Assembly: GCF_943181405.1 (NCBI RefSeq)
Contig: NZ_CALPBY010000001.1
Span: forward strand, 930,001 to 994,000
DNA: 64,000 nucleotides
From: Cellulosimicrobium sp. Marseille-Q4280
GTDB lineage: Bacteria > Actinomycetota > Actinomycetes > Actinomycetales > Cellulomonadaceae
Direction: 5' to 3'
The translations under genes and the position numbers were made by a program. This document shows positions 1 through 64,000 of the stretch, one piece after another. Each line of letters starts with the position of its first letter. Position 1 is the first letter of the stretch. The notes beneath the pieces are model-generated. The model saw only the letters and a list, made by a program, of their open reading frames with translations, was not told the DNA's origin and did no database searches.

Positions 1-205
1 CGAGCGGCTCGGTGACCTGGTCCTCGACGATCTCCGGCGCGGAGCCCGGGTAGACGGCGACGACGGCCGCCGCCGGGATCTGCAACGACGGGATGAGCTC
101 CTGCTTGAGCGAGCCGAGACTGACCACGCCGAAGATCGCTGCCGCGACCGTGACGAGGGCGACGACGGCTCGGTTCGCGAGCGACGTGCGGGCGAGTCGG
201 GACAC
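1..205 (-). CDS. RND-family efflux transporter, N-terminal part (cut by window edge)
   Basis: Only the first 68 codons are in the window. The GTG start at 205 is preceded by a good GGAGG ribosome site. The peptide begins MSRLARTSLANRAVVALVTV, a short basic N-tail followed by one hydrophobic helix. It then runs through LKQELIPSLQIPAAAVVAVYPGSAPEIVEDQVTEPL. The order helix, then ELIP(S/D), then YPGAS-like PxxVE..VTxPLE is the hallmark start of hydrophobe/amphiphile RND pumps (AcrB/HAE-1 type), here of the actinobacterial kind. It would be an inner-membrane proton-driven exporter. It is divergent from a MarR regulator with a dyad between them, so local repression is likely. Family assignment is firm from the N-terminus; substrate is unknown. 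Confidence 0.75.
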   Translation of the reverse strand, partial: MSRLARTSLANRAVVALVTVAAAIFGVVSLGSLKQELIPSLQIPAAAVVAVYPGSAPEIVEDQVTEPL

Positions 206-265
206 GGTGCCTCCAGGCAGCGAGGAAGATCGGAGGAGAAGGGACTTCGACGCCGTCGTCGATCG

Positions 266-280
266 TTAGCCTAACGCTAA
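266..280. promoter_or_regulatory. Dyad operator between RND and marR genes
   Basis: The perfect inverted repeat TTAGC-CTAAC-GCTAA lies in the divergent intergenic region. It overlaps -10-like hexamers on both strands (TAGGCT on the minus strand at 273-268). Its AT-rich character stands out from the surrounding GC-rich DNA. The location fits autorepression by the adjacent MarR protein; this is inference. Confidence 0.6.
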
Positions 281-286
281 GCATCC

Positions 287-823
287 GTGCGGAGTTCCGG
301 GTACGGTCACGTCGTGGGAGACGAGCACACCGACCGCGCCGTCGAGCGGCAGGACGCGGGGCGCGACGAGCAGGCCGACGAGCGCCGCGTGCTCGTCGGC
401 CGCGTGGAGGAGGCCGGCGACGTGCTCAGCGAGATCTTCCTCGCGCAGCGGCTCGAGCCGATCCTCACGACCCCGCTCACCGTGCAGCAGCTGCGCGCGC
501 TCGCCGTCCTGCAGCTCGACGGGCCGTCGGGCGCCCACCATCTCGCCGAGGTCCTCGGCGTCTCCGCGGCGACGGTCTCGGGCATCGTCGACCGGCTCGT
601 CACGGCGGAGATGGCCGAACGCCGCCCCGACCCGACCGACGGGCGCGTGCGCCTCGTCGCGGCGACGGGCCGCGGGGCGGAGGCCGTCCGTCGGCTGGCG
701 GCGCGCGAGGAGCCGACGCAGCACCTCCTGGAGCGTCTCGACCTCGACGACCTGCGCGCGCTCGTGCGCGGGATCGTCGCGCTGGCCGACGCGGCGCGCG
801 CCGAGGCCGACGCGCGCGGCTGA
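287..823 (+). CDS. MarR-family transcriptional regulator
   Basis: A 178-residue winged-helix regulator. The core around residues 80-135 reads LAEVLGVSAATVSGIVDRL then a wing with RRPDPTDGRVRLV, the DxRxxxv beta-wing signature of MarR. Flanking helices would form the dimer interface. The start is uncertain: GTG at 287 lies 6 nt after the dyad 266-280 and would be nearly leaderless, while an in-frame GTG at 314 would shorten the N-terminus by 9 residues. Neither has a Shine-Dalgarno. It is divergently oriented to the RND transporter, the usual arrangement for a MarR repressor that controls its neighbour pump and itself. The effector is unknown. Confidence 0.85.
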   Translation: MRSSGYGHVVGDEHTDRAVERQDAGRDEQADERRVLVGRVEEAGDVLSEIFLAQRLEPILTTPLTVQQLRALAVLQLDGPSGAHHLAEVLGVSAATVSGIVDRLVTAEMAERRPDPTDGRVRLVAATGRGAEAVRRLAAREEPTQHLLERLDLDDLRALVRGIVALADAARAEADARG

Positions 824-864
824 CGCCCGTCGGACGCCGGCCGCGACCGTTGCCTGCGGCGGCG

Positions 865-2097
865 TCACACCTCGCCGAGCGCCTCCTCGGGAGTCCCCTC
901 GACGGCGCGGGCACGCCGGTCCCAGCGCGACCACAGGACGCGCTCCCCGAGCTCGCCGGCCATGCGGTGCGCCGTCGCGAGGAACACGACGACCCCGACG
1001 ACGAGCACGCCCGCGCCGACCCAGAAGGGCGCCGTCGCCGAGACGGGGTGCAGCAGCCCGGCGATGACGGGCGCGGGAGCGGCGAAGCCCCAGCGCACGA
1101 GGTTGAACGCGCCCGTCGTCACGCGCCGGTCGGGGTCCCCGAGCGCGAGGGACAGGTCGGTGAGGTTGGCGTTCGCGATGCCCATGCACACGCCCGCGAG
1201 GACGAGCACCACGACCGACCCGGCGGTACCGACGTCGAGCGCGAGCAGCACGAGCGCGACGAGCACCCCGAGGATCGCGATCCCGAGCGTCTGCACGGCA
1301 CCGACGCGGTGCGCGAGGCGGTGCCCGACGACGAGGATCCCGACCGCGAGGCCGACGCCCCACGCGGTGAACACCAGGCCGAGCGGGATCACGTCGAGGC
1401 CGAGGAACACGGGCGTGTAGCCGAGGACGACGAAGAAGCAGAAGTTGTACGCCGCGGTGACGGCGGACAGGGCGAGGAAACCGGGCTTGCGGAAGAGCCG
1501 GAACACCTGGCCGACGCGCAGGGGCGCCGGCTTCTCCACGGGGTCCTTCAGCCGCGTCACCGAGACGAGCAGCGCGACGACCATGAAGACGCCGCACACG
1601 AGGAACGGCACGCGCCACGAGATGCCGCCGAGCAGGCCGCCGAGCAGCGGTCCGACGGCGAACCCGAGCCCCACGCACGTCTCGAACAGCGCGACGACCC
1701 ACTCGCGGTCGTTGGCGAGGGAGACGAGCAGGACCATCGCCGTCGCGAAGAACATCGCGTTGCCCAGACCCCACAGCCCGCGCAGCGCGGCGAGCTGACC
1801 GATCGTCGTGCTGAGCGCGGCGAGCACCGCCGCGACGGCGACGAGCGACACGCCCGCGACGAGGATCTTCTTGTAGCCGAAGCGCCCGGTCGCCAGGACG
1901 GCTGGGATCATCCCGAGCGCCATGACCGCGATGTACGCGGTGAAGAGCAGCTCGATCTGCCAGGTCGAGGCCCCGATCTCCGCGCCGATGACGGGCAGGA
2001 TCGGGTCCACGACGGCGATGCCGGCGATCGCGAAGAACGCGGTCAGGGCGGTGGCGTAGATGGCGGTGCGGTTCGGCTCGTCGCGTGTCGAGGCCAC
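865..2097 (-). CDS. MFS multidrug-type transporter
   Basis: A 410-residue integral membrane protein with about 12 hydrophobic segments, the normal size for a DHA1 drug:H+ antiporter. The loop after the second helix contains the motif-A remnant ATGRFGYKKILVAG. The fifth helix region has VGPLLGGLLGG, like the motif C typical of antiporters. The GTG start at 2097 has GGAGAG about 10 nt upstream. It ends 41 nt from the convergent marR stop. The head-to-head marR gene at 2158 with a shared AT-rich control region suggests MarR-regulated export. The substrate cannot be told from sequence. Confidence 0.9.
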   Translation of the reverse strand: MASTRDEPNRTAIYATALTAFFAIAGIAVVDPILPVIGAEIGASTWQIELLFTAYIAVMALGMIPAVLATGRFGYKKILVAGVSLVAVAAVLAALSTTIGQLAALRGLWGLGNAMFFATAMVLLVSLANDREWVVALFETCVGLGFAVGPLLGGLLGGISWRVPFLVCGVFMVVALLVSVTRLKDPVEKPAPLRVGQVFRLFRKPGFLALSAVTAAYNFCFFVVLGYTPVFLGLDVIPLGLVFTAWGVGLAVGILVVGHRLAHRVGAVQTLGIAILGVLVALVLLALDVGTAGSVVVLVLAGVCMGIANANLTDLSLALGDPDRRVTTGAFNLVRWGFAAPAPVIAGLLHPVSATAPFWVGAGVLVVGVVVFLATAHRMAGELGERVLWSRWDRRARAVEGTPEEALGEV

Positions 2098-2131
2098 GTG
2101 GTGCTCGCTCTCCGTAATTAACTGTATCTAG

Positions 2132-2145
2132 CAGGTACTTCCCTG
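2132..2145. promoter_or_regulatory. Candidate MarR operator (CAGG-N6-CCTG)
   Basis: A short inverted repeat sits directly upstream of the TAGAAT hexamer of the marR gene, inside the only markedly AT-rich stretch of the neighbourhood (2114-2158). It lies between the divergent MFS and marR starts. Assignment as an operator is inferred from position. Confidence 0.4.
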
Positions 2146-2151
2146 TAGAAT
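2146..2151 (+). promoter_or_regulatory. -10 hexamer TAGAAT, leaderless start
   Basis: TAGAAT ends 7 nt before the A of the ATG at 2158, so transcription should begin at the start codon itself. No Shine-Dalgarno is present. Confidence 0.6.
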
Positions 2152-2157
2152 ACACCT

Positions 2158-2673
2158 ATGTATGTTGCTCGAGGAAACAACCCGGTCGGCGACGACGCGG
2201 CACGGGACGTCGTCGCCGCGATCGAGCTCGAGGTCGCCCAGCTGCTGCGCCGGGCCGAGCGCACCTCGGCGTCGGGGTCCCCCGGGACCGCTCGCGGGGG
2301 TGCGCGCACCGGCACGCTCGACCGGTCGGGCTACCTGCTCCTGCAGACGCTCGCCACGCACGGCCCGCAGAACGTCAACGCGCTCGCCGCCCGGCTCGGC
2401 CTCGACGCCTCGACGGTGACACGCCAGGTCGTCGCGCTCGACCGTGCGGACCACGTCCGCCGCGTGCGCGACCCGCACGACGGCCGGGCGGTGCTCGTCG
2501 AGCCGACCCCGGAGGGCCTCGACGAGCTCGCGCGGCACCGTGCGACGCGCGCGGCCCTGTACGCCGACGTGCTGGGGGGGTGGTCACGGCTCGACCGGTC
2601 GCTGCTCGCCGAGCTCCTCGCACGCCTCAACGCCGACCTCGACGACTTCCGCCGGCACCGCGACGACGGCTGA
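2158..2673 (+). CDS. MarR-family transcriptional regulator
   Basis: A 171-residue protein with a MarR winged helix: a recognition helix region LAARLGLDASTVTRQVVAL and the wing VRDPHDGRAVLVEPTPEGL at about residues 80-125. The N-terminus carries a low-complexity Ser/Gly/Ala insert (about residues 35-52) before the first HTH helix. The ATG at 2158 follows a -10-like TAGAAT by 6 nt, so the mRNA is probably leaderless. It is divergent from the MFS transporter and probably represses it and itself. It is only distantly like the MarR gene at 287, so the two regulator/pump pairs are not a recent duplication. Confidence 0.88.
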   Translation: MYVARGNNPVGDDAARDVVAAIELEVAQLLRRAERTSASGSPGTARGGARTGTLDRSGYLLLQTLATHGPQNVNALAARLGLDASTVTRQVVALDRADHVRRVRDPHDGRAVLVEPTPEGLDELARHRATRAALYADVLGGWSRLDRSLLAELLARLNADLDDFRRHRDDG

Positions 2674-2743
2674 GCACGACACCGGCCGCGCAGGACGCGT
2701 ACGACGGGCGCCACGAGCGCCGCGCGCGCGACGGCTGCGGAGC

Positions 2744-3589
2744 TCACGGGGCGGGGAGCGCCCACCGGATCGCGCGCGTGACGACCGCCCCCGCAGGCCC
2801 GGCTTGCGCCGGCGGCACGAGCCGCACGGGCGGCAGCCCTTCCCTCGCCCACGGCGGCAGCGACGCGCGGGCGGCCGCCGCGAGCCCGGCGTAGACCGGC
2901 CTGACCACGGCGGGCAGCGGCGGCTCCACGAGGAGGAAGCGCGCCGCGTCGAGCGCGGCGGGCGTCACGGCAAGCTCCGGCCGGTAGGCGGCGATCGCCG
3001 CCTCCAGCTCGACCCAGGAGAGCGGCACGTCCTCGACCCCGAGCCGACGACCGACGTCGCCCGCCCGCGCCACGTACTCGTCGCACCTCGCGCGGTCGAG
3101 CGGGTCCGCACCGAACAGCTGGTGCGCGACCAGGAAGCTCTCGGTCTCCGCGACGTGCACCCACCGCAGCAGGTGCGGGTCGCCCGCGGCGTACGGCCGC
3201 CCGTCCGGGGTCGTCCCGCGCACGCGGTGGTGCACCGCTCGGACGGCGTCGACGGCACGCTGCGCGTCGTCCGCCGTGCCGAACGTCGTCGTCGCGATGA
3301 AGGTCGACGTGCGCTGGAGCCTGCCCCACGGGTCCCCGCGGTACCCCGAGTGCGCGGCGACGCCCGCCATCGCGAGGGGGTGCAGGCTCTGCAGCAGCAG
3401 GGCGCGCAGGCCGCCGACGAACATCGAGGCGTCGCCGTGGACGCGCCGGACCGGCGAGGTCTCCTCGAACCAGCGCGGACCGGGGGTGTGGTGGATGCGC
3501 GCGCGGGTCGCCGCGGCGTCGGGCCCGGCGACGCGCGCGAGGATCGCCGCGCCCGCAGAGCGCCGAACGGGTGAAAGGGCGTCCAGCAT
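2744..3589 (-). CDS. DUF2236 (MpaB/latex-clearing-type) oxygenase family protein
   Basis: A 281-residue protein of the oxygenase MpaB family (DUF2236). Diagnostic features are the early segment LLLQSLHPLAMAGVAAHS followed by RGDPWGRLQRTSTFIATTTFG. A central H..V.ETES stretch (LRWVHVAETESFLVAH) then contributes candidate haem-ligand histidines in this family. Members include rubber oxygenase Lcp and MpaB; most are uncharacterised b-type haem proteins. The ATG at 3589 was chosen because homology-like sequence begins shortly after it. Upstream codons remain open, but their composition is antisense to the next gene's leader. It is divergent from the giant surface protein at 3726. The substrate is unknown. 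Confidence 0.8.
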   Translation of the reverse strand: MLDALSPVRRSAGAAILARVAGPDAAATRARIHHTPGPRWFEETSPVRRVHGDASMFVGGLRALLLQSLHPLAMAGVAAHSGYRGDPWGRLQRTSTFIATTTFGTADDAQRAVDAVRAVHHRVRGTTPDGRPYAAGDPHLLRWVHVAETESFLVAHQLFGADPLDRARCDEYVARAGDVGRRLGVEDVPLSWVELEAAIAAYRPELAVTPAALDAARFLLVEPPLPAVVRPVYAGLAAAARASLPPWAREGLPPVRLVPPAQAGPAGAVVTRAIRWALPAP

Positions 3590-3645
3590 GTCCTGATCGT
3601 CCCACCGCAGCGCGAGCACGCACCTCCACGGTCCGCTCGCAGCCC

Positions 3646-3651
3646 TATCCT
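3646..3651 (+). promoter_or_regulatory. -10-like TATCCT upstream of first giant gene
   Basis: TATCCT stands about 75 nt before the GTG at 3726. The equivalent position of the paralogous gene carries TATGCT (10828-10833), which supports a real promoter with a leader of about 70-80 nt and a proper Shine-Dalgarno. Confidence 0.35.
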
Positions 3652-3725
3652 GTGCTCGCGGGCGGCGCCCGTGGGTGCGCCTCCGGACCGGCCGGCAGGT
3701 CGTCCGGGACGTGCTCGGAGGCGTC

Positions 3726-6700
3726 GTGGGAATCAGGTCGCGTGTTGCGGCGAACCGTCGGACCGTCGCCTCGGCGACCGTCGTGACCCTCTTCGCGACG
3801 ACGCTCGTCGCCGTCGCCGCGCTGTCCGAGGGCGAGGCGTCCGCGGAGGTCGACCTCAACGACTCCGGCGTGTGGGTGACGAAGACGTCCACCGGCCTCG
3901 TCGGCCGGTTCAACGCCGAGTCCCAGGCGCTCGACGGCTCCCTGCTCTCCGGGAGCACGTCGTTCGACGTCCAGCAGCAGGCGGGCCGGGTGCTCGTCGA
4001 GGACCTCGCGACGTCCGCCGCGAGCCCTGTGGACATCGCCCACCTCGTGCTCGACGGCTCCGTGCGCGCACCGGCCGGGTCCCAGGTCCGCTCGGGCGGC
4101 GGCACGGTCGCCGTGCTGGACACCGACGAGGGCACGCTGTGGGTCATGCCGTTCGACGCCGCAACCGGCCTCGACCCCGAGAAGTCCGAGCCGGTCGCCA
4201 CCGTCGGGGAGGGCGGCACGCTCGCCGTCTCCACGGACGGCACGGTCTTCGTCGCCGACCCTGCCGAGGGCGTCCTGCACGAGGTCCGCACCGGTCCGGA
4301 CGGCGTGGCCGAGGAGCCGACGTCGTCCGCCCTCGCGGTCTCCCCCGGCGCGGACGTCGAGCTCACGACGGTCGGAGAGGTCCCCGTCGTCCTCGACCGG
4401 ACCGCCTCCACGCTCGTGCTCCCGTCGGGCAGCGTGGTGAGCCTGGCCGACGGTTCCGAGGCGCGGCTCCAGCAGCCGTCCGCCGAGTCGGGCTCCGTCG
4501 TCGTCGCGACGGCCACCGGTCTCGTCACGCAGCCCCTGCGCGGGGGCGACGCGGTGGTCAGGCGTGCGAGCGGCGTCCCGGCGCCGCCCGTCCAGCTCGA
4601 CGGCTGCACGTACGGCGCCTGGTCGTCCTCCGGGGAGGTCGTGCGCGACTGCGACGGGACCGAGCGCGACCTGCAGCGCACGCTCGACGGCGTCGACGCT
4701 CGCGCGACCCTGCAGTACCGGGTGAACCGCCACGCGATCGTGCTCAACGACCTGGCGGCCGGAACCCTCTGGATGGCCGCGGACGAGTTCGAGGTCGTCG
4801 ACGACTGGGACCAGGTCAAGCCCGAGGACGCCGAGGGCGAGGAGTCCGAGAGCGAGGAGAGCTCGCCGGAGCAGGTCGACCAGGTCCTCACCGACCGCTC
4901 GAAGCCCAACCGGCCGCCGCTGCCGAACGACGACCTCCTCGGCGTGCGCCCCGGGCGCACGACGATCCTGCCCGTGCTCGCGAACGACGTGGACCCCGAC
5001 GGCGACGTCATGACGGCGGAGGTCGCCGGCGCCGGGCCGGACGGCGTGCTGGTCCAGCCCGTCCTGGGCGGCGCGGCCCTCCAGGCGACGGTCCCGGCGG
5101 ACGCCGCGGGACGCTCGTCGTTCACGTACCGGGTGAGCGACGGCCGGGCCGGCGGGACCGCCGAGGCCGACGTCACGCTCGAGGTCTTCGGCTGGGACGT
5201 CAACGAGCCGCCCGCGCAGACCGGCGAGCCCGTGCTGAAGGTCGTGCAGGGCGGCACGGCGTCGATCAAGGTCCTCCCCTACTTCCGCGACCCCGAGGGC
5301 GACGAGCTCTTCCTGTCCTCGGCGAGCACGTCGGGCGCGGGCGACGAGGTCCGCACCCTCCCCGACGGCACGGTCGAGTACCGCGACGCGGGCGCCGCGC
5401 CGGGCCGCAAGATCGTCGAGCTGCTCGTCTCCGACGGTCGCGTCACGGCCGAGGGCCGCCTCCTCGTCGACTCCGTCCCCGCCGACCAGCCCCCGACCGC
5501 CGTCAACGACCACGTGGTCGTCCCGTTCGGCGAGACCGTCACGGTCTCGCCCCTGCGCAACGACTCCGACCCGGACGGCGACGCCCTGCGCCTCGTCGGG
5601 GTCGCCGAGCAGGCGCCCGCGGAGATCACGCCGAGCTTCGAGGCCGGGACGTTCGACGTGCGCTCCACCGAGGCGCGGTCCTACGACCTGACGTACGACG
5701 TGAGCGACGGCCAGTCCGTCACGACGGGCCTCGTGCGCGTCGACGTCGTCGCCCCGGCCGACGACGACGCCCCGCCCGTCGTCGTGTCCGACCGCGCCCT
5801 GCTCCCCGCCGACGGCTCGACCCTCGTCGACGTGCTCGCGAACGACACCGACCCCGCCGGCGGCGTGCTCGTCGTCCAGTCCGTCGACGTGCCGGACGGA
5901 TCGGGGATCTCCGTCGCCGTCCTGGCGCACCAGGTGCTGCGCGTCACCGAGGTGCGCCGCCAGTCGGAGCCCGTGACCTTCCGCTACACGGCGTCCAACG
6001 GCACCCGGACCGCGGTCGGCGAGGTCAGCGTCGTGCCCGTCCCGCCGCCGGTCGAGCTGCGCCCGCCCACGGCGCTGCCCGACGAGGTCACGGTCCAGGC
6101 CGGCGACGTCGTCGACATCCCCGTGCTGCGCAACGACGTGCACCCCGACCAGCTCGAGCTGACGCTCCAGACCGAGCTCGAGCAGGACGTCGACCCGGCC
6201 GTCGGGGAGGCGTTCGTCTCCGAGGACCTCGTCCGGTTCCGCGCCGGGGCCGAGGCGGGGACGACGTACGCGATCTACCGCGTCCGCGACGTCAACGGCC
6301 AGGAGGACTCGGCCCAGGTGACGATCCGGGTCCGGGCGGACGAGGACAACGCCGCGCCGCGCCCGCCCGAGGTCGTCGCCCGCGTGCTCAGCGGGACGAC
6401 GGTCCGGATCGCGGTCCCGCTCGGCGGCGTCGACCCCGACGGCGACTGGGTGACCCTCTCGGGCGTCGCGTCGCCGCCCGGCAAGGGGTCGGCCGAGCTC
6501 GTCGACGGCTACCTCGAGTACACCGCCGCGGCGACGGCCGTCGGCACGGACAGGTTCACCTACGCGGTGGTCGACGCGCGCGGTGCGACCGCGACCGGCA
6601 CCGTGCGGGTCGGCATCTCGGTCCCGGCCGCCACCAACCAGCCGCCCGTCGCGGTCGACGACGAGGTCACGGTCCGTCCGGGGCGCACGGTCGCCGTCGA

Positions 6701-9700
6701 CGTGCTCGACAACGACAGCGACCCCGACGGCGACCGGCTCTCCCTCGTCGCGTCGGAGGTCGAGGGCACGCTCGAGCTGCCCGCCGAGGTCGTGGGCGAC
6801 CGCGTCGTCGTCACCACCCCGCCCGACGACGGGACGTCGACGTTCTACTACGCCGTCCAGGACACGTTCGGCGCGCGTTCCTCGGCCGCCGTGACGGTGG
6901 TCGCACGCCGGGACGCGCCGCTGCTGCCGCCCGTCGCGCACGACGACGTCGTCGCCGTCGAGGCGGTGCTCGGTCGCACGAGCGTCGACGTCGCGGTGCT
7001 CGAGAACGACGAGGACCCGGACGGGACGGCGCAGGAGCTCACGGTCGAGGTCGCGGACGAGGACGTCGTCGTGGACGAGGACGGCGTGCTCACCGTCCCG
7101 CTGACGACCGACGCCCAGGTGATCACGTACTCCGCGACCGACGTCGACGGGCTCAGCACGCGCGCGTTCGTGCGCGTGCCGGGGCTCGGGACGGCCGAGG
7201 AACCTGTCCGGAAGCCCGTCCTGCGGGCCGGGATCACCCCGCTCGAGGTGCTCAGCGGCGAACCGCTGACGATCGACGTCGCCGACTACGTCGTCGTCGC
7301 CGAGGGCCGCACCCCGCGCCTGACCGAGGAGTCTGCGGTCACGGCGTTCGAGGGGACGCGGGAGGTCACGGGCGCGACGACGATCGTCTACACGTCGCGC
7401 GCCGAGTACGCCGGCGCGGCGGGCGTCACCTTCGAGGTCACCGACGGCACCGGGCCGGACGACCCCGACGGTGCGACCGCCGTCCTGACCCTCCCGATCC
7501 GCGTGCTCCCGCCGGAGAACCTGCCGCCCGTGCTCGGCGCGCCGACGGTCGACGTCGCGGCCGGCGAGGAGACCTCGATCGACCTCGCCCGGTTCGCGAC
7601 GGACCCGGACGAGGACCCTCTGACGTTCACCGTCACCGGGTCGGCCCCCGGGCTGACGACGACCGTCGAGGGGACCACCGTCACCGTCCGCGCCTCGGCC
7701 GACGTCCAGCGCGGCACGACGCTCGCCGTGCCCGTGCAGGTGAGCGACGGCGAGAACCCCGGGGTCGGCGGCGAGCTGGCCGTGACCGTCGTCGCGTCGA
7801 CCCGTCCGCTCGCGACGCTCGTCGACGACGTCGTCGAGGACGCGCACCAGGGGGTCGAGATCTCGGTCCCCGTGCTGCGCAACGACAAGAACCCGTTCGA
7901 GGAGGTCGGGCCTCTCGAGCTCCTCGGGGCCGCGGTCGACACCGGTGACGGTTCCGCCCAGATCGACGGCGACGAGGTCCTCGTGACCCCGGACGAGTCC
8001 TTCGTCGGCGTGCTCGTCGTGCGGTACCGGGTCCAGGACGCGACGCAGGACGTCGAGCGGCAGGTCGAGGGCAGCGTCACGGTCACGGTCCTCGGCAAGC
8101 CCGAGGCGCCGACCGCGCCCCAGGTCGAGGAGGTCCGCTCGAAGACCGTCGTGCTGTCGTGGGACCCGCCGAACAACAACGGCGCGGAGATCACGGGCTA
8201 CACGGTGACGTCGCAGAACGGGTACGAGAAGGCGTGCGCGACGACGACGTGCACGCTCGACGCGCTGACGAACGACGTCGAGTACACGTTCACGGTCGTC
8301 GCGGAGAACGCGGTCGGCCCGTCGCCGGCGTCGCCCCCCTCGCCGCCCGCGCGGCCGGACGAGAAGCCGGACCCGCCGGCAGCACCGACCCTGACGTTCG
8401 GCGACAGGTCCCTCACGGTGACGTGGGAGAACGCGACCTACACCGACAGGTCCCCCATCCGGTGCGTCAACCTCGAGATCGTCCCCGCACCGGACGACGG
8501 AGTGTTCCGCAAGTCGTGCGTCGCGGGTACCGAGACCGTGTGGTCGGGCCTCGACAACGGCGTGCCGTACACGGTGACCGTCCAGGCGGTCAACGACGCC
8601 CCGGAGCCGTCGGAGTGGGGCGCCGCGTCGGACCCCGAGGTCCCGGCCGGCGTGCCGGACGCGCCCGCCGCGCCCAGCGCGACGCGCACGGACAGCGCCG
8701 TGAACGGCGGCGTGATCGGGGTGACGTGGAGCACGCCGTTCGAGAACGGTGACGCCGTGACGACCTACCACGTGCAGCGGTTCCGCAACGGCTCCCCGGA
8801 CGGCGCGACCGTGCCGGTCGCCGGGAAGACCTCGTTCTCGGCGACCGGCCTCGACAACGAGTCGTCGTACACGTTCACCGTCACCGCCCAGAACAAGGCC
8901 GGCAGGGGCGCGACGAGCGCCGCGTCGGCCGCGGTGATCCCCTACGGCAAGCCCGGGGCACCCGGGACACCCTCGGCCGCGCTCATCTCCGGGGACACGA
9001 ACGGGAAGGCGCGCGTGACCTTCGGGGCGGCGGACGCCAACGGCGACGCGGTGACGTACACCGTGCGGGCGAACGGCACCGGCGGCCGGAGCATCCAGAC
9101 GACCGCCACGACCTCCACCTTCACCGGTCTGACGAACGGGCAGCCCTACACGTTCGACGTCCAGGCGTGCAACGCCGCGGGGTGCTCGGCGTGGACCGGC
9201 CGGTCCGGCTCCGTCACTCCGTACACGACCCCCAGCACTCCCGGGGTGTCGTGGACGAAGGCGTCGGCGACCGACGGCTACTTCACCGTGAGCGGGCCGA
9301 GCTCCGACGGCGGCAACGCCGCGCGCGTCGAGTGGTCGCTGTCCGGCTCGGAGAGCAGGAGCGGCACCGGGACGGGGCGCATCGACCTCGCGGGCGGGTA
9401 CTCGCGCAGCTACACCGTGCAGGCGCGCGCGTGCAACGCCGCCGGCTGCTCGGGGTACGTCTCGGCGTCCGGCACGACCGACGCGCCGCCCCCGCCGCCG
9501 AACCCGCGGGCGTGGGTGGTCCGCGGGCCGCAGAGCAACGTCGCCGGCTGCTCGGGCTACATGTGCACGCAGTTCCGCGTGCACGCGAACGCGGACTTCC
9601 CGTCGGGCTCCCACTCGTTCCAGTGCTGGAGCAACGCGAACGGGTACGACCACAACATCTCGGGCAACTCCTACACCCGGACGCTCAACGCCAACGGCTT

Positions 9701-9812
9701 CGTCGACCTGCCGTGCGTGCTCGGCAACGCCTACATCAACGGCGGGCTTGCCCAGGCGTGGGTCGTGATCGACGGGACGCACTACGAGAGGACGACCTGG
9801 CCCGCTCCCTGA
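3726..9812 (+). CDS. Giant surface protein: cadherin/Ig-like repeats plus fibronectin type III (copy 1)
   Basis: A 2028-residue protein. The GTG at 3726 is preceded by GGAGG at ideal spacing and matches the start of the paralog at 10921. Residues 14-33 form one hydrophobic helix (signal anchor), followed by LNDSGVWVTK and a region to about 400 that looks like a beta-propeller or beta-rich head. Residues 410-1455 hold about ten Asp-rich Ig/cadherin-like repeats (Big_9 type), each marked by variants of VLxNDxDPDGD, likely calcium-binding. Residues 1458-1920 hold about five FN3 domains (EITGYTV, TFTV..N motifs). The last 100 residues form a domain with several Cys. No sortase motif is visible. 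Such proteins occur in actinobacteria, often near MoxR/DUF58 genes, which are absent here. The function (adhesin, wall scaffold or sensor) is unknown. Confidence 0.85.
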   Translation: MGIRSRVAANRRTVASATVVTLFATTLVAVAALSEGEASAEVDLNDSGVWVTKTSTGLVGRFNAESQALDGSLLSGSTSFDVQQQAGRVLVEDLATSAASPVDIAHLVLDGSVRAPAGSQVRSGGGTVAVLDTDEGTLWVMPFDAATGLDPEKSEPVATVGEGGTLAVSTDGTVFVADPAEGVLHEVRTGPDGVAEEPTSSALAVSPGADVELTTVGEVPVVLDRTASTLVLPSGSVVSLADGSEARLQQPSAESGSVVVATATGLVTQPLRGGDAVVRRASGVPAPPVQLDGCTYGAWSSSGEVVRDCDGTERDLQRTLDGVDARATLQYRVNRHAIVLNDLAAGTLWMAADEFEVVDDWDQVKPEDAEGEESESEESSPEQVDQVLTDRSKPNRPPLPNDDLLGVRPGRTTILPVLANDVDPDGDVMTAEVAGAGPDGVLVQPVLGGAALQATVPADAAGRSSFTYRVSDGRAGGTAEADVTLEVFGWDVNEPPAQTGEPVLKVVQGGTASIKVLPYFRDPEGDELFLSSASTSGAGDEVRTLPDGTVEYRDAGAAPGRKIVELLVSDGRVTAEGRLLVDSVPADQPPTAVNDHVVVPFGETVTVSPLRNDSDPDGDALRLVGVAEQAPAEITPSFEAGTFDVRSTEARSYDLTYDVSDGQSVTTGLVRVDVVAPADDDAPPVVVSDRALLPADGSTLVDVLANDTDPAGGVLVVQSVDVPDGSGISVAVLAHQVLRVTEVRRQSEPVTFRYTASNGTRTAVGEVSVVPVPPPVELRPPTALPDEVTVQAGDVVDIPVLRNDVHPDQLELTLQTELEQDVDPAVGEAFVSEDLVRFRAGAEAGTTYAIYRVRDVNGQEDSAQVTIRVRADEDNAAPRPPEVVARVLSGTTVRIAVPLGGVDPDGDWVTLSGVASPPGKGSAELVDGYLEYTAAATAVGTDRFTYAVVDARGATATGTVRVGISVPAATNQPPVAVDDEVTVRPGRTVAVDVLDNDSDPDGDRLSLVASEVEGTLELPAEVVGDRVVVTTPPDDGTSTFYYAVQDTFGARSSAAVTVVARRDAPLLPPVAHDDVVAVEAVLGRTSVDVAVLENDEDPDGTAQELTVEVADEDVVVDEDGVLTVPLTTDAQVITYSATDVDGLSTRAFVRVPGLGTAEEPVRKPVLRAGITPLEVLSGEPLTIDVADYVVVAEGRTPRLTEESAVTAFEGTREVTGATTIVYTSRAEYAGAAGVTFEVTDGTGPDDPDGATAVLTLPIRVLPPENLPPVLGAPTVDVAAGEETSIDLARFATDPDEDPLTFTVTGSAPGLTTTVEGTTVTVRASADVQRGTTLAVPVQVSDGENPGVGGELAVTVVASTRPLATLVDDVVEDAHQGVEISVPVLRNDKNPFEEVGPLELLGAAVDTGDGSAQIDGDEVLVTPDESFVGVLVVRYRVQDATQDVERQVEGSVTVTVLGKPEAPTAPQVEEVRSKTVVLSWDPPNNNGAEITGYTVTSQNGYEKACATTTCTLDALTNDVEYTFTVVAENAVGPSPASPPSPPARPDEKPDPPAAPTLTFGDRSLTVTWENATYTDRSPIRCVNLEIVPAPDDGVFRKSCVAGTETVWSGLDNGVPYTVTVQAVNDAPEPSEWGAASDPEVPAGVPDAPAAPSATRTDSAVNGGVIGVTWSTPFENGDAVTTYHVQRFRNGSPDGATVPVAGKTSFSATGLDNESSYTFTVTAQNKAGRGATSAASAAVIPYGKPGAPGTPSAALISGDTNGKARVTFGAADANGDAVTYTVRANGTGGRSIQTTATTSTFTGLTNGQPYTFDVQACNAAGCSAWTGRSGSVTPYTTPSTPGVSWTKASATDGYFTVSGPSSDGGNAARVEWSLSGSESRSGTGTGRIDLAGGYSRSYTVQARACNAAGCSGYVSASGTTDAPPPPPNPRAWVVRGPQSNVAGCSGYMCTQFRVHANADFPSGSHSFQCWSNANGYDHNISGNSYTRTLNANGFVDLPCVLGNAYINGGLAQAWVVIDGTHYERTTWPAP

Positions 9813-9836
9813 CGCGCGGCGCCGCTGCCGCGGCCA

Positions 9837-9890
9837 TCTATCCAGAGGAATCTCTGCAAAGAAACCCTTGCAAAGAATCCTTTGGATAGA
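9837..9890. promoter_or_regulatory. 54-bp imperfect palindrome enclosing the arsR-type promoter
   Basis: The two 27-nt arms match at 21 of 27 positions when one is reverse-complemented. The outer 8 bp (TCTATCCA / TGGATAGA) are perfect. The dyad also contains two direct copies of TGCAAAGAA. A promoter-like pair TTGCAA (9868-9873), 17-nt spacer, TATCGT (9891-9896) overlaps its right half. This is a strong candidate operator for autorepression by the ArsR-type protein encoded next. Confidence 0.75.
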
Positions 9891-9896
9891 TATCGT
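9868..9896 (+). promoter_or_regulatory. Promoter TTGCAA-17-TATCGT for the arsR-type gene
   Basis: The -35 TTGCAA at 9868-9873 and -10 TATCGT at 9891-9896 have optimal 17-nt spacing. The -10 ends 7-8 nt before the ATG at 9904, implying a leaderless transcript. The -35 lies within the palindrome, so repressor binding would block polymerase. Confidence 0.6.
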
Positions 9897-9903
9897 CGTG
9901 GGC

Positions 9904-10518
9904 ATGAGCACGGACGACGTCGGAGCGACAGCCCCCGAGGAGCACGAGGAGTCCCTCGGGCCTGCCCAGCTCAAGGCCCTGGCCCACCCGTTGCGGATCC
10001 AGATCCTCGACCTGCTCTCCGCGCACTCGGCGCTCACGGCGAGCGGGATCGCCGAGCTCGTCGGCGAGTCGAGCGGGTCGACGAGCTACCACCTGCGTCA
10101 GCTCGCGCGCCACGGCTTCATCCAGGAGGTCGCCGACCGCGGCACCGGCCGCGAACGGTGGTGGGAGCGCCGGCCCGGGGGCTTCCGGGTCGGGCTCCCG
10201 GAGGACCCGGACGACGTCGCGGCGATCGCTACCACCCTCACGGTCGCCCTCGAGTTCGAGAAGGCACGCGCCCGCAAGATCCAGTCGCTCCTGGAGAACT
10301 CGCAGACGCTCGATCGCGAGTGGCTCGACGTCACCCGGCTCACGACGACGGCGATCTGGCTGACCGCGGAGCAGATGGCCGAGGTCGGCGCGGCGTGGGA
10401 GCAGTTCTCCGACACCCTCGACCGCTTCTCCCACCAGGAGCAGACGCCGGGTGCCCGGCCCGTCCAGGTCCACTTCAACCTCTTTCCCCTCGTCGACGGC
10501 AAGGAGAACCCCTCGTGA
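9904..10518 (+). CDS. ArsR-type winged-helix transcriptional regulator
   Basis: A 204-residue HTH protein. The N-terminal domain reads LKALAHPLRIQILDLL, then GIAELVGESSGSTSYHLRQL, then a wing with DRGTGRERWWERRPGGF. This is the ArsR_5/HTH_20 pattern of larger ArsR-like regulators. The C-terminal 100 residues are helical and lack the Cys pairs of metal sensors, so metal sensing is unlikely. ATG 9904 was chosen over GTG 9898 because a -10-like hexamer lies 7-8 nt before it. The gene sits between the two giant paralogs and overlaps the next small gene by a GTGA junction. It probably autoregulates through the palindrome 9837-9890. Whether it controls either giant gene is open. Confidence 0.85.
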   Translation: MSTDDVGATAPEEHEESLGPAQLKALAHPLRIQILDLLSAHSALTASGIAELVGESSGSTSYHLRQLARHGFIQEVADRGTGRERWWERRPGGFRVGLPEDPDDVAAIATTLTVALEFEKARARKIQSLLENSQTLDREWLDVTRLTTTAIWLTAEQMAEVGAAWEQFSDTLDRFSHQEQTPGARPVQVHFNLFPLVDGKENPS

Positions 10519-10757
10519 GCGCGTACTCCCCCACCCTGCCCCGCACCGCCGAGCTGCACGGGGTGGACCGGCTGCTCGTCCGGGTCGGTTCGCACCTCAC
10601 CGCGCTGGGCCGACGCCGCGCCGCCGCCCGCGCCCAGGCGCTCGCGGCGCGCACCGCCCGGTCCGAGGGCGTCGCCGCCCGGGACGTGCTCGCCCGCCGG
10701 CACGTCGAGCGGCTCGACGACAACGCCGCGCAGACCCACCCCCTGCTGCTGCGCTGA
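10515..10757 (+). CDS. Small hypothetical protein translationally coupled to the ArsR-type gene
   Basis: An 80-residue ORF whose GTG (10515-10517) overlaps the upstream stop in a GTGA junction, so translation is probably coupled. The sequence begins VSAYSPTLPRTAELHGVDRL. It is Arg- and Ala-rich, predicted mostly helical, with no hydrophobic segment, Cys or recognisable domain. The net charge is strongly positive. In many actinobacteria the gene after such an ArsR-like regulator is an MFS exporter. Here there is only this short frame, whose codon usage resembles neighbouring genes. I do not recognise the family; a role as partner or anti-regulator is speculation. Confidence 0.6.
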   Translation: MSAYSPTLPRTAELHGVDRLLVRVGSHLTALGRRRAAARAQALAARTARSEGVAARDVLARRHVERLDDNAAQTHPLLLR

Positions 10758-10827
10758 GACCGTCCTCAGGCACCGGATGGGGACTTCTGCCCCCTCGGTG
10801 GCCTGTCCCCCGCTCTCCCGCCCCGGC

Positions 10828-10833
10828 TATGCT
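10828..10833 (+). promoter_or_regulatory. -10-like TATGCT upstream of second giant gene
   Basis: TATGCT lies about 90 nt before the GTG at 10921, positioned like TATCCT before the first paralog. The intervening leader ends in GGGGGAG, a Shine-Dalgarno for the GTG. Confidence 0.35.
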
Positions 10834-10920
10834 CGTCCGGGCCGCTCGCGCCGACCAGGGCCGTTCCCGGCCTCGCTCCGCCGGTGCAGGCCGAGCCGAG
10901 GTACCAACCGGGGGAGTTCC

Positions 10921-13900
10921 GTGGGTTTCCTGCAACGTCTCAACGAGAACCGTCGCGCCGTGGCGTCGGTGACGACGGTGTCGGTGTTCTCGACGGCACT
11001 GGTGGGACTCGCGTGGTTCTACGAGGGCGAGGCGACGGCCGACGTGGAGCTGAACGACTCGGGTGTGTGGGTGACGAAGACGTCGTCGGGGCAGCTGGGT
11101 CGGTTCAACTACGAGTCGCAGGCGATCGACGGTGTGCTCGTGGCGGGGTCGGCGTCGTTCGACGTGCAGCAGGACGAGGGTCGGGTGCTGCTGGACGACG
11201 AGGGGACGAGCACGGCGTCGCCGGTCGAGGTGGCGCACCTGACGCTGGACGGGCAGGTGCGGCTGCCGGCGGGGGCGCAGGTGGCGTCGGGGGGTGCGAC
11301 GACGGCGGTGCTCGACGGTGAGGAGGGCCTGCTGTGGGTGCTGCCGTTCGACGGTGCGACGGCGTTCGACCCGGAGGAGACGGAGCCGGTCGCCGAGGTC
11401 GAGGGTGACGGTGCGCTGACGGTCTCGGGCGACGGCACGGTGTTCGTCGCGGTCCCGTCGACCGGGACGCTGTGGACCGTGGAGACGTCCGACAAGGGCG
11501 TCGTCCAGGGCGCGCCCGGCACCGCGAACCTCCCGGTGGGCCCCGGCGCCGACCTCGCGGTGACCGCCGTCGGCGACGAGCCCGTCGTCCTGGACCGCTC
11601 GGCGTCGACGCTCGTGCTCCCGGGCGGGAAGACCGTCCTCCTCGACGACGGCGAGGGCGCGCGGCTGCAGCAGCCGTCCGCCGGGTCGGCGAACGTCGTC
11701 GTCGCGACGTCGTCGGGGCTCGTCACCCAGCCGCTGGACGGCGGTGACGCGCTGACGCGCGCGGCGCAGGGATCGCCGTCGGCGCCCGTGCAGCTCGACG
11801 GCTGCACCTACGGCGCGTGGGGGTCCACGGCTCAGGTGGTCCGGGACTGCGCAGGCACCGATCGCGACCTGGACAAGCGGCTCGAGGGCGTGGACCTGCA
11901 GGCTCGCCTGGAGTACCGGGTGAACCGGCACGTGATCGTGCTCAACGACCTGGCGGCCGGGACGCTGTGGATGGCGGCGGACGAGTACGAGAAGGTCGAC
12001 GACTGGGACGTGCAGCTCCCGGAGGAGGCCGAGGGCGAGGAGTCCGACGCCGAGCTGACCAACCCGGAGCAGGTGGACCAGTTCATCGCGGACCGGTCGC
12101 AGCCGAACAAGCCGCCGCAGCCGAAGGACGACGTGTTCGGGGCCCGCCCCGGGCGCACGACGATCCTGCCGGTGCTCGCGAACGACGTCGACCCCGACGG
12201 CGACGTCATGACGGCGACGGTGGTGGGCGACGGACCGGACGGCGTGACGGTCGAGCAGATCCTCGGGGGTGCCGCGCTGCAGGCGGTCGTGCCCGAGGAC
12301 GCCGAGGGCACACTCGGCTTCCGGTACACGGTCTCCGACGGTCGCGGCGGGACGGCGGAGGCCGGGGTCTCCCTGAAGATCTCCCCCTGGGACGAGAACG
12401 AGGCCCCCGAGCAGACCGGCGACCCGGTGCTCAAGGTCGCGCAGGGCGGGACCGCCACGATCAAGGTGCTGCCGTTCTTCAAGGACCCCGACGGCGACGA
12501 CCTGTACCTCGCGTCGGCGGACGCGACGGTCGCCGGGGACGAGGTCCGCTCACGACCCGACGGGACGGTCGAGCTCCGTGACGGCGGCGGCTCGACCGGC
12601 CGCAAGATCGTCACGCTCGCGGTGGCCGACGGCCTGGGCGGCATCGCGGAGGGCAAGCTGCTCGTCGACGTCGTCGCGGGCCAGCAGCCGCCGATCGCGG
12701 TGAACGACCACGTGGTCGTCCCCGCCGAGCAGTCCGTCACCGTCGAGCCGCTGCGCAACGACAGCGACCCGAACTCGGACGCCCTGCGCCTGACGGCCGT
12801 CTCGGAGCACGACCGGGCGCTCATCACGCCGAACCTCGACGCCGGGACCTTCGCGTTCGCGGCCGACGAGCCCGGCTCGTACGACCTGACGTACCAGGTG
12901 ACCGACGGCCCGGGCGTCACGACGGGCCTCGTCCGCGTCGACGTGCTGCCGCCCGACGCCGCGAGCGGCCCGCCGATCGTCGTCGCCGACACCGCGCTCC
13001 TGCCCACCGGCGGCACGACGCTCGTCGACGTGCTCGCCAACGACACCGACCCGGCCGGCGGCGTGCTCGTCGTGCAGTCGGTCACGGTGCCCGAGGACGC
13101 CGGTGTGTCGGTCGCCGTGCTCGCCCACCAGATGTTGCGCATCACCGAGATCCGGCGGCTGGACGGCCCCGTGACCGTCGAGTACACGGTCTCGAACGGG
13201 ACGCAGTCGTCCACCGGGCAGGTGCGCGTCGTCGCCGTGCCCGCCCCGACGAAGCTGCAGCCGCCGAACGCCGTCGCCGACGAGGTCATGGTGCACACGG
13301 GCGACGTCGTGACGATCCCCGTCCTGAAGAACGACACGCACCCGGACGGGCTCGAGCTCTTCCTGCAGACCGAGCTGGAGCAGGACGTCGACCCGGCGCT
13401 GGGCGAGGCGTTCGTCTCCGAGGACACCCTCCGCTTCAAGGCCGGCGCGGAGGCCGGCACCGCGCACGCGATCTACCGCGTGCGCGACGCCAACGGGCAG
13501 GAGGACTCCGCCCAGGTCACGATCCGCATCCGCGACGACGAGGACAACGAGCCGCCCCAGCCCCGCGACATCGAGGCCCGCGTCCTGTCCGGCGCGGCCG
13601 TGCGCGTCGACGTCCCTCTCCTCGGGATCGACCCCGACGGCGACTCGGTCCAGGTCACCGGCGTGGCCTCGGCACCGAGCAAGGGCACCGCACGCGTGGT
13701 CGACGGGAGCCTCGAGTACAGCGCGTCGAAGAGCTCCACCGGCCTGGACACGTTCACGTACTCGGTGCTCGACGCGCGCGGCGCGACCGCGACCGGGACC
13801 GTGCGGGTCGGCATCTCCCGACCGGCCGAGACCAACCAGTCGCCGGTCGCCGTCGACGACGAGATCACCGTCCGGCCGGACCGGACGGTCTCGGTCGCGG

Positions 13901-16896
13901 CGCTGCGCAACGACACCGACCCCGACGGCGACCAGGTCGCCCTCGTCCCGTCCGCCGTCGAGGACGAGCACGACCTGGGCGCCGAGGTCGTCGCCGACCG
14001 CATCGTCATCACGTCCCCGCCGGACGACGGGGCGTACACGTTCTACTACGGCATCCAGGACACCTACGGGGCCCGTGCGACCGGCGCGATCACCGTGAAC
14101 GTGGCCGCCGACGCCCCGCTGCTGCCCCCCGTCGCGCGCGACGACGCGGTCCAGGTCGAGGACATCCTCGGCGAGACCGAGGTCAGCATCCCCGTGCTGG
14201 CCAACGACGAGGACCCCGACGGGGCCGCGACGGAGCTCGAGGTCTCGACCGACGCGCAGACCGCGACGGTGAGCGAGGACGGCGACCTCGTCGTGACGCT
14301 CACCGAGCAGCGTCAGGTGCTCACCTACACGGTGACCGACGTCGACGGGCTCACCGCGAGGGCGTTCGTCAGGGTCCCCGGCCTGACCGACCAGGTCCCG
14401 ACGCTGCGCCCGGGCACGTCCCTCGAGGTCGTCGCCGGACAGTCGCTCGACATCGACATCACCGAGCACGTCCTGGTGGTCGAGGGCCGCACGCCGCGCC
14501 TGACGACGGAGGAGACGGTCAAGGCCACGGAGGGCTCTCGCGTGGTCACGTCGGTCACGCAGATCACCTACACGCCGAGCCCGGAGTACCACGGGCCGGC
14601 GTCGGTCACCTTCGAGGTCACCGACGGCTCCGGGCCTGACGACCCCGAGGGCAACGTCGCGCTCCTCACGCTCCCGATCACGGTCCTGCCGCCGGAGAAC
14701 CTGCCGCCGGAGCTGCGCGACGCGACCCTCGAGGTCGCTGCGGGCGAGGAGGCGTCCGTCGACCTCGCGCGGTTCGCGACCGACCCCGACGGCGACGCCC
14801 TGTCGTTCAAGGCGTCGGCGCCGGGTCAGGGGATCACCGTCTCGGTGGAGGGCTCGACGCTGCTCGCCCAGGCGACGCCCGAGGTGTCGAAGGGCACCGT
14901 CGTCGAGGTCCCGGTCACGGTCTCCGACGAGAACAACCCGCCCGTGGCGACGCAGGCCCGTCTCACCGTGGTGGCGTCCACGCGGCCCCTGACCCGCGCG
15001 AACGACGACGCGGTCCCCGACGCCCACCAGGGCAAGGAGACCGTGGTCCCCGTGCTCGACAACGACTCGAACCCGTTCCCCGACACCCCGCTCACGCTCC
15101 TCAACGCGGTGGTCGAGACCGGCCAGGGCTCGGTGTCGCTCGCGGGCGACCAGGTGGCCGTCACCCCGCGCGAGGACTTCGTCGGCGTGATGGTCGTGCG
15201 CTACCGCGTGCAGGACGCGACGCAGGACCCCGACCGCGAGGTCGAGGGCCGGATCCAGCTCACCGTGCTCGGCAAGCCCGAGGCACCCCCCACGCCGCAG
15301 GTCGAGGAGGTCCGCTCGAAGACGGTCGTGCTGTCCTGGGACCCGCCGAACAACAACGGCGCCGAGATCACCGGCTACACCGTGCGGTCCCAGAACGGGT
15401 ACGAGAAGGCGTGCGGCACCACGACCTGCACCCTGGACGGGCTGACGAACGACGTCGAGTACACGTTCACCGTGTTCGCGACCAACGACGTCGGCGACGA
15501 GTCCCTCACCGCCGCGCGGAAGAACGCGACCTACACCGACCGGTCCGCGATCGAGTGCGTCAACCTGCGCATCTCCCCGGCCCCCGCCGGCGGCGCGACC
15601 GACAAGACGTGCCTGACCGAGACCACCACCACCTGGGAGGGCCTGACCAACGGCCAGGCCTACACCGTCCAGGTCCAGGCCGAGAACCGCGCACCCGACC
15701 CGTCCGAGTGGGGCGAGACCTCCGCGTCCGAGACCCCCGCGGGCAAGCCCGCTGCGCCCGCGGCGCCGACCGCGCGGCGCACGTCCATCGGCGCCACGTC
15801 GCAGATGGAGGTCTCCTGGACGGCGCCCGACCCGAACGGTGCGGCGATCTCGCAGTACTCGGTCGACGTGCTCCAGGGCGGTTCCGTCGTGCGGACGGTG
15901 ACCGCGGGCGGCGGTGCGACGAGCACGACCGTGGGTCTGCCCGCCGACACCACCGGGTACACGTTCCGTGTCCGGGCGCACAACAAGGCCACCGACAAGT
16001 TCGGTGACGCCGAGAGCTCCCCCGCGTCCAACGCGGTCCGCGCGTTCGCCGCGCCCGGCGCCGTCTCGGGCCTCAGCGCACGCGCCACGGGGTCGGACGG
16101 GCAGGTCGAGCTCTCCTTCGGCGCCGCGACCGGCAGCGGCGTGCGCGCCGACGAGATCCGGTACCAGTACAACGCCGGCGGCGGCTGGGCCGCCCTCGCC
16201 GCGAACAGGGTCGTCGGCGGCCTCACCGACGGCCGCGAGGCGACGATCCAGGTCCGCGCGGTCGCCGGCGTCGACGGCGCCGACGAGCCGGGACCTGCCT
16301 CGAGCGCGACGGCGACCCCCTACGGACCGATCCCCGCGCCGACGCTGACGGTGAGCGGCGGAGACCGCGCCATCACCTACAGCTGGTCGACGTCCGACAA
16401 CGGTCGCCCGTACACCACGTCGGTCACCGGTGCCGTGCGCTCGAACAGCGCGTCCGGGTCCGGGACGCTGAGCGTCGGCTACTCGGAGACCCGGGAGATC
16501 TGCGTGACCGTCACCCCGACCGAGGGTGCGGCGAACCAGACCTGCCGGAGCGCGACGTCCGACAAGCGGCCCGAGCCCGTCCTCCAGGCGTACAAGGGAT
16601 CGAACTACCCGTCCGTCACGTGCACCCACTCGTCGTGCGCGATCGTCGACCTGTCGATCTCCGGTGCGGAGCCCAACACGCCGTTCACGGTGTCGTGCTG
16701 GACGAGCCACAACGGCGACCACATGTTCGAGGGCACGCGCACGTACTCCGTCGACCGCAACAACCGCCAGCTGCGGACCGACGCGAACGGGAACTTCCCG
16801 CGGAGCGGGATGTGGTGCCACTACGGGCAGCCGGGCGCGCAGGTCTGGATCCGCACGAACGCGTTCGGCGACTCCCGCACCGTGACCTGGAGCTGA
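10921..16896 (+). CDS. Giant surface protein: cadherin/Ig-like repeats plus fibronectin type III (copy 2)
   Basis: A 1991-residue paralog of the protein at 3726, colinear through most of its length. It has the N-terminal anchor (about residues 14-33, ending WFYEGEATA), the LNDSGVWVTK head, Asp-rich NDxDPDGD repeats to about residue 1450, then FN3 domains and a Cys-bearing C-terminal domain from about 1880. GTG 10921 has GGGGGAG upstream. Compared with copy 1, the junction of the first and second FN3 units is about 28 residues shorter, with NATYTDRS reached directly after VGDESLTAARK. The last third is far more diverged than the first two thirds. Its first ~170 codons prefer G-ending synonymous codons, unlike the rest. 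The function is unknown. Confidence 0.85.
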   Translation: MGFLQRLNENRRAVASVTTVSVFSTALVGLAWFYEGEATADVELNDSGVWVTKTSSGQLGRFNYESQAIDGVLVAGSASFDVQQDEGRVLLDDEGTSTASPVEVAHLTLDGQVRLPAGAQVASGGATTAVLDGEEGLLWVLPFDGATAFDPEETEPVAEVEGDGALTVSGDGTVFVAVPSTGTLWTVETSDKGVVQGAPGTANLPVGPGADLAVTAVGDEPVVLDRSASTLVLPGGKTVLLDDGEGARLQQPSAGSANVVVATSSGLVTQPLDGGDALTRAAQGSPSAPVQLDGCTYGAWGSTAQVVRDCAGTDRDLDKRLEGVDLQARLEYRVNRHVIVLNDLAAGTLWMAADEYEKVDDWDVQLPEEAEGEESDAELTNPEQVDQFIADRSQPNKPPQPKDDVFGARPGRTTILPVLANDVDPDGDVMTATVVGDGPDGVTVEQILGGAALQAVVPEDAEGTLGFRYTVSDGRGGTAEAGVSLKISPWDENEAPEQTGDPVLKVAQGGTATIKVLPFFKDPDGDDLYLASADATVAGDEVRSRPDGTVELRDGGGSTGRKIVTLAVADGLGGIAEGKLLVDVVAGQQPPIAVNDHVVVPAEQSVTVEPLRNDSDPNSDALRLTAVSEHDRALITPNLDAGTFAFAADEPGSYDLTYQVTDGPGVTTGLVRVDVLPPDAASGPPIVVADTALLPTGGTTLVDVLANDTDPAGGVLVVQSVTVPEDAGVSVAVLAHQMLRITEIRRLDGPVTVEYTVSNGTQSSTGQVRVVAVPAPTKLQPPNAVADEVMVHTGDVVTIPVLKNDTHPDGLELFLQTELEQDVDPALGEAFVSEDTLRFKAGAEAGTAHAIYRVRDANGQEDSAQVTIRIRDDEDNEPPQPRDIEARVLSGAAVRVDVPLLGIDPDGDSVQVTGVASAPSKGTARVVDGSLEYSASKSSTGLDTFTYSVLDARGATATGTVRVGISRPAETNQSPVAVDDEITVRPDRTVSVAALRNDTDPDGDQVALVPSAVEDEHDLGAEVVADRIVITSPPDDGAYTFYYGIQDTYGARATGAITVNVAADAPLLPPVARDDAVQVEDILGETEVSIPVLANDEDPDGAATELEVSTDAQTATVSEDGDLVVTLTEQRQVLTYTVTDVDGLTARAFVRVPGLTDQVPTLRPGTSLEVVAGQSLDIDITEHVLVVEGRTPRLTTEETVKATEGSRVVTSVTQITYTPSPEYHGPASVTFEVTDGSGPDDPEGNVALLTLPITVLPPENLPPELRDATLEVAAGEEASVDLARFATDPDGDALSFKASAPGQGITVSVEGSTLLAQATPEVSKGTVVEVPVTVSDENNPPVATQARLTVVASTRPLTRANDDAVPDAHQGKETVVPVLDNDSNPFPDTPLTLLNAVVETGQGSVSLAGDQVAVTPREDFVGVMVVRYRVQDATQDPDREVEGRIQLTVLGKPEAPPTPQVEEVRSKTVVLSWDPPNNNGAEITGYTVRSQNGYEKACGTTTCTLDGLTNDVEYTFTVFATNDVGDESLTAARKNATYTDRSAIECVNLRISPAPAGGATDKTCLTETTTTWEGLTNGQAYTVQVQAENRAPDPSEWGETSASETPAGKPAAPAAPTARRTSIGATSQMEVSWTAPDPNGAAISQYSVDVLQGGSVVRTVTAGGGATSTTVGLPADTTGYTFRVRAHNKATDKFGDAESSPASNAVRAFAAPGAVSGLSARATGSDGQVELSFGAATGSGVRADEIRYQYNAGGGWAALAANRVVGGLTDGREATIQVRAVAGVDGADEPGPASSATATPYGPIPAPTLTVSGGDRAITYSWSTSDNGRPYTTSVTGAVRSNSASGSGTLSVGYSETREICVTVTPTEGAANQTCRSATSDKRPEPVLQAYKGSNYPSVTCTHSSCAIVDLSISGAEPNTPFTVSCWTSHNGDHMFEGTRTYSVDRNNRQLRTDANGNFPRSGMWCHYGQPGAQVWIRTNAFGDSRTVTWS

Positions 16897-16908
16897 TCCC
16901 TCAGCGCC

Positions 16909-17775
16909 TCAGCCGTGCCGGCGGAACCAGCGCCGGCGCGGCGGCGGGCTCGGTTGGCCGGCACCCGCCGCGCTCCCGGTGTCGGCCGCACCGGGATCGG
17001 CCTGGGCCTCGACCGGGGCGGGTTCGGCCTCGACCCCGACCGGTGCTGGATCGCCGTCGGCAGGTCCGGCGTCGGCAGGCCCGGCGTCGACAGGCTCCGC
17101 GGCTGGTCGCGCCGTCGCCTGGATCTGCGTGATCCGGGCGGAGTCGTCGAACGCCACGGTCACCGCGCCGCCCGGGACGACGAGCACGACCGCCCCGTCG
17201 TCGCCCGGCTCCACCTCGAGCCCGCGGCCGTGCGCGTAGGCGAGCACGGCACGACGGTGGTCGACGACGGTCACGGCGAGCAGGCCCTCGCTCAGCGTGC
17301 GCACGACGCGCGGCACGCTCGGCGAGGGCAGCTCGAGCGTGGGGTGCTCGAGGAGGAACCAGGCGCGCGTGCCGCCCCCGACCGGTGCGCTGTAGTGCGC
17401 GAACGACCCGGTCGTCGTCTTGGCCGCGAGCGTGAGCCGGTGCGGCAGCTCCTCGGACAGCGAGAACTCGGCGGTCGTCGTCTCCGGCAGACCGGCGCCG
17501 CGGGTCTTCTCCGCCGCCACGAGGACCTCGTCGGGGAAGTCGTTGACGTTGTGCCAGGCCCACATCCAGGTCCCGGGTCCCGGGGCGGACGTCCCGAGGA
17601 ACTGCAGCCGGCACCCGGTCGCGACGCCGGTGGCGGACGTGAAGGTGAACGTGCCCGTCGACAGGTCCGCGTCCCACGAGTCGTCACCGTAGAGGTCGGC
17701 GAGGTGCAGCTCGTGCTCGTGGGACAGGAACGCGGCGTCGTCGACGAGGTCCTGGAGGACGGGCGGCTCGGTCAT
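16909..17775 (-). CDS. DUF6882 domain protein
   Basis: A 288-residue cytoplasmic protein. Residues 30-170 match the DUF6882 pattern: a WDADLSTGTFTF strand, then LQFLGTSAPGPGTWMWAWHN and FPDEVLVAAEKTR. The C-terminal 60 residues are a Pro/Ala/Asp/Glu-rich low-complexity tail ending in a basic PPPRRRWFRRHG. No signal peptide is present. The ATG at 17775 stands 7 nt after a TACGTT hexamer on the same strand, giving a leaderless start. The stop lies 12 nt from the convergent giant gene. The family has no established function; members often sit near toxin or immunity loci, but nothing here supports that role. Confidence 0.75.
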   Translation of the reverse strand: MTEPPVLQDLVDDAAFLSHEHELHLADLYGDDSWDADLSTGTFTFTSATGVATGCRLQFLGTSAPGPGTWMWAWHNVNDFPDEVLVAAEKTRGAGLPETTTAEFSLSEELPHRLTLAAKTTTGSFAHYSAPVGGGTRAWFLLEHPTLELPSPSVPRVVRTLSEGLLAVTVVDHRRAVLAYAHGRGLEVEPGDDGAVVLVVPGGAVTVAFDDSARITQIQATARPAAEPVDAGPADAGPADGDPAPVGVEAEPAPVEAQADPGAADTGSAAGAGQPSPPPRRRWFRRHG

Positions 17776-17781
17776 GCATCG

Positions 17782-17787
17782 AACGTA
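17782..17787 (-). promoter_or_regulatory. -10 hexamer TACGTT, leaderless start
   Basis: The hexamer ends 7 nt from the A of the DUF6882 ATG at 17775, with no Shine-Dalgarno in between. Confidence 0.5.
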
Positions 17788-17845
17788 GCCCCGTCGGGTG
17801 CGCCCCGGCGGGCAGCGACACGGGGCCGCACAGAACGCCCCGAGA

Positions 17846-18280
17846 TCAGGCGGCGGCGAGAGACCGGTGGCGCGCGACGCGCGCGGAGGCGGCAGGACCG
17901 GACCTCGCGCCGCGGTGACGCGCCGCGAGGGCGGCACGCGCGGAGGGCCGGGCCCCGGCGGACGACAGGACCAGCACCGGGCCGACGGGACGCAGCTCCT
18001 CCCCCGTCCGGGCGACGAGGTCGACGAGCCGGATCCCGAGCGCAGCGCAGACCGCTGCCAGAACCTCCGACGACGCCTCCTTGCGACCTCGCTCGACCTC
18101 GGACAGGTACGCCGTCGAGACCCGGGCCGCGGTGGAGACGTCGACGAGCGTGCGCCCCTGGGCGAGCCGTGCACGGCGCAGGATGCCGCCGATCACGTGA
18201 CGCAGGAGAGGCTCGGGACGCCTCGTCGGGCTCGGCCGTGACGCGGCAGCGCCGCCGGTCGCGAGGGTCTGTCCGTCCAT
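17846..18280 (-). CDS. ClgR-like XRE-family transcriptional regulator
   Basis: A 144-residue protein with a Cro/cI-type HTH at about residues 28-85. The stretch [22 protein letters not shown] is followed by [17 protein letters not shown] and an [10 protein letters not shown] helix. [15 protein letters not shown] is characteristic of ClgR, the actinobacterial activator of clp protease genes. The C-terminal 45 residues are Ala/Arg-rich and unlike canonical ClgR. The ATG at 18280 is supported by a TAGCGT hexamer ending 8 nt upstream (leaderless). In-frame GTG 18289 is less likely. Canonical clgR normally lies beside cinA/recA-region genes; this one does not, so it may be a paralog. Confidence 0.8.
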
Positions 18281-18287
18281 GCCGGTC

Positions 18288-18293
18288 ACGCTA
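18288..18293 (-). promoter_or_regulatory. -10 hexamer TAGCGT before the clgR-like gene
   Basis: It ends 8 nt before the ATG at 18280 on the minus strand, supporting that start and a leaderless mRNA. Confidence 0.5.
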
Positions 18294-18352
18294 CCCGCGC
18301 CCCGGTCCGGTCGTCGCCGGGCCGGGGCGCGGATCTGCTGCGGGCGTAAGGC

Positions 18353-19105
18353 TCACCAGCCCTCGAGCGTCTGAGCCATCTGCCAGAAGCGGATCTCGTG
18401 CCGGCAGCTCAGCTCGAACGCGAGCTCCATGCGGGCGCGCTCGGCCTCCCCGGCGTCGGCGGCGAGCGCGTCGAGGCGCGCCCGCAGGTCGGCGAGCACG
18501 TCCTCGGTGCGCTCCGCCGCGTAGAACTCCCACCACCCCGCGAGCGGGTGGTCGGCGGCGATCGCACCCGGCGTCGACGCGCGATCGTCGAGCCAGAAGC
18601 GCCGCGCCGACCAGATGTACGTCCACGGGCACGGGAGCAGCGCGGCGAGCAGCACGCCGAGGGAGTCCCGACCCGCGGCGAGCATGTGGTCGACGTACGC
18701 CTGCGCGCTCGGCGCGAGCCGCGAGACCTGCGCGTCCTCGTACCGCACGCCGAGGAAGTCGCACATCGCGTGGTGGGCGTGGGACTCGTCGTCGAGCAGG
18801 AAGCCCGCCTTGCCGTGGAACCACGCCGCCCACGCGCGGTCGGGGGCGAGCGCCATGCCGAGCCCGTAGCAGCGCAGGTACGCCGTGAGGTACTGGTGGT
18901 CCTGGCCCACGTAGTGCCGGACGGCTGCCGGCTCGACCGTCCCGTCCCGCAGCCCTGCGAGGAACGGGTGGTCGTAGAACTCGGCGAACAGGTGCGCGTA
19001 CCGACGGCCGAGCCCGGCGGTGAAGCCGTCCTCGTCCGCAGCGACGAGAGCACCGGGGATCCCGGTGGTCGGGGTGGTCAGGGTGGTGATGGCAGACGTC
19101 GTCAT
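18353..19105 (-). CDS. tenA: TenA-family thiaminase II / aminopyrimidine aminohydrolase
   Basis: A 250-residue all-helical TenA protein. Recognisable sites are FYDHPFLAGLRDGTV near residue 45, YVGQDHQYL with the substrate-binding Asp, LLPCPWTYIW with the catalytic Cys near residue 160, and the C-terminal ELSCRHEIRFWQMA with the conserved Glu. The family hydrolyses base-degraded thiamin pyrimidine, or thiamin, for salvage in the cytoplasm. The start is tied to the riboswitch. ATG 19105 lies 9 nt after GGAGG, while an in-frame GTG at 19111 lies inside the riboswitch P1 strand, so the ATG is preferred. The gene stands alone, not with thi biosynthesis genes, and is expected to be off when TPP is plentiful. 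Confidence 0.92.
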   Translation of the reverse strand: MTTSAITTLTTPTTGIPGALVAADEDGFTAGLGRRYAHLFAEFYDHPFLAGLRDGTVEPAAVRHYVGQDHQYLTAYLRCYGLGMALAPDRAWAAWFHGKAGFLLDDESHAHHAMCDFLGVRYEDAQVSRLAPSAQAYVDHMLAAGRDSLGVLLAALLPCPWTYIWSARRFWLDDRASTPGAIAADHPLAGWWEFYAAERTEDVLADLRARLDALAADAGEAERARMELAFELSCRHEIRFWQMAQTLEGW

Positions 19106-19107
19106 GC

Positions 19108-19221
19108 CCACGTTCCTCCGCTCGTGCTAGCGAGATCAGGTTCGACGGGTCCGGGCGGCCTCACCGCTCGTCTCGGTCCCTCGGCCCGGCGCTCGTCGCC
19201 CGGGCGGGACACCCCGCGTGG
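19108..19221 (-). ncRNA. TPP riboswitch (THI element) controlling tenA
   Basis: On the minus strand the order is CCACG (P1 5' strand), then CGGGGTG, the J region CCGAGA (consensus CUGAGA), then ACCCGTCGAACCTGATCT, GCTAGCACGAGCGGAGGAA and CGTGG (P1 3' strand). This matches the thi-box consensus closely. The Shine-Dalgarno GGAGG lies just inside P1, and a GTG codon lies in the P1 3' strand. Ligand binding should therefore hide the ribosome site, which means translational control. Confidence 0.92.
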
Positions 19222-19307
19222 TTCGTCGGCACCCTAGCAGGAGCCCCACCGGCTGCGCGGGAGGGTCCCGTCGGGCGGGAGCGCCCCGCCGGGTCGACCA
19301 TGGAGGC

Positions 19308-19703
19308 ATGTTCCGGAGCCTCTTCCCGATCCTCACGGTGGCCGACGTCGAGCGGTCCCTCGGCTTCTACCGCGACCTCCTCCGGGGCACGGTGGCGTAC
19401 GCGTTCCCCGACGACGGCCCGCCCGTGTACGTGAACGTGCACGTGGGCGTGTCCCCGCTGGGGATCGGCCTCGCCGACGAGGCGGACGTCCGCGGCGGCA
19501 CGACGCTGTGGGTGTACGTCGACGACTGCGACCGTGCCGTCGAGCACCTGGCCGCCGCGGGCGTGACGGTCGTGGAGCCGCCGACGGACCAGCCCTGGGG
19601 CGAGCGCGTCGCGCGCGTGCAGGACCCGGACGGCAACCTCGTGGTCCTGGGCCAGGAGGCCGCGCCGCCCGCCGAGCCGGACGGACCGACGGGGCTCTCC
19701 TGA
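19308..19703 (+). CDS. VOC-superfamily (glyoxalase/bleomycin-resistance fold) protein
   Basis: A 131-residue single VOC domain. It begins LFPILTVADVERSLGFYRDLL, the usual N-terminal beta-alpha unit, has VYVDDCDRAVEHLAAAGV at the second module, and ends with ERVARVQDPDGNLVVLGQ. The final motif resembles the metal/substrate edge of glyoxalase-like members. The first module has no obvious metal-binding His, so catalysis is uncertain. ATG 19308 is preceded by GGAGG only one base away, which is too close, so the mode of initiation is unclear. No operon partner is seen; the gene faces the convergent tRNA. The substrate is unknown. Confidence 0.85.
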   Translation: MFRSLFPILTVADVERSLGFYRDLLRGTVAYAFPDDGPPVYVNVHVGVSPLGIGLADEADVRGGTTLWVYVDDCDRAVEHLAAAGVTVVEPPTDQPWGERVARVQDPDGNLVVLGQEAAPPAEPDGPTGLS

Positions 19704-19706
19704 GCG

Positions 19707-19780
19707 TGCCCCCAGCGGGACTCGAACCCGCACTGCGCCGGGTTTAAGCCGGCCGCCTCTGCCAGTTGGGCTATGGGGGC
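19707..19780 (-). tRNA. tRNA with UAA anticodon (nominal tRNA-Leu), short variable loop
   Basis: A 74-nt cloverleaf. The acceptor GCCCCCA pairs with TGGGGGC, discriminator A. The D arm is GCC..GGC. The anticodon stem GCCGG/CCGGC encloses loop CTTAAAC with anticodon TAA at 19744-19746. The variable region GCAGT is only 5 nt, and the T arm is GCGGG TTCGAGT CCCGC. CCA is not encoded. The anticodon reads UUA, but bacterial tRNA-Leu is normally class II with a long variable arm, whereas this is class I in shape. The tRNA identity should be treated with that caution. Confidence 0.85.
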
Positions 19781-19848
19781 GCGCCCCGAATCTACCGGGT
19801 GCTCGACGCGCCCGGTCAGGTCCGCGACGCGGGGCCTTCCCGACGCGC

Positions 19849-19886
19849 GACGAGGGGCGGGCCGCACGCGCGGCCCGCCCCTCGTC
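19849..19886 (-). terminator. Hairpin terminator after ndh
   Basis: A perfect 17-bp stem (19849-19865 with 19870-19886) closes a 4-nt loop, 43 nt beyond the ndh stop. There is no U-tract, as is common for high-GC actinobacterial intrinsic or pausing terminators. Confidence 0.75.
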
Positions 19887-19928
19887 GTCGGGCAGGATGC
19901 CGACTCTCGCCGGGCGGTCGGGACCTGC

Positions 19929-21425
19929 TCAGGAGGCCTTGGCCGCCGGCGTCCTGTCGTCCGCGTCGATGGTCGCGTCCGACCCGCCGGCCTCGGCCGC
20001 GGCCGCCGAGCCCTGGGCGCTCTGCTTCACGGGCTCGCCGTCCTTCTTCGGCGGCACGGAGGCGGTGCGGAACTCGGCGCGCGGGTCGTGCAGCGAGCCG
20101 AGCGAGACGAGCTCGCGCCCCATGAGGAACTGCCCCATCCAGCCGATGAAGATGCGGATCTTGCGGTTGCCCGTCGGCATCGCCATGACGTGGTAGCTGC
20201 GGTGCATGAGCCACGCGAGCACGCCGCGGAGCTTGAAGACGCCGAACAGCTCCGCGACGCCCTTGTACAGGCCGAGCGACGCGACGGTGCCGACGTTCTT
20301 GTGGCGGTACTCGACCGGCGGCTCGCTGTGGAGCTCGAGCGCGAGGTTGTCCGCGAGGCGCGTCGCCTCACGGATCGCGTGCTGGGCGTTCGGGGGGCAG
20401 AACTTGCCCGGGTTCAGCACGTCCGGCACCGCGGCGCAGTCCCCCGCGGCCCACGCGTTCGGCACGACCTCGCCCTCGGCGTCCGCGACCTGCAGGGTCG
20501 GGAGGACCGTGACGCGCCCCATCTTGTCGACCGGCAGGTCCGAGGCCTCCTTGATGACCGGGTTCGCCTTGACGCCCGCGGTCCACACGATCGTGTCCGA
20601 GTCGAACTCGACGCCCGTCGACGTGACGACGTGGCCGTCGACGCACGAGGACAGGAACGTGCTGAGGTGGAACTCGATGCCGCGCTTCTTCAGCTCCTCG
20701 AGCGCGTAGCCCGCCATCGGCTCGCTCAGCTCGGGCAGGATGCGCCCGGCGCCCTCGATCATGACGAAGCGGAGGTCCTTCTCCTCGATCGTGGCGTAGT
20801 TGCGCGTCGCGTAGCGGGCCATGTCCTCGATCTCGGCCATCGCCTCGATCCCCGCGAACCCGCCGCCCACGAACGTGAAGGTCAGCATCCGGCGCCGCAG
20901 CGTCTCGTCCCACGTGGACGAGGCGACGTCCATGCGGTTGAGGACGTGGTTGCGGACGGCGATGGCCTCCTCGACGTTCTTGAAGCCGATCGCGTGCTCC
21001 GCGAGACCCGGGATGGGGAGCGTGCGCGAGACGGAGCCGAGGCCGACGATGAGGTGGTCGTAGGTGACCGAGTAGTCGTCGCCCTCCTCCGGGTGGATCG
21101 TCACGCGGCGGTTGCCGTGGTCGATCGCCACGACCTTGCCCTGGAGGACGTCCACGCCCTTGAGCGCGCGGCGGTGCGGCGCGACGACGTCGCGACCGTC
21201 GATCGACCCGGCGGCGGCCTCGGGGAGGAAGGGCGCGTAGGTCATGTACGGGCGCGGGTCGACGACGACGATCGCCGCCTCGCGGCGACCGAGCTTCTTG
21301 CGCAGGCGGCGCGCGGCGTACAGGCCCACGGATCCGCCGCCGAGCACGACGACGCGCGGCACCTTGCGGGGCCGCGGCGAAGCGGTCTGGGCACGGCTGA
21401 CCGAGGTCAGGTCATTCTGAGGCAT
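19929..21425 (-). CDS. ndh: Type II NADH dehydrogenase (NAD(P)/FAD-dependent oxidoreductase)
   Basis: A 498-residue NDH-2. The FAD-binding Rossmann motif VVVLGGGSVGLYAARRL is at about residues 25-40. The NADH-binding motif TFVGGGFAGIEAMAEI is at about 183-200. AAGDCAAVPD, the second FAD contact, is near 350. A C-terminal hydrophobic/amphipathic region (FKLRGVLAWLMHRSYH) should attach it to the inner leaflet. A disordered Ala/Gly-rich tail follows. It passes electrons from NADH to menaquinone without pumping protons. The ATG at 21425 lies 10 nt after TAATAC, so the leader is about 3 nt. The transcript ends at a 17-bp hairpin. In Actinobacteria ndh frequently follows ppx, as here, with one extra gene between. 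Confidence 0.92.
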   Translation of the reverse strand: MPQNDLTSVSRAQTASPRPRKVPRVVVLGGGSVGLYAARRLRKKLGRREAAIVVVDPRPYMTYAPFLPEAAAGSIDGRDVVAPHRRALKGVDVLQGKVVAIDHGNRRVTIHPEEGDDYSVTYDHLIVGLGSVSRTLPIPGLAEHAIGFKNVEEAIAVRNHVLNRMDVASSTWDETLRRRMLTFTFVGGGFAGIEAMAEIEDMARYATRNYATIEEKDLRFVMIEGAGRILPELSEPMAGYALEELKKRGIEFHLSTFLSSCVDGHVVTSTGVEFDSDTIVWTAGVKANPVIKEASDLPVDKMGRVTVLPTLQVADAEGEVVPNAWAAGDCAAVPDVLNPGKFCPPNAQHAIREATRLADNLALELHSEPPVEYRHKNVGTVASLGLYKGVAELFGVFKLRGVLAWLMHRSYHVMAMPTGNRKIRIFIGWMGQFLMGRELVSLGSLHDPRAEFRTASVPPKKDGEPVKQSAQGSAAAAEAGGSDATIDADDRTPAAKAS

Positions 21426-21434
21426 GGTTCCAGA

Positions 21435-21440
21435 GTATTA
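21435..21440 (-). promoter_or_regulatory. -10 hexamer TAATAC of ndh
   Basis: Close to the TATAAT consensus and unusually AT-rich for the region. It predicts a transcript start about 3 nt before the ndh ATG. Confidence 0.6.
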
Positions 21441-21549
21441 CTGCTCCCGGGACGCGCGAGCCCGGGCGTCCGCCAGACGGGCGTGATCCCGCGCACGCCG
21501 GACCGCCCAGAGCGGTCGGAGCGGTCGAAATCGTGCGGAAGCCGACGTG

Positions 21550-21607
21550 CCGAACCCCGGGTTGCGCGCGCATCAGCCGGCTGATCGCGACCTGTCCCGG
21601 GGTTCGG
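21550..21607. repeat. Nested cruciform: 12-bp arms around a 14-bp palindrome
   Basis: CCGAACCCCGGG (21550-21561) is repeated in perfect inverted form at 21596-21607. Between them lies the perfect palindrome ATCAGCCGGCTGAT (21572-21585). The element sits between two divergent promoters (ndh and the gene at 21654) and so cannot be a terminator for either. The role is unknown; a shared operator is possible. Confidence 0.6.
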
Positions 21608-21641
21608 CCGGCGCACCCTGCTGGTCGCCGGCCTCGGCGGG

Positions 21642-21647
21642 CATACT
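21642..21647 (+). promoter_or_regulatory. -10 hexamer CATACT, leaderless start
   Basis: It ends 7 nt before the GTG at 21654; no Shine-Dalgarno is present. Confidence 0.5.
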
Positions 21648-21653
21648 GCTGCG

Positions 21654-22457
21654 GTGCCGACCACCGACGCCCCGACGGAGCCCGAGCTGCTCCGGGCACG
21701 GCTCCGCACCCAGCGGCGCTTCCGCCTCACCGAGCTCCTGGTCGCCGCGCTGACGCTCGTCGTGATCCTGGCGATCCTGCTCGCCCTGCCCCCGGGTGCT
21801 GACGAGAGCACCGACGAGGTCACCGGCGCGATCGCCGCGATCATGGTCGTGATCGGCCTGCAGTGGGCGCTCATGCTCCGGCTGGGCTGGCGCGTGTACG
21901 ACCGGCCGGCGAGCAGGAGGCTCCGGCGCAAGGCCCCGTTCCGAGGCTGGTGGGCCACCCCGTTCACCCCGCTCCTCGCCCTCGCGCTCGCGCTGCCGTG
22001 GGCCCTCGACGGCGTCCTCGGCACCAGGGAGACGCTGGCCGAGGACCTGTGGCTGCTCTTCCTCCTGTTCGTGATGGCCGCCGGACTCGGCCTGCTCGCG
22101 GTCCCCGCCGTGCTCGTGCCGGTCGAGATGCTGCTGCGCGGCGTCGTCAGGCTGGTCACGGCCCGCGGCCCCGCGGACCGGCAGGAAGGGACGAGCTACC
22201 TCTGGGGAGCCTTCGGCATCGCGGCGCTCACGACGTTCGTGCTGGTCGTCGGCGCCGGTGCGGACTTCGACACAGGCGGGCGCGCGGCCTGGGGCAGCGT
22301 CGTCCTGGCACTGCTCGGCGTCCCGCTCGGCTACGACGTCCGGAGCCCCGTCCTCCTGTGGGTCGGCCGGGTCGTGCTCTACGCGTTCCTCGCGTACGTG
22401 GTCGTCGAGATCGTCCGTCGGCGGCGCTCGTCCGGCAGGCCCGCCGCCGAGAAGTGA
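21654..22457 (+). CDS. Hypothetical polytopic membrane protein
   Basis: A 267-residue protein with about six or seven hydrophobic segments, near residues 25-45, 55-78, 105-125, 128-150, 180-203, 210-225 and 232-250. The inside-positive loops are rich in Arg (RRLRRKAPFRGWW; final EIVRRRRSSG), so the C-terminus is probably cytoplasmic. No enzymatic motif or known family signature was recognised. The GTG start at 21654 falls 7 nt after CATACT, giving a leaderless start. It is transcribed away from ndh and converges on ppx, separated by 18 nt. It interrupts the usual ppx-ndh neighbourhood. Confidence 0.75.
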   Translation: MPTTDAPTEPELLRARLRTQRRFRLTELLVAALTLVVILAILLALPPGADESTDEVTGAIAAIMVVIGLQWALMLRLGWRVYDRPASRRLRRKAPFRGWWATPFTPLLALALALPWALDGVLGTRETLAEDLWLLFLLFVMAAGLGLLAVPAVLVPVEMLLRGVVRLVTARGPADRQEGTSYLWGAFGIAALTTFVLVVGAGADFDTGGRAAWGSVVLALLGVPLGYDVRSPVLLWVGRVVLYAFLAYVVVEIVRRRRSSGRPAAEK

Positions 22458-22475
22458 CCTGCCGCCCCGACCGGG

Positions 22476-23510
22476 TCAGGCGATCGACCAGGCGATGCCG
22501 TCGAGGATGTCGTGCTCGCTCGTCACGACGTCGGTGAGCTCGCCACCCGCTGCGGCGACGTCGTCGCGCACCCGCGCCACGACCTCCGACCAGACGAGCG
22601 CCCCTGCGCCGATGACGTCGACGCGCCCCGGGTGCATGAACCCGAGCGCGGCGCGGTCGGCGCGCGAACGGTGCAGCAGGTCGTCGCAGGCGGCGAGGAC
22701 CTGCTCGACGGACAGGACGGCGCCGTCGATCCGGTCGCGGTCGTAGGCCGCGAGGCGCAGCGCGTGCGCGGTCACGGTGGTGACGGACCCGGCGAGCCCG
22801 ACGAGCGTCGCGGCCCGGCCGAGCGGCACGACGCGGGCCGCCTCGTCGAGCGCCGCCCGGACGTCGGCACGAGCGGCAGCCTCCTCGGCGGGCGTCGGCG
22901 GGTCGCTGCGCAGGTGCCGCTCGGTGAGGCGGACGCAGCCGACGTCCATCGAGTACGCGGCGTCGGGCGTCGACGTGCCCAGCACGAGCTCCGTCGACCC
23001 GCCGCCGAGGTCCACGACCACGTACGGTCCCGGGCGCAGGCCCGCGACGGTCGACGTCGCGCCCCGGAACGACAGCGCCGCCTCCTCCTCGCCCGACACC
23101 ACCTCCGGCTCGACGCCGAGCGCGTCGAGGACGCCCTGCACGAACTCGTCGCGGTTCTCGGCGTCGCGCGTGGCAGACGTCGCGACGAACCGCGTCCGCG
23201 TCGCGCCCAGCTCGGCGACGACCGCGGCGTAGCGGCGTGCGGCGTCGAGCGTCCGCTCGAGGGCCTCGGGGGCGAGCCGCCCCGTGCGGTCCACGCCCTG
23301 CCCGAGGCGGACGACCTCCATGCGGCGGTCGAGGTCGGTCAGGGTGCCCGCGACGGGGTCGACGTCGGCGACGAGGAGGCGGATCGAGTTGGTGCCGCAG
23401 TCGATCGCGGCGACCCGAGACGCGCCCGGCGCGGGAGGGGTGGGGACCGAGGCGACGCGCTGCGCGGCGGGAGCAGGGTGGAACCGGATGTCATGCGCCC
23501 AGCCTGCCAC
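22476..23510 (-). CDS. ppx: Ppx/GppA-family exopolyphosphatase
   Basis: An ASKHA-fold enzyme of about 344 residues, which cleaves inorganic polyphosphate and/or pppGpp. The phosphate-1 motif VAAIDCGTNSIRLLVADVD, the phosphate-2 motif VVVDLGGGSTELVLG and the adenosine-like motif VGLAGSVTTVTA are all present, with the catalytic Glu region SGEEEAALSFRG. The start is uncertain. GTG 23510 gives about 32 residues before the first conserved strand, which is longer than usual; no better start with a ribosome site is visible. Its place after DUF501 and ftsB is the canonical actinobacterial order, but a phosphatase gene on the opposite strand now lies between. Confidence 0.88.
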   Translation of the reverse strand: MAGWAHDIRFHPAPAAQRVASVPTPPAPGASRVAAIDCGTNSIRLLVADVDPVAGTLTDLDRRMEVVRLGQGVDRTGRLAPEALERTLDAARRYAAVVAELGATRTRFVATSATRDAENRDEFVQGVLDALGVEPEVVSGEEEAALSFRGATSTVAGLRPGPYVVVDLGGGSTELVLGTSTPDAAYSMDVGCVRLTERHLRSDPPTPAEEAAARADVRAALDEAARVVPLGRAATLVGLAGSVTTVTAHALRLAAYDRDRIDGAVLSVEQVLAACDDLLHRSRADRAALGFMHPGRVDVIGAGALVWSEVVARVRDDVAAAGGELTDVVTSEHDILDGIAWSIA

Positions 23511-23635
23511 CCCGCGCCCCCCGCACGCGCCCCGGCCACTGGTCGACCGCGACCACGAACGAGGGCGAACGTCGTCCCCGCAGGGCATGATGTGCGCTGC
23601 GACGCCACACGGCGCCCACGAGGCACGGAGGAACC

Positions 23636-25789
23636 ATGCACGATCCCGGGGGCCCGGCGCCCGCACACCGGGCGGGGCGGTCGCGAGCCACGACGGACGG
23701 TGTCGACCATGCCGACGTCGACCGGCCGGCGCTGCTCGCGGCGGCCGCCCGGGCGGCGGGGCTCGGGACGTTCCAGTGGGACCTCGTCACGGGCGCGCTG
23801 CGCTGGGACGCGGCGCTGCTCGACGTCTTCGGGTACGACGAGCAGACCTTCGGCGGCACGATCGACGCCTTCAACGCCCGGGTGCACCCGGACGACGTCC
23901 GCCCGGTCACGGCCGCGCTCGACCGGGCGATCGCCACGTGCGGCGTGTACGAGGCGGAGTTCCGGGTGGTGCGACCGGACGGCACGACGCGCTGGCTGAC
24001 CGCCCGTGGCCGGGCGCTCGCCGGACCGTCGGGTGCCGCCGAGCAGGTCGTCGGCGTCACGACCGACACGACGGCGCTGCGTGCGGGCGAGGAGCGGGTC
24101 CAGCAGATCCTCGAGGACATGACGGTCGGCTACTACTGGCTCGACCCCGAGTGGCGCTTCGGCTACGTCAACGCCGAGGCGGAACGGATCCTCGGCAGCC
24201 CGCGCGAGCACCTGCTCGGAGGGGTGGTGTGGGACCTCTTCCCCGCGGCGTCGGGCTCGACGTTCGGGGACGGCTACCGCGAGGTCGCGCGGACCGGGGT
24301 GCCGGTCGTCTTCGACGCCTACTACCCGGCGCCCCTCGACGGCTGGTACGAGGTCCGCGCCGTCCCGGAGCGCGGCGGGGTCGCGGCGTACTTCACGGAG
24401 ATCACGGAGCGTCGTCGTGCGCTCGAGCTCGCCGAGCGAGCACAGGCACGTTCAGCGCTCCTCGCCGCGGTCGCCGCCGACCTCGCCGAGACCCTCGACC
24501 CCGTCAAGGCCCTGGAGGCGGTGCTTCCCCATCTCGTGCCCGGCGTCGCCGACTTCGCCATCGCGAGCACCCTCGACGAGGGCCCGGCGCCGTGGAAGCA
24601 GCGGCTCCACGACGTGGCGGCGCTGCACGCCGACCCTGCCGCGCAGCCCGTCCTCGACCGGTACCGCGCGATCCGCGTCCCCGCCCTCTCCCCGTCGTCG
24701 CTCATCGCGGAGACGCTCGCCGGCGCGCCGCACGCGCTCCGGTCCGGGACACCGCGCCCCGGAGACCTCGTCGAGGAGGGTCCCGCGCACGACCTGCTCG
24801 TGAGCCTCGCGCCGCACGCGTTCGTCGTCATGCCGCTGCGCGGGCGCGGGCACGTGCGTGGGCTGATCACGCTCGTGCGAGGAGCCGAGCGCGGCGACTT
24901 CACCCAGCCGGACCTCGCCGCGCTGCGCGACGTCATGGCGCAGATCGGCCTCGCGCTCGACAACGCCCACCTCCACGCGGTCCAGCGCGACCTGGCCGAG
25001 GAGCTCCAGCGCAGCCTGCTCACGCCGCTGCCCGAGCCCGACCACCTGCACCTCGTCGCCCGCTACGCGCCGGCGACCTCCGGGGCGCAGATCGGCGGCG
25101 ACTGGTACGACGCGTTCCTCGTGCGCGACGGCAGCACGTGCCTCGTCATCGGCGACGTCACCGGCCACGACCTCCGGGCTGCGGTCTCGATGGCCCAGGT
25201 GCGCAACCTGCTGCGGGGCGGCGCGCACGCCGTCATCGAGCCGCCGGCCGCGATCCTCGCGTCGCTCGACTGGGCGATGCACGACCTGGCCGTCGGGACG
25301 ATCAGCACCGGCATCCTCGCCAGGGTCGAGCAGCCGGAGGATCTCGAGGAGCGGGACCTCCGGAGGCTGCGCTGGTCGAGCGCCGGCCACCTGCCACCGC
25401 TCCTCATCCACCCGGACGGGACGGCCGAGCTGCTGCACCGGCGGGCGGACCTGCCGCTCGGCGTGCGGGTGCACACCGACCGCCAGGACCACACCCAGCT
25501 GATCCGTCCCGGGTCGACCGTCCTGCTCTACACGGACGGTCTCGTCGAACGCCGCGGAGAGTCGCTCCTGGTCGGCCTCGAGCGCCTGCGCAGCGCCGCG
25601 GAGAGCCTCGGGGGCCTGACCCTCGACGAGCTGTGCGACGGCCTCATCGCGGACCTCGCGCCCACGCGCGAGGACGACATCGCGCTGCTCGCGCTGCGAG
25701 CGTTCACGGCAGAGGCCCCGCGACCGCCCGAGGCCGGCCCCGAGGTGCTCCCCGAGGACCTCGTCGGCTCGCCCCGCCCCGACGCCTGA
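23636..25789 (+). CDS. PAS-PAS-GAF SpoIIE/RsbU-type protein serine phosphatase
   Basis: A 717-residue cytoplasmic sensor phosphatase. Residues 33-145 form a PAS_3 domain (GLGTFQWDLVTGALRWD, then VHPDDV and AEFRVVRPDGTTRWL). Residues 150-260 form a second PAS (GYYWLDPEWRFGYVN). Residues 270-460 are GAF-like. Residues 480-690 are the PP2C/SpoIIE catalytic domain, with metal-binding IGGDWYDAF and IGDVTGHDLRAA, then SSAGHLPPLL, LLYTDGLVERRG and a final REDDIALLAL. Such proteins usually dephosphorylate anti-anti-sigma factors. The ATG at 23636 has CGGAGGAACC upstream. No kinase or STAS partner is in the window. It is inserted between the DUF501 gene and ppx on the opposite strand. Confidence 0.92.
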   Translation: MHDPGGPAPAHRAGRSRATTDGVDHADVDRPALLAAAARAAGLGTFQWDLVTGALRWDAALLDVFGYDEQTFGGTIDAFNARVHPDDVRPVTAALDRAIATCGVYEAEFRVVRPDGTTRWLTARGRALAGPSGAAEQVVGVTTDTTALRAGEERVQQILEDMTVGYYWLDPEWRFGYVNAEAERILGSPREHLLGGVVWDLFPAASGSTFGDGYREVARTGVPVVFDAYYPAPLDGWYEVRAVPERGGVAAYFTEITERRRALELAERAQARSALLAAVAADLAETLDPVKALEAVLPHLVPGVADFAIASTLDEGPAPWKQRLHDVAALHADPAAQPVLDRYRAIRVPALSPSSLIAETLAGAPHALRSGTPRPGDLVEEGPAHDLLVSLAPHAFVVMPLRGRGHVRGLITLVRGAERGDFTQPDLAALRDVMAQIGLALDNAHLHAVQRDLAEELQRSLLTPLPEPDHLHLVARYAPATSGAQIGGDWYDAFLVRDGSTCLVIGDVTGHDLRAAVSMAQVRNLLRGGAHAVIEPPAAILASLDWAMHDLAVGTISTGILARVEQPEDLEERDLRRLRWSSAGHLPPLLIHPDGTAELLHRRADLPLGVRVHTDRQDHTQLIRPGSTVLLYTDGLVERRGESLLVGLERLRSAAESLGGLTLDELCDGLIADLAPTREDDIALLALRAFTAEAPRPPEAGPEVLPEDLVGSPRPDA

Positions 25790-25863
25790 CGTCAGGCGCT
25801 GCGGCGACCGTCCGTCGTGCCGCGCCCAGGCCGCCCCACCCGGACGGCTCGCCGGGGCACCGC

Positions 25864-26391
25864 TCAGCAGGTGCAGCGGTCGGGGCGCCAGACGTCACGC
25901 ACGCGCAAGAGCGCCTCGTCGCCGAGCGGGTTGACGCCCGGGCCTGCCGCGAGCGCGTGCCCGACGAGCACGTGCAGGCACTTCACGCGCGTCGGCATGC
26001 CGCCCGCGGAGATCCCGTCGATCTCGTCGACGTGCCCCAGCGCCTCGCGCTGCCCGAGGTAGTGCTCGTGGGCTCCTCGGTAGGCCGCGGCGAGCTCGTC
26101 GTCCTCCGTGAGACGGTCCGACATCTCCTTCATCACGCCGTTCGCCTCGAGGGTCGACGCCGCGGCGACCGCTCCCGGGTGCGTCAGGTAGAACGTCGTG
26201 GGGAACGGCGTGCCGTTCTCGAGCCGGGGCGCCGTCCGCACGACGAGCGGGCGCCCGCACACGCACCGCGCCGCGATGCCCACGACGCCGCGCGGGGGGC
26301 GGCCGAGCTGCTCGGCCAGCACCTCGAGGTCGTGCGGCGTCACCGCGGCGGCGGGGTCGTCTACGGGGATGGCCAGTCGGGCGTCGGTCAC
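25864..26391 (-). CDS. DUF501 domain protein
   Basis: A 175-residue protein matching DUF501. LGRPPRGVVGIAARCVCGRP is near residues 30-50, PFPTTFYLTHPGAV follows, then MKEMSDRL, HEHYLGQR and the C-terminal SAGGMPTRVKCLHVLVGHALA with paired Cys/His. The GTG start at 26391 has GAGGA 8 nt upstream. It lies about 96 nt downstream of the ftsB-like gene on the same strand and is likely cotranscribed. The family is conserved in this exact position in Actinobacteria, but its biochemical role is not established. Conserved Cys and His residues hint at metal binding (inference). Confidence 0.9.
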   Translation of the reverse strand: MTDARLAIPVDDPAAAVTPHDLEVLAEQLGRPPRGVVGIAARCVCGRPLVVRTAPRLENGTPFPTTFYLTHPGAVAAASTLEANGVMKEMSDRLTEDDELAAAYRGAHEHYLGQREALGHVDEIDGISAGGMPTRVKCLHVLVGHALAAGPGVNPLGDEALLRVRDVWRPDRCTC

Positions 26392-26487
26392 GGCAGGTCC
26401 TCGGGAAGGCGTCGGGTCAGGGCGTCGTGGGCTCGTGCCCGACGGCGCGCGGCCGGCTCCGGCCGCGGCGTCACCGGTGGCGACGCC

Positions 26488-27288
26488 TCACCCATTCTCC
26501 CCGGTCGTCGCACCCTGCTCGTCCGTGGCCGGCGGACCCGTCTCCCCGACCGGCGCCTCGTCGGGCTCGGCAGCGCCACCGCCGCCCCCGGCGTCGTCCT
26601 GCCCGGGCGTCGACTGCTCGCCCGCGACCTGCACCGACTCCCACATCGCCTGGTACCACGGCGTCCCGTCACGGCTCTCCACGGGCCCGTCGGGGATCGC
26701 CTGGCCCGTCTGCGGGTCGATGCCGTCGGGGACGGACTCCGGGTCCAGCACGCGCCAGGGCCGCTCTCCCGGCATGACGTAGTTGAGCCGGTCGCGCGCC
26801 TCCCGCTCGACGTACGCGTCGTCGCCCCAGCGCTCCAGCTCCGCCTCGAGCCCGTCGTGCTGCGCCTGCGCGTCGACGAGGTCGCTGCGCAGCACGCGCA
26901 GCTCGTTCGTCTGGGTCACGTACGCGCGCACGGTCGGCAGCAGGAGCACGACCGCGAGCAGCCCGACGACCGACAGCACGAGGGCCCGGACGGTCACGAC
27001 CTCCGGGAGGAGGAAGCCGTGCCGGCTCCGCCGCCGGTCCTCCGGTGCCGGACCCGCCGGGCGACGCGCGGCGGCCGGGCGCGCCGCCGGACGACGCGCC
27101 GACGCGCTCGTCCCGGCGCCTGCACGGGCCGCGGACCCCGCACTCTTCGCGGAGGAGCCGCCGTCGGGCCTCGCCGAGGACGTGGCCGAGGCCTTCGACG
27201 AGCCCGTCCGTGATCCCGAGGCGGGGCGCGCGGAGGCTCGGGGACGCGCGGACGCACCGGGGCGCGGAGGGCGACGCGAGGACGGCAT
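26488..27288 (-). CDS. FtsB/DivIC-type septum formation initiator
   Basis: A 266-residue bitopic protein. Residues 1-95 form a disordered, Ser/Ala/Arg-rich cytoplasmic tail. Residues 100-125 form one membrane helix (VRALVLSVVGLLAVVLLLP). Residues 125-160 form a coiled coil (NELRVLRSDLVDAQAQHDGLEAEL). The DivIC-like motif YVEREARDRLNYVMPGERPW follows, then a Gly/Pro/Glu-rich extracytoplasmic tail. It would act in the divisome with FtsL/FtsQ equivalents. The ATG at 27288 is 7 nt after CACAAT, giving a leaderless start. Position downstream of eno and upstream of DUF501 is canonical. Both tails are longer than in enteric FtsB, as is usual in high-GC Gram-positives. Confidence 0.9.
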   Translation of the reverse strand: MPSSRRPPRPGASARPRASARPASGSRTGSSKASATSSARPDGGSSAKSAGSAARAGAGTSASARRPAARPAAARRPAGPAPEDRRRSRHGFLLPEVVTVRALVLSVVGLLAVVLLLPTVRAYVTQTNELRVLRSDLVDAQAQHDGLEAELERWGDDAYVEREARDRLNYVMPGERPWRVLDPESVPDGIDPQTGQAIPDGPVESRDGTPWYQAMWESVQVAGEQSTPGQDDAGGGGGAAEPDEAPVGETGPPATDEQGATTGENG

Positions 27289-27294
27289 GCCCCG

Positions 27295-27300
27295 ATTGTG
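27295..27300 (-). promoter_or_regulatory. -10 hexamer CACAAT, leaderless start of ftsB-like gene
   Basis: It ends exactly 7 nt before the ATG at 27288, indicating independent transcription from eno. Confidence 0.5.
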
Positions 27301-27442
27301 CCGCCGTCCCGCGTCCCGAGGGGTCAGTACGCGCGGGGCCGCCCGAACGTGAGCGGGTCGACACGGTCCCTTCACCCGGTGCGCGCACCGTCGGGTGCCG
27401 TCAGGGACGGCGTCGCGACGACGGAGCGCTCCCGACGACGCG

Positions 27443-27477
27443 GAGGCCCGGCGGACCGTGACGGTCCGCCGGGCCTC
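27443..27477 (-). terminator. Hairpin terminator after eno
   Basis: A perfect 16-bp stem (27443-27458 with 27462-27477) with a 3-nt loop stands about 65 nt past the eno stop. There is no U-tract. It should separate eno from the ftsB-like gene, which has its own promoter. Confidence 0.75.
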
Positions 27478-27517
27478 GGCGTGCGGTGCGGACGCTCGTC
27501 CGCCGCGGTCGGGCCTG

Positions 27518-28939
<1,422 letters not shown>

Positions 28940-29078
28940 GTGCCCGGATGTGACCCGCGCCGCTCCGTCCGCCCTTCGAGCGCGCGGTCGTGACCTCGGC
29001 CGGTCGCGCCGGGACCAAGGTCCCCACGGGCTCGGGCGACGCCTGCCGGTGAGGGTCGCGGCGATCGGGACGCGGCGG

Positions 29079-29789
29079 TCAGGCGGGCGGCGTCCCGGCC
29101 GACGCCGTCGTCTCGGCGGCGGTGATCGCACCCTCGACCCGGCGCAGCTCCGCACGCAGCGCCGCCTCGGCGTCGATGCCGTCCGCCTCGGCCTGCACGA
29201 CGAGGGCGAGCAGCTCGCGCCCGAGCCGCTCCGGCGCCGTCGGGCCGGGGACCGGTGCCGCGAGCGCCGACTCCGCCACCCCGCCGAGCCCGCCGCGCCG
29301 GGTCCGCGAGAGGACCTTCTGCGCCCGGGCGAGCGCGCCCTGCGTGTGGGAGACGCCCTCGAGCACCGACGAGCGCTGCTTCTCGGCCTTCTTGATCGCG
29401 TCCCACTGGGCGTGGAGGTCGGTCGTCGTGGCGGCGTCGGCGCCCTCGGCGAACACGTGCGGGTGCCGGCGGACGAGCTTGGCGACGAGGTCGGCGGCGA
29501 CGTCGTCGACCGTGAACGGGTCCGGCTCCTCGCTCGCGATACGGGCGTGGAACAGGACCTGCAGGAGCAGGTCGCCGAGCTCCTCGCGCATGCCCGCCCG
29601 GTCACCGGTCTCGATCGCCTCGGCGAGCTCGTGCGCCTCCTCGAGCAGGTAGTGGACGAGCGACGCGTGCGTCTGCTCGCGGTCCCACGGGCACCCGCCG
29701 GGCGAGTACAGGCGGTCCATCACGGCGACGGCGGCGCGCAGCCCGTCGGTCGTCGGTGCGGTGACGGGCTCGGGGGCGGGGGCGCTCAT
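29079..29789 (-). CDS. mazG: MazG-family nucleoside triphosphate pyrophosphohydrolase
   Basis: A 236-residue all-alpha NTP pyrophosphatase. The signature GCPWDREQTHASLVHYLLEEAHELAEAI, then MREELGDLLLQVLFHA (EExxE and ExxD magnesium ligands), is near residues 30-85. A second, degenerate MazG-like helical unit follows. It hydrolyses NTPs to NMP and PPi, cleaning aberrant nucleotides and in some species lowering (p)ppGpp. The ATG at 29789 is 7 nt after TACGAT, giving a leaderless start. Its place between mfd and eno is the standard actinobacterial order, here separated from mfd by the xylanase gene. Confidence 0.93.
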   Translation of the reverse strand: MSAPAPEPVTAPTTDGLRAAVAVMDRLYSPGGCPWDREQTHASLVHYLLEEAHELAEAIETGDRAGMREELGDLLLQVLFHARIASEEPDPFTVDDVAADLVAKLVRRHPHVFAEGADAATTTDLHAQWDAIKKAEKQRSSVLEGVSHTQGALARAQKVLSRTRRGGLGGVAESALAAPVPGPTAPERLGRELLALVVQAEADGIDAEAALRAELRRVEGAITAAETTASAGTPPA

Positions 29790-29795
29790 CGCCCC

Positions 29796-29801
29796 ATCGT
29801 A
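29796..29801 (-). promoter_or_regulatory. -10 hexamer TACGAT, leaderless start of mazG
   Basis: The hexamer ends 7 nt before the ATG at 29789; no Shine-Dalgarno. Confidence 0.5.
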
Positions 29802-29869
29802 GGGAGGGCAGCGGCCCGCGCGGTGCCGCTCTCTGCTCGCCCTCTGCTCGCCGAGCACGTCCTGCCGAC

Positions 29870-29931
29870 CGCCGACCGTGCGGCCGTGGCCCGTCCAGCC
29901 GTCCGGACGAGCCACGACCACACGGTCGGCG
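29870..29931 (-). terminator. Nested hairpin terminator after the xylanase gene
   Basis: Perfect 11-bp outer arms (29870-29880 with 29921-29931) enclose further stems (CGTGGC/GCCACG and CGTCC/GGACG). The structure begins 9 nt after the xylanase stop and precedes the mazG promoter. Confidence 0.7.
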
Positions 29932-29939
29932 TGGGACGG

Positions 29940-32900
29940 TCAGGCGCAGGACGTCCCGTCGTACGACGTGTCGAGCGCGCGGGTCTCCTGCTCGCCTCCG
30001 ACGTCACCCGTGACCGTCACCGTGGCCGTGCCCGCCGGGACCGACGTCGCCCGGACGGCGAACGACTGGTAGACGGTCTTCCCGGGCGCGACGGCGGTGG
30101 ACGTCCTCGTCCCGTAGGGCGTCGCGAGCGACACGTCGAGCGGGACGTGGGCGCCGTTCGTCGCGCGGACCGCGACGTACGCCTTCCCCGCGAGGCAGCG
30201 GGCCTGCACCTCGACCGTGACCGGCAGCTCGGGCTCGGCCACCCCCACGAGCTGCGCCACGCCCCACCGGGCCGTCGACTGGTAGCCCGTGCCCGACGGG
30301 TCCGCCCAGTTGCGGATCGCCGTGCGCGCGCCGTCGGCGGCGTCGTTGACCTGGACGTCGAGGCCGTGGAACGACCCCTCGCCGCCGTTCTCGAGGAGGC
30401 TGATCGCCACCTCGACGACGTACCCGTCCGCGGTCCGCTCGACCGCGCTCGTCACGCGTCCGCGCTGGAACGCCTCGTCGCCCGTGCCGAACGACACCGC
30501 GTTCGCCGCGCTGATGCGCAGCTGCATGTCGTCGTACCGGTAGGCCCCGTTCTTCGCGTTCCCCGCGTCGACGTAGATCTCCACGGAGTCCTGGACCCAC
30601 GGGTCGGAGCCCGAGACGTCCACGACCGGGTCGGCGACCTCGGCGAGCACGTACAGGGTCTGGTCCTTCCACAGCGTGCGCACCGTCGCGACGGCGCCCC
30701 CGCTGCCCTGCACCTCCTTCGCCGTGGTCACGGGCCCGCCCGCGGTGTCCCACGCCGCGTCGACCGCGCCGTCGACGTCCGGCGCCACCGGAGCCTGCGC
30801 CACCTCGAGGAACGACAGCGGCTCGAGCAGGCGCAGCGTGCCGGTCGCGCCGGTCGTGTTCCACCCGGTGGTCGTGGCGCCGTCGGTGACACGCACGTCG
30901 AGCGCGAGCGTGTCGCCCTCCGCCGCGGCGTCGAGCGGGAGGTGCGCGACCACGTCGTACCCGCCCTCGCGCTCGGTGACGACCGCGCTGGTGCCGGCCG
31001 TCGTCGTGCCGTCGCGGCCCACGACGTGCTCCGCGCCGTCGAGGTCGAACGTCACGGCGTCGCCTGCGTCCGTCGGGTCGGCCGGGTCAGCGGGGTCGTC
31101 GATGCTCGCGAACGCGGTGAGGTGGTCAGGCGCCCAGCGGAGCTGGAACGCCGCCTCGCCGGCCGGGACGGCGAACCGGTGCAGCGGGAGCTGCCGCCAC
31201 ACGATCGCCGAGGTCGCGCCGTCGTCGAGCGGGACGTCGCCCGCGAAGACGTCGGCCGTGCGCAGCCGGGCGGGCAGGTCGCCGTCGACGACCCCGTGGT
31301 AGGCGGGCTTCGCCTTCAGGGAGTCGTCGAAGACGAGCGGTGCGCCGCTGCTCGCGCGCCAGCTGCGCCCGTCGGTCAGCCCCCACACCGTGACCGAGTA
31401 CAGGTCGTCGGCGTGCTCGCGGAAGACCCGGAACGCGTCGCGGTAGTAGTACCCCTGCTCCACGAGACCCGCCTGGGTCACCGGCGTGCCGGTCGTCACG
31501 TCGAGCTCGGTGACGGCCTGCGTGACGGGCAGGTCGGCGAACCGGTCGATCGCGCCCTCGAGCGCCGAGACGGGCATGGCGAGGCTCACGTGGAACTGGT
31601 GCCCCACGCCGTCGACGGGCACGCCGCGCGCCAGGAGGCGGTCGACGAGCGCGCGGTAGCGGTCCTGCTTGCCGCCCTGCTCGGTGTTGTAGTCGTTGAT
31701 GAACAGGGTCACCGGGCGCTCGGCCGCACCGCTGGCGGGGTCCGCCGCGTAGACGTCGTTGAACGCCTCGTCGGCGTACTCGAACGCGAGGTCGAGGTAC
31801 TCCTCGCCGAGGACCCGGAACCACTCGGAGCGGCGCAGGCCGTCCGGGTTCTCCCCACCGTCGGACACGACCTCGTTGACGACGTCGAACGCCGTCACCG
31901 GGTTGCCGCCGCCGAACGCGCCGTACTCCTGGGCGAGCCAGCCCGCGACGTCGAAGACGTGCGTGCGCAGACGGTCTCGCAGGACCTGCTTGTCCGCCTC
32001 GGACGTCGTGAGCGGCGAGCCGTCCGCACCTTCGAAGAACCACGCCGGTGTCTGGCTGTGCCACACGAGCACGTGCCCGTACACCCGCAGGTCGTGCTCG
32101 GCCGCGAAGTCCATGAGCTCGACCGCCTCGGGGTGGGGTCGGAAGGTGCCCTCGGCGTCGTACCAGGCCTCGGGCTTCATGTGGTTCTCGGCCGTGACCT
32201 GGTCGAAGTGGCGCAGGAGCAGCTCGGACGCGGCACCGGCGGTCTCGCGCGAGTCGATCGCGACACCGACCGGCATGTCCAGGGTCTCCTTGATGCCGGT
32301 CAGGTCCTCGACGGCGGGAGGTGCGGCCGTGCGCAGGACGACGTCGTCGACGAGCAGGTCGCTCGTGTTGTCGCCGTTGTAGTCCGTCTCGAGGTAGAGG
32401 AGAGCGGAGTCCGCGTCAGCCCCCTGGAACGACGCCGTGACCTGCGTCCAGCCGCTGTTCGTGATCCCCGAGAGCTGCGCGAGGGTCGAGTACGACGTGG
32501 CGCCCCCGACCGTGCGCGCGATGCTCAGCCAGACGTCGTCGGCGGGCTGACCGTCCGCGAAGCGGACCCAGGCGCTCAGCTCGTACGTCGTGCCCGCGGC
32601 GAGGAGACCGGTCACGTCGTGGCCGATCCCGTCACCCTGGCCGTCGCGGTCCGTGACGACCGCCGCCTGCGTGCCGTCGTGCGCCACGGTCGTGAGGCCG
32701 AGCGTCGGCGTCGTGGCGTCGCCCGCGCGTGGGACCCACCCGTCGAGGCCGTCCTCGAAGTCGGTCTCGACGAGGGCCTGCCCGGTGGGCGCAGGCGTGC
32801 CCTGCGGGAACGGGAACGTCCACCCGTCGGCGAGCCGCTCGGTCACCACGGTCTTGACCGCTGCGAGCGTGCCGGACCGGTCGCCGCCGCCGTCGTGCGC

Positions 32901-34034
32901 GAGGACGACCTCGCCGGGCTTCATGGCCGCGCGCAGGTTCGCGGTGAGCGTCGCGACGTCCTGCGTCTCCCAGTCCGCGATGGTGTTCGTGACCGCGAGC
33001 GGCTGCATCCCCAGCGCGACCGCGACGGCGGGCGTTCCGCCCCACGAGCCGTTCGGCGCGCGGAAGAAGGGCACGGGGTACGTGGGGTCGTCGAGCGCGG
33101 TGCGGATGATCCGGAGGTTCTCGACGAGGTCGGCCCGGACCTGGTCGGCGGTCCACGCACCCATGTCCGCGTAGCCCGTCGAGTGGTTGCACAGGACGTG
33201 ACCGTCGTCGACGATGCGGCGCAGGATCTCCGCGCCGCCCGGCGCCTCGACGTTCTGGCCGATCACGCAGAACACAGCGTGGAGGTCGTGCTCGGCGAGG
33301 AAGTCCAGCAGGGCGGGCGTCGTGCCCGGGTTCGGGCCGTCGTCGAACGTCAGGGCGGCGACGTCGCCCGTGCCCTGCGCGAGCCGCACGGGCGTCGTCA
33401 CGGGGTTCACCGCTCCGCCGGGGACGGCGTCGCCCGGGTCGACGGCGTCGCGCGCCGTCACCAGGACGTCGTCGACGAGGAACGACGGGTGCGCGCCGGC
33501 GATCGGTGCCGCCTCGACGTAGAGCGTCGCGGCCGTCAGCGCGTCGGGCATCGTGTACGCGCCGCCGATGCGGACCCAGCCGTCGGCGGTCGTCGCGACG
33601 GAGCCGCCCACCCACGTGTAGGCGTCACCGGCGGCGCTCGTCTCCTGCACCGTGAAGTGCAGTCCGGAGGACCCCTCGGCGCCGGCCGGCAGCTTGACCC
33701 AGGCTTCGACGTCGTAGGTCGCGCCGGGCTCGAAGAGCGTCGCGACCGACGTCGCGGGACCGTTCCACTCCCCGGTGCGGCCCGTGACGTGCAGGCTGCT
33801 CGCGCCGCCGTGCGCCTCGGTGCCCGTGAGCGAGAGGGTGACCGGGCCGCGTGGCCCCCACGGTGCGGCCGAGCCTTCAAAATCGTTCTCCAGAACGATG
33901 TCGATATCGTTATCGACTTGCGCAGACGTCTCCCCCGCCGGATCTTCGACACCCATCGCGCCACCCGCTCCCCCGCCCACGACGAGGGCCGCAGCCACTC
34001 CCGCCGCGACGGTCCTCCAGGTCCTTCGCATCAT
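29940..34034 (-). CDS. Secreted bifunctional GH10 xylanase / CE4 polysaccharide deacetylase with CBMs
   Basis: A 1364-residue secreted enzyme. Residues 1-35 form a Sec signal. Residues 45-200 form a CBM4_9/22-like module. Residues 225-400 form a CE4 NodB deacetylase (TFDDGPNPGT; FFRAPNGSWGG; VVLAHDGGG), probably an acetylxylan esterase. Residues 425-570 are a second CBM4_9-like module. Residues 575-915 form the GH10 xylanase, with GHVLVWHSQTPAWF, acid/base Glu in FDVVNEVVSDG and nucleophile Glu in AVTELDVTTG. Residues 925-1260 hold CBM9-like modules. Residues 1262-1364 form a Cys-paired C-terminal domain. Of two adjacent ATGs (34034, 34031), both follow AAGGGAG. The CE4 motif 2 reads NHSTGYADM, lacking the usual second His. 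The gene interrupts mfd-mazG. Confidence 0.93.
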   Translation of the reverse strand: MMRRTWRTVAAGVAAALVVGGGAGGAMGVEDPAGETSAQVDNDIDIVLENDFEGSAAPWGPRGPVTLSLTGTEAHGGASSLHVTGRTGEWNGPATSVATLFEPGATYDVEAWVKLPAGAEGSSGLHFTVQETSAAGDAYTWVGGSVATTADGWVRIGGAYTMPDALTAATLYVEAAPIAGAHPSFLVDDVLVTARDAVDPGDAVPGGAVNPVTTPVRLAQGTGDVAALTFDDGPNPGTTPALLDFLAEHDLHAVFCVIGQNVEAPGGAEILRRIVDDGHVLCNHSTGYADMGAWTADQVRADLVENLRIIRTALDDPTYPVPFFRAPNGSWGGTPAVAVALGMQPLAVTNTIADWETQDVATLTANLRAAMKPGEVVLAHDGGGDRSGTLAAVKTVVTERLADGWTFPFPQGTPAPTGQALVETDFEDGLDGWVPRAGDATTPTLGLTTVAHDGTQAAVVTDRDGQGDGIGHDVTGLLAAGTTYELSAWVRFADGQPADDVWLSIARTVGGATSYSTLAQLSGITNSGWTQVTASFQGADADSALLYLETDYNGDNTSDLLVDDVVLRTAAPPAVEDLTGIKETLDMPVGVAIDSRETAGAASELLLRHFDQVTAENHMKPEAWYDAEGTFRPHPEAVELMDFAAEHDLRVYGHVLVWHSQTPAWFFEGADGSPLTTSEADKQVLRDRLRTHVFDVAGWLAQEYGAFGGGNPVTAFDVVNEVVSDGGENPDGLRRSEWFRVLGEEYLDLAFEYADEAFNDVYAADPASGAAERPVTLFINDYNTEQGGKQDRYRALVDRLLARGVPVDGVGHQFHVSLAMPVSALEGAIDRFADLPVTQAVTELDVTTGTPVTQAGLVEQGYYYRDAFRVFREHADDLYSVTVWGLTDGRSWRASSGAPLVFDDSLKAKPAYHGVVDGDLPARLRTADVFAGDVPLDDGATSAIVWRQLPLHRFAVPAGEAAFQLRWAPDHLTAFASIDDPADPADPTDAGDAVTFDLDGAEHVVGRDGTTTAGTSAVVTEREGGYDVVAHLPLDAAAEGDTLALDVRVTDGATTTGWNTTGATGTLRLLEPLSFLEVAQAPVAPDVDGAVDAAWDTAGGPVTTAKEVQGSGGAVATVRTLWKDQTLYVLAEVADPVVDVSGSDPWVQDSVEIYVDAGNAKNGAYRYDDMQLRISAANAVSFGTGDEAFQRGRVTSAVERTADGYVVEVAISLLENGGEGSFHGLDVQVNDAADGARTAIRNWADPSGTGYQSTARWGVAQLVGVAEPELPVTVEVQARCLAGKAYVAVRATNGAHVPLDVSLATPYGTRTSTAVAPGKTVYQSFAVRATSVPAGTATVTVTGDVGGEQETRALDTSYDGTSCA
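33882..33917. repeat. Two contiguous dyads inside the xylanase 5' coding region
   Basis: ATCGTTCT-CC-AGAACGAT (33882-33899) abuts GTCGAT-ATCGTT-ATCGAC (33900-33917). Both are perfect inverted repeats with short centres, in a locally AT-rich patch just after the signal peptide codons. They look like regulator sites or a recently acquired segment. Confidence 0.5.
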
Positions 34035-34081
34035 CGCTCCCTTGCGATCGCTCAACCGGGCGCGCCGGTGCGCCCGCTCTC

Positions 34082-34111
34082 ACCCTAGGGGTGGGGGCGC
34101 CGGCAGGACAA
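34082..34111 (-). promoter_or_regulatory. Promoter TTGTCC-18-TAGGGT for the xylanase gene
   Basis: The -35 TTGTCC (34111-34106) and -10 TAGGGT (34087-34082) have an 18-nt spacer, with the start codon about 48 nt downstream. A CAACGGTTG near-palindrome overlaps the -35 and may be an operator. Confidence 0.45.
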
Positions 34112-34264
34112 CGGTTGAACAAATCCTGGCGACGATCGCGGCCGCAGGGCCGGAGCAGCGCCGCACCGCACCTCGGGACCACGGACCCGTGCATCCCTGG
34201 ACCGCAAGGCCTAGCGTCGAAGAGAGGGCCGGCATCGGCCGCCCCACGACGAGAGGACAGGAAC

Positions 34265-34483
34265 ATGGGCACGCACCGTCGCTGGGCCGACCTCAGCAGA
34301 GGTCAGCAGGTCGCCGTCGGCGTCGTCGGGGCCGTCCAGGTCACGCTGACGGCCGCCGCCTACCGCGACCTCGCGAAGCGCCCCGCAGACCAGGTCAACG
34401 GGACGAAGCTCGCGTGGGGCATCGCCCTGCTCGTCAACTGGGTCGGCCCGATCGCGTACTTCCTCGACGGCCGCAAGGGCTGA
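34265..34483 (+). CDS. Small membrane protein, PLDc_N-like
   Basis: A 72-residue protein with two hydrophobic stretches (about residues 15-32 and 48-64). It ends in LLVNWVGPIAYFLDGRKG. The N-W-x-G-P-x-x-Y-F-x-x-G-R pattern matches the phospholipase D N-terminal (PLDc_N) module that also occurs as stand-alone small membrane proteins. The central RDLAKRPADQVNG resembles the loop of that family. ATG 34265 has AGGACAGGA upstream, and a TAGCGT hexamer lies at about 34212. It is divergent from the xylanase and converges on mfd. No catalytic role is expected; the function is unknown. Confidence 0.7.
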   Translation: MGTHRRWADLSRGQQVAVGVVGAVQVTLTAAAYRDLAKRPADQVNGTKLAWGIALLVNWVGPIAYFLDGRKG

Positions 34484-34554
34484 CACCGGCTCGCGACGCC
34501 GGCTGCGCGCCGACGCCGACCGCGCGTGCCGACCCCGGCTGCGCTGTGCCGACC

Positions 34555-37500
34555 TCAGCCGCGGGCGGCCGTCCCCACCGTCGCCGCCGCGCTGACCTCG
34601 CCGAGGACGACCGCGTCGATGAGCTGGCGCGCCCACTGGAGCACCTCGGTGCCGCGCAGCGGACGACCGCCGATGCGTGCCGTCGTCGGGTACGGCACGA
34701 GGAACGCGCGGATCGCGGGCTTGAGCATGGTGCCCGGGTAGAGGCGCTTGAGGCGCAGCTGCGCCGACTCCGGCAGGTCCACGGGGGCGAACCGGATGAA
34801 CTTGCCCTGCGCGGTGACGTCCGTGAGCCCGGCCCGGCGCGCGTGGTTGCGGAAGTCCGCGACGTCGAACAGCGCGGACGCGACGTCCGGGAGCGCTCCG
34901 TACCGGTCGACGAGCTCGGCGCGGACCTCGGCGAGCTGCGGCGCGTCGGTCGCGGCGGCGATCTTCTTGTACGCCTCGAGGCGCAGGCGCTCGGTCGCGA
35001 TGTACGACTCGGGCAGGTGCGCGTCGACCGGGAGCTCGATCGAGACCTCCGGCTGCTCCTCCGGACCGTCGCCCCGGAAGTTCGCGACGGCCTCGCCGAC
35101 CATCCGCACGTACAGGTCGAACCCGACGCCCGCGATGTGCCCGGACTGCTCCCCGCCGAGCAGGTTGCCCGCGCCGCGGATCTCGAGGTCCTTCATCGCG
35201 ACCTGCATGCCCGCCCCGAGGTCGGTGTGGGCGGCGATCGTCGCGAGGCGGTCGTGCGCCGTCTCCGTGAGCGGCCGCTCCGGCGGGTAGAGGAAGTAGG
35301 CGTACGCGCGCTCGCGCCCGCGGCCCACGCGCCCGCGGAGCTGGTGCAGCTGCGACAGCCCCAGCATGTCGGCGCGCTCGAGGATGAGCGTGTTGGCGTT
35401 GGAGATGTCCAGGCCGGTCTCGATGATCGTCGTGCAGACGAGGACGTCGAGCTCCTTCTCCCAGAACGCCCGGATCACCTGGTCGAGCTGGTGCTCGTTC
35501 ATCTTGCCGTGCGCGACGCCCACGCGGGCCTCGGGGACCAGCTCCCGCAGGCGCGCCGCCTGCCTCTCGATGGTCTCCACCTTGTTGTGCACGTAGAAGA
35601 CCTGTCCCTCGCGCAGGAGCTCGCGCCGCAGCGCGGCGGCGATCTGCTTCTCCTCGTACGCGCCGACGTACGTGAGCACCGGGTGGCGCTCCTCGGGCGG
35701 CGTCGCGAGCGTCGACATCTCGCGGATGCCCGTGACCGCCATCTCGAGCGTGCGCGGGATGGGGGTCGCGGACATCGCGAGCACGTCGACGTTCGTGCGC
35801 AGCTGCTTGAGCGTCTCCTTGTGCTCGACGCCGAACCGCTGCTCCTCGTCGATGATCACGAGGCCGAGGTCCTTGAACCGGATGTTGCCCGTGATGAGGC
35901 GGTGGGTGCCGATGACCACGTCGACCTTCCCCAGCCGCAGGCCCTCGATCGTCTCCTCCGACTCCTTGGCCGTCTGGAAGCGCGACAGCGCCTTGACGGT
36001 GACGGGGAAGCCCGCGTACCGCTCGGAGAACGTCTCGAAGTGCTGCTGCACGAGCAGCGTCGTCGGCACGAGCACCGCGACCTGCTTGCCGTCCTGGACC
36101 GCCTTGAACGCGGCGCGGATCGCGATCTCCGTCTTGCCGTAGCCGACGTCGCCGCACACCAGGCGGTCCATGGGGACCGTCTTCTCCATGTCGGACTTGA
36201 CCTCGTCGATCGTCGCGAGCTGGTCCGGCGTCTCGACGTACGCGAAGGCGTCCTCGAGCTCGCGCTGCCACGGCGTGTCCGCACCGAACGCGTGCCCCTG
36301 CGTCGCCATGCGGGCCGAGTACAGCCGGATGAGCTCGCTGGCGATCTCGCGGACGTGCTTGCGCGCGCGCGACTTGGTCTTCGCCCAGTCCGCACCGCCC
36401 ATCTTGTTGACGCTCGGCGACTCGCCACCGGTGTACTTCGTCACCTGGTCGAGCTGGTCCATCGGCACGAAGAGCCGGTCCCCCGGCTGCCCACGCTTGC
36501 TGCTCGCGTACTCGATCACCAGGTACTCGCGCGTCGCCGCGTTGCCCCCCGTGCCGAGCGTGCGCTGCACGAGCTCGACGAAGCGCCCCACGCCGTGCTG
36601 CTCGTGGACCACGAAGTCGCCCGCCTTGAGCTGCAGCGGGTCGACGACGTTGCGCCGCCGGCTCGGCATCTTGCGCATGTCGCGCGTGCTCGACCCGGCA
36701 CGGCCCGTGAGGTCGGACTCCGAGAACACCGCGAGCCGCAGCTCCGGGACGACGAAGCCCTTCCCCACCATCGCCGGTGTGACGAGGACGATGCCGCCCT
36801 CGGGCTCGTCGTCGAGGCGCGACACGAGCCGCGCCGGGGTGTCCGCCGCGCCGAGCTGCTCGACCATGCGCTTCGCGGGGCCGTGGCCCTCCGTCGTGAG
36901 GACGAGGCGCCAGCCGGCGTGCTGGAGCCCGCGGATGTCGTCGAGCGCGCGCGCCACGTCGCCGCGGTACGACTCCACGTCGCGCGCGCCGATCGTGAAC
37001 GTCGGCACGCCGTGGGCGCTCTCCCCCACGCGCGGGCCCGTCGTGCCCGACGCCGCGCGGTCACCGCCCGCACCCGGCCCGCCCGCTGCGGGCGGGGCCG
37101 TCGGGTCGAGCGCCTCGTCCAGGTCCGGGTTGTCGAGCGCGAACGACGACAGCGTCCACCAGCCCAGGCCGCGGCGCTGCGCGACGGCCCGGACGTCGGA
37201 GAACGTCGCGAACGACGCCGAGGAGAGGTCGAGCGGCGTCTTGCCCCCCGCGACCGCGCCGGTCCACGCCGCGGCGAGGAACTCCTCGGTCGTCGCCACG
37301 AGGTCGTGGGCGCGCCGACGCACGCGCTCGGCGTCGTCGAGGACGAGCAGCGCGTCGTCCGGGACGAGCTCGAGGACCGGGACCATGCGGTCCACCAGGA
37401 CGGGCGCGAGCGACTCCATGCCCTCGACGGCGATGCCCGCGGCCAGCCTGTCGAGCATCTCCGTCGCGCCCGGCAGCTCCTCGACCAGCGCCGCGGCGCG

Positions 37501-38325
37501 CGCGCGGACCGCGTCCGTGAGGAGGATCTCGCGGCACGGCGGCGCCCACAGCCCGTGCTCCGCGATCTCGAGGCTGCGCTGGTCGGCGACCGCGAACCAG
37601 CGGATCTCGGAGACCTCGTCGCCCCAGAACTCGACGCGCAGCGGGTGGTCCTCCGTCGGCGGGAAGACGTCGAGGATGCCGCCGCGCACCGCGAACTCGC
37701 CGCGTCGCTCGACCATGTCCACCCGCGAGTAGGCCGCCGCGACGAGGCGCTCGGCGGTCTCCGTCATGTCGGCGGAGTCACCCGGGTGGAGAGCGACCGG
37801 CACGAGGTCCCCGAGCCCGTCCACGACGGGCTGCAGGAGCGCACGGACCGGCATGACGAGCACCCGCACAGGACCTGACGGTCCGATCTCCACGTCCGGG
37901 TGCGCGAGCCGTCGGAACACCGCGATCCGCTTCGCGACCGTGTCCGCGCGGGGGCTGAGCCGCTCGTGCGGCAGGGTCTCCCAGCTCGGAAGGACCGCGA
38001 CGAGGTCCGCCAGGTCGTCCGGGAGGTACGCGCGCACGCTCGCGGCGAGCTCGTCCGCGTCGCGTCCCGTCGCCGTCACCACGACGAGCGGCCGCGACCC
38101 CGCCGTCCACTCGCCCGCGCCCGACGCCGCCGCAGCGGCCCGCGCCGCCACGTCGCCGTCCGGCACCGGCCCGGTCGCCCGGGCGCCGGCCATCGCGGCG
38201 AGCAGCGGGGGCCGGACACCGGCCGGGCCGACGACGTCCGCCTCGCCCCGCGCGCGCACGTGCTCGACGGCGGCCGCCGCGGCAGGGTCGGCGAGCAACG
38301 TCGGCAGGATGCCGGTGAGGTTCAT
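34555..38325 (-). CDS. mfd: Transcription-repair coupling factor Mfd
   Basis: A 1256-residue DNA translocase that removes stalled RNA polymerase at lesions and recruits UvrA. N-terminal residues 1-400 are UvrB-like. The RNA-polymerase interaction domain (VVHEQHGVGRFVELVQR) is near 570. Helicase motifs follow: Walker A GDVGYGKTEIA near 725, the DEEQ box VIIDEEQRFGVEHKE near 825, SATPIPRTL, and QLRGRVGRGRERAYAY near 993. The C-terminal TRCF domain (LPESYIATERLRLEAYKK) is near 1105. An Ala/Gly/Pro-rich insert at about 395-430 interrupts the N-terminal part. The ATG at 38325 follows AAGGAA. A -10-like TAGGCT is at 38475-38470. Its length is standard for actinobacterial Mfd. Confidence 0.96.
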   Translation of the reverse strand: MNLTGILPTLLADPAAAAAVEHVRARGEADVVGPAGVRPPLLAAMAGARATGPVPDGDVAARAAAAASGAGEWTAGSRPLVVVTATGRDADELAASVRAYLPDDLADLVAVLPSWETLPHERLSPRADTVAKRIAVFRRLAHPDVEIGPSGPVRVLVMPVRALLQPVVDGLGDLVPVALHPGDSADMTETAERLVAAAYSRVDMVERRGEFAVRGGILDVFPPTEDHPLRVEFWGDEVSEIRWFAVADQRSLEIAEHGLWAPPCREILLTDAVRARAAALVEELPGATEMLDRLAAGIAVEGMESLAPVLVDRMVPVLELVPDDALLVLDDAERVRRRAHDLVATTEEFLAAAWTGAVAGGKTPLDLSSASFATFSDVRAVAQRRGLGWWTLSSFALDNPDLDEALDPTAPPAAGGPGAGGDRAASGTTGPRVGESAHGVPTFTIGARDVESYRGDVARALDDIRGLQHAGWRLVLTTEGHGPAKRMVEQLGAADTPARLVSRLDDEPEGGIVLVTPAMVGKGFVVPELRLAVFSESDLTGRAGSSTRDMRKMPSRRRNVVDPLQLKAGDFVVHEQHGVGRFVELVQRTLGTGGNAATREYLVIEYASSKRGQPGDRLFVPMDQLDQVTKYTGGESPSVNKMGGADWAKTKSRARKHVREIASELIRLYSARMATQGHAFGADTPWQRELEDAFAYVETPDQLATIDEVKSDMEKTVPMDRLVCGDVGYGKTEIAIRAAFKAVQDGKQVAVLVPTTLLVQQHFETFSERYAGFPVTVKALSRFQTAKESEETIEGLRLGKVDVVIGTHRLITGNIRFKDLGLVIIDEEQRFGVEHKETLKQLRTNVDVLAMSATPIPRTLEMAVTGIREMSTLATPPEERHPVLTYVGAYEEKQIAAALRRELLREGQVFYVHNKVETIERQAARLRELVPEARVGVAHGKMNEHQLDQVIRAFWEKELDVLVCTTIIETGLDISNANTLILERADMLGLSQLHQLRGRVGRGRERAYAYFLYPPERPLTETAHDRLATIAAHTDLGAGMQVAMKDLEIRGAGNLLGGEQSGHIAGVGFDLYVRMVGEAVANFRGDGPEEQPEVSIELPVDAHLPESYIATERLRLEAYKKIAAATDAPQLAEVRAELVDRYGALPDVASALFDVADFRNHARRAGLTDVTAQGKFIRFAPVDLPESAQLRLKRLYPGTMLKPAIRAFLVPYPTTARIGGRPLRGTEVLQWARQLIDAVVLGEVSAAATVGTAARG

Positions 38326-38533
38326 GCGTTCGGTTCCTTCCGAGGACGGCGGTCGGCCCGCGGCGTCGGGCGAGGAGTCACGGGGCGCGTCGGTCGAGGG
38401 GGCAGCATGAACGGCCCGGACCGTGCGGCTCGTGGAGGCCGGGTCCGGGCTGGTCCTGCAGCGCCGACCAGCCTACGCCGGAGTACCGACACCGGCAGCG
38501 ACCCGCTGCCCACGGCAGCACGCGCCGCGCCGC

Positions 38534-38545
38534 GACTTTCACCCG
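38534..38545. promoter_or_regulatory. GGGTGAA motif upstream of the PAP2 phosphatase gene
   Basis: On the minus strand it reads GGGTGAAAGTCGCG (38544-38531). It is one member of the motif set found in every promoter region of the polysaccharide locus, located about 50 nt before the CATGCT -10 of the PAP2 gene. Confidence 0.45.
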
Positions 38546-38588
38546 CCGGAGCTCGTGTGCACCCGTGACACCGCCCGCACTCCTCCGC

Positions 38589-38594
38589 CATGCT
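38589..38594 (+). promoter_or_regulatory. -10 hexamer CATGCT, leaderless start
   Basis: It ends 7 nt before the GTG at 38601, which supports that start over the in-frame GTG at 38565. Confidence 0.5.
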
Positions 38595-38600
38595 CGACGG

Positions 38601-39311
38601 GTGCCCTCCTCCTCGGACCGGCCCGACGGTGCGCCCGCACCGGCGCGGCGCCGGCCTCCCGCGCAGGCCGTGATGCTCCTGCTGATCCTGGGCGCCTTCG
38701 TCGTGCTCTGGGCGGCCTCCCACCTCACCGCCGCCGGCCAGCAGGCGGACGCGGGCGCCTTCCGTACGCTCGCCCCGCTCCACGACTCCGGCGCGGACGT
38801 CGCGGGCGCCCTGCGGCGCGGGCTGCCCGTGGCGTGCGCAGCCGTCGCCGCGGTGCTCGGCGTGGTGGCCCTCGTGCGCCGGGCCTGGCGCGACCTCGCC
38901 GGCGCGCTGCTCGTCACCGTCGCCACCGTCGGTGTCGCGGTCGGGCTGCGCGAGCTCCTCGTGCGCCCCGACCTCGGCGGCTACGGGTACGCGCACCAGA
39001 CGTTCCCGAGCGGGCACGTCGCCGTCGTGGGAGGGCTGTGCGTCGCGATCTGGATCCTCTGGCCGTCACCGGCGACGCGCCCGGTGGCGGGGTGGGCGGG
39101 TCTCGCCGTGACGGGCCTGTCCGCGCTCGCGTCGGTCGTGACGTACGCGCACCGCCCGAGCGACGTCGTCGGGTCGCTCCTCGTCGCTGCCGCGGCCACG
39201 GTGGCGGTGTCCTGGGCGTTCGACGTCCCGCGGCGCACGCTCGCCAGGCCGGCGCGCGACCCCCGGGCGACGGGCACGCCGTCGGACGGCGTCAGCGCGC
39301 CGGCACCCTGA
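38601..39311 (+). CDS. PAP2-family membrane phosphatase
   Basis: A 236-residue integral membrane phosphatase. The type-2 phosphatidic acid phosphatase signature is complete: LRELLVRP (motif C1), FPSGHVAVV (C2, with catalytic His) and AHRPSDVVGSLL (C3). About six helices surround these. Likely substrates are lipid pyrophosphates such as undecaprenyl-PP, which would fit the adjacent polysaccharide locus (inference). The GTG at 38601 is supported by the -10-like hexamer 6 nt upstream; GTG 38565 would add 12 residues. Its 3' end overlaps the convergent glycosyltransferase stop by 20 nt. Confidence 0.88.
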   Translation: MPSSSDRPDGAPAPARRRPPAQAVMLLLILGAFVVLWAASHLTAAGQQADAGAFRTLAPLHDSGADVAGALRRGLPVACAAVAAVLGVVALVRRAWRDLAGALLVTVATVGVAVGLRELLVRPDLGGYGYAHQTFPSGHVAVVGGLCVAIWILWPSPATRPVAGWAGLAVTGLSALASVVTYAHRPSDVVGSLLVAAAATVAVSWAFDVPRRTLARPARDPRATGTPSDGVSAPAP

Positions 39312-40536
39312 CCGCCCGTGCGTAGAGGTCCTCGTAGCGGTCGACGACCCGTTCCCACGTGAAGTCCTCGACCCGGGACCGGCCCGCCGCGCCGATCCGT
39401 GCGGCCGCCGCCGGGTCGTCGAGCAGACCCAGGACCGCGCCCGCCAGCGCCCGCGTGTCCTGCGGGTCCACGAGCACCCCGTCCACCCCGTCGGTGACGA
39501 TCTCCGGAGGGCCGCCGCGCGTCGTGGCCACCAGGGGACGTCCGGAGCGCCAGGCCTCGAGCACGACGAGCGGTGCCGCGTCCGCCCGGCTGGGCACCAC
39601 GACCACGGCGGCCTCGGCCATCCGGGCCGCCACCTCCGGCGGGTCGAGCCGGCCCGGGAGGTCGACGCGGTCCTCGAGCCCGGCTGCGACGACGCGGCGG
39701 CGCAGCGCCGCCGCCTCGCTGCCGTCCCCCACGACGACGAGCCGCGCGCGGTCGCGCAGGGCGGACGACGCGAAGGCGTCGACGAGCAGGTCGAAGCCCT
39801 TGACGTGCTCGATCCGGCCGACGGCGACGACCACGGGTTCGCGTGCGGTCGGACCGGGCACGGAGGTCGTCGGGGGCAGGGGCCGGACACCGACCTCCAG
39901 GTCGTGCTCGGCCAGGTCGTGCTCGGCCAGGTCGGGCCCGGCCAGGTCGGGCCCGGCGGACGGCGTCCCCACGGAGAGGTCGACGCCGTTGGGCACGACC
40001 ACGGCGTCGGGCGCCCCGAACCGTGTCAGGTCGTCGGCCACCACGCGCGAGCACCCCGTGACGGCGGCCGCCACGCCGACCGAGCGTTCGAGCGCCGCGC
40101 GCAGCAGGCGCGAGTGGTCGAACACGGCATGGTCGTCCGCGAACGTCTCGCCGTGCGAGCTCACGACGAGCGGGGTCCGGGTCAGCGTCCGCAGCCCGAG
40201 CGCGTAGGCGCCGTTGGGCCCGAAGCACTGCACGTGCAGGACGTCCGGCCGGAAGGCCCGGTAGGCCTTCGCCCACGCGATCGCCGCGGCCGGTGCGGCC
40301 AGCGCGAACCGCGCGACGTCGCCCGCCCGGCGCGACGGCTGGGGGGTCGGCAGGTACCGCACGAGGACGTCGTCGACGAGCCGGGGTCCGAGGTGCTCGC
40401 CGCGGTCGACCGTCCAGACCTCGACCGGCGTCCCGCGCTCGGCGAGGACGCGCGCGACGTGCCGCACGTGCGACTCCACGCCACCCGTGTAGGGGTCGAA
40501 CGAGCTCGCGACGAGGGCTACGCGCCGCTCCGTCAT
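39292..40536 (-). CDS. GT4-family glycosyltransferase
   Basis: A 414-residue retaining, GT-B-fold enzyme. The N-terminal domain begins VALVASSFDPYTGGVESHVRHVARVL, with the glycine loop of GT4 enzymes. The C-terminal donor domain has VVAVGRIEHVKGFDLLVDAF and the E-x7-E equivalent near PLVVLEAWRSGRPLVAT. It transfers a sugar from a nucleotide-sugar in the cytoplasm; the acceptor is unknown. Between the two domains is an unusual spacer formed by four 5-residue repeats (AEHDL/AGPDL). ATG 40536 was chosen because homology begins directly after it; a -10-like TAGGAT lies at 40647-40642. It is divergent from the next glycosyltransferase. Confidence 0.9.
   Translation of the reverse strand: MTERRVALVASSFDPYTGGVESHVRHVARVLAERGTPVEVWTVDRGEHLGPRLVDDVLVRYLPTPQPSRRAGDVARFALAAPAAAIAWAKAYRAFRPDVLHVQCFGPNGAYALGLRTLTRTPLVVSSHGETFADDHAVFDHSRLLRAALERSVGVAAAVTGCSRVVADDLTRFGAPDAVVVPNGVDLSVGTPSAGPDLAGPDLAEHDLAEHDLEVGVRPLPPTTSVPGPTAREPVVVAVGRIEHVKGFDLLVDAFASSALRDRARLVVVGDGSEAAALRRRVVAAGLEDRVDLPGRLDPPEVAARMAEAAVVVVPSRADAAPLVVLEAWRSGRPLVATTRGGPPEIVTDGVDGVLVDPQDTRALAGAVLGLLDDPAAAARIGAAGRSRVEDFTWERVVDRYEDLYARAVRVPAR
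39897..39956. repeat. Four tandem 15-bp repeats within a glycosyltransferase gene
   Basis: Four units beginning CCAGGTCG, two ending TGCTCGG and two ending GGCCCGG, encode alternating EHDLA/GPDLA pentapeptides in the linker between the two GT-B domains. The period keeps frame, so copy number can change without breaking the gene. Confidence 0.8.
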
Positions 40537-40579
40537 CCGTCCCTCACCGTCTCGCGGAAGGTCCCGCGCTCGCCCGACG

Positions 40580-40601
40580 ATCACCCGCTCATCACCCGCT
40601 C
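40580..40601. promoter_or_regulatory. Tandem GGGTGAT motifs between divergent glycosyltransferases
   Basis: Two directly adjacent copies of ATCACCCGCTC (GGGTGAT on the minus strand) lie about 30-50 nt upstream of the TAGAGT -10 of the gene at 40707. They belong to the GGGTGA(A) set of this locus. Confidence 0.45.
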
Positions 40602-40630
40602 GCGCAGGTCCGTGGGGGTACCGACGCCAC

Positions 40631-40647
40631 TAGAGTGGGCAATCCTA
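40631..40647. promoter_or_regulatory. Back-to-back -10 elements of two glycosyltransferase genes
   Basis: TAGAGT (plus strand, 40631-40636) and TAGGAT (minus strand, 40647-40642) face each other within 17 nt, so the two divergent promoters overlap and probably compete. Confidence 0.4.
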
Positions 40648-40706
40648 CCGACCGCGCCTTCCGCTCCGAGCAGGCCGGACGGCACGTCCCGAGGGAGAAC
40701 CGCCCG

Positions 40707-41789
40707 ATGCCGCAGCTCGTCGTCGCGACCGTCGCGGTCGAGGTCCCCATGGGCGCCCAGGTCTACCAGGAGGAGGTCGCGGCACGCGCCGCCACCGCCC
40801 TCACGAGCGACGCCGACGGCACGACCGGCCCCGAGGCCTGGAGCGTCGACCGCGCCGTCTTCCGGTCGTTGCGCTCGCCGCTCGCCGGCACGCACCGGCT
40901 CCCGCTCGGCCGTCTCGCCGGCGCCGGCGCGGGCGTGCGCCGGGCGGTCGGCCGCGCGGTGTACCCGCGCGGCGCCGTCGTGCACCGGGTCGGTCTCGAC
41001 CTCCCCCCGCACCCCACGCGCGACGTCGTGGCCGTGCAGGACGTCGTGTCGTGGCGCTACGACGACGAGTCCGCCCCGGTGCGGGCCGCCGCCGAGGAGG
41101 TCCGTCGTGCGGCCGCGGTCGTGACCGTCTCGGAGTTCAGCGCCGACGAGGCGGCCGAGGTCCTCGGGCTCTCGGAGCGGCCCGTCGTCGCGTACAACGG
41201 GGTCGACCCCGTGCACTTCGACGCCACGCCGCTGCCGCGCGAGCGTCTCGCCGCGCTCGGCGTGGAGGGCCCGTACGTGCTGCACGCCGGCGGGGCCTCG
41301 CGGCGCAAGAACCTCGACGAGCTGGCGGTCGCGTGGCGCGCGGTGCGTTCCGCGCGTCCGGACCTCACGCTCGTGATGTCCGGGCCCCCGCACCCGCGCC
41401 GCACGTCCCTCTTCGCCGACCTGCCCGGGACCCGGCTCGTCGGGCGCCTCCCCGCCGACCTGATGCCGGGGCTCGTGGCGGGGGCCGCGGCGGTCGTGGT
41501 GCCGTCGCTCTACGAGGGGTTCGGCCTTCCCGCCCTGGAGGCCATGGCCTCGGGCGTCCCGGTCGTCGCCGCCCGCACGAGCTCGCTGCCCGAGGTCGTG
41601 GGCGACGGCGGCGTGCTCGTCGAGCCCGACGGCGCGAGCATCGCCGAGGGGCTGCTGTGGGTCACCACCGACGACCCGGCGGTCGCGTCGACGGTCGAGC
41701 GCGGCAGGGCCCGCGCCGCCACGTTCACGTGGGAGCGCAGCGCGGCCCGGCACGCCGCGGTCTGGCGCGCGGTCGCCGAGCGCGGCTGA
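40707..41789 (+). CDS. GT4-family glycosyltransferase (mannosyltransferase-like)
   Basis: A 360-residue GT-B enzyme. Features are VVTVSEFSADEAAEVLGL (C-terminal half of the acceptor domain), VVAYNGVDPVHFD, GPYVLHAGGASRRKNLDELAVAW (donor-domain start, like the WbaZ/mannosyltransferase group) and PSLYEGFGLPALEAMASG (E-x7-E). It acts in the cytoplasm on a lipid-linked glycan in this locus (inference). The ATG at 40707 is preceded by GAGGGAG at rather long spacing (about 11 nt). The stop is 14 nt from the convergent glycosidase gene. Confidence 0.9.
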   Translation: MPQLVVATVAVEVPMGAQVYQEEVAARAATALTSDADGTTGPEAWSVDRAVFRSLRSPLAGTHRLPLGRLAGAGAGVRRAVGRAVYPRGAVVHRVGLDLPPHPTRDVVAVQDVVSWRYDDESAPVRAAAEEVRRAAAVVTVSEFSADEAAEVLGLSERPVVAYNGVDPVHFDATPLPRERLAALGVEGPYVLHAGGASRRKNLDELAVAWRAVRSARPDLTLVMSGPPHPRRTSLFADLPGTRLVGRLPADLMPGLVAGAAAVVVPSLYEGFGLPALEAMASGVPVVAARTSSLPEVVGDGGVLVEPDGASIAEGLLWVTTDDPAVASTVERGRARAATFTWERSAARHAAVWRAVAERG

Positions 41790-41803
41790 CCCCCGGGCCG
41801 CCC

Positions 41804-44800
41804 TCATGCCGTGGGCTCCCACGCACGGATCGCGCTGATGGTCGCGATCCACTCGCTCTCCGTCGCGAGCGGGATGAAGTCCGGGTGCAGGCCGCCCACG
41901 ATCCCCGTGTAGTTCGCGGCCAGCACCGGCACGTCGCGCTCCGTCGTCATCGGGAGCGACACCCGCACCGCGGTGGCCTCGACCGGCTCGAAGGAGAACA
42001 GCGCCACGCGGTCGAGGAACTGGTCGGTCTGCTGCGCGACGTCGTGCCACGTCCCGTCGGTCGCCCGGACCGAGACGGTGTAGTCGCGCAGGCCGGACGT
42101 GCAGCACCGGATCCCGGCGGTCGCGACCGCGACCCGGTCGATCGTGCGGGGGCCGTCGGTGGCGACCTCGACGGCCGGTGCCTCGTCGACCGACCCGTCC
42201 GCGAGCCGGCCCGAGCGCCAGGGCTCGCGCACCGCGAACGTCCCCGACGTGACGACCTCCGGGTCCCCGGCGTCCTCGTGCGTCGACGTGGCCGTGACGG
42301 GGCGGCCCTCGAGGACGTCGTCGCCGAACGTCTCGACCGGCGCGACCTCGAGCCCTGCGCCCGCGGGGGCGACGAGCAGGACGGGCGCACCGTTCACCGG
42401 GATCTCGACGCCCTCCGCGGGGATCTCGAGGCCGCGCTCGGCACCGTACGCGTCGCGCGCCGTCACCGTGACCGGACCTCCGGACGCGGAGAGCCGCACG
42501 GAGGTCGACAGGTCCTCGGACCACACCGCGAGGAGCTCCGCCCCGGCGTACGTCGCGCCGGTGCCGTCCGCACGCACGGCGTGCACTCCCGGGGCTCCGG
42601 TCCCGACCGCCCCGGGCGGCCCGAAGCCCTCGAGGAACGGCGCGCTCGCCGCGAACGCCGCGCCGGCGGGCTTGACGTACTGCCCGTACTGCAGGAGGGA
42701 CCACGAGTTCCCGGCCTCCCCGAACCCGCCCTCGGAGAAGAAGTACGTCCACTCGTCGACGCCCTCGACGCCGTACCAGAGCAGCTTGCGCACGACGTCG
42801 GACCCGCCCGCCCAGAAGTTCGCGACGCCGTCGGACCACCACCCCGTCTCCGTGTCCCACACGGGGACGTCGCCGCACGGGGCGATCGCCGCGCGCAGCT
42901 CGTCGAGCTCGGCACCGTCCTCGGAGAAGCCCTCTTCCTCCCACGACCGGTTGAACCCGGTGTACGGGTGGATCCCGACGACGTCGAGCGAGTCGCAGCC
43001 ACCGGCCGCGACGAGGTCGGCCCACCACTCCGGCTCGACGCCGAGCGTGTTGCCCCCCACGACCACGACGTCGCGGGACGCCGCGCGCGCGCCCGCGGCG
43101 AACGGCGCACCCACCTGCTCCTCGTACGCCGCGGCGTCGTCGAAGCCGGTGTTGTTCGGCTCGTTCCAGGGCTGCCAGTGCCGGATCTGCGGCGCGCGGT
43201 CGAGCATCTCCGCGACGATCAGCCGCGCCCAGCCCTCCCACGTGCCCGCCTCGACCGCGGCCTGCTCGGCCTCCCCGCCCGACCCGAGCTGCAGGGTGAG
43301 GATCACACCCGTCTCGTCCGCGAGCTGCGCCGCAGCGGCGAGCTCGGCGAACGGGTCGACGTCGGCCTGCTCCTCGCCCTCCTCGTCGTCGGACTCGAAG
43401 GCGGCCTTCGGCAGCGAGTCCCAGACCAGCTCGTCGGCGTCCGGCTCGGCGGTCGGGTCGGGCACGATCGCACCGAAGTCGAGCTGCGTGCGGTGGCTGC
43501 CCACGCCGAGCTGGTCCGCGAGCTGCACGCCGCGCAGCGGACCGGCGCCGCCCCAGTCGGCGCCGTCCGCGAGCGCCGCGGGGTCGAGGTCGCTGCCTGC
43601 CGCGGCGACCGTGTAGCGCAGGCACGTGCCCGACACGGCCTCGCCGGTGGCGACGTCCACGAGCGCGGCGTCGACCTCGTACACCCCGGGGCGGGTCGTG
43701 GGGAGCTCGAGCGGGACGTCGGCACCGTCCGCGGGCAGCTCGACGACGGTCTCCTCGCCCACGACCGGGTCCCACACGCGCGGGTCCCCGCGCACCTGGT
43801 ACCGCAGCCGGTAGGCACCCGCGTGCGCGGCCCACGCGTCGTCGAACGCCGCGACGACGCGCGGCTCGGTCCCGTCGGGGAAGACGCCGTAGGGCGCGTC
43901 GACGAGCAGGCCGGCACCGAGGCCGAGGCCGCCGAAGAGCTCCTCGTTGGCGGCGTTGTACTTCACGGGGGCGCCGAGCTGGTAGGCCATGCGGTCCGCG
44001 GTGATCTCCGTGACCGAGAAGCCCCCGTCCTCGCCGTGCGTGAGGACGTAGTAGGGCGCGGCGCCGTCCGTCCCGTCGCGCAGGACGGGCGTGCGCTCCC
44101 ACAGCGCGAACGGCTGCTCGAGGTCCTTGTGCGTGTCGGGCCAGACACCGCGGAAGACGCCGTCGCTCCCCCACCAGCGGAAGCCCAGGTTCTCCTGCGC
44201 CGCGAGGAGACCGTCGCCGCTCTCGCCGGTGGACGGACCCGTCGTCGTGCCGGTCGCGTCGTCGACCCACGGCACGCGCGGCACGCCGAACGGGCGACCG
44301 CGCTCCCACGAGGCCCCGAGGGCCACGGCACCCTCGTCGCCGTCAGGGCCGACCGACCGCAGGTCTCGCGACCGCCGCTCTCCGTCACGCTCGTCCGACT
44401 CCACGAGGGCGGTGCCGTCGGGGAGCTGGGCGAGCACGTCTCCCTCGAACGGCACGGTGCCGACGAGCTCGCCGTCGGCGGAGACCTCGTGCAGCACCTC
44501 GCCGGCCTCCTGCACACCGACGACGGTCCGGCCGTCGACCGTCCAGCGCACCGTGCCGTAGAGGTCGAGGAGGTCCCCCGCCGTGTGCTCTCCCTCGGGG
44601 ATCGCCGCCGACCAGGTCGTCGAGCCGTCGGGCGCGACCTTGAGGAGGTCGCGCCGGTGCATGAGCGTGTCGAGGAGGTAGACGCTCCCGTCGGGGTCCA
44701 CCTCGAACGACCCGGTCGTGAAGGTCTCGCTCGCGCCGTCCCAGTCGAGCTCGACCGGCGTCGTCGCGACGAGGTCGCCCGTCGCGAGGACGTAGCGCGA

Positions 44801-45184
44801 CACGGTGTACGTCGCCTCGCGGTCCCACTCGAGCACGTACGCCGAGCCGTCGAGCACGCGGAAGGTCACGAGCTCGCCGTCGTCGAGCGTGACGACGTCG
44901 TCCACGACGGTCCGGACACCGCCGGGGTCCTCGGCGCCGGCACCGTCGTCCGTGACCTGGTCGAGCCGCGGGAACCCGCACAGCGGCAGCGCACCCTGCT
45001 GCGTGACCGGCGCGGTCGCCGGCACCTCCGGCGTGGCGAGGACAGGGGTCGTACCCGACGCCGGTCCCGTGCCGCTGCCCATCACGACGGCGGTGACGAT
45101 CCCGACCGCCGCGGCGACGAGACCGCTCATCGCGGTGACGTCGGCTCGGCGTGGTGCCGTCTCGACCTGCTCGTCGTCGCTCAT
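41804..45184 (-). CDS. Membrane-anchored glycosidase, clan GH-A-like, with beta-propeller-like and discoidin-like parts
   Basis: A 1126-residue protein. The N-terminal helix at about residues 17-38 anchors it. A following Thr/Pro spacer and a beta-rich, propeller-like region extend to about 480. Residues 600-890 look like a (beta/alpha)8 glycosidase. IRHWQPWNEPNNTGF holds the probable acid/base Glu. DVVGIHPYTGF follows, and VWDTETGWWSDG holds the probable nucleophile Glu, as in GH39/GH5-like clan A enzymes. The C-terminal 200 residues resemble a discoidin/F5-8C sugar-binding module (RTIDRVAVATAGIRCC...DYTVSVRATDGTWHDV). It probably cuts or remodels the exported polysaccharide outside the cell. 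Likely -10: TACGAT at 45237-45232. Confidence 0.75.
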   Translation of the reverse strand: MSDDEQVETAPRRADVTAMSGLVAAAVGIVTAVVMGSGTGPASGTTPVLATPEVPATAPVTQQGALPLCGFPRLDQVTDDGAGAEDPGGVRTVVDDVVTLDDGELVTFRVLDGSAYVLEWDREATYTVSRYVLATGDLVATTPVELDWDGASETFTTGSFEVDPDGSVYLLDTLMHRRDLLKVAPDGSTTWSAAIPEGEHTAGDLLDLYGTVRWTVDGRTVVGVQEAGEVLHEVSADGELVGTVPFEGDVLAQLPDGTALVESDERDGERRSRDLRSVGPDGDEGAVALGASWERGRPFGVPRVPWVDDATGTTTGPSTGESGDGLLAAQENLGFRWWGSDGVFRGVWPDTHKDLEQPFALWERTPVLRDGTDGAAPYYVLTHGEDGGFSVTEITADRMAYQLGAPVKYNAANEELFGGLGLGAGLLVDAPYGVFPDGTEPRVVAAFDDAWAAHAGAYRLRYQVRGDPRVWDPVVGEETVVELPADGADVPLELPTTRPGVYEVDAALVDVATGEAVSGTCLRYTVAAAGSDLDPAALADGADWGGAGPLRGVQLADQLGVGSHRTQLDFGAIVPDPTAEPDADELVWDSLPKAAFESDDEEGEEQADVDPFAELAAAAQLADETGVILTLQLGSGGEAEQAAVEAGTWEGWARLIVAEMLDRAPQIRHWQPWNEPNNTGFDDAAAYEEQVGAPFAAGARAASRDVVVVGGNTLGVEPEWWADLVAAGGCDSLDVVGIHPYTGFNRSWEEEGFSEDGAELDELRAAIAPCGDVPVWDTETGWWSDGVANFWAGGSDVVRKLLWYGVEGVDEWTYFFSEGGFGEAGNSWSLLQYGQYVKPAGAAFAASAPFLEGFGPPGAVGTGAPGVHAVRADGTGATYAGAELLAVWSEDLSTSVRLSASGGPVTVTARDAYGAERGLEIPAEGVEIPVNGAPVLLVAPAGAGLEVAPVETFGDDVLEGRPVTATSTHEDAGDPEVVTSGTFAVREPWRSGRLADGSVDEAPAVEVATDGPRTIDRVAVATAGIRCCTSGLRDYTVSVRATDGTWHDVAQQTDQFLDRVALFSFEPVEATAVRVSLPMTTERDVPVLAANYTGIVGGLHPDFIPLATESEWIATISAIRAWEPTA

Positions 45185-45231
45185 CCACGCCCTCGCCCTC
45201 GGGAGGCCCGGCACCGCGTGCCGTTCCGGCG

Positions 45232-45237
45232 ATCGTA
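45232..45237 (-). promoter_or_regulatory. -10-like TACGAT for the glycosidase gene
   Basis: It lies 46 nt beyond the start of the GGGTGAA motif at 45283-45277, close to the 44-nt spacing seen at 54379 and 58914. Confidence 0.4.
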
Positions 45238-45276
45238 GGACCGCGGGCCCCCCGGGTCCGAGCATCTCGCGGGACT

Positions 45277-45314
45277 TTCACCCGCGATCTCCGGGGTCTG
45301 CGCGCGATTCACCC
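45277..45314. promoter_or_regulatory. Two GGGTGAA motifs between glycosidase and ABC exporter genes
   Basis: GGGTGAAAGTCCCG (45283-45270) and GGGTGAATCGCG (45314-45303), both reading on the minus strand, start 31 bp apart (about three helical turns). They lie between the divergent promoters. Confidence 0.5.
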
Positions 45315-45347
45315 TGTCGACCCGACCGTCCGCACGGTCCCGGCGAC

Positions 45348-45353
45348 TATCTT
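45348..45353 (+). promoter_or_regulatory. -10 hexamer TATCTT, leaderless start of the exporter operon
   Basis: It ends 7 nt before the GTG at 45360; no Shine-Dalgarno. Confidence 0.55.
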
Positions 45354-45359
45354 TCATCT

Positions 45360-46577
45360 GTGCAGGCGACGACGACAGACCACGCGATCACCGTCGCCGG
45401 GTTGGGCAAGACCTACCGGCTCGGCGCCTCCGGCGAGCGCTCGTCCACCGCGGCGGCCGCCGCGATCCAGTGGGTCCGGTCGACGGGGAAGCAGCGGTTC
45501 ACGCTCTTCGAAGCCCTCGACGACGTGTCCTTCGAGGTCCCGCACGGCGAGGCGCTCGGGATCGTCGGGCGCAACGGGGCCGGCAAGTCGACGCTGCTCA
45601 AGATCCTCACCCGGGTGACGGCACCGTCGCGCGGGCGGATCGAGCTCAACGGTCGCGTGGGTTCTCTGCTCGAGGTCGGGACGGGATTCCATCCCGAGCT
45701 GACGGGCAAGGAGAACATCTACCTCAACGGCGCCATCCTCGGCATGACGCGCAAGGAGATCCAGAAGCGCTACGACGAGATCGTCGAGTTCTCCGGCATC
45801 GAGAAGTTCCTCGCGACACCCGTCAAGCGGTACTCGTCGGGCATGTACGTGCGGCTCGCGTTCTCCGTCGCGGCGCACCTCGACACCGAGATCCTCGCGA
45901 TCGACGAGGTCCTCGCGGTCGGCGACGCGGAGTTCCAGCGACGCTCGATCCAGAAGATGCGCGAGGCCGCCCAGGGCGGTCGCACCGTGCTCTACGTGAG
46001 CCACCAGCTCCAGACCGTCCAGGCGCTGTGCTCGTCCGCGATCCTGCTCGACCGGGGGACCCTCACGTACTCGGGCACGGTCGAGGGCACGCTTCAGGCG
46101 TACCGGGACAGCTTCGAGAGCTTCGCCGCGGCCCAGTCCGATCCGAAGAAGCGGCCGGGCAACGGCAAGGTCCGTCTGTCCTCGGTCCGCATGGAGGACG
46201 AGTTCGTCAAGTCCTCGCAGGACATCGTCGTCGACTTCGAGGCGCCGGCGAGCAAGAAGCTCATCGGGACCTACTTCGTCTCGATGCACATCAACAACGA
46301 CCAGGGCACCGTCATCGCGCAGTGCGACTCACGGCTCGTCGGGAAGTGGTTCGACCCCGAGGAGGCCCAGCGCGGTCGGCTCGTGGTGCGGGACCTGTGG
46401 CTCAAGCCCGGCCAGTACACCGTGGACGTGTACGCGTGCCAGGCGGGCGTGCTCGACGCCTGGGAGGGCGCGTGGCGCTTCGAGGTGCTGCCCGACCTCC
46501 CGTACCCGGAGTTCACCGAGACGTCGAGCACCGAGAAGGGCATGGTCTTCGTGAACTTCGAGTACGAGGGGGTCTGA
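45360..46577 (+). CDS. ABC transporter ATPase with Wzt-type C-terminal domain
   Basis: A 405-residue cytoplasmic ATPase of a polysaccharide exporter (Wzt/TagH/RfbB type). Walker A GRNGAGKSTLLKIL is near residue 75. The signature YSSGMYVRLAFSVAAHL and Walker B ILAIDEVLAVGD follow, then a switch His in VLYVSHQLQTV. Residues 260-405 form an extra beta-rich domain (VVDFEAPASKKLIGTYFVSM) like the Wzt C-terminal domain that recognises the modified glycan end. That implies the chain is capped or modified before export. The GTG 45360 start is leaderless. It is the first gene of a long tightly packed operon running to 53328. Confidence 0.93.
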   Translation: MQATTTDHAITVAGLGKTYRLGASGERSSTAAAAAIQWVRSTGKQRFTLFEALDDVSFEVPHGEALGIVGRNGAGKSTLLKILTRVTAPSRGRIELNGRVGSLLEVGTGFHPELTGKENIYLNGAILGMTRKEIQKRYDEIVEFSGIEKFLATPVKRYSSGMYVRLAFSVAAHLDTEILAIDEVLAVGDAEFQRRSIQKMREAAQGGRTVLYVSHQLQTVQALCSSAILLDRGTLTYSGTVEGTLQAYRDSFESFAAAQSDPKKRPGNGKVRLSSVRMEDEFVKSSQDIVVDFEAPASKKLIGTYFVSMHINNDQGTVIAQCDSRLVGKWFDPEEAQRGRLVVRDLWLKPGQYTVDVYACQAGVLDAWEGAWRFEVLPDLPYPEFTETSSTEKGMVFVNFEYEGV

Positions 46578-46578
46578 C

Positions 46579-47409
46579 GTGGAGCACACCGTCCAGCGCA
46601 CCGTCATCACGCCCCCGGGGCGTCTCAACCTGCCGTCGTGGCGCGAGCTGTGGGCGGCGCGCGAGGTCGCCGTCCGCCTCGCGCTGCGCGACGTCATCGT
46701 GCGGTACCGGCAGACGATCTTCGGCGTCACCTGGGTGATCATCCAGCCGCTCGTCAGCGCGGGCATCTTCACGATCGTGTTCGGCGAGATCGCCGGCCTG
46801 TCGACCGGAGCGATCCCGACCTTCCTGTTCACGCTCGCGGGGATGCTCGCCTGGAACCTCTTCAACGGGTCGCTCGGGCGCGCCGCCGGATCCATGGTGG
46901 GCAACCAGTCGCTCGTGCAGAAGGTGTTCTTCCCTCGTCTGCTCGTACCCATCTCGAGCCTCGCGTCGGTCGTGCTCGACTTCCTCGTCGCGCTCGTCCT
47001 CGCCGTGGTGCTGCTCTTCGTCTACGGCATCAACCCCGGATGGGCCGTGCTGCTGCTCCCCGTCTGGGTGCTCCTCATCCTCATGATCGGGACGGGCATC
47101 GGCCTCGCGGCAGCGGCCTACATGGTGAAGTACCGCGACGTCGGCTACGTCCTGCCGTGGCTCGTCCAGATCCTGCTGTACGCGAGCCCCGTCGCCTACG
47201 CGCTCTCGTCGGTCCCTGAGGACCTGCGGTGGCTGTTCGACATCAACCCGGTCACGTGGTTCCTCGAGACCTTCCGCTGGTCGCTGCTCGGCACCGACCT
47301 CCCGCCCACGTGGCAGGTCGTCGCCCTCTTCGTCGCGGCACCGATGATCCTCCTCGCCGGGACTCTCGTCTTCCAGAAGAACGAGCGCGAGTTCGCGGAC
47401 TTCATCTGA
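46579..47409 (+). CDS. ABC-2-type polysaccharide export permease
   Basis: A 276-residue membrane protein of the Wzm/TagG/RfbA type with six helices. ALRDVIVRYRQTIFGVTWVIIQPL is the typical amphipathic entry helix plus TM1. NLFNGSLGRAAGSMVGNQSLVQKVFFPR gives the inner loop that contacts the ATPase. IGLAAAAYMVKYRDVGYVLPWLVQ precedes the last helices. It starts with GTG at 46579, one base after the ATPase stop, and overlaps the next gene by one base. With the upstream ATPase it forms the exporter that moves the lipid-linked glycan across the membrane. Confidence 0.93.
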   Translation: MEHTVQRTVITPPGRLNLPSWRELWAAREVAVRLALRDVIVRYRQTIFGVTWVIIQPLVSAGIFTIVFGEIAGLSTGAIPTFLFTLAGMLAWNLFNGSLGRAAGSMVGNQSLVQKVFFPRLLVPISSLASVVLDFLVALVLAVVLLFVYGINPGWAVLLLPVWVLLILMIGTGIGLAAAAYMVKYRDVGYVLPWLVQILLYASPVAYALSSVPEDLRWLFDINPVTWFLETFRWSLLGTDLPPTWQVVALFVAAPMILLAGTLVFQKNEREFADFI

Positions 47410-48251
47410 TGCGGCTCACGGCGTACGTGCTCCTCGCGGATCCGAGCTTCCTCGGCGCGAGCCTGCGCGCGTACTACCACCTGGTCGACCGCGTCGTGCT
47501 GTCCTACGACGTGACGGGGACCTCGTGGACCGGCACCCCGCTGCCGGTCGACGAGTGCCTCGCCGTCGTCGACGCGCTCGACTCGGAGCGCAAGTGCGTG
47601 CGCGCGCCCGGGAGCTTCGCACGACTCGACGAGCACCCGCTGGACAACGACACCTTCCAGCGTCAGACCGCGCTCGACGCCGCGTCCGACGGGGCCGACT
47701 GGGTGCTCCAGCTCGACACGGACGAGGTGATGCTCGACCCGTCGGCGTTCCGCACGTCGATCGACGCGGCGGAGAGGTCCGGCGCGTCCGGCCTGCACTT
47801 CCCGTCCCGGTGGTTGTACTCGCGCGTCGCACCCGGTCGCTACCTCGAGGCGAGCACGCGGCTCGGCCGTCCGTCCGCGTCCTTCCCGGGACCGCTCGCC
47901 GTGCGCGCCGGGACGAGGCTCGCCCACGCTCGGCAGGCCGACGTGCCGCTGTACCGCGTCGACCTGCGTCCGTGGAACACGGACCCGAGCCACCGGCACG
48001 ACGAGATCGTCCACGAGGTCGTCGGACCCGACAGCGCGGTCCTGCACTTCTCGTGGGTCCGCACGCCGGAGGCGATGCGCAAGAAGTTCGGCTGGTCGGG
48101 ACACACCGCCCACTACTCACGGCCGGACGTCTACGAGTCGTGGGTCGAGCGATCCCGGCACCCGCGCCGCACCGTGCTGACCTCGCCGTGGCGCCGGCGC
48201 GACTGGTTCCGCCTCGTGTCCGTCCCCGAACCGCCGGGAGGCGAACCGTGA
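47409..48251 (+). CDS. Glycosyltransferase family 2-like protein
   Basis: A 280-residue protein with a GT-A-like core. The order RLTAYVLLADPSFLGASLRAYY..VDRVVLSYD, then QRQTALDAASDGADWVLQLDTDEVML, gives a DxD-type metal/nucleotide site. A C-terminal helical part contains HFSWVRTPEAMRKKFGWSGH, which resembles the glycan-branching group of DUF23/GT2 enzymes. The ATG at 47409 overlaps the permease stop (TGATG), so translation is coupled. The donor and acceptor sugars are unknown. Confidence 0.8.
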   Translation: MRLTAYVLLADPSFLGASLRAYYHLVDRVVLSYDVTGTSWTGTPLPVDECLAVVDALDSERKCVRAPGSFARLDEHPLDNDTFQRQTALDAASDGADWVLQLDTDEVMLDPSAFRTSIDAAERSGASGLHFPSRWLYSRVAPGRYLEASTRLGRPSASFPGPLAVRAGTRLAHARQADVPLYRVDLRPWNTDPSHRHDEIVHEVVGPDSAVLHFSWVRTPEAMRKKFGWSGHTAHYSRPDVYESWVERSRHPRRTVLTSPWRRRDWFRLVSVPEPPGGEP

Positions 48252-49246
48252 CCCTCACCGTGAGCGTCGTCGTCGTGACGTACGGACGACCCGAGAGCGT
48301 GCGCGAGTGCCTGACGCACCTCGAGCGGCTCCGTACCGCCCCGCTGGAGGTGATCGTCGTCGACGCCACCCCGGCGGACACGACGCGGCGGCTCGTGCGC
48401 GAGGAGTACCCCGAGGTCCGGCTGGTCCACAGCACGCTGGGCCGCGGCACGACGCCGGAGTCGCGCCAGATGGGCTTCGCCCTGACGCGCGGCGACGTCG
48501 TCGCGTTCATCGACGACGACGCGTACGTGGCCGAGGACTGGCTCGACGAGCTCGTGCGCCCCTACGCGGACCCGGCGGTCGTCGCGGTCGGCGGTCGCGC
48601 GGACAACGACATCCCCGGCGAGGAGTCCGAGGGCCTCGGACAGATCGGTCGGCTGCTGCCCGACGGCCGGCTCACCGGCCACTTCGGCGCTGATCCCGGC
48701 AGGGTGATCGAGGTGGACCACCTGCTCGGCGCGAACATGTCGTTCCGGCGCAGCGCGCTGGACGCCATCGGCGGGATCCGTGGCAACTATCCCGGCACGT
48801 GCCTGTGCGAGGAGTCGGACATCTCGCTCCGGCTGCGGGCCACCGGTGGGAAGCTGCTCTTCACGCCGCGCGCTGTCGTCCGGCACGTCGCGGCACCGTA
48901 CGGCATCGGCGGCAAGCGGTTCGACCGCCGGTACCTGTACTACCTGCGTCGCAACCACGTCGTGATGCTCGTCCGCAACTTCGGGTGGCGGGATCCCATC
49001 ACGCGTCACTACGCGGGGACCGCGATCCGCGCGCAGCACGCCTACCTCCGCGAGGCGGGTCGTCGCCTCCGGCCGTTCAAGACGGACGGGACCCGACGCT
49101 CCCTGCGCAAGCGTGCGACGTCTCCGATCGTGCTCACCCGCGCCGTCGCCGAGCTCGCCGGACTCGCGGCCGGGATCCCGGCGGCCGCCGTCGCACGGCG
49201 CAGGGACGCCCGGGACGGAGTCGCCACGCCGTCCGTGCGGGGCTGA
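48248..49246 (+). CDS. GT2-family glycosyltransferase
   Basis: A 332-residue inverting GT-A enzyme. VSVVVVTYGRPESVRECLTHL is the nucleotide-binding start. VAFIDDDAYVAEDWL holds the DxD metal site. GANMSFRRSALDAIGG and CEESDISLRLRATGGKL (ED...L motif) supply the catalytic base region. The C-terminal 80 residues are basic and partly hydrophobic (LAGLAAGIPAAAVARRR), suggesting membrane association. GTG 48248 overlaps the previous stop (GTGA). It is an operon member between the exporter and further glycosyltransferases. Confidence 0.92.
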   Translation: MTLTVSVVVVTYGRPESVRECLTHLERLRTAPLEVIVVDATPADTTRRLVREEYPEVRLVHSTLGRGTTPESRQMGFALTRGDVVAFIDDDAYVAEDWLDELVRPYADPAVVAVGGRADNDIPGEESEGLGQIGRLLPDGRLTGHFGADPGRVIEVDHLLGANMSFRRSALDAIGGIRGNYPGTCLCEESDISLRLRATGGKLLFTPRAVVRHVAAPYGIGGKRFDRRYLYYLRRNHVVMLVRNFGWRDPITRHYAGTAIRAQHAYLREAGRRLRPFKTDGTRRSLRKRATSPIVLTRAVAELAGLAAGIPAAAVARRRDARDGVATPSVRG

Positions 49247-49251
49247 GCGCG

Positions 49252-50409
49252 ATGTCGAGCCGCCACGTCCACCTCATCACGCCGGGCGACCACTTCTCAC
49301 CTCTCACGGGGAGCGCCGTCCCGACGGTCGTCCACGGGCTCGCCTCCGCGAGGAGGACGCCCCGCTCGACGGTCCTCGTGGCGCACGGGACCTACGAGAC
49401 CCGTTACCCGAGCGCCGACGTCGTCGAGTACGCCGAGTCCCCGCAGCGCCGGAGCGACCGGTACCTGGACCTCGTCGCGGCCGCGCTGGGTTCCCCGAGG
49501 CCAGGGGCACGACGGCGCCTCGCGGCGGCTCTCCGGGACCAGGACGAGTGGCCCGACTCGGTGGTCCTCGCCCACAACGCACCGCAGGCCGTGCCTCTCG
49601 TCGCCGCGAGGCACGCACCGGTGCTCTACGCCCACAACCAGCTGCTGCGCACCTACGGCCGGCGCGAGGCCGCACGCGTCCTGCGCCCGGCGGCCGCCGT
49701 GGTCTGCGTGAGCGAGTTCCTGGCGGACGAGACCGCACGGATGCTCCCGCCGGAGCTGAGCGCCCTGGTCCGTGCCGTACCGAACGGCGTCGACGCCGAG
49801 CAGTTCGCCGGCCCTCGCGCGCCTCGCGAGACGGCGACGAGGATCACCTTCGTGGGCCGGGTCATCCGGGAGAAGGGCGTGGACGTCCTGCTCGACGCCG
49901 TCCGGGCGCTCGACCGGCCCGACCTCCACGTCACGGTGGTCGGTCGACCGGGGTTCGCCGCGGACGCCCCCCTCTCCGCGTACGAGGAAGGCCTGCGCCG
50001 GACCGCGGCGACGACGCGCGCGACCGTCGAGTTCGCCTCGTTCGTCCCCCGGCCCGACCTGCCCGAGATCCTGCGGCGCACCGACGTCCTGGTCGTGCCG
50101 TCCGTGTGGCCCGAGCCGTTCGGTCTCACCGCACTCGAGGGCATGGCCGCGGGCGCCGCGGTCGTCGCGTCCGAGATCGGAGGTCTGCCGGAGGCGGTCG
50201 GCGACGCCGGGCTCCTCGTGCCCCCCGGGGACGTCGCCTCCCTCGCAGCGGTCATCACGGCGCTCGCCGACGACGAGGCCCTCCTGGCGCGCACCCAGGC
50301 CGCCGGGAGGCGTCGGGCCGTCGAGTGCAGCTGGACGCGTGCCAGCGAGGCGCTCGACGCCGCGCTGTCCGCCTCGCCCCGGCGCGCGACGGGAGCTCGA
50401 CGACCATGA
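49252..50409 (+). CDS. GT4-family glycosyltransferase
   Basis: A 385-residue GT-B enzyme. The acceptor domain starts VHLITPGDHFSPLTGSAVPTVVHGL. VLYAHNQLLRTYGRREA and VVCVSEFLADETARML follow. The donor domain has ITFVGRVIREKGVDVLLDAV and PSVWPEPFGLTALEGMAAG (E-x7-E). The ATG at 49252 is 6 nt after the previous stop, and the 3' end overlaps the next ATG. The segment order resembles capsule/LPS mannosyl- or galactosyltransferases, but the sugar cannot be assigned. Confidence 0.92.
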   Translation: MSSRHVHLITPGDHFSPLTGSAVPTVVHGLASARRTPRSTVLVAHGTYETRYPSADVVEYAESPQRRSDRYLDLVAAALGSPRPGARRRLAAALRDQDEWPDSVVLAHNAPQAVPLVAARHAPVLYAHNQLLRTYGRREAARVLRPAAAVVCVSEFLADETARMLPPELSALVRAVPNGVDAEQFAGPRAPRETATRITFVGRVIREKGVDVLLDAVRALDRPDLHVTVVGRPGFAADAPLSAYEEGLRRTAATTRATVEFASFVPRPDLPEILRRTDVLVVPSVWPEPFGLTALEGMAAGAAVVASEIGGLPEAVGDAGLLVPPGDVASLAAVITALADDEALLARTQAAGRRRAVECSWTRASEALDAALSASPRRATGARRP

Positions 50410-51569
50410 CGCGACGCACGCGCACGCTGCGGCTCCGGGACGTGACGGCTGAGGACGCGTCGCGCTGGATGGACCTCGCGGCACGAGCCGTGGAGCCGAA
50501 CCCGTTCCTCGACCCGTCGTTCCTCCTGACGGCCGACCGCTGGTTCCCGGACACGGAGGGGATTCTTCTGGTCGTCGTCGAGGAAGCCGACCGGATGCTC
50601 GCCCTCCTCCCGCTGAGCGTCGAGCGACGCTTCCAGGGCCTGCCGGTCCCGTTCGCGACCACGGCCGGTCCGTTCCTCGCCCGGCGCGCACCGCTGTGCG
50701 CCCCGCTGGTCGACGGGGACGGGACCGCCGAGATCCTGACGACGATGCTCGACCACCTCGCCGGGCGCGGCGCAGGGCTGCCCGGCCTGCTCGAGCTCAC
50801 CCTCTTCCCGGGTACCGGGGCCCTGCACGACGCCTTGTACGACGCGGCGCGCGCCACGGGCACCCCCGTGATCGAGCGGTACCGGTTCGAGCGCGCGTGC
50901 ATGCGACCGGTCCCCGCGCCGGGAACCTGGCGCGACGGTCTCAGCCCGGGACGGCGCAAGAAGATCGGGCGGTTCGAGCGAGCGCTCGAGCGCGAGATCG
51001 GCGCGCCGCTCGTCAGCGAGGCCCGCGGCGACGACCCCCAGGCGTTCGAGGACTTCCTCGACCTCGAGGCCGCGGGGTGGAAGGGCACGACGGCGCGGGG
51101 CGGCGCGCTCCGGGTGACCCCGAACGCCGCCGAGTGGTTCACCGAGGTCGCGGACGGCTTCCGCGCCCGAGGGCTCCTCCGGGTCTTCAGCCTCCGGGCC
51201 GGGGACGTCACGCTGTACATGTCCGTCAAGCTCGTGTGCGGAGGGGGTGTCTTCGGCGTCATGGACACCTACGACGAGCGCTACGCCCGGTGGAGCCCGG
51301 GCGTCGTCGGCCGCGCGGCCGAGGTCGACTTCGTCCTCGCCCAGGCACCGCGCGTCGAGTTCTTCGACCAGTGCATGCACCCCAAGAACGTCGAGAGCTC
51401 GGCGCTGTACCCTCAGCGACGCTCGCTCGTCGGCCTGCTGCTCGCCCCTCGTGGGGCGGCGAACCGCACGCTCGTCCGCTCGCTCCCGCGGCTCGCCGCC
51501 GCGCGCGACTCCCTCCGCCGGCTCCGCCGGCCGGCGGGCACGCCGCCGAGCGACGAGGAGCCGCGATGA
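50406..51569 (+). CDS. FemAB/CelD-like GNAT acyltransferase
   Basis: A 387-residue protein of the BcsL/CelD Acetyltransf_6 group. The first half has FLDPSFLLTADRWFPDTEGILLVVVEE and LPLSVERRFQGLPVPF. The second half, the GNAT core, has SPGRRKKIGRFERALER, LEAAGWKGTTARGGAL and ARVEFFDQCMHPKN-like AQAPRVEFFDQCMHP. Members acylate or aminoacylate glycans or peptidoglycan precursors in the cytoplasm. The overlapping ATGA junctions on both sides tie it to the glycosyltransferases and deacetylase, so it probably adds an acyl group to the repeat unit (inference). Confidence 0.82.
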   Translation: MTRRTRTLRLRDVTAEDASRWMDLAARAVEPNPFLDPSFLLTADRWFPDTEGILLVVVEEADRMLALLPLSVERRFQGLPVPFATTAGPFLARRAPLCAPLVDGDGTAEILTTMLDHLAGRGAGLPGLLELTLFPGTGALHDALYDAARATGTPVIERYRFERACMRPVPAPGTWRDGLSPGRRKKIGRFERALEREIGAPLVSEARGDDPQAFEDFLDLEAAGWKGTTARGGALRVTPNAAEWFTEVADGFRARGLLRVFSLRAGDVTLYMSVKLVCGGGVFGVMDTYDERYARWSPGVVGRAAEVDFVLAQAPRVEFFDQCMHPKNVESSALYPQRRSLVGLLLAPRGAANRTLVRSLPRLAAARDSLRRLRRPAGTPPSDEEPR

Positions 51570-52372
51570 ACGGCAGGCCCGCGCGGCCGCTCCTCGTCCG
51601 GCACCGCGACGTCGAGCGCGCCGGCGGGTCCGCGGGGCGCTTCCACCGGGTGTCCGTGGGCCGCGGCCTCGTGCCCCGGCTCGTGACCGGCGCTCTCGGG
51701 ACCTTCTGCGTCGACACGACCGATCGCGTGCACGCCATCACGTACGACGACGGCCCCGACCCCGAGCAGACCCCGCCGATCCTCGACGTGCTCCGGCACT
51801 GGGACGCGCACGCGACCTTCTTCGTCCTCGCGGACGCGGTCCGGCGCCACCCCGACGTCGTCGCGCGCATCGTGGCCGAGGGGCACGAGCTCGCGCTGCA
51901 CGGCACGGACCACCGCTCGCTCCTCACCCTCTCGGACGCCGAGGCGGTCGCGACGGTCCGTGCCGCGAAACGCCTCGTGGAGGACGTGGCGGGACGGCCC
52001 GTGCGCCTCTTCCGGCCGCCGTACGGTGCCCACACGCTGCGTCAGGCGGTCGGCTTCCGGCGCCTCGGGCTCGACCTCGTCCTGTGGTCGGGCGACGCGG
52101 TCGACTGGCTCGACGACGACGCCGAGGCCGTCGCGGACCGCGCGGTGGACGCCGTGTTCCCGGGCGGGATCCTGCTGCTCCACGACACGCGGGCGGACCC
52201 CGAGACGATCCGGCCCGGCGAGAGGCTCCCGGCGTTCGACCGCGCGGCGGTCCTGGACCGGCTCCTGTCCCGCACCCGCGCCGCGGGCTTCCGGGAGCTC
52301 ACGGCCGGTGAGCTCGTCGGCCGGTACCGCCGGGTGACGAGCCTCGCGCGTCAGCGGATGGTGCGACCGTGA
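51566..52372 (+). CDS. Polysaccharide deacetylase (NodB/CE4) family protein
   Basis: A 268-residue protein with a complete NodB domain. HAITYDDGPDPEQTPP (motif 1, catalytic Asp and metal Asp), LALHGTDHRSL (motif 2, both metal His present), RLFRPPYGAHT (motif 3) and GGILLLHDTR (motif 5) are all seen. No signal peptide is evident, so it may act on a cytoplasmic, lipid-linked glycan before export. The ATG at 51566 overlaps the acyltransferase stop. Together with the acyltransferase it suggests amino-sugar acyl remodelling. Confidence 0.9.
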   Translation: MNGRPARPLLVRHRDVERAGGSAGRFHRVSVGRGLVPRLVTGALGTFCVDTTDRVHAITYDDGPDPEQTPPILDVLRHWDAHATFFVLADAVRRHPDVVARIVAEGHELALHGTDHRSLLTLSDAEAVATVRAAKRLVEDVAGRPVRLFRPPYGAHTLRQAVGFRRLGLDLVLWSGDAVDWLDDDAEAVADRAVDAVFPGGILLLHDTRADPETIRPGERLPAFDRAAVLDRLLSRTRAAGFRELTAGELVGRYRRVTSLARQRMVRP

Positions 52373-53328
52373 CCGACGGCCTCCCCGAGCTCTCCGTGGT
52401 CGTCCCGGCCTTCGACGCAGCACGGACGATCGAGGTGCAGCTCGGTGCCCTGCTCGCGCAACGGCCCGAGCACCCGTGGGAGGTGCTGGTCTGCGACAAC
52501 GGGTCGACGGACGGCACGCAGGCCCTCGTGACGCGCTGGCGGCGCCGGATGCCGGAGCTGCACCTCGTCGACGCCTCCGCGGTCCGTGGCCCCGGGGCGG
52601 CACGGAACGCCGGCGCGGCGGTCGCCCGCTCTCCGCGCCTCGCGTTCTGCGACGCCGACGACCGCGTCGGTCCCGGGTGGGTCTCCGGGATGCGCCGCGC
52701 GCTGGACGAGCACGACGTCGTCGCGGGGCGGTTCACGACGGTGACGACGTCACGACACAGCGTCGCCGTGTCCTGGTCGCCGCAGGAGCACGGCCTGACC
52801 AGCATCCCCTGGCTGCCGGGGTTCGTCACGGCGGGCGCGGGCAACCTCGGTGTGCGCGCCGCGACGTTCCGTGCCGTCGGGGGCTTCGACGAGAGCATCT
52901 CGACGCGCGAGGACGACGACCTCTGCCTGCGTCTGCAGCTCGCCGGGCACCGCCTGGCGTTCGACCCGACCCTCGTGCTCGCCGTGCGCCCCAGGGAGGG
53001 CGTCCGCGCCGTCTACGCGCAGGCCGTCGCCTACGGCGCGGGCTCGCGCTGGCTCGAGCACCGCTACGCGGTCGTGGCGCAGGCGCTCGCCCGCCGCGCC
53101 CCGGACGACGGCGACCGTCCGAGCGCGGGCGAGCTCCGCGACGACTCCCAGGGTGGTTCGCCACCGCGTGCGTCGTCGGTGGTCCGGCGCGCCGTGCGCA
53201 AGGCTGCCCGCCTCGGCAACCCGTCGGACCTCGCCGACGTCGTCTGGCGGCTCGGGTTCTCCCGTGGCCGACGCGTCGTCCCCGACCCCCGCACGCCGCA
53301 GGTCCCGCTCGCGCCCGACCTCGCCTGA
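52369..53328 (+). CDS. GT2-family glycosyltransferase
   Basis: A 319-residue GT-A enzyme. LSVVVPAFDAARTIEVQLGAL and VCDNGSTDGTQALV start the nucleotide-binding fold. RLAFCDADDRVGPGWV is the DxD site. TREDDDLCLRLQLAGHRL is the catalytic-base region. A basic, less ordered C-terminal tail (SVVRRAVRKAARLGN) may contact the membrane. GTG 52369 overlaps the deacetylase stop (GTGA). It is the last gene of the operon that begins with the exporter ATPase and ends 9 nt from a convergent glycosyltransferase. Confidence 0.92.
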   Translation: MTDGLPELSVVVPAFDAARTIEVQLGALLAQRPEHPWEVLVCDNGSTDGTQALVTRWRRRMPELHLVDASAVRGPGAARNAGAAVARSPRLAFCDADDRVGPGWVSGMRRALDEHDVVAGRFTTVTTSRHSVAVSWSPQEHGLTSIPWLPGFVTAGAGNLGVRAATFRAVGGFDESISTREDDDLCLRLQLAGHRLAFDPTLVLAVRPREGVRAVYAQAVAYGAGSRWLEHRYAVVAQALARRAPDDGDRPSAGELRDDSQGGSPPRASSVVRRAVRKAARLGNPSDLADVVWRLGFSRGRRVVPDPRTPQVPLAPDLA

Positions 53329-53336
53329 GCGAGGTG

Positions 53337-54263
53337 TCAGGTCGGGCGGCCGCGGCGCAGCGCCCGGCGGACGAGACGTGGTGTCCAGGTCGCCAGCCGG
53401 ATGGCCGCGACCCAGCTCATGGCCGCCGCATACCCGGCCTTGCCGCGCGGCGTCGTGGGCCACGGCTTGGTCCAGATGCTCAACCAGACGGTCGTCCCCG
53501 CGCGCAGCTCACGCACCGAGGCCCGTGCCGCGTCCCGCGGCGGTCCCGACTCCGTGAGGTCCGCCATGCCCTTCGCGATGCGGACCGACTTGGTGGTGAG
53601 CTCCGACCAGGTCGGCCGCGACGGGTGGTCGACGACGGCGCCGGCGGCGTAGACGAGGCGGCGACCGCCCGCTCGGAGCCGATGTCCGAAGTCGTCGTCG
53701 CCGCCCGACTGGAGCGCGGCGTCGAACCCGCCGACGCCCCGTACCGCGTCGGCCGTCGCGACGAGGTTCGCCGTCGCGGCGAAGTGGAACGTCGTCACGA
53801 AGCGCTCCTGGTCGAACCCGTGCACCGACTCGTACAGCTCCGGTCCGGTGACGGGTTCGGGGCCGTCCCGGAACACGAGCCGGATCTGGCCTCCCACGGC
53901 GTCCGGTGCGTCGAGGCCCCGGAGCGTCGCGACCGCCGTGCTCAGCCAGTCGCGCCACGGCCGGCAGTCGGCGTCGGTGAACGCGAGCACCTCGCCGGTC
54001 GCAACCTCGAGCCCGGCGTTGCGGGCCGCGTAGGAACCCCTCCGCGTCTCGCCGACCATGACGAACCGGTCGTCGTCGGGGAGCGCCGGCCGCAGGTCGG
54101 TGGTCGACGCGTTGTCGACCACGACGACATCGAACCGGTCGGCCGGGTAGTCCTGCTCCGCGATCGCGTCGAGACAGAGCCTCAGGCGCTCGACGTCGTT
54201 GTAGACCGGGATGATGACCGTGACTCTCGGCAGGTCCTCAACCCGACGGGGAGCGTCCTCCAT
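53337..54263 (-). CDS. GT2-family glycosyltransferase
   Basis: A 308-residue GT-A enzyme. VTVIIPVYNDVERLRLCLDAI and DVVVVDNASTTDLRPAL begin the fold. EVLAFTDADCRPWRDWL is the DxD site. GGDDDFGHRLRAGGRRL is the base region. A C-terminal amphipathic/hydrophobic part (KAGYAAAMSWVAAIRLATW) follows. The ATG at 54263 follows GGAGAG by 4 nt. It is encoded opposite to its neighbours and divergent from the multidomain fusion gene at 54435. Confidence 0.9.
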   Translation of the reverse strand: MEDAPRRVEDLPRVTVIIPVYNDVERLRLCLDAIAEQDYPADRFDVVVVDNASTTDLRPALPDDDRFVMVGETRRGSYAARNAGLEVATGEVLAFTDADCRPWRDWLSTAVATLRGLDAPDAVGGQIRLVFRDGPEPVTGPELYESVHGFDQERFVTTFHFAATANLVATADAVRGVGGFDAALQSGGDDDFGHRLRAGGRRLVYAAGAVVDHPSRPTWSELTTKSVRIAKGMADLTESGPPRDAARASVRELRAGTTVWLSIWTKPWPTTPRGKAGYAAAMSWVAAIRLATWTPRLVRRALRRGRPT

Positions 54264-54378
54264 GCGTCTCTCCTCGTCCGGGGATCGCGGGTCGTCCACG
54301 ACACGCCGAGCATAGCCGTGGCTCCCCCACGATCCCCCGGCGCCCGGCGCCGGCCCGTGCCACACCCGGATGTCGCCC

Positions 54379-54390
54379 GGGTGAATTCGC
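54379..54390 (+). promoter_or_regulatory. GGGTGAATTCGC motif before the multidomain fusion gene
   Basis: The motif begins exactly 44 nt upstream of the TAGGGT -10 (54423-54428), the same spacing and orientation as at 58914. This fits an activator site upstream of the -35 region. Confidence 0.55.
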
Positions 54391-54422
54391 GACGAGCGGC
54401 CCGTGCACAGTTTCCGTTGCCA

Positions 54423-54428
54423 TAGGGT
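54423..54428 (+). promoter_or_regulatory. -10 hexamer TAGGGT, leaderless start
   Basis: It ends 7 nt before the GTG at 54435, which identifies this GTG rather than the overlapping out-of-frame GTG at 54433. Confidence 0.55.
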
Positions 54429-54434
54429 CGCCGT

Positions 54435-56762
54435 GTGGATCTCGCGACTGTCGTGCCACCCGGTGCACGTGTCCTCGAGATCGGGGCCACGGACGGGGTG
54501 CTCGCGCGTGCCCTCGAACGGTCGGGGCTCGCCACGCACTATCTCGGACTGGTCCCGCCGCACCTGCTCGACGCGGTCCGGTCCGACGTCGGCGACGACC
54601 TCGCGCACCGCGTCCATCCCCTGACGACGCCCGACCAGGCGATCCGCAACAGCACCGACGTGCTCGTCCTCCGCGGGCCCTGGACCCGTGTCCTGTGGGC
54701 CCACCGCGACCTCCACCACGTGCGGCTGCTCGCCGTCGAGGCGGGCTCGGGCCCGCTCGACCTCGAGCGACGCGCCGCAGCGCTCTCGGCGCGGACGATC
54801 GGCCGGCTCCGACCACGGGGTCGAGCCACGTGCGAGGGCGTCCGTCTCGACCTCTACGAGGTGCCTCAGCACGGCGAGCCCGCACCGCGGACGTACTTCT
54901 CCCCCGTGTGGGGGGCGGCCGGCCTGGCGGCGCGCCTCAAGGAGGCAGGACTGCGCTACGCGGTGCTGAGATGGTTCGAGTCCCTTCCCGAGATCGCTCC
55001 CGGCGAGGACCTGGACGTCCTCGTGGCCGACGACGACGCGGACGCGTTCCGAGCGCTCGTCGAGTCGGAGCCCGGGACCTGCCCCGTCGACCTGTACAGC
55101 GCATCCGGCCTGGACCACTCCGACTACCTGGGTGCTGCCTACTACCCGCCGCAGCTGGCGACGGGGCTCCTCGACCGTGCGGTGGTGCATCCCAGCGGGT
55201 TCCTCACGCCGGCGCCGGAGGACCACCTGCGCTCGCTCGCGTACCACGCGGTGTACCACAAGGGGCCGACGTCGGGGTTCCCGTCCGGTCTGCTGGGACC
55301 GGCGGACCAGGAGCCCGAGCACGACTACCCGACCGCCCTCGCACGGCTGACCACGCTCCAGGGCGCACCGCCGCTGCGGACGCTCGAGGACGTCGACGCC
55401 TATCTGGTGGCAGTGGGGTGGCGCCCACCGCTCGACGCCCTGCGTCGCTTCGCGCCGTCGAACCGGTGGATCAGGGCGGCGCTCGGGGAGACCCAGGAGA
55501 TGCAGGCCGAGGAGTCGGAGCTCACGGTCTTCCTCGTCCGGGAACGGACGCTCGCCACGCTCACGCTCCCCGAGGTGCTGGACGAGCTCGAGCACGTCGG
55601 GTTCGACGTCGTGGCGACGGTCGAGCTGGACGACGCGGCGCGTTCCCGCACCGCTCAGAGCCTTCGCGGAGGCAACTGGGGCAAGGGTCCGTTCCCCGTC
55701 AGCGGCGGAGACCCGAGAGTCGTCGTCGCGGCGCTGCACCACGACCCCGAGGAACCGCACCCGGACCTCCTGTCGCGCTACCCGCACCTGACGAACGCGG
55801 AGGTCGTCGTCGCGAAGCGGAGGGTGCGGGACGCGGTCGAGGCTGCCACCCACGCCGGTGCCGCGTTCAACCCGATCCACTCCTCCGACAACGAGCAGGA
55901 GGCCTGGGAGTACCTCGAGATCGCCGCCCCCGGGTCCGTGGCGGCGATCCGCGCCGACGTCGGCGAGCGGCGCGGCGAGCTGCGTGGCGAGCTCCCGGTG
56001 CTGCGCACGCTGAGCCGTGGACGGCGCGCCCGCGTCGAGGTCGTCGAGGGCCCGGACGGTCCTGTCGTCCGCAAGACGTTCGCGCGGGGGTTCCTCCGTT
56101 TCAAGGACCGTGAGCTCTGGGCGATGCGCGAGCTGTCCGGACTCGTGGACGCCGTGCCGCCGGTCCTCGACTCGGGGGCGAACTGGTTCACGTGCCCGTT
56201 CTTCGACGACGTCCTCGGACCGCTCGACACTTCCCGTGGACCACGGCTCGTTCCGCTCGGGGTCCTGCGGGAGATGGTCGCGGTCCTGCGTCGGTTCCAC
56301 GAGCTCGGCTACGACCTCGTGGACGCCAAGCCTCAGAACTTCGTCGTCGACCGCAGGCTCGGCCTCCGGGTCGTCGACTTCGAGTTCCTGCACCGGTACG
56401 CGGGCGACCCACCTCCGTTCGCTCGGAGCGCGAACTTCGTGGGAGTACCACCGGAGCTCGCCGTCGACCGCCCCGTGGGCGACATGTCCTACGAGAAGCG
56501 GTGGCTGCCCTACACCGGCATGCCGCTGGACGTCCTCCTGGACGGGTCGGACCGCGAGCAGCGGTCACACCGCCTGCGCTACCGCACCGTCCGGGTCGGC
56601 ACCGCGCCCCGCACCCGCGTGTCCGCGCTGGCGCGGCGCGCCTACCGGTCGGCCCGCGGGACGAAGGGCGCTGTTCTCTGGCGCTACACACTGTGGGCCA
56701 GGCGTCGCGCACGGTCGGCCGGACCGGTCGACCCGCCCTCCCGGGGCGCGGGACGCGCATGA
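54435..56762 (+). CDS. Four-part fusion: methyltransferase-like, nucleotidyltransferase-like, NDK-like and kinase-like domains
   Basis: A 775-residue protein of unusual build. Residues 1-145 look like a SAM-methyltransferase Rossmann domain (ARVLEIGATDGVLARALE). Residues 152-340 resemble a minimal nucleotidyltransferase, with RYAVLRWFESLP then GEDLDVLVADDDADAF. Residues 360-505 resemble nucleoside-diphosphate kinase: LTVFLVRERTLATL, and NPIHSSDNEQEAWEYL where the phosphoryl-accepting His of NDK stands (about residue 482). Residues 515-690 are kinase-like (VVRKTFARGF; LRRFHELGYDLVDAKPQNFVV; LRVVDFEFLHRY). The stop overlaps the next ATG, which encodes another kinase-fold protein. I do not recognise a characterised homolog. 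It probably primes or modifies the glycan or its lipid carrier (inference). Confidence 0.7.
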   Translation: MDLATVVPPGARVLEIGATDGVLARALERSGLATHYLGLVPPHLLDAVRSDVGDDLAHRVHPLTTPDQAIRNSTDVLVLRGPWTRVLWAHRDLHHVRLLAVEAGSGPLDLERRAAALSARTIGRLRPRGRATCEGVRLDLYEVPQHGEPAPRTYFSPVWGAAGLAARLKEAGLRYAVLRWFESLPEIAPGEDLDVLVADDDADAFRALVESEPGTCPVDLYSASGLDHSDYLGAAYYPPQLATGLLDRAVVHPSGFLTPAPEDHLRSLAYHAVYHKGPTSGFPSGLLGPADQEPEHDYPTALARLTTLQGAPPLRTLEDVDAYLVAVGWRPPLDALRRFAPSNRWIRAALGETQEMQAEESELTVFLVRERTLATLTLPEVLDELEHVGFDVVATVELDDAARSRTAQSLRGGNWGKGPFPVSGGDPRVVVAALHHDPEEPHPDLLSRYPHLTNAEVVVAKRRVRDAVEAATHAGAAFNPIHSSDNEQEAWEYLEIAAPGSVAAIRADVGERRGELRGELPVLRTLSRGRRARVEVVEGPDGPVVRKTFARGFLRFKDRELWAMRELSGLVDAVPPVLDSGANWFTCPFFDDVLGPLDTSRGPRLVPLGVLREMVAVLRRFHELGYDLVDAKPQNFVVDRRLGLRVVDFEFLHRYAGDPPPFARSANFVGVPPELAVDRPVGDMSYEKRWLPYTGMPLDVLLDGSDREQRSHRLRYRTVRVGTAPRTRVSALARRAYRSARGTKGAVLWRYTLWARRRARSAGPVDPPSRGAGRA

Positions 56763-57916
56763 CCCTGCGAGCGGTCCGCGCGGCGAACGGCTCCGCGGTG
56801 CTGGCAGGGGCGAAGGTCGCCGTCGCCCGTTCCTGGTCCGTCGCCCGTGGGGTGCGCCGGCTCGCCGCGGCCAAGGCCACCTCCCGCCGGGCGGTGCTGC
56901 CGTACGCGCCGCTGCTCCGACGCGGTGTCTACGTGGCGGACGACGGTCGCACCTGGAGACGCTGGCGGCAGCCGGTGCCCGAGCACCTGCGCCGGACCCG
57001 ACCGCCCCAGCACGGTCCGAGGCCAGCGCCGGGCGTGACGAGGATGGTCGCCCGTCTGGCGAGGACGGTCCGCGTCGCGGCACCGCCGGTCTGGCTGGTC
57101 GGCCGCGGCGGGCCTACCGGCTACTCGATCGCCACGTCGACGCACGACGGCGGGCTCGTCCTGCTCGACCCCTCGGGGGGCCGCGTGGCGCGGGTCGGCG
57201 GCGGCACCGGCGTCGGCAGCGACTACGTCGCCCTCCGCAGCCGCTACGGGGCGCACGTCCCCATGCCGGCGTTCGAGGTCCACGACGGCATGGTCGTCGA
57301 GGAGTTCGTCGACGGGGTGCACTTCCTCGAGCTGTCGGCCACGGAGCAGGTCGCCGCGGTCAAGGTGCTGCTCGGCAGCTACACCGCGCTCGTGCGCGCC
57401 GAGGGCGGCGGTTCCAGCGCGGACCGCCTGGGCGACGCCCTCGCGCTCGTCGAGCACTCGGCCCTCCCGCCGGCCATGCGCGCCTACGTCGACCCGCCGG
57501 CGCTGCGGCACGCGGCCGCGTCGTGGCCCCTCGTCCCGTCGGGCACCGATGCGAACGTCAAGAACCTGATCGTCGTCTCCCGGCGGACACCCGTCCCGAT
57601 CGACCTGGTCACCGTCCGCGACGACCCGTTCTTCTACTTCCCGCTGGGGATCGTCGGGAACGCGCGAGGTCCCGTCCTGCAGACCTACCTGGACGGAGGG
57701 CTCGACGGCGAGATGCACCGCCTCTTCCAGGCGGCCGGGTCCCGGTTCGACGCGAGCGCCTCGGGGCGCCTCTCGCTCCTCGCGGCCCGGGTGCTGGTCG
57801 CGACGCTCCACCAGGCGCGCCGCGAGGGGTTCGGCGCAGGTTCGGCGCGCGTCGGGGCCGTCCTCGAGGAGCGATGGGGCGAGCTCCGCTCCACGGCACC
57901 GGCGGACTGGTACTGA
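56759..57916 (+). CDS. Kinase-fold (phosphotransferase-like) protein of the polysaccharide locus
   Basis: A 385-residue protein. Its first 100 residues are basic and Pro-rich. Residues 105-385 resemble an atypical aminoglycoside-phosphotransferase/kinase fold: GLVLLDPSGGRVARVGGGTGVGSDY (nucleotide-binding-loop-like), MVVEEFVDGVHFLEL (hinge), then VPSGTDANVKNLIVV and PIDLVTVRDDPFFYFP where the catalytic loop and metal Asp should lie. The canonical HGD is replaced by SGTDAN, so activity is uncertain. The ATG at 56759 overlaps the upstream stop (ATGA), which suggests the two kinase-like proteins act together, perhaps as a glycan kinase pair. Confidence 0.65.
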   Translation: MTLRAVRAANGSAVLAGAKVAVARSWSVARGVRRLAAAKATSRRAVLPYAPLLRRGVYVADDGRTWRRWRQPVPEHLRRTRPPQHGPRPAPGVTRMVARLARTVRVAAPPVWLVGRGGPTGYSIATSTHDGGLVLLDPSGGRVARVGGGTGVGSDYVALRSRYGAHVPMPAFEVHDGMVVEEFVDGVHFLELSATEQVAAVKVLLGSYTALVRAEGGGSSADRLGDALALVEHSALPPAMRAYVDPPALRHAAASWPLVPSGTDANVKNLIVVSRRTPVPIDLVTVRDDPFFYFPLGIVGNARGPVLQTYLDGGLDGEMHRLFQAAGSRFDASASGRLSLLAARVLVATLHQARREGFGAGSARVGAVLEERWGELRSTAPADWY

Positions 57917-57931
57917 GGGCGCTGCGCGCCG

Positions 57932-58873
57932 TCAGGAGCCTCCGTCGGCGGGTCGCACGGGGCGCAGCCGGGTGACGGGTGCGGTCGGGGCGAACCGCAG
58001 CGCCCACGTCCCGTCCGCGAGCGCCGCACCGACCCGCCGCTCCCGCAGCGCGGTCCGGGCCGCGCGACCGGCGCTCCACCACGCGAACCGGTCGTTCGCA
58101 CGCAGGCGGTCGTCATACGCCCCGACCAGGTCGGCGCGCCCCTCGTCGAGGGCGGCGGCGCGGTGCACGCGCAGGATCGTGCGGATCGCGGTGGCGAGGT
58201 CGCGGTACGAGCGCGTGGTGTTGGACGGGTGGTAGCGGTAGTCGACGAGTGCCTCGTCGACGAACGCGAACGGACCGTGCGCCGCGGCGTCGAGCACGAG
58301 GTCGAGGTCCTCTCCCTGGCGGTACGCGGGGTCGAACCCGCCGATCGCGTCGAACGTCTCGCGCCGGATCACGAGGTTCGGCAGCATGACCCCCGGCCCG
58401 CGGATCACGTCGCGGCGGTCCGCCGCCGCACGCTGGTCCGCCTCGACGACGACGTCGCCGGCGGCGTCGATCGTCCGCATCCCGCAGTAGCTGACGACGA
58501 CGTCGGGGCGGGGCGCCATGACCTCGACGTGGCGGCGCAGCCGGTCGGGGTGCCAGCGGTCGTCGTCGTCGAGGAACGCGACGAGCTCGCCCGTCGTCTC
58601 GAGGACCCCCCGGTTGCGCGCGGCAGAGACACCCGACGGCTGCGTGCGCACGACCCGGGCGACCGGGAACGCGTCGGTGATCGTCCGCAGCGCGTCAGGA
58701 TCGGGCGACCCGTCGTCCACGACCACGAGCTCGGCGGGGGGCAGTGTCTGGGCGACGACCGAAGCGAGGGCCTCGGCGAGGAACGGCCCGCCTCGGTTGG
58801 TGGCGACGACGACGGACACCCGCGGAGGGTCGTCGGCGTCCTCCGCCGGGCTGCGCCCTTCGTCCACGCTCAT
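57932..58873 (-). CDS. GT2-family glycosyltransferase
   Basis: A 313-residue GT-A enzyme. RVSVVVATNRGGPFLAEALASV and LVVVDDGSPDPDALRTI start the fold. ELVAFLDDDDRWHPDRL is the DxD site. GGFDPAYRQGEDLDLVLDAA is the acceptor/base region. A C-terminal helical tail ends the protein. The ATG at 58873 was chosen because it precedes the first conserved strand by about 20 residues. It is transcribed opposite to the surrounding genes and is divergent from the GT4-GT2 fusion. Confidence 0.9.
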   Translation of the reverse strand: MSVDEGRSPAEDADDPPRVSVVVATNRGGPFLAEALASVVAQTLPPAELVVVDDGSPDPDALRTITDAFPVARVVRTQPSGVSAARNRGVLETTGELVAFLDDDDRWHPDRLRRHVEVMAPRPDVVVSYCGMRTIDAAGDVVVEADQRAAADRRDVIRGPGVMLPNLVIRRETFDAIGGFDPAYRQGEDLDLVLDAAAHGPFAFVDEALVDYRYHPSNTTRSYRDLATAIRTILRVHRAAALDEGRADLVGAYDDRLRANDRFAWWSAGRAARTALRERRVGAALADGTWALRFAPTAPVTRLRPVRPADGGS

Positions 58874-58913
58874 CGGGGCCTCTCGTCGACGTCGCCCGGC
58901 CGGGGACCGGGCG

Positions 58914-58924
58914 GGGTGAAATCG
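58914..58924 (+). promoter_or_regulatory. GGGTGAAATCG motif before the GT4-GT2 fusion gene
   Basis: It starts 44 nt upstream of the GACAAT -10 (58958-58963), matching in spacing and orientation the motif at 54379. Confidence 0.55.
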
Positions 58925-58957
58925 GCGGGATCTCGCCGGATCCGCCGACCGCTGGGG

Positions 58958-58963
58958 GACAAT
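58958..58963 (+). promoter_or_regulatory. -10 hexamer GACAAT, leaderless start
   Basis: It ends 8 nt before the ATG at 58971; no ribosome site of normal spacing is seen. Confidence 0.5.
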
Positions 58964-58970
58964 CTCCCAC

Positions 58971-61019
58971 ATGAGGATCCTCCGCGTCTCGCACAGCGCC
59001 GTGGTCGACGCGTGGCGCGAGCGCGAGCGGGAGCTGCGCGCCCTCGGCGTCGACGTCCGGCTCCTGTCGGCGCGTGCGTGGGACGAGGGGGGCGCCTCGG
59101 TCCGTCTGGTCCCCCGCCCGGGTGAGCCGGTGCGCGGGGTGCGCACGTTCGGCTCGCACCCGGCGCTCTTCGTCTACGACCCGCGCCCGCTGTGGCGCGC
59201 GCTCGGCGAGGACTGGGACGTCCTCGACCTGCACGAGGAGCCGTTCGCCCTCGCCACGGCCGAGATCCTCGCCCTGGCGCGCCTGCGAGGGCTCCTCACC
59301 CGCCGCTCCGCACCGCCCTACGTCCTCTACTCGGCCCAGAACCTGCGCAAGCGGTACCCGTGGCCGTTCCGATGGTTCGAGGCACGCGCCCTGCGTGGTG
59401 CGGCCGGGGTGTCGGTGTGCAACGAGGAGGCCGCCCGCATCGTGCGGGACAAGGGGGCGCGCGGCAGGGTCGCGGTGATCCCGCTCGGGGTCGACCTCGA
59501 GGCCTTCGCCCCGCCCCGTGGTCGCGCCGGTGGGCCGGCCGGCCCACCGGCAGCGCACCACGCCGCAGGCGCCGGCGTTGCGCGCCGCCTGTGCGTCGGG
59601 TACGCCGGGCGCCTGGCGCCGCACAAGGGCGTGGACACGCTGCTCGACGCGGTCTCCGGCGACGCGGGGACGGAGCTCGTGCTCGCGGGCGACGGCCCGC
59701 AGCGCGCCGCGCTCGAGACCGCCGCACGTCCCCTCGCCGACCGGGTCCGGTTCCTCGGCCCGCTCGACGGCGGCGACCTCGCCGCGTTCTACCGCTCGCT
59801 CGACGTGCTCGCCGTGCCCTCTCGCGAGACGCCGGGCTGGGTCGAGCAGTTCGGGCGCGTCGCGGTCGAGGCGATGGCGTGCGGCGTGCCCGTCGTCGCG
59901 ACGAGCACCGGCGCCCTGCCCGACGTCGTCGGCGGCGCGGGGCTCCTCGTCCCGCCCGACGACCCGGCAGCCCTGCGCGCCGCGATCGCTCGGGTGCGCG
60001 ACGAGGTGGGGCTCGCGGACGAGCTGCGCGCCGCGGGGTCGCGACGGGCCGCGGAGTGCTCGTGGACGGAGGTCGCGGCGCAGTACCTCGAGCTGTACGG
60101 CACGGCCGCGGGCGGTCGCGGTGCGCGCCCGTCGCCCGCGCACGGTGCGTCCCCGGCCCTCGACCTGCCCGCGACGCCCCCTGAGGTCGTCGTCGTCGCC
60201 TACGGCGCGCCGGCGATGGTGCGCGACGCGCTCGCGCCCCTGGCCGGGAAGTACCCGATCACGGTCGTCGACAACTCGTCGCTGCCCGCGATCCGCGAGA
60301 TCACCGAGCTCGCCGGCGGCCGGTACCTCGACCCGGGGCGCAACGGAGGCTTCGCGGCAGGCGTGAACCACGCCCTCGCCCACCGCCAGGTCCCCGGCGC
60401 CGACGTGCTCCTCCTCAACCCGGACGCCGTCGTGACCCCCGAGGACGTCGAGACGCTGCACCGCGCCCTGCACGCGCGGCCCGGCGTCGCGAGCGTCGGC
60501 CCGGAGCAGGTCGACGACGACGGCACGCCGGCGCGCGTCGTCTGGCCGTTCCCGTCCCCTGCGGCGACGTGGATCGAGGCCGTGGGTCTCGCGCGGTTGC
60601 GGCGGACACCTCCGGGGCGTTCCTTCGTCATCGGCTCGGTGCTCCTGCTGAACGCCCGCGCCGTCGAGGACGTGGGCGGGTTCGACGAGCGCTTCTTCCT
60701 CTACGCCGAGGAGACCGACTGGGCCTACCGCGCCGTACGGCGGGGCTGGCGGCACGTCGAGGTGCCTGACGCCAGGGCGCTGCACCTCGGCGGCGCGACG
60801 AGCAGCGACCCGGCACGCCGCGACACCCACTTCCACGCGTCCCAGGAGCGCTACCTGCGCAAGCACCACGGCGCGCTCGGGTGGGAGGCGGCCCGCGCCG
60901 GTGCCGTCCTGGGCGCTGCGGGCCGCACGCTCGTCCTGCGCGGGCAGGACCGGGAGAGCGCTCGACGGCGACTGCGGCTGTACGTGCACGGACCGGTCCG
61001 TGCGGAGGCCGCACTGTGA
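58971..61019 (+). CDS. Fused GT4-GT2 bifunctional glycosyltransferase
   Basis: A 682-residue protein joining two complete glycosyltransferases. Residues 1-385 form a GT-B GT4 enzyme: RILRVSHSAVVDAWRERE, AQNLRKRYPWPFRWFE, CVGYAGRLAPHKGVDTLLDA, and PSRETPGWVEQFGRVAVEAMACG (E-x7-E region). A Gly/Ala/Pro linker spans about 385-405. Residues 405-682 form a rhamnosyltransferase-like GT2: ITVVDNSSLPAIREI, NGGFAAGVNHALA, VLLLNPDAVVTPEDV, VGGFDERFFLYAEETDWAYRA. Two sugar transfers are probably made by one polypeptide. It starts a tightly overlapping operon with the polymerase and two more GT4 genes. Confidence 0.92.
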   Translation: MRILRVSHSAVVDAWRERERELRALGVDVRLLSARAWDEGGASVRLVPRPGEPVRGVRTFGSHPALFVYDPRPLWRALGEDWDVLDLHEEPFALATAEILALARLRGLLTRRSAPPYVLYSAQNLRKRYPWPFRWFEARALRGAAGVSVCNEEAARIVRDKGARGRVAVIPLGVDLEAFAPPRGRAGGPAGPPAAHHAAGAGVARRLCVGYAGRLAPHKGVDTLLDAVSGDAGTELVLAGDGPQRAALETAARPLADRVRFLGPLDGGDLAAFYRSLDVLAVPSRETPGWVEQFGRVAVEAMACGVPVVATSTGALPDVVGGAGLLVPPDDPAALRAAIARVRDEVGLADELRAAGSRRAAECSWTEVAAQYLELYGTAAGGRGARPSPAHGASPALDLPATPPEVVVVAYGAPAMVRDALAPLAGKYPITVVDNSSLPAIREITELAGGRYLDPGRNGGFAAGVNHALAHRQVPGADVLLLNPDAVVTPEDVETLHRALHARPGVASVGPEQVDDDGTPARVVWPFPSPAATWIEAVGLARLRRTPPGRSFVIGSVLLLNARAVEDVGGFDERFFLYAEETDWAYRAVRRGWRHVEVPDARALHLGGATSSDPARRDTHFHASQERYLRKHHGALGWEAARAGAVLGAAGRTLVLRGQDRESARRRLRLYVHGPVRAEAAL

Positions 61020-62428
61020 TGCCGCCCAGCCTGCGTCTGCCGTGGCGCCGGCCGGTCCTCTACCGGGCACCGGACGTGCCGGGCGCGCTCCGGGCCCGGG
61101 TGGGCGGCGCCGTCGCCTGGGTCGCCGGTGGTGCGGTGGTCGTGGCGCTGCTCGGCGTCCTGGGGTTCGTGGTCCCCGAGTTCCAGACGGCGGCGTTCGG
61201 CGCGGCCCTGCTCGTCCTGGTCGTCGGTCTCACGGCGTACGAGCCGGTCGCCCTGCCCATCCTCGCGATGCCGGCCCTGGTCGTCGTGCAGCGTGTCGGG
61301 GGCGGGGGCGTCGACCTCTCGCTCAGCGACTTCGCACTGTTCGGTGCGTTCTGGTTCGCGTTGTTCTTCTCGCCGCGCCCCTTCTCGAGACCCATGCGGG
61401 CGATGCTGTGGCTGTCTCTCGTCTACCAGGTGGCGACGCTGTTCACGGTGATCGTCAACCCGTTCAGCGCGAACGTCGTGGAGTGGTTCCACGCGTGGCT
61501 GTCCGTGGCCGGCGCGCTCGTGCTCGGCTGGGCGGTGGGCCGCTCGGGCCGCGCCCGGCTCGGACTCACGCTCTTCCTCGTCCCCTGCCTGGCCATCGCC
61601 GCGCAGACCTGCATCGTCGCGCTGCAGCAGCTCGCGGCCGGGAACACGGGACCCGTGTACGTCGACTTCCCGATCGCGATGCACAAGAACTTCATCGGCT
61701 GCGTCCTCGCGTTCGCCGCGCTGACGGCGTACGCGCGCCCCTGGTGGGTCGGCTGGCCCCGCTGGTTCGCGCTCGCCTCCTTCTGGCTGTGCTCCGTCGG
61801 CGTGCTCGCCGCCCAGGCACGCCAGGCGCTCATCGGCCTCGCGATCGGCATCATGCTCATCACGCTGCGCGGGGACCCCGACCGCAAGCGGTCCAAGGTC
61901 ATCCTCCTCGCCGCGATCCCGGCGATCTACTTCGTCGTGCTCGCGGTCCAGGAGCAGCTGTCGTCCGACAACGAGTTCAACTCCGCCAACCAGCGGCTCA
62001 CCTGGTACGCCGACTCGATCGACGTGTGGCAGCGCAGCCCCTGGGTCGGGATGGGCCTGCGGTGGTGGACTGCGGGCGTCACCGAGTTCGTCTTCCAGCC
62101 GCCCAACGTGGAGCTCGAGGTGCTCACCTCGGCGGGGATCGTCGGGCTGGTCGGGTTCCTCGTGCTCTTCGTCGGCGGCATGGTCGTGCTCTGGCGCATC
62201 AACCCGCGGTTCGGGACGCTCGCCTTCTCCATGCTCATGATGCGCTTCGTCCAGGGGCAGTTCGACCTGTTCTGGGTGTCGGTCCAGGTGACCGTGCCCT
62301 TCGTGATCGTCGGGGTGTGCCTCGGCGCCGAGTCCTATGCCGAGTCCCGGCAGCGCGCCCGGGACGCGACCGGCCGCGACCTACCGCTCGAGGAGCTGCG
62401 ATCCGTGCAGGAGATGACCGCCCGATGA
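61019..62428 (+). CDS. O-antigen ligase/polymerase-like membrane protein
   Basis: A 469-residue protein with about 12 hydrophobic helices. The Wzy_C/O-antigen ligase signature is seen in the large loop and following helix: NSANQRLTWYADSIDVWQRSPWVGMGLRWW (R..W..g....P..G.G). The earlier QARQALIGLAIGIM helix carries the conserved Arg. It would polymerise or ligate glycan units on the outer face of the membrane. The start is ATG 61019, overlapping the upstream stop by one base; the adjacent GTG 61016 is an alternative. Having both an ABC exporter and a Wzy/WaaL-like enzyme in one locus hints at two glycans or a ligation step. Confidence 0.85.
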   Translation: MPPSLRLPWRRPVLYRAPDVPGALRARVGGAVAWVAGGAVVVALLGVLGFVVPEFQTAAFGAALLVLVVGLTAYEPVALPILAMPALVVVQRVGGGGVDLSLSDFALFGAFWFALFFSPRPFSRPMRAMLWLSLVYQVATLFTVIVNPFSANVVEWFHAWLSVAGALVLGWAVGRSGRARLGLTLFLVPCLAIAAQTCIVALQQLAAGNTGPVYVDFPIAMHKNFIGCVLAFAALTAYARPWWVGWPRWFALASFWLCSVGVLAAQARQALIGLAIGIMLITLRGDPDRKRSKVILLAAIPAIYFVVLAVQEQLSSDNEFNSANQRLTWYADSIDVWQRSPWVGMGLRWWTAGVTEFVFQPPNVELEVLTSAGIVGLVGFLVLFVGGMVVLWRINPRFGTLAFSMLMMRFVQGQFDLFWVSVQVTVPFVIVGVCLGAESYAESRQRARDATGRDLPLEELRSVQEMTAR

Positions 62429-63540
62429 GGATCGTGCAGATCGCGCCCGAGATCGCGCCGGGCAGCGGGGTCGGCGGCGTCGCGCACCACCTCGAGGAGT
62501 CGTTCGTCCGCGCCGGCGTGACCACCGAGCGGTTCACGATGGCGGAGGCGCACGGGACGTGGCTGCCCGAGCCCGGCGAGGGACTGCGCGGCCGGCTCTC
62601 CCTCCTCGCGCGCGTCGTGTGGTTCTCGACCGTCGGGACCGCTCTGGCGCGGCGGTTCCTCGCGACCCGGCCCGACGCGGTCTCGATCTGCCACAACGAC
62701 GTCCTCGCGGGCGATGTCTACGTCAACCACGGGATCCTGCGCGTCGCGATGCGCGCCCGGGGCGGGTACGCGTGGCGCATGGCCCGCAACCCGCTGCACC
62801 TCTTCACGGCGGCGCGCGACGCCGTGCGGTACCGGGGGCGGACGCACCGGGTGGTCGTCAACCTCACGCGGTCCGAACGGGAGGCGCTGCGCGGCACCTA
62901 TCCCGGCCTCCGGGTCCCCGCGGTCGTCATCGGCAACGGCGTCGACGTCGCGCGCTTCGCTCCCCCGTCCGCGGCCGAGCGCGTCGCCGCCCGGTCCGCC
63001 GCCGGGGTGCCCGACGACGCGACGCACGTCGTGTTCGTCGGCCACGAGTTCGACCGCAAGGGGCTCGGGCTGCTCCTCGACGCCGCGGCGACCGTCCCCG
63101 GCGTGCACGTGAGCGTCGTCGGGGGCACCCCGGACATGCTGGCCGGCGTCCGTGCCCACGTCGAGCGCCTCGGGACGTCCGACCGCGTCCACCTCGCGGG
63201 TCGCGTGCCGGACCCCCTGCCCTGGCTGCACACCGCGGACGCACTCGCGCTGCCGAGCGCCTACGAGGCGAACGCGCTCGTCGTGCTCGAGGCGCTCGCG
63301 TGCGGCGTGCCCGTCGTCGCCACCCCGGTCGGGTACGCCCCCGACGTCGTCGAGGACGGGCGGAACGGGTGGCTCGTCGACCGCTCGGCCGCAGGAGTCC
63401 GACGCGGTCTCCTCGCCCTCGTCGCGCTCGACGACACCGGTCGCGACGAGGTCTCCCGGCACGCTCGGCAGAGCGCCGAGCGGCACGACTGGGACGCGGT
63501 CGCCCGCCGGTACGTCGCGCTCGCGAAGGAGCTGTCGTGA
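62425..63540 (+). CDS. GT4-family glycosyltransferase
   Basis: A 371-residue GT-B enzyme. RIVQIAPEIAPGSGVGGVAHHLEESF gives the acceptor-domain glycine loop. VYVNHGILRVAMRARGGYAWRMARN is in the mid-domain. VVIGNGVDVARF and THVVFVGHEFDRKGLGLLLDAA begin the donor domain. PSAYEANALVVLEALACG is the E-x7-E region. The ATG overlaps the ligase stop (ATGA), and the 3' end overlaps the next GTG (GTGA). The sugar is unknown. Confidence 0.93.
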   Translation: MRIVQIAPEIAPGSGVGGVAHHLEESFVRAGVTTERFTMAEAHGTWLPEPGEGLRGRLSLLARVVWFSTVGTALARRFLATRPDAVSICHNDVLAGDVYVNHGILRVAMRARGGYAWRMARNPLHLFTAARDAVRYRGRTHRVVVNLTRSEREALRGTYPGLRVPAVVIGNGVDVARFAPPSAAERVAARSAAGVPDDATHVVFVGHEFDRKGLGLLLDAAATVPGVHVSVVGGTPDMLAGVRAHVERLGTSDRVHLAGRVPDPLPWLHTADALALPSAYEANALVVLEALACGVPVVATPVGYAPDVVEDGRNGWLVDRSAAGVRRGLLALVALDDTGRDEVSRHARQSAERHDWDAVARRYVALAKELS

Positions 63541-64000
63541 GGATCCTGCACGCGGTCCGCTCCGACGGTTTCGCCGGCGTCGAGCGGCACGTGGCCCGCC
63601 TCGCGCGCGCCCAGTCCGCCGCCGGGCACGCCGTCGCCGTCCTCGGCGGGGACCCGCCCGGGATGCGCGCGACGGTGGGCGACCCGTCCGTGCCGCTGCG
63701 CCCGGCCGCGACGACCGGTGACGTCCTGGCGCTCCTGCGGCGCCACGGCCCCGCGGCGGACGTGGTCCACGTCCACATGACGGCGGCCGAGGTCGCGGCA
63801 GCGGTCGCGGACGTCACGACGCGCGGGTTCCCGCCCGTCGTGACGACCCGCCACTTCGCGCGACGCCGCGGGAGCGGTGCCCGCGGCGCGGCCGTCGCCG
63901 CCGTCGCCGCGTCGGCCGTCCGTGCGCAGGTCGCGATCAGCCGCTACGTCGCCGAGCACGTGGACGGACCGAGCACCGTGGTCCTCCCGGGCGTCGACCC
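63537..64000 (+). CDS. GT4-type glycosyltransferase, N-terminal part (cut by window edge)
   Basis: The first 154 codons are present. GTG 63537 overlaps the previous stop (GTGA). The peptide begins RILHAVRSDGFAGVERHVARL, the usual GT4 opening with a glycine loop. It has VVHVHMTAAEVAAA, PVVTTRHFARRRG, and ends near AISRYVAEHV..VVLPGVD, where the acceptor domain passes to the donor domain. The donor domain lies outside the window. It is the fourth gene of the operon starting at 58971. Confidence 0.85.
   Translation, partial: MRILHAVRSDGFAGVERHVARLARAQSAAGHAVAVLGGDPPGMRATVGDPSVPLRPAATTGDVLALLRRHGPAADVVHVHMTAAEVAAAVADVTTRGFPPVVTTRHFARRRGSGARGAAVAAVAASAVRAQVAISRYVAEHVDGPSTVVLPGVD

Follow-up and report, generated by a model that had tools for sequence, protein, structure and literature searches.

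Glycans that are exported by ABC transporters need an end mark that signals the finished chain to the exporter, and a surface-polysaccharide locus in Cellulosimicrobium sp. Marseille-Q4280 raises the question of whether a multidomain protein encoded there, P0001, could help to make one. The window (the whole stretch of 64,000 nucleotides analyzed here) encodes the ABC transporter ATPase Wzt (45360..46577, + strand; PF00005, E 1.5e-20), with a Wzt_C-type C-terminal domain (PF14524, E 5.8e-7) that scores 30.0 bits, just below the 30.4-bit cut-off, the ABC-2 type transporter permease Wzm (46579..47409, +; PF01061, E 3.4e-21), and a Wzy_C/O-antigen-ligase-like membrane protein (61016..62428, +; PF04932, E 2.3e-14). 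One GT2 glycosyltransferase (53337..54299, − strand) adjoins P0001, and in several relatives a homolog of this gene lies directly 3' of P0001 in the same orientation; a second GT2 (57932..58873, −) marks the end of a variable slot. P0001 itself (54435..56762, +) is a single open frame of 775 amino acids, as an earlier sequence-only reading had it, with a GTG start codon, and every string quoted in that reading is present: VLEIGATDG, GEDLDVLV (D192, D194), NPIHSSDN (His482), and LVDAKPQN...VVDFEF (D630, N635, D648). The protein is predicted to consist of methyltransferase-like (MT), nucleotidyltransferase-like (NT), nucleoside diphosphate kinase (NDK)-like (ND), and kinase (KI) parts followed by a basic C-terminal tail.

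P0001 is a real conserved gene. Among 99 genomes searched, full-length orthologs occur in six others and a partial one in G074 (a further match in G052, E 9.3e-4, covers only 76 residues), 24 related loci were found in named genomes, and dN/dS is 0.17–0.35 across the four segments against a 78% identical ortholog and 0.26–0.58 against a 58% identical one, all of which argue for more than a chance frame. The family, which has no Pfam entry, extends over Actinobacteria, Gemmatimonadota, Planctomycetes, and Proteobacteria. The ND profile matched only three of 394 genomes of the class, so the family is rare; the plasmid collection yielded no match to it, and a contig scan of genomes with the single P0001 protein found no relative. 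The fusion that had been proposed is not a one-off; it belongs to a wide but patchily distributed family in which at least five layouts occur. In the open-licence literature searched, no prior description of such a module was found.

P0001 has no Pfam family match at E 10, and the domain calls were therefore tested on 26 relatives (alignment A2). This alignment omits L025, L026, L027, and L035, which are the same records as L017, L020, L018, and L021, together with L029 (almost a duplicate of L030) and L047 (cut by a contig end). Genes of the relatives were called with our own codon-usage script rather than taken from annotation, and L032, L042, and L044 gave few genes on the first pass.

The clearest of the four parts is KI (residues 515–720; 55977..56594, +), which we firmly predict to be a kinase. 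Its profile matches 913 distinct PDB sequences at E ≤0.01 (best E 1.1e-9), and Pkinase matches 11 of the 26 relatives, while APH matches one (E 1.7e-8). KI carries the full protein-kinase-like set of a VAIK Lys, helix-C Glu, catalytic Asp, Asn, and DFG-type Asp; across the 24 rows that bear the domain, K547 is kept in 23, E560 in 24, D630 in 24, N635 in 23, and D648 in 23, and E650 lies two residues further on. KI shows a general relationship to protein-kinase-like folds, and the earlier suggestion of a lipid-carrier-modifying enzyme consequently draws on the context of the locus and not on the sequence.

ND (residues 356–512; 55500..55970, +) is NDK-like with moderate confidence. In a profile search of the PDB with E up to 10, 17 of the 20 sequences listed carry the name nucleoside diphosphate kinase (best E 0.037), Pfam NDK matches two of the 26 relatives (best E 0.0017), and the profile-profile score was reached by 0/300 and 0/200 column shuffles. 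Nevertheless, ND stays below the curated PF00334 cut-off, with no match in P0001, and a Pfam NDK search of the window genome flags its ordinary NDK elsewhere instead. Residues important in NDK are K12, Arg88, N115, His118, and Glu129. The alignment of ND with PF00334 spans 120 columns and places N115 and H118 in register, and His482 (codon 55878..55880, +) falls in line with the NDK phospho-histidine, His118, in the hhalign alignment. R369, R411, W415, K461, R465, N479, H482, S483, and D485 are present in 26/26 relatives. Compared with nucleoside diphosphate kinase, however, ND has R369 at the K12 position, no conserved counterpart of Arg88 or Glu129, and a new invariant stretch, RGGNW..GP..SGG.P, and it is embedded in a larger protein.

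NT (residues 151–352; 54885..55490, +) is, also with moderate confidence, NTase-like, an assignment that draws on NTP_transf_5 matches, hhalign, and residue counts. NTP_transf_5 (PF14907), the family to which the pseudomycoidin nucleotidyltransferase presumably belongs, matches 9/26 relatives (best E 0.012), and the hhalign profile-profile comparison gives E 0.0075, a score reached by 2/200 and 1/200 shuffles in two runs. The DxD motif is in register with PF14907 members, and D192, D194, and the third aspartate D219 are kept in 25/26 relatives. No NT-family member scanned reaches the curated PF14907 cut-off, P0001 itself has no match, and the seven PDB matches to the NT profile include no NTase. 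Beyond the shared DxD-type motif and the weak profile match, NT differs from NTP_transf_5 in a long family-specific C-terminal half with a SLAYHAVYHKG motif. Taken singly, the NDK and NTase assignments would each merit weak to moderate confidence.

For MT (residues 1–150; 54435..54884, +), a methyltransferase-like fold is suggested with weak to moderate confidence: Methyltransf_23 matches 5/26 relatives (best E 0.0053), and hhalign against true methyltransferases gives E 0.0046, a score reached by 0/200 column shuffles. Class I SAM methyltransferases have a glycine-rich motif I and an acidic residue ending strand 2. MT shows an eroded glycine loop (EIGATDG, LGARDG, IEIGVQCADV, VEIDPRDRSV) and lacks the usual acid at the end of strand 2 (YLGLVPP), so it is probably not SAM-active. 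The methyltransferase-like character of the N-terminus noticed earlier is supported by the alignment, whereas an active SAM site is not, and a working N-terminal methyltransferase was rejected on these alignments. Some relatives have only the other three domains and no MT.

The second half of the earlier proposal, a coupled pair of kinase-like genes, did not survive. P0002 (56759..57916, +) is an accessory protein of 385 amino acids whose ATG at 56759 does share ATGA with P0001 and which does contain SGTDAN. D264, N269, and D282 have kinase catalytic-loop spacing, with the His lost, and a 26-residue catalytic stretch aligns to one kinase profile (E 0.033, 1/150 shuffles as good); for three further kinase profiles the same comparison gave 117, 6, and 15 equally good shuffles out of 150. 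With only this stretch aligning and shuffles matching it, a kinase fold is not established, and P0002 was dropped as an established kinase. Nor is the pair conserved: neither G074 nor any of the six other genomes with a full-length P0001 has a match to P0002, the two genes occur together only in the window genome among 17 genus genomes, no convincing P0002 remnant lies 3' of P0001 in G005, and P0002 relatives are found in genomes with a split version of the module.

That split version carries much of the argument. In G004, G010, and G016 the same slot encodes a protein of 463–466 amino acids with ND followed by NT (ND part: E 5.8e-6, 97 columns, 0/150 shuffles; NT part: E 1.8e-7, 144 columns, 0/150 shuffles), and a separate gene of 260–263 amino acids encodes the kinase (E 7.9e-14). 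G057, from another genus of the same family, has the same set of ND-NT protein (E 4.2e-13 in a HMMER search with the NT profile) and kinase; the search for the separate kinase covered these four genomes. Fused and permuted layouts are distantly related, at 30–31% identity. The permuted protein does not keep N479 and D485 and has Glu at the D192 position, and the aligned split proteins keep the ND His (6/6), Lys, and Arg. Searched directly, the permuted protein gave no match to the true NDK and NTP_transf_5 profiles (E 0.36 and 0.4) and nothing meaningful in the PDB. Modules are also replaced: in Microvirga (L048) a fused copy without the NT acids lies ~2 kb from an intact NT protein (E 1.5e-61), and the protein of two Planctomycetes (L045, L046) stops after ND, with a Kdo/WaaP-type kinase fused to GT2 ~1.5 kb away. 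NT, ND, and KI therefore travel as a set, fused or split, which is a new observation and is what the joint phosphate-handling pathway of the earlier reading predicts. The proposed order of NTase-like, NDK-like, and kinase-like parts in a surface-polysaccharide locus likewise stands; that reading had named homologs without the key His/Asp residues as telling against it, and the key residues of NT, ND, and KI are kept in nearly all 26 relatives.

Within the genus, the module follows the exporter. Wzt is present at ≥90% identity in 11/17 genomes, six with the fused P0001, five with the permuted ND-NT protein, and none with both; the six genomes without that Wzt have neither form. Fisher's test gives p 8e-5, a value to be read with the relatedness of the 17 genomes, which are not independent, and shared ancestry, with one cluster inherited whole, could account for the association. 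Wzt does not co-vary with the fused form alone, being ≥90% identical with and without P0001. This identity at first counted against a role in chain termination, an objection that fell away once the remaining five genomes turned out to have the split form. A survey of homolog neighborhoods, suggested in the earlier reading and here based on selectively scanned neighbors, found a flippase or ABC exporter at 10/20 further loci and GT2 in seven more, with neither exporter nor glycosyltransferase among the selected neighbors at the remaining three (L032, L036, L043).

Our preferred reading, held tentatively and at a little under even confidence, is that NT, ND, and KI form a three-step phosphotransfer module that puts a phosphate-containing group on the lipid-linked surface glycan of the locus before export, perhaps a chain-end mark read by Wzt. 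It builds on the kept key residues, the same-slot split layout, module replacement, Wzt co-occurrence, the exporter context, and the precedents discussed below. From the observed modules, conserved residues, co-occurrence, and re-wiring we infer the substrate, the order of steps, the product, and the link to Wzt. KI would use ATP to phosphorylate a sugar hydroxyl; ND, its histidine kept, would carry out a second phosphoryl transfer onto the KI-made phosphate or feed the NT step; and NT would attach a group derived from a nucleotide, either NMP or a sugar phosphate, giving a substituted phosphate. The MT-like domain would probably serve in recognition or docking rather than catalysis, and the tail, with 20 K/R and 5 D/E in the last 85 residues, may keep the enzyme at the membrane. 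At Wzm/Wzt loci the product would most likely be a chain-end mark checked by the Wzt C-terminal domain, as with the methyl-phosphate mark of WbdD in E. coli O9a. The fullest version, in which a relay of kinase, NDK-fold phosphotransferase, and nucleotidyltransferase builds a nucleotidyl- or sugar-phosphate cap that serves as an export permit at the end of an ABC-exported glycan, with the three activities kept together through fission, permutation, and gene replacement, is unlikely as a whole. To our knowledge no NDK-fold enzyme acting on polysaccharide is known, and ND would, if this is true, be the first.

The module might instead decorate repeat units with side-chain phospho-substituents, a source of serotype variation unrelated to termination or Wzt recognition, which we consider rather unlikely, though likelier than the alternatives below. 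Three-domain forms adjoin Wzx-type flippases in other lineages (L035, L037, L038, L040, L048), where there is no Wzt to read a chain end, so that these loci disfavor a chain-end role; the slot is variable, with accessory MTase-kinase or P0002 genes differing between strains; and P0001 lacks room for a WbdD-type coiled-coil ruler (~85 against >330 residues). Against decoration, one of the two layouts always accompanies that Wzt (11/11), which would be unusual for something optional. It is improbable, though marginally less so than the last alternative below, that ND and MT are dead scaffolds and P0001 works solely as a glycan kinase helped by an accessory NTase: the eroded MT loop, the missing counterparts of NDK Arg88 and Glu129, and the change of K12 to R369 fit this, but His482, Ser483, Lys461, and Arg465 are invariant in 26/26 and His, Lys, and Arg persist in the split proteins. 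Kinase plus nucleotidylyltransferase is standard sugar-activation logic, and the module could accordingly make an activated precursor for a special sugar, the kinase producing a sugar phosphate, the NTase a nucleotide sugar, and ND recycling nucleotides by regenerating NTP. Sugar-nucleotide pyrophosphorylases have another fold, however, NT resembling NTP_transf_5, and the basic tail suggests a membrane-bound substrate; we rate this reading lowest. The preferred phosphotransfer reading would, if the chain-end role is true, give a function to a family without a Pfam entry. The module, which in this actinobacterial genus never occurs apart from one Wzt type whichever of its two layouts it takes, can be tested as the candidate source of a new kind of mark.

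The chain-end marks known so far are few: methyl, methyl-phosphate, and Kdo (PMC11231755). WbdD phosphorylates and then methylates the chain end, and the carbohydrate module of Wzt reads the mark, which in E. coli O9a is methyl-phosphate (PMC3482155, PMC11231755). NT and KI also resemble the logic of pseudomycoidin, in which a kinase acts first and a nucleotidyltransferase second to build a phospho-hexose (PMC8498205). Sister strains carry, after P0001 (L016:5315-6994 and relatives), MTase-APH kinase proteins with the WbdD layout of methyltransferase then kinase (HGDLHPDN...LVDWN), but these have no profile match to WbdD (E 0.12) and are absent at E 0.01 from the window genome, G005, G004, G014, and G016. 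KI of P0001 does align with WbdD of E. coli HS (E 1.7e-5, 113 columns, 0/100 shuffles; 5.2e-5, 0/200 in a rerun), a match that is not specific, since protein kinases in general match KI too. The spacing of D630-N635-D648 equals that of the WbdD catalytic residues D351, N356, and D369 (PMC3482155), and the P0001 locus also has Wzm and a Wzt with a Wzt_C-type domain (30.0 vs 30.4 bits). P0001 differs from WbdD in its MT part, where the SAM loop is eroded and the WbdD methyltransferase gives no match (E 0.27), and judged from length there is no coiled-coil ruler, with a basic tail of ~85 residues after position 690 where the 708-residue WbdD has >330 after catalytic Asp369. By these sequence features P0001 is not a WbdD, and it additionally has NT and ND.

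P0001, a 775-residue protein with a GTG start (54435-56762, + strand), is followed by P0002 (56759-57916, + strand), whose ATG start overlaps it by ATGA, an overlap that the sequence-only reading had described. Neither protein, used as a query, matches a Pfam family at up to E 10. The locus around P0001 contains the ABC exporter components Wzt, with a Wzt_C-type C-terminal end (30.0 bits against a cut-off of 30.4), and Wzm, together with GT2 and GT4 glycosyltransferases, an acetyltransferase-fold protein, a polysaccharide deacetylase, and a Wzy_C protein, in keeping with the proposed surface-polysaccharide setting. Directly after Wzm lies a 280-aa protein (47409-48251, + strand) without a Pfam match, 74-85% identical among the Wzt-carrying relatives examined in the genus. 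Elsewhere in the window, two very long frames of 2045 and 1991 aa (3675-9812 and 10921-16896, + strand), alike at their N-termini, look like paralogous giant secreted proteins.

P0001 can be subdivided into methyltransferase-like (MT), nucleotidyltransferase-like (NT), nucleoside diphosphate kinase (NDK)-like (ND), and kinase (KI) domains. A Pfam scan of each of 26 family members returned Pkinase in 11, NTP_transf_5 in 9, Methyltransf_23 in 5, Kdo in 4, NDK in 2, and APH in 1. The ND profile matched 20 PDB sequences at E ≤10 (best, 0.037), of which 17 carry the name nucleoside diphosphate kinase, and aligned with 26 true NDKs over 120 columns (profile-profile E 0.002), a score reached in 0/300 and 0/200 column shuffles in two runs. 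Residues R369, T453, R465, N479, and H482 align with NDK K12, T94, R105, N115, and H118. In the same type of control, NT against PF14907 members was equaled in 1/200 shuffles (2/200 in an earlier run), and MT against methyltransferases and KI against the chain terminator WbdD in 0/200 each. Since KI likewise hits 913 distinct kinase sequences in the PDB at E ≤0.01, its likeness to WbdD indicates a kinase in general and nothing particular to WbdD. Key NT and ND residues are present in 25 or 26 of the 26 aligned members and key KI residues in 23 or 24 of 24, so the parts first read from the sequence are supported, firmly for the kinase and moderately for the nucleotidyltransferase- and NDK-like domains. 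The methyltransferase likeness of the N-terminus has weak to moderate support, and methyl transfer is unlikely, as the glycine loop is eroded and the acidic residue after strand 2 is missing in the alignments. Separately, a weak NDK-family match (40.9 bits; G135:C1:818520-818936) inside a 452-aa open frame, apart from that genome's ordinary NDK, is possibly another NDK fusion.

The P0001 family is rare: the ND profile was positive in 3/394 class genomes and the NT profile in 5/396 order genomes. Among 99 genomes searched, six others carry full-length orthologs (55-78% identity), G074 a shorter one, and G052 an additional, marginal match. A profile scan of named genome contigs gave 24 related loci in Actinobacteria, Gemmatimonadota, Planctomycetes, Alphaproteobacteria, and one Roseibacillus MAG. 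Layouts in the 26-sequence alignment include at least MT-NT-ND-KI, NT-ND-KI, and MT-NT-ND without a kinase (L045, L046). Two loci, L029 and L030, share a nearly identical stretch under the labels Aeromicrobium choanae (MAG) and Actinotalea caeni, one of which may stem from an error in binning. Beside the P0001 cassette, two near-identical GT2 genes in opposite orientation (L016 11239-13258, L018 6576-8580, L019 6553-8566) form an inverted repeat that could permit flipping or exchange.

The module alternates with a split version beside one exporter. Wzt at ≥90% identity occurs in 11 of 17 genus genomes, six of which encode P0001 and the other five a permuted protein. The remaining six genomes have neither; three carry a 63-68% identical Wzt and three only distant ABC matches. 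Fisher's p of 8e-5 for this co-occurrence overstates its strength, since these genomes share ancestry and the completeness of one of them, G001, is 75%. In G004, G010, and G016, the place of P0001 is taken by a 463-466 aa protein with no strong Pfam match, together with a 260-263 aa gene. Specifically, residues 80-180 of the former align to ND (E 5.8e-6) and residues 227-388 to NT (E 1.8e-7), each with 0/150 shuffles as good, and the smaller product aligns to KI (E 7.9e-14). G057, which represents a different genus of the family, also has this two-gene set in the same kind of locus, and the NT profile recovers its permuted protein in a standard HMMER search (E 4.2e-13). The separate kinase was sought in these four genomes and found in all. 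Speaking against this reading, the permuted protein gave no match when compared directly with true NDK and PF14907 profiles (E 0.36 and 0.4); it has E in place of D192, lacks N479, and has N in place of D485, though the histidine is retained in 6/6 permuted proteins. Two additional rearrangements suggest that NT, ND, and KI belong together. The fused protein of Microvirga L048 no longer has the NT acids, and an intact NT protein is encoded separately close by. In the Planctomycetes loci L045 and L046, the protein has no kinase domain, and its neighborhood contains a Kdo-type kinase-GT2 fusion.

The proposed coupling of P0001 to P0002 is not conserved, as P0002 relatives among 59 genomes searched (G004, G014, G016) all occur in genomes without P0001. 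The G014 copy is interrupted by a TGA (L024 9428-10132, - strand), and its match falls in two pieces. The match of P0002 to a kinase profile is confined to its catalytic stretch. Two genes beyond P0001, seven genomes or loci (G006, G007, G009, G012, G026, L030, L033) instead encode a methyltransferase-APH kinase protein, which was searched for and not found in the window genome; G005, which has P0001, carries neither this protein nor P0002 in its place. This sister-strain protein (L016:5315-6994, - strand; relatives in L017-L020, L030, L033) has the domain order of WbdD and gave no match to the WbdD profile.

The split, permuted, and rewired versions and the alternation with one exporter suggest that NT, ND, and KI would act as a single phosphotransfer unit on a lipid-linked glycan, with the ND step the least certain. 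By analogy with WbdD, the chain end is the most likely site of action, given the strict link to a Wzt with a C-terminal binding domain. A more general phospho-decoration rather than pure termination is possible, since three-domain forms also adjoin flippases of the Wzx type (five loci) or other ABC exporters (four loci). The individual folds are already known and a glycan-locus setting is familiar; in the literature searched, we found no description of this domain combination, of its permuted twin, or of so strict a partnership with a single Wzt. For action at the chain end, the precedent is WbdD, whose product is recognized by Wzt (PMC3482155, PMC11231755). The proposed NT/KI action would share its kinase-then-nucleotidyltransferase logic with the lasso peptide pseudomycoidin, which receives a phosphate that is subsequently glycosylated (PMC8498205).
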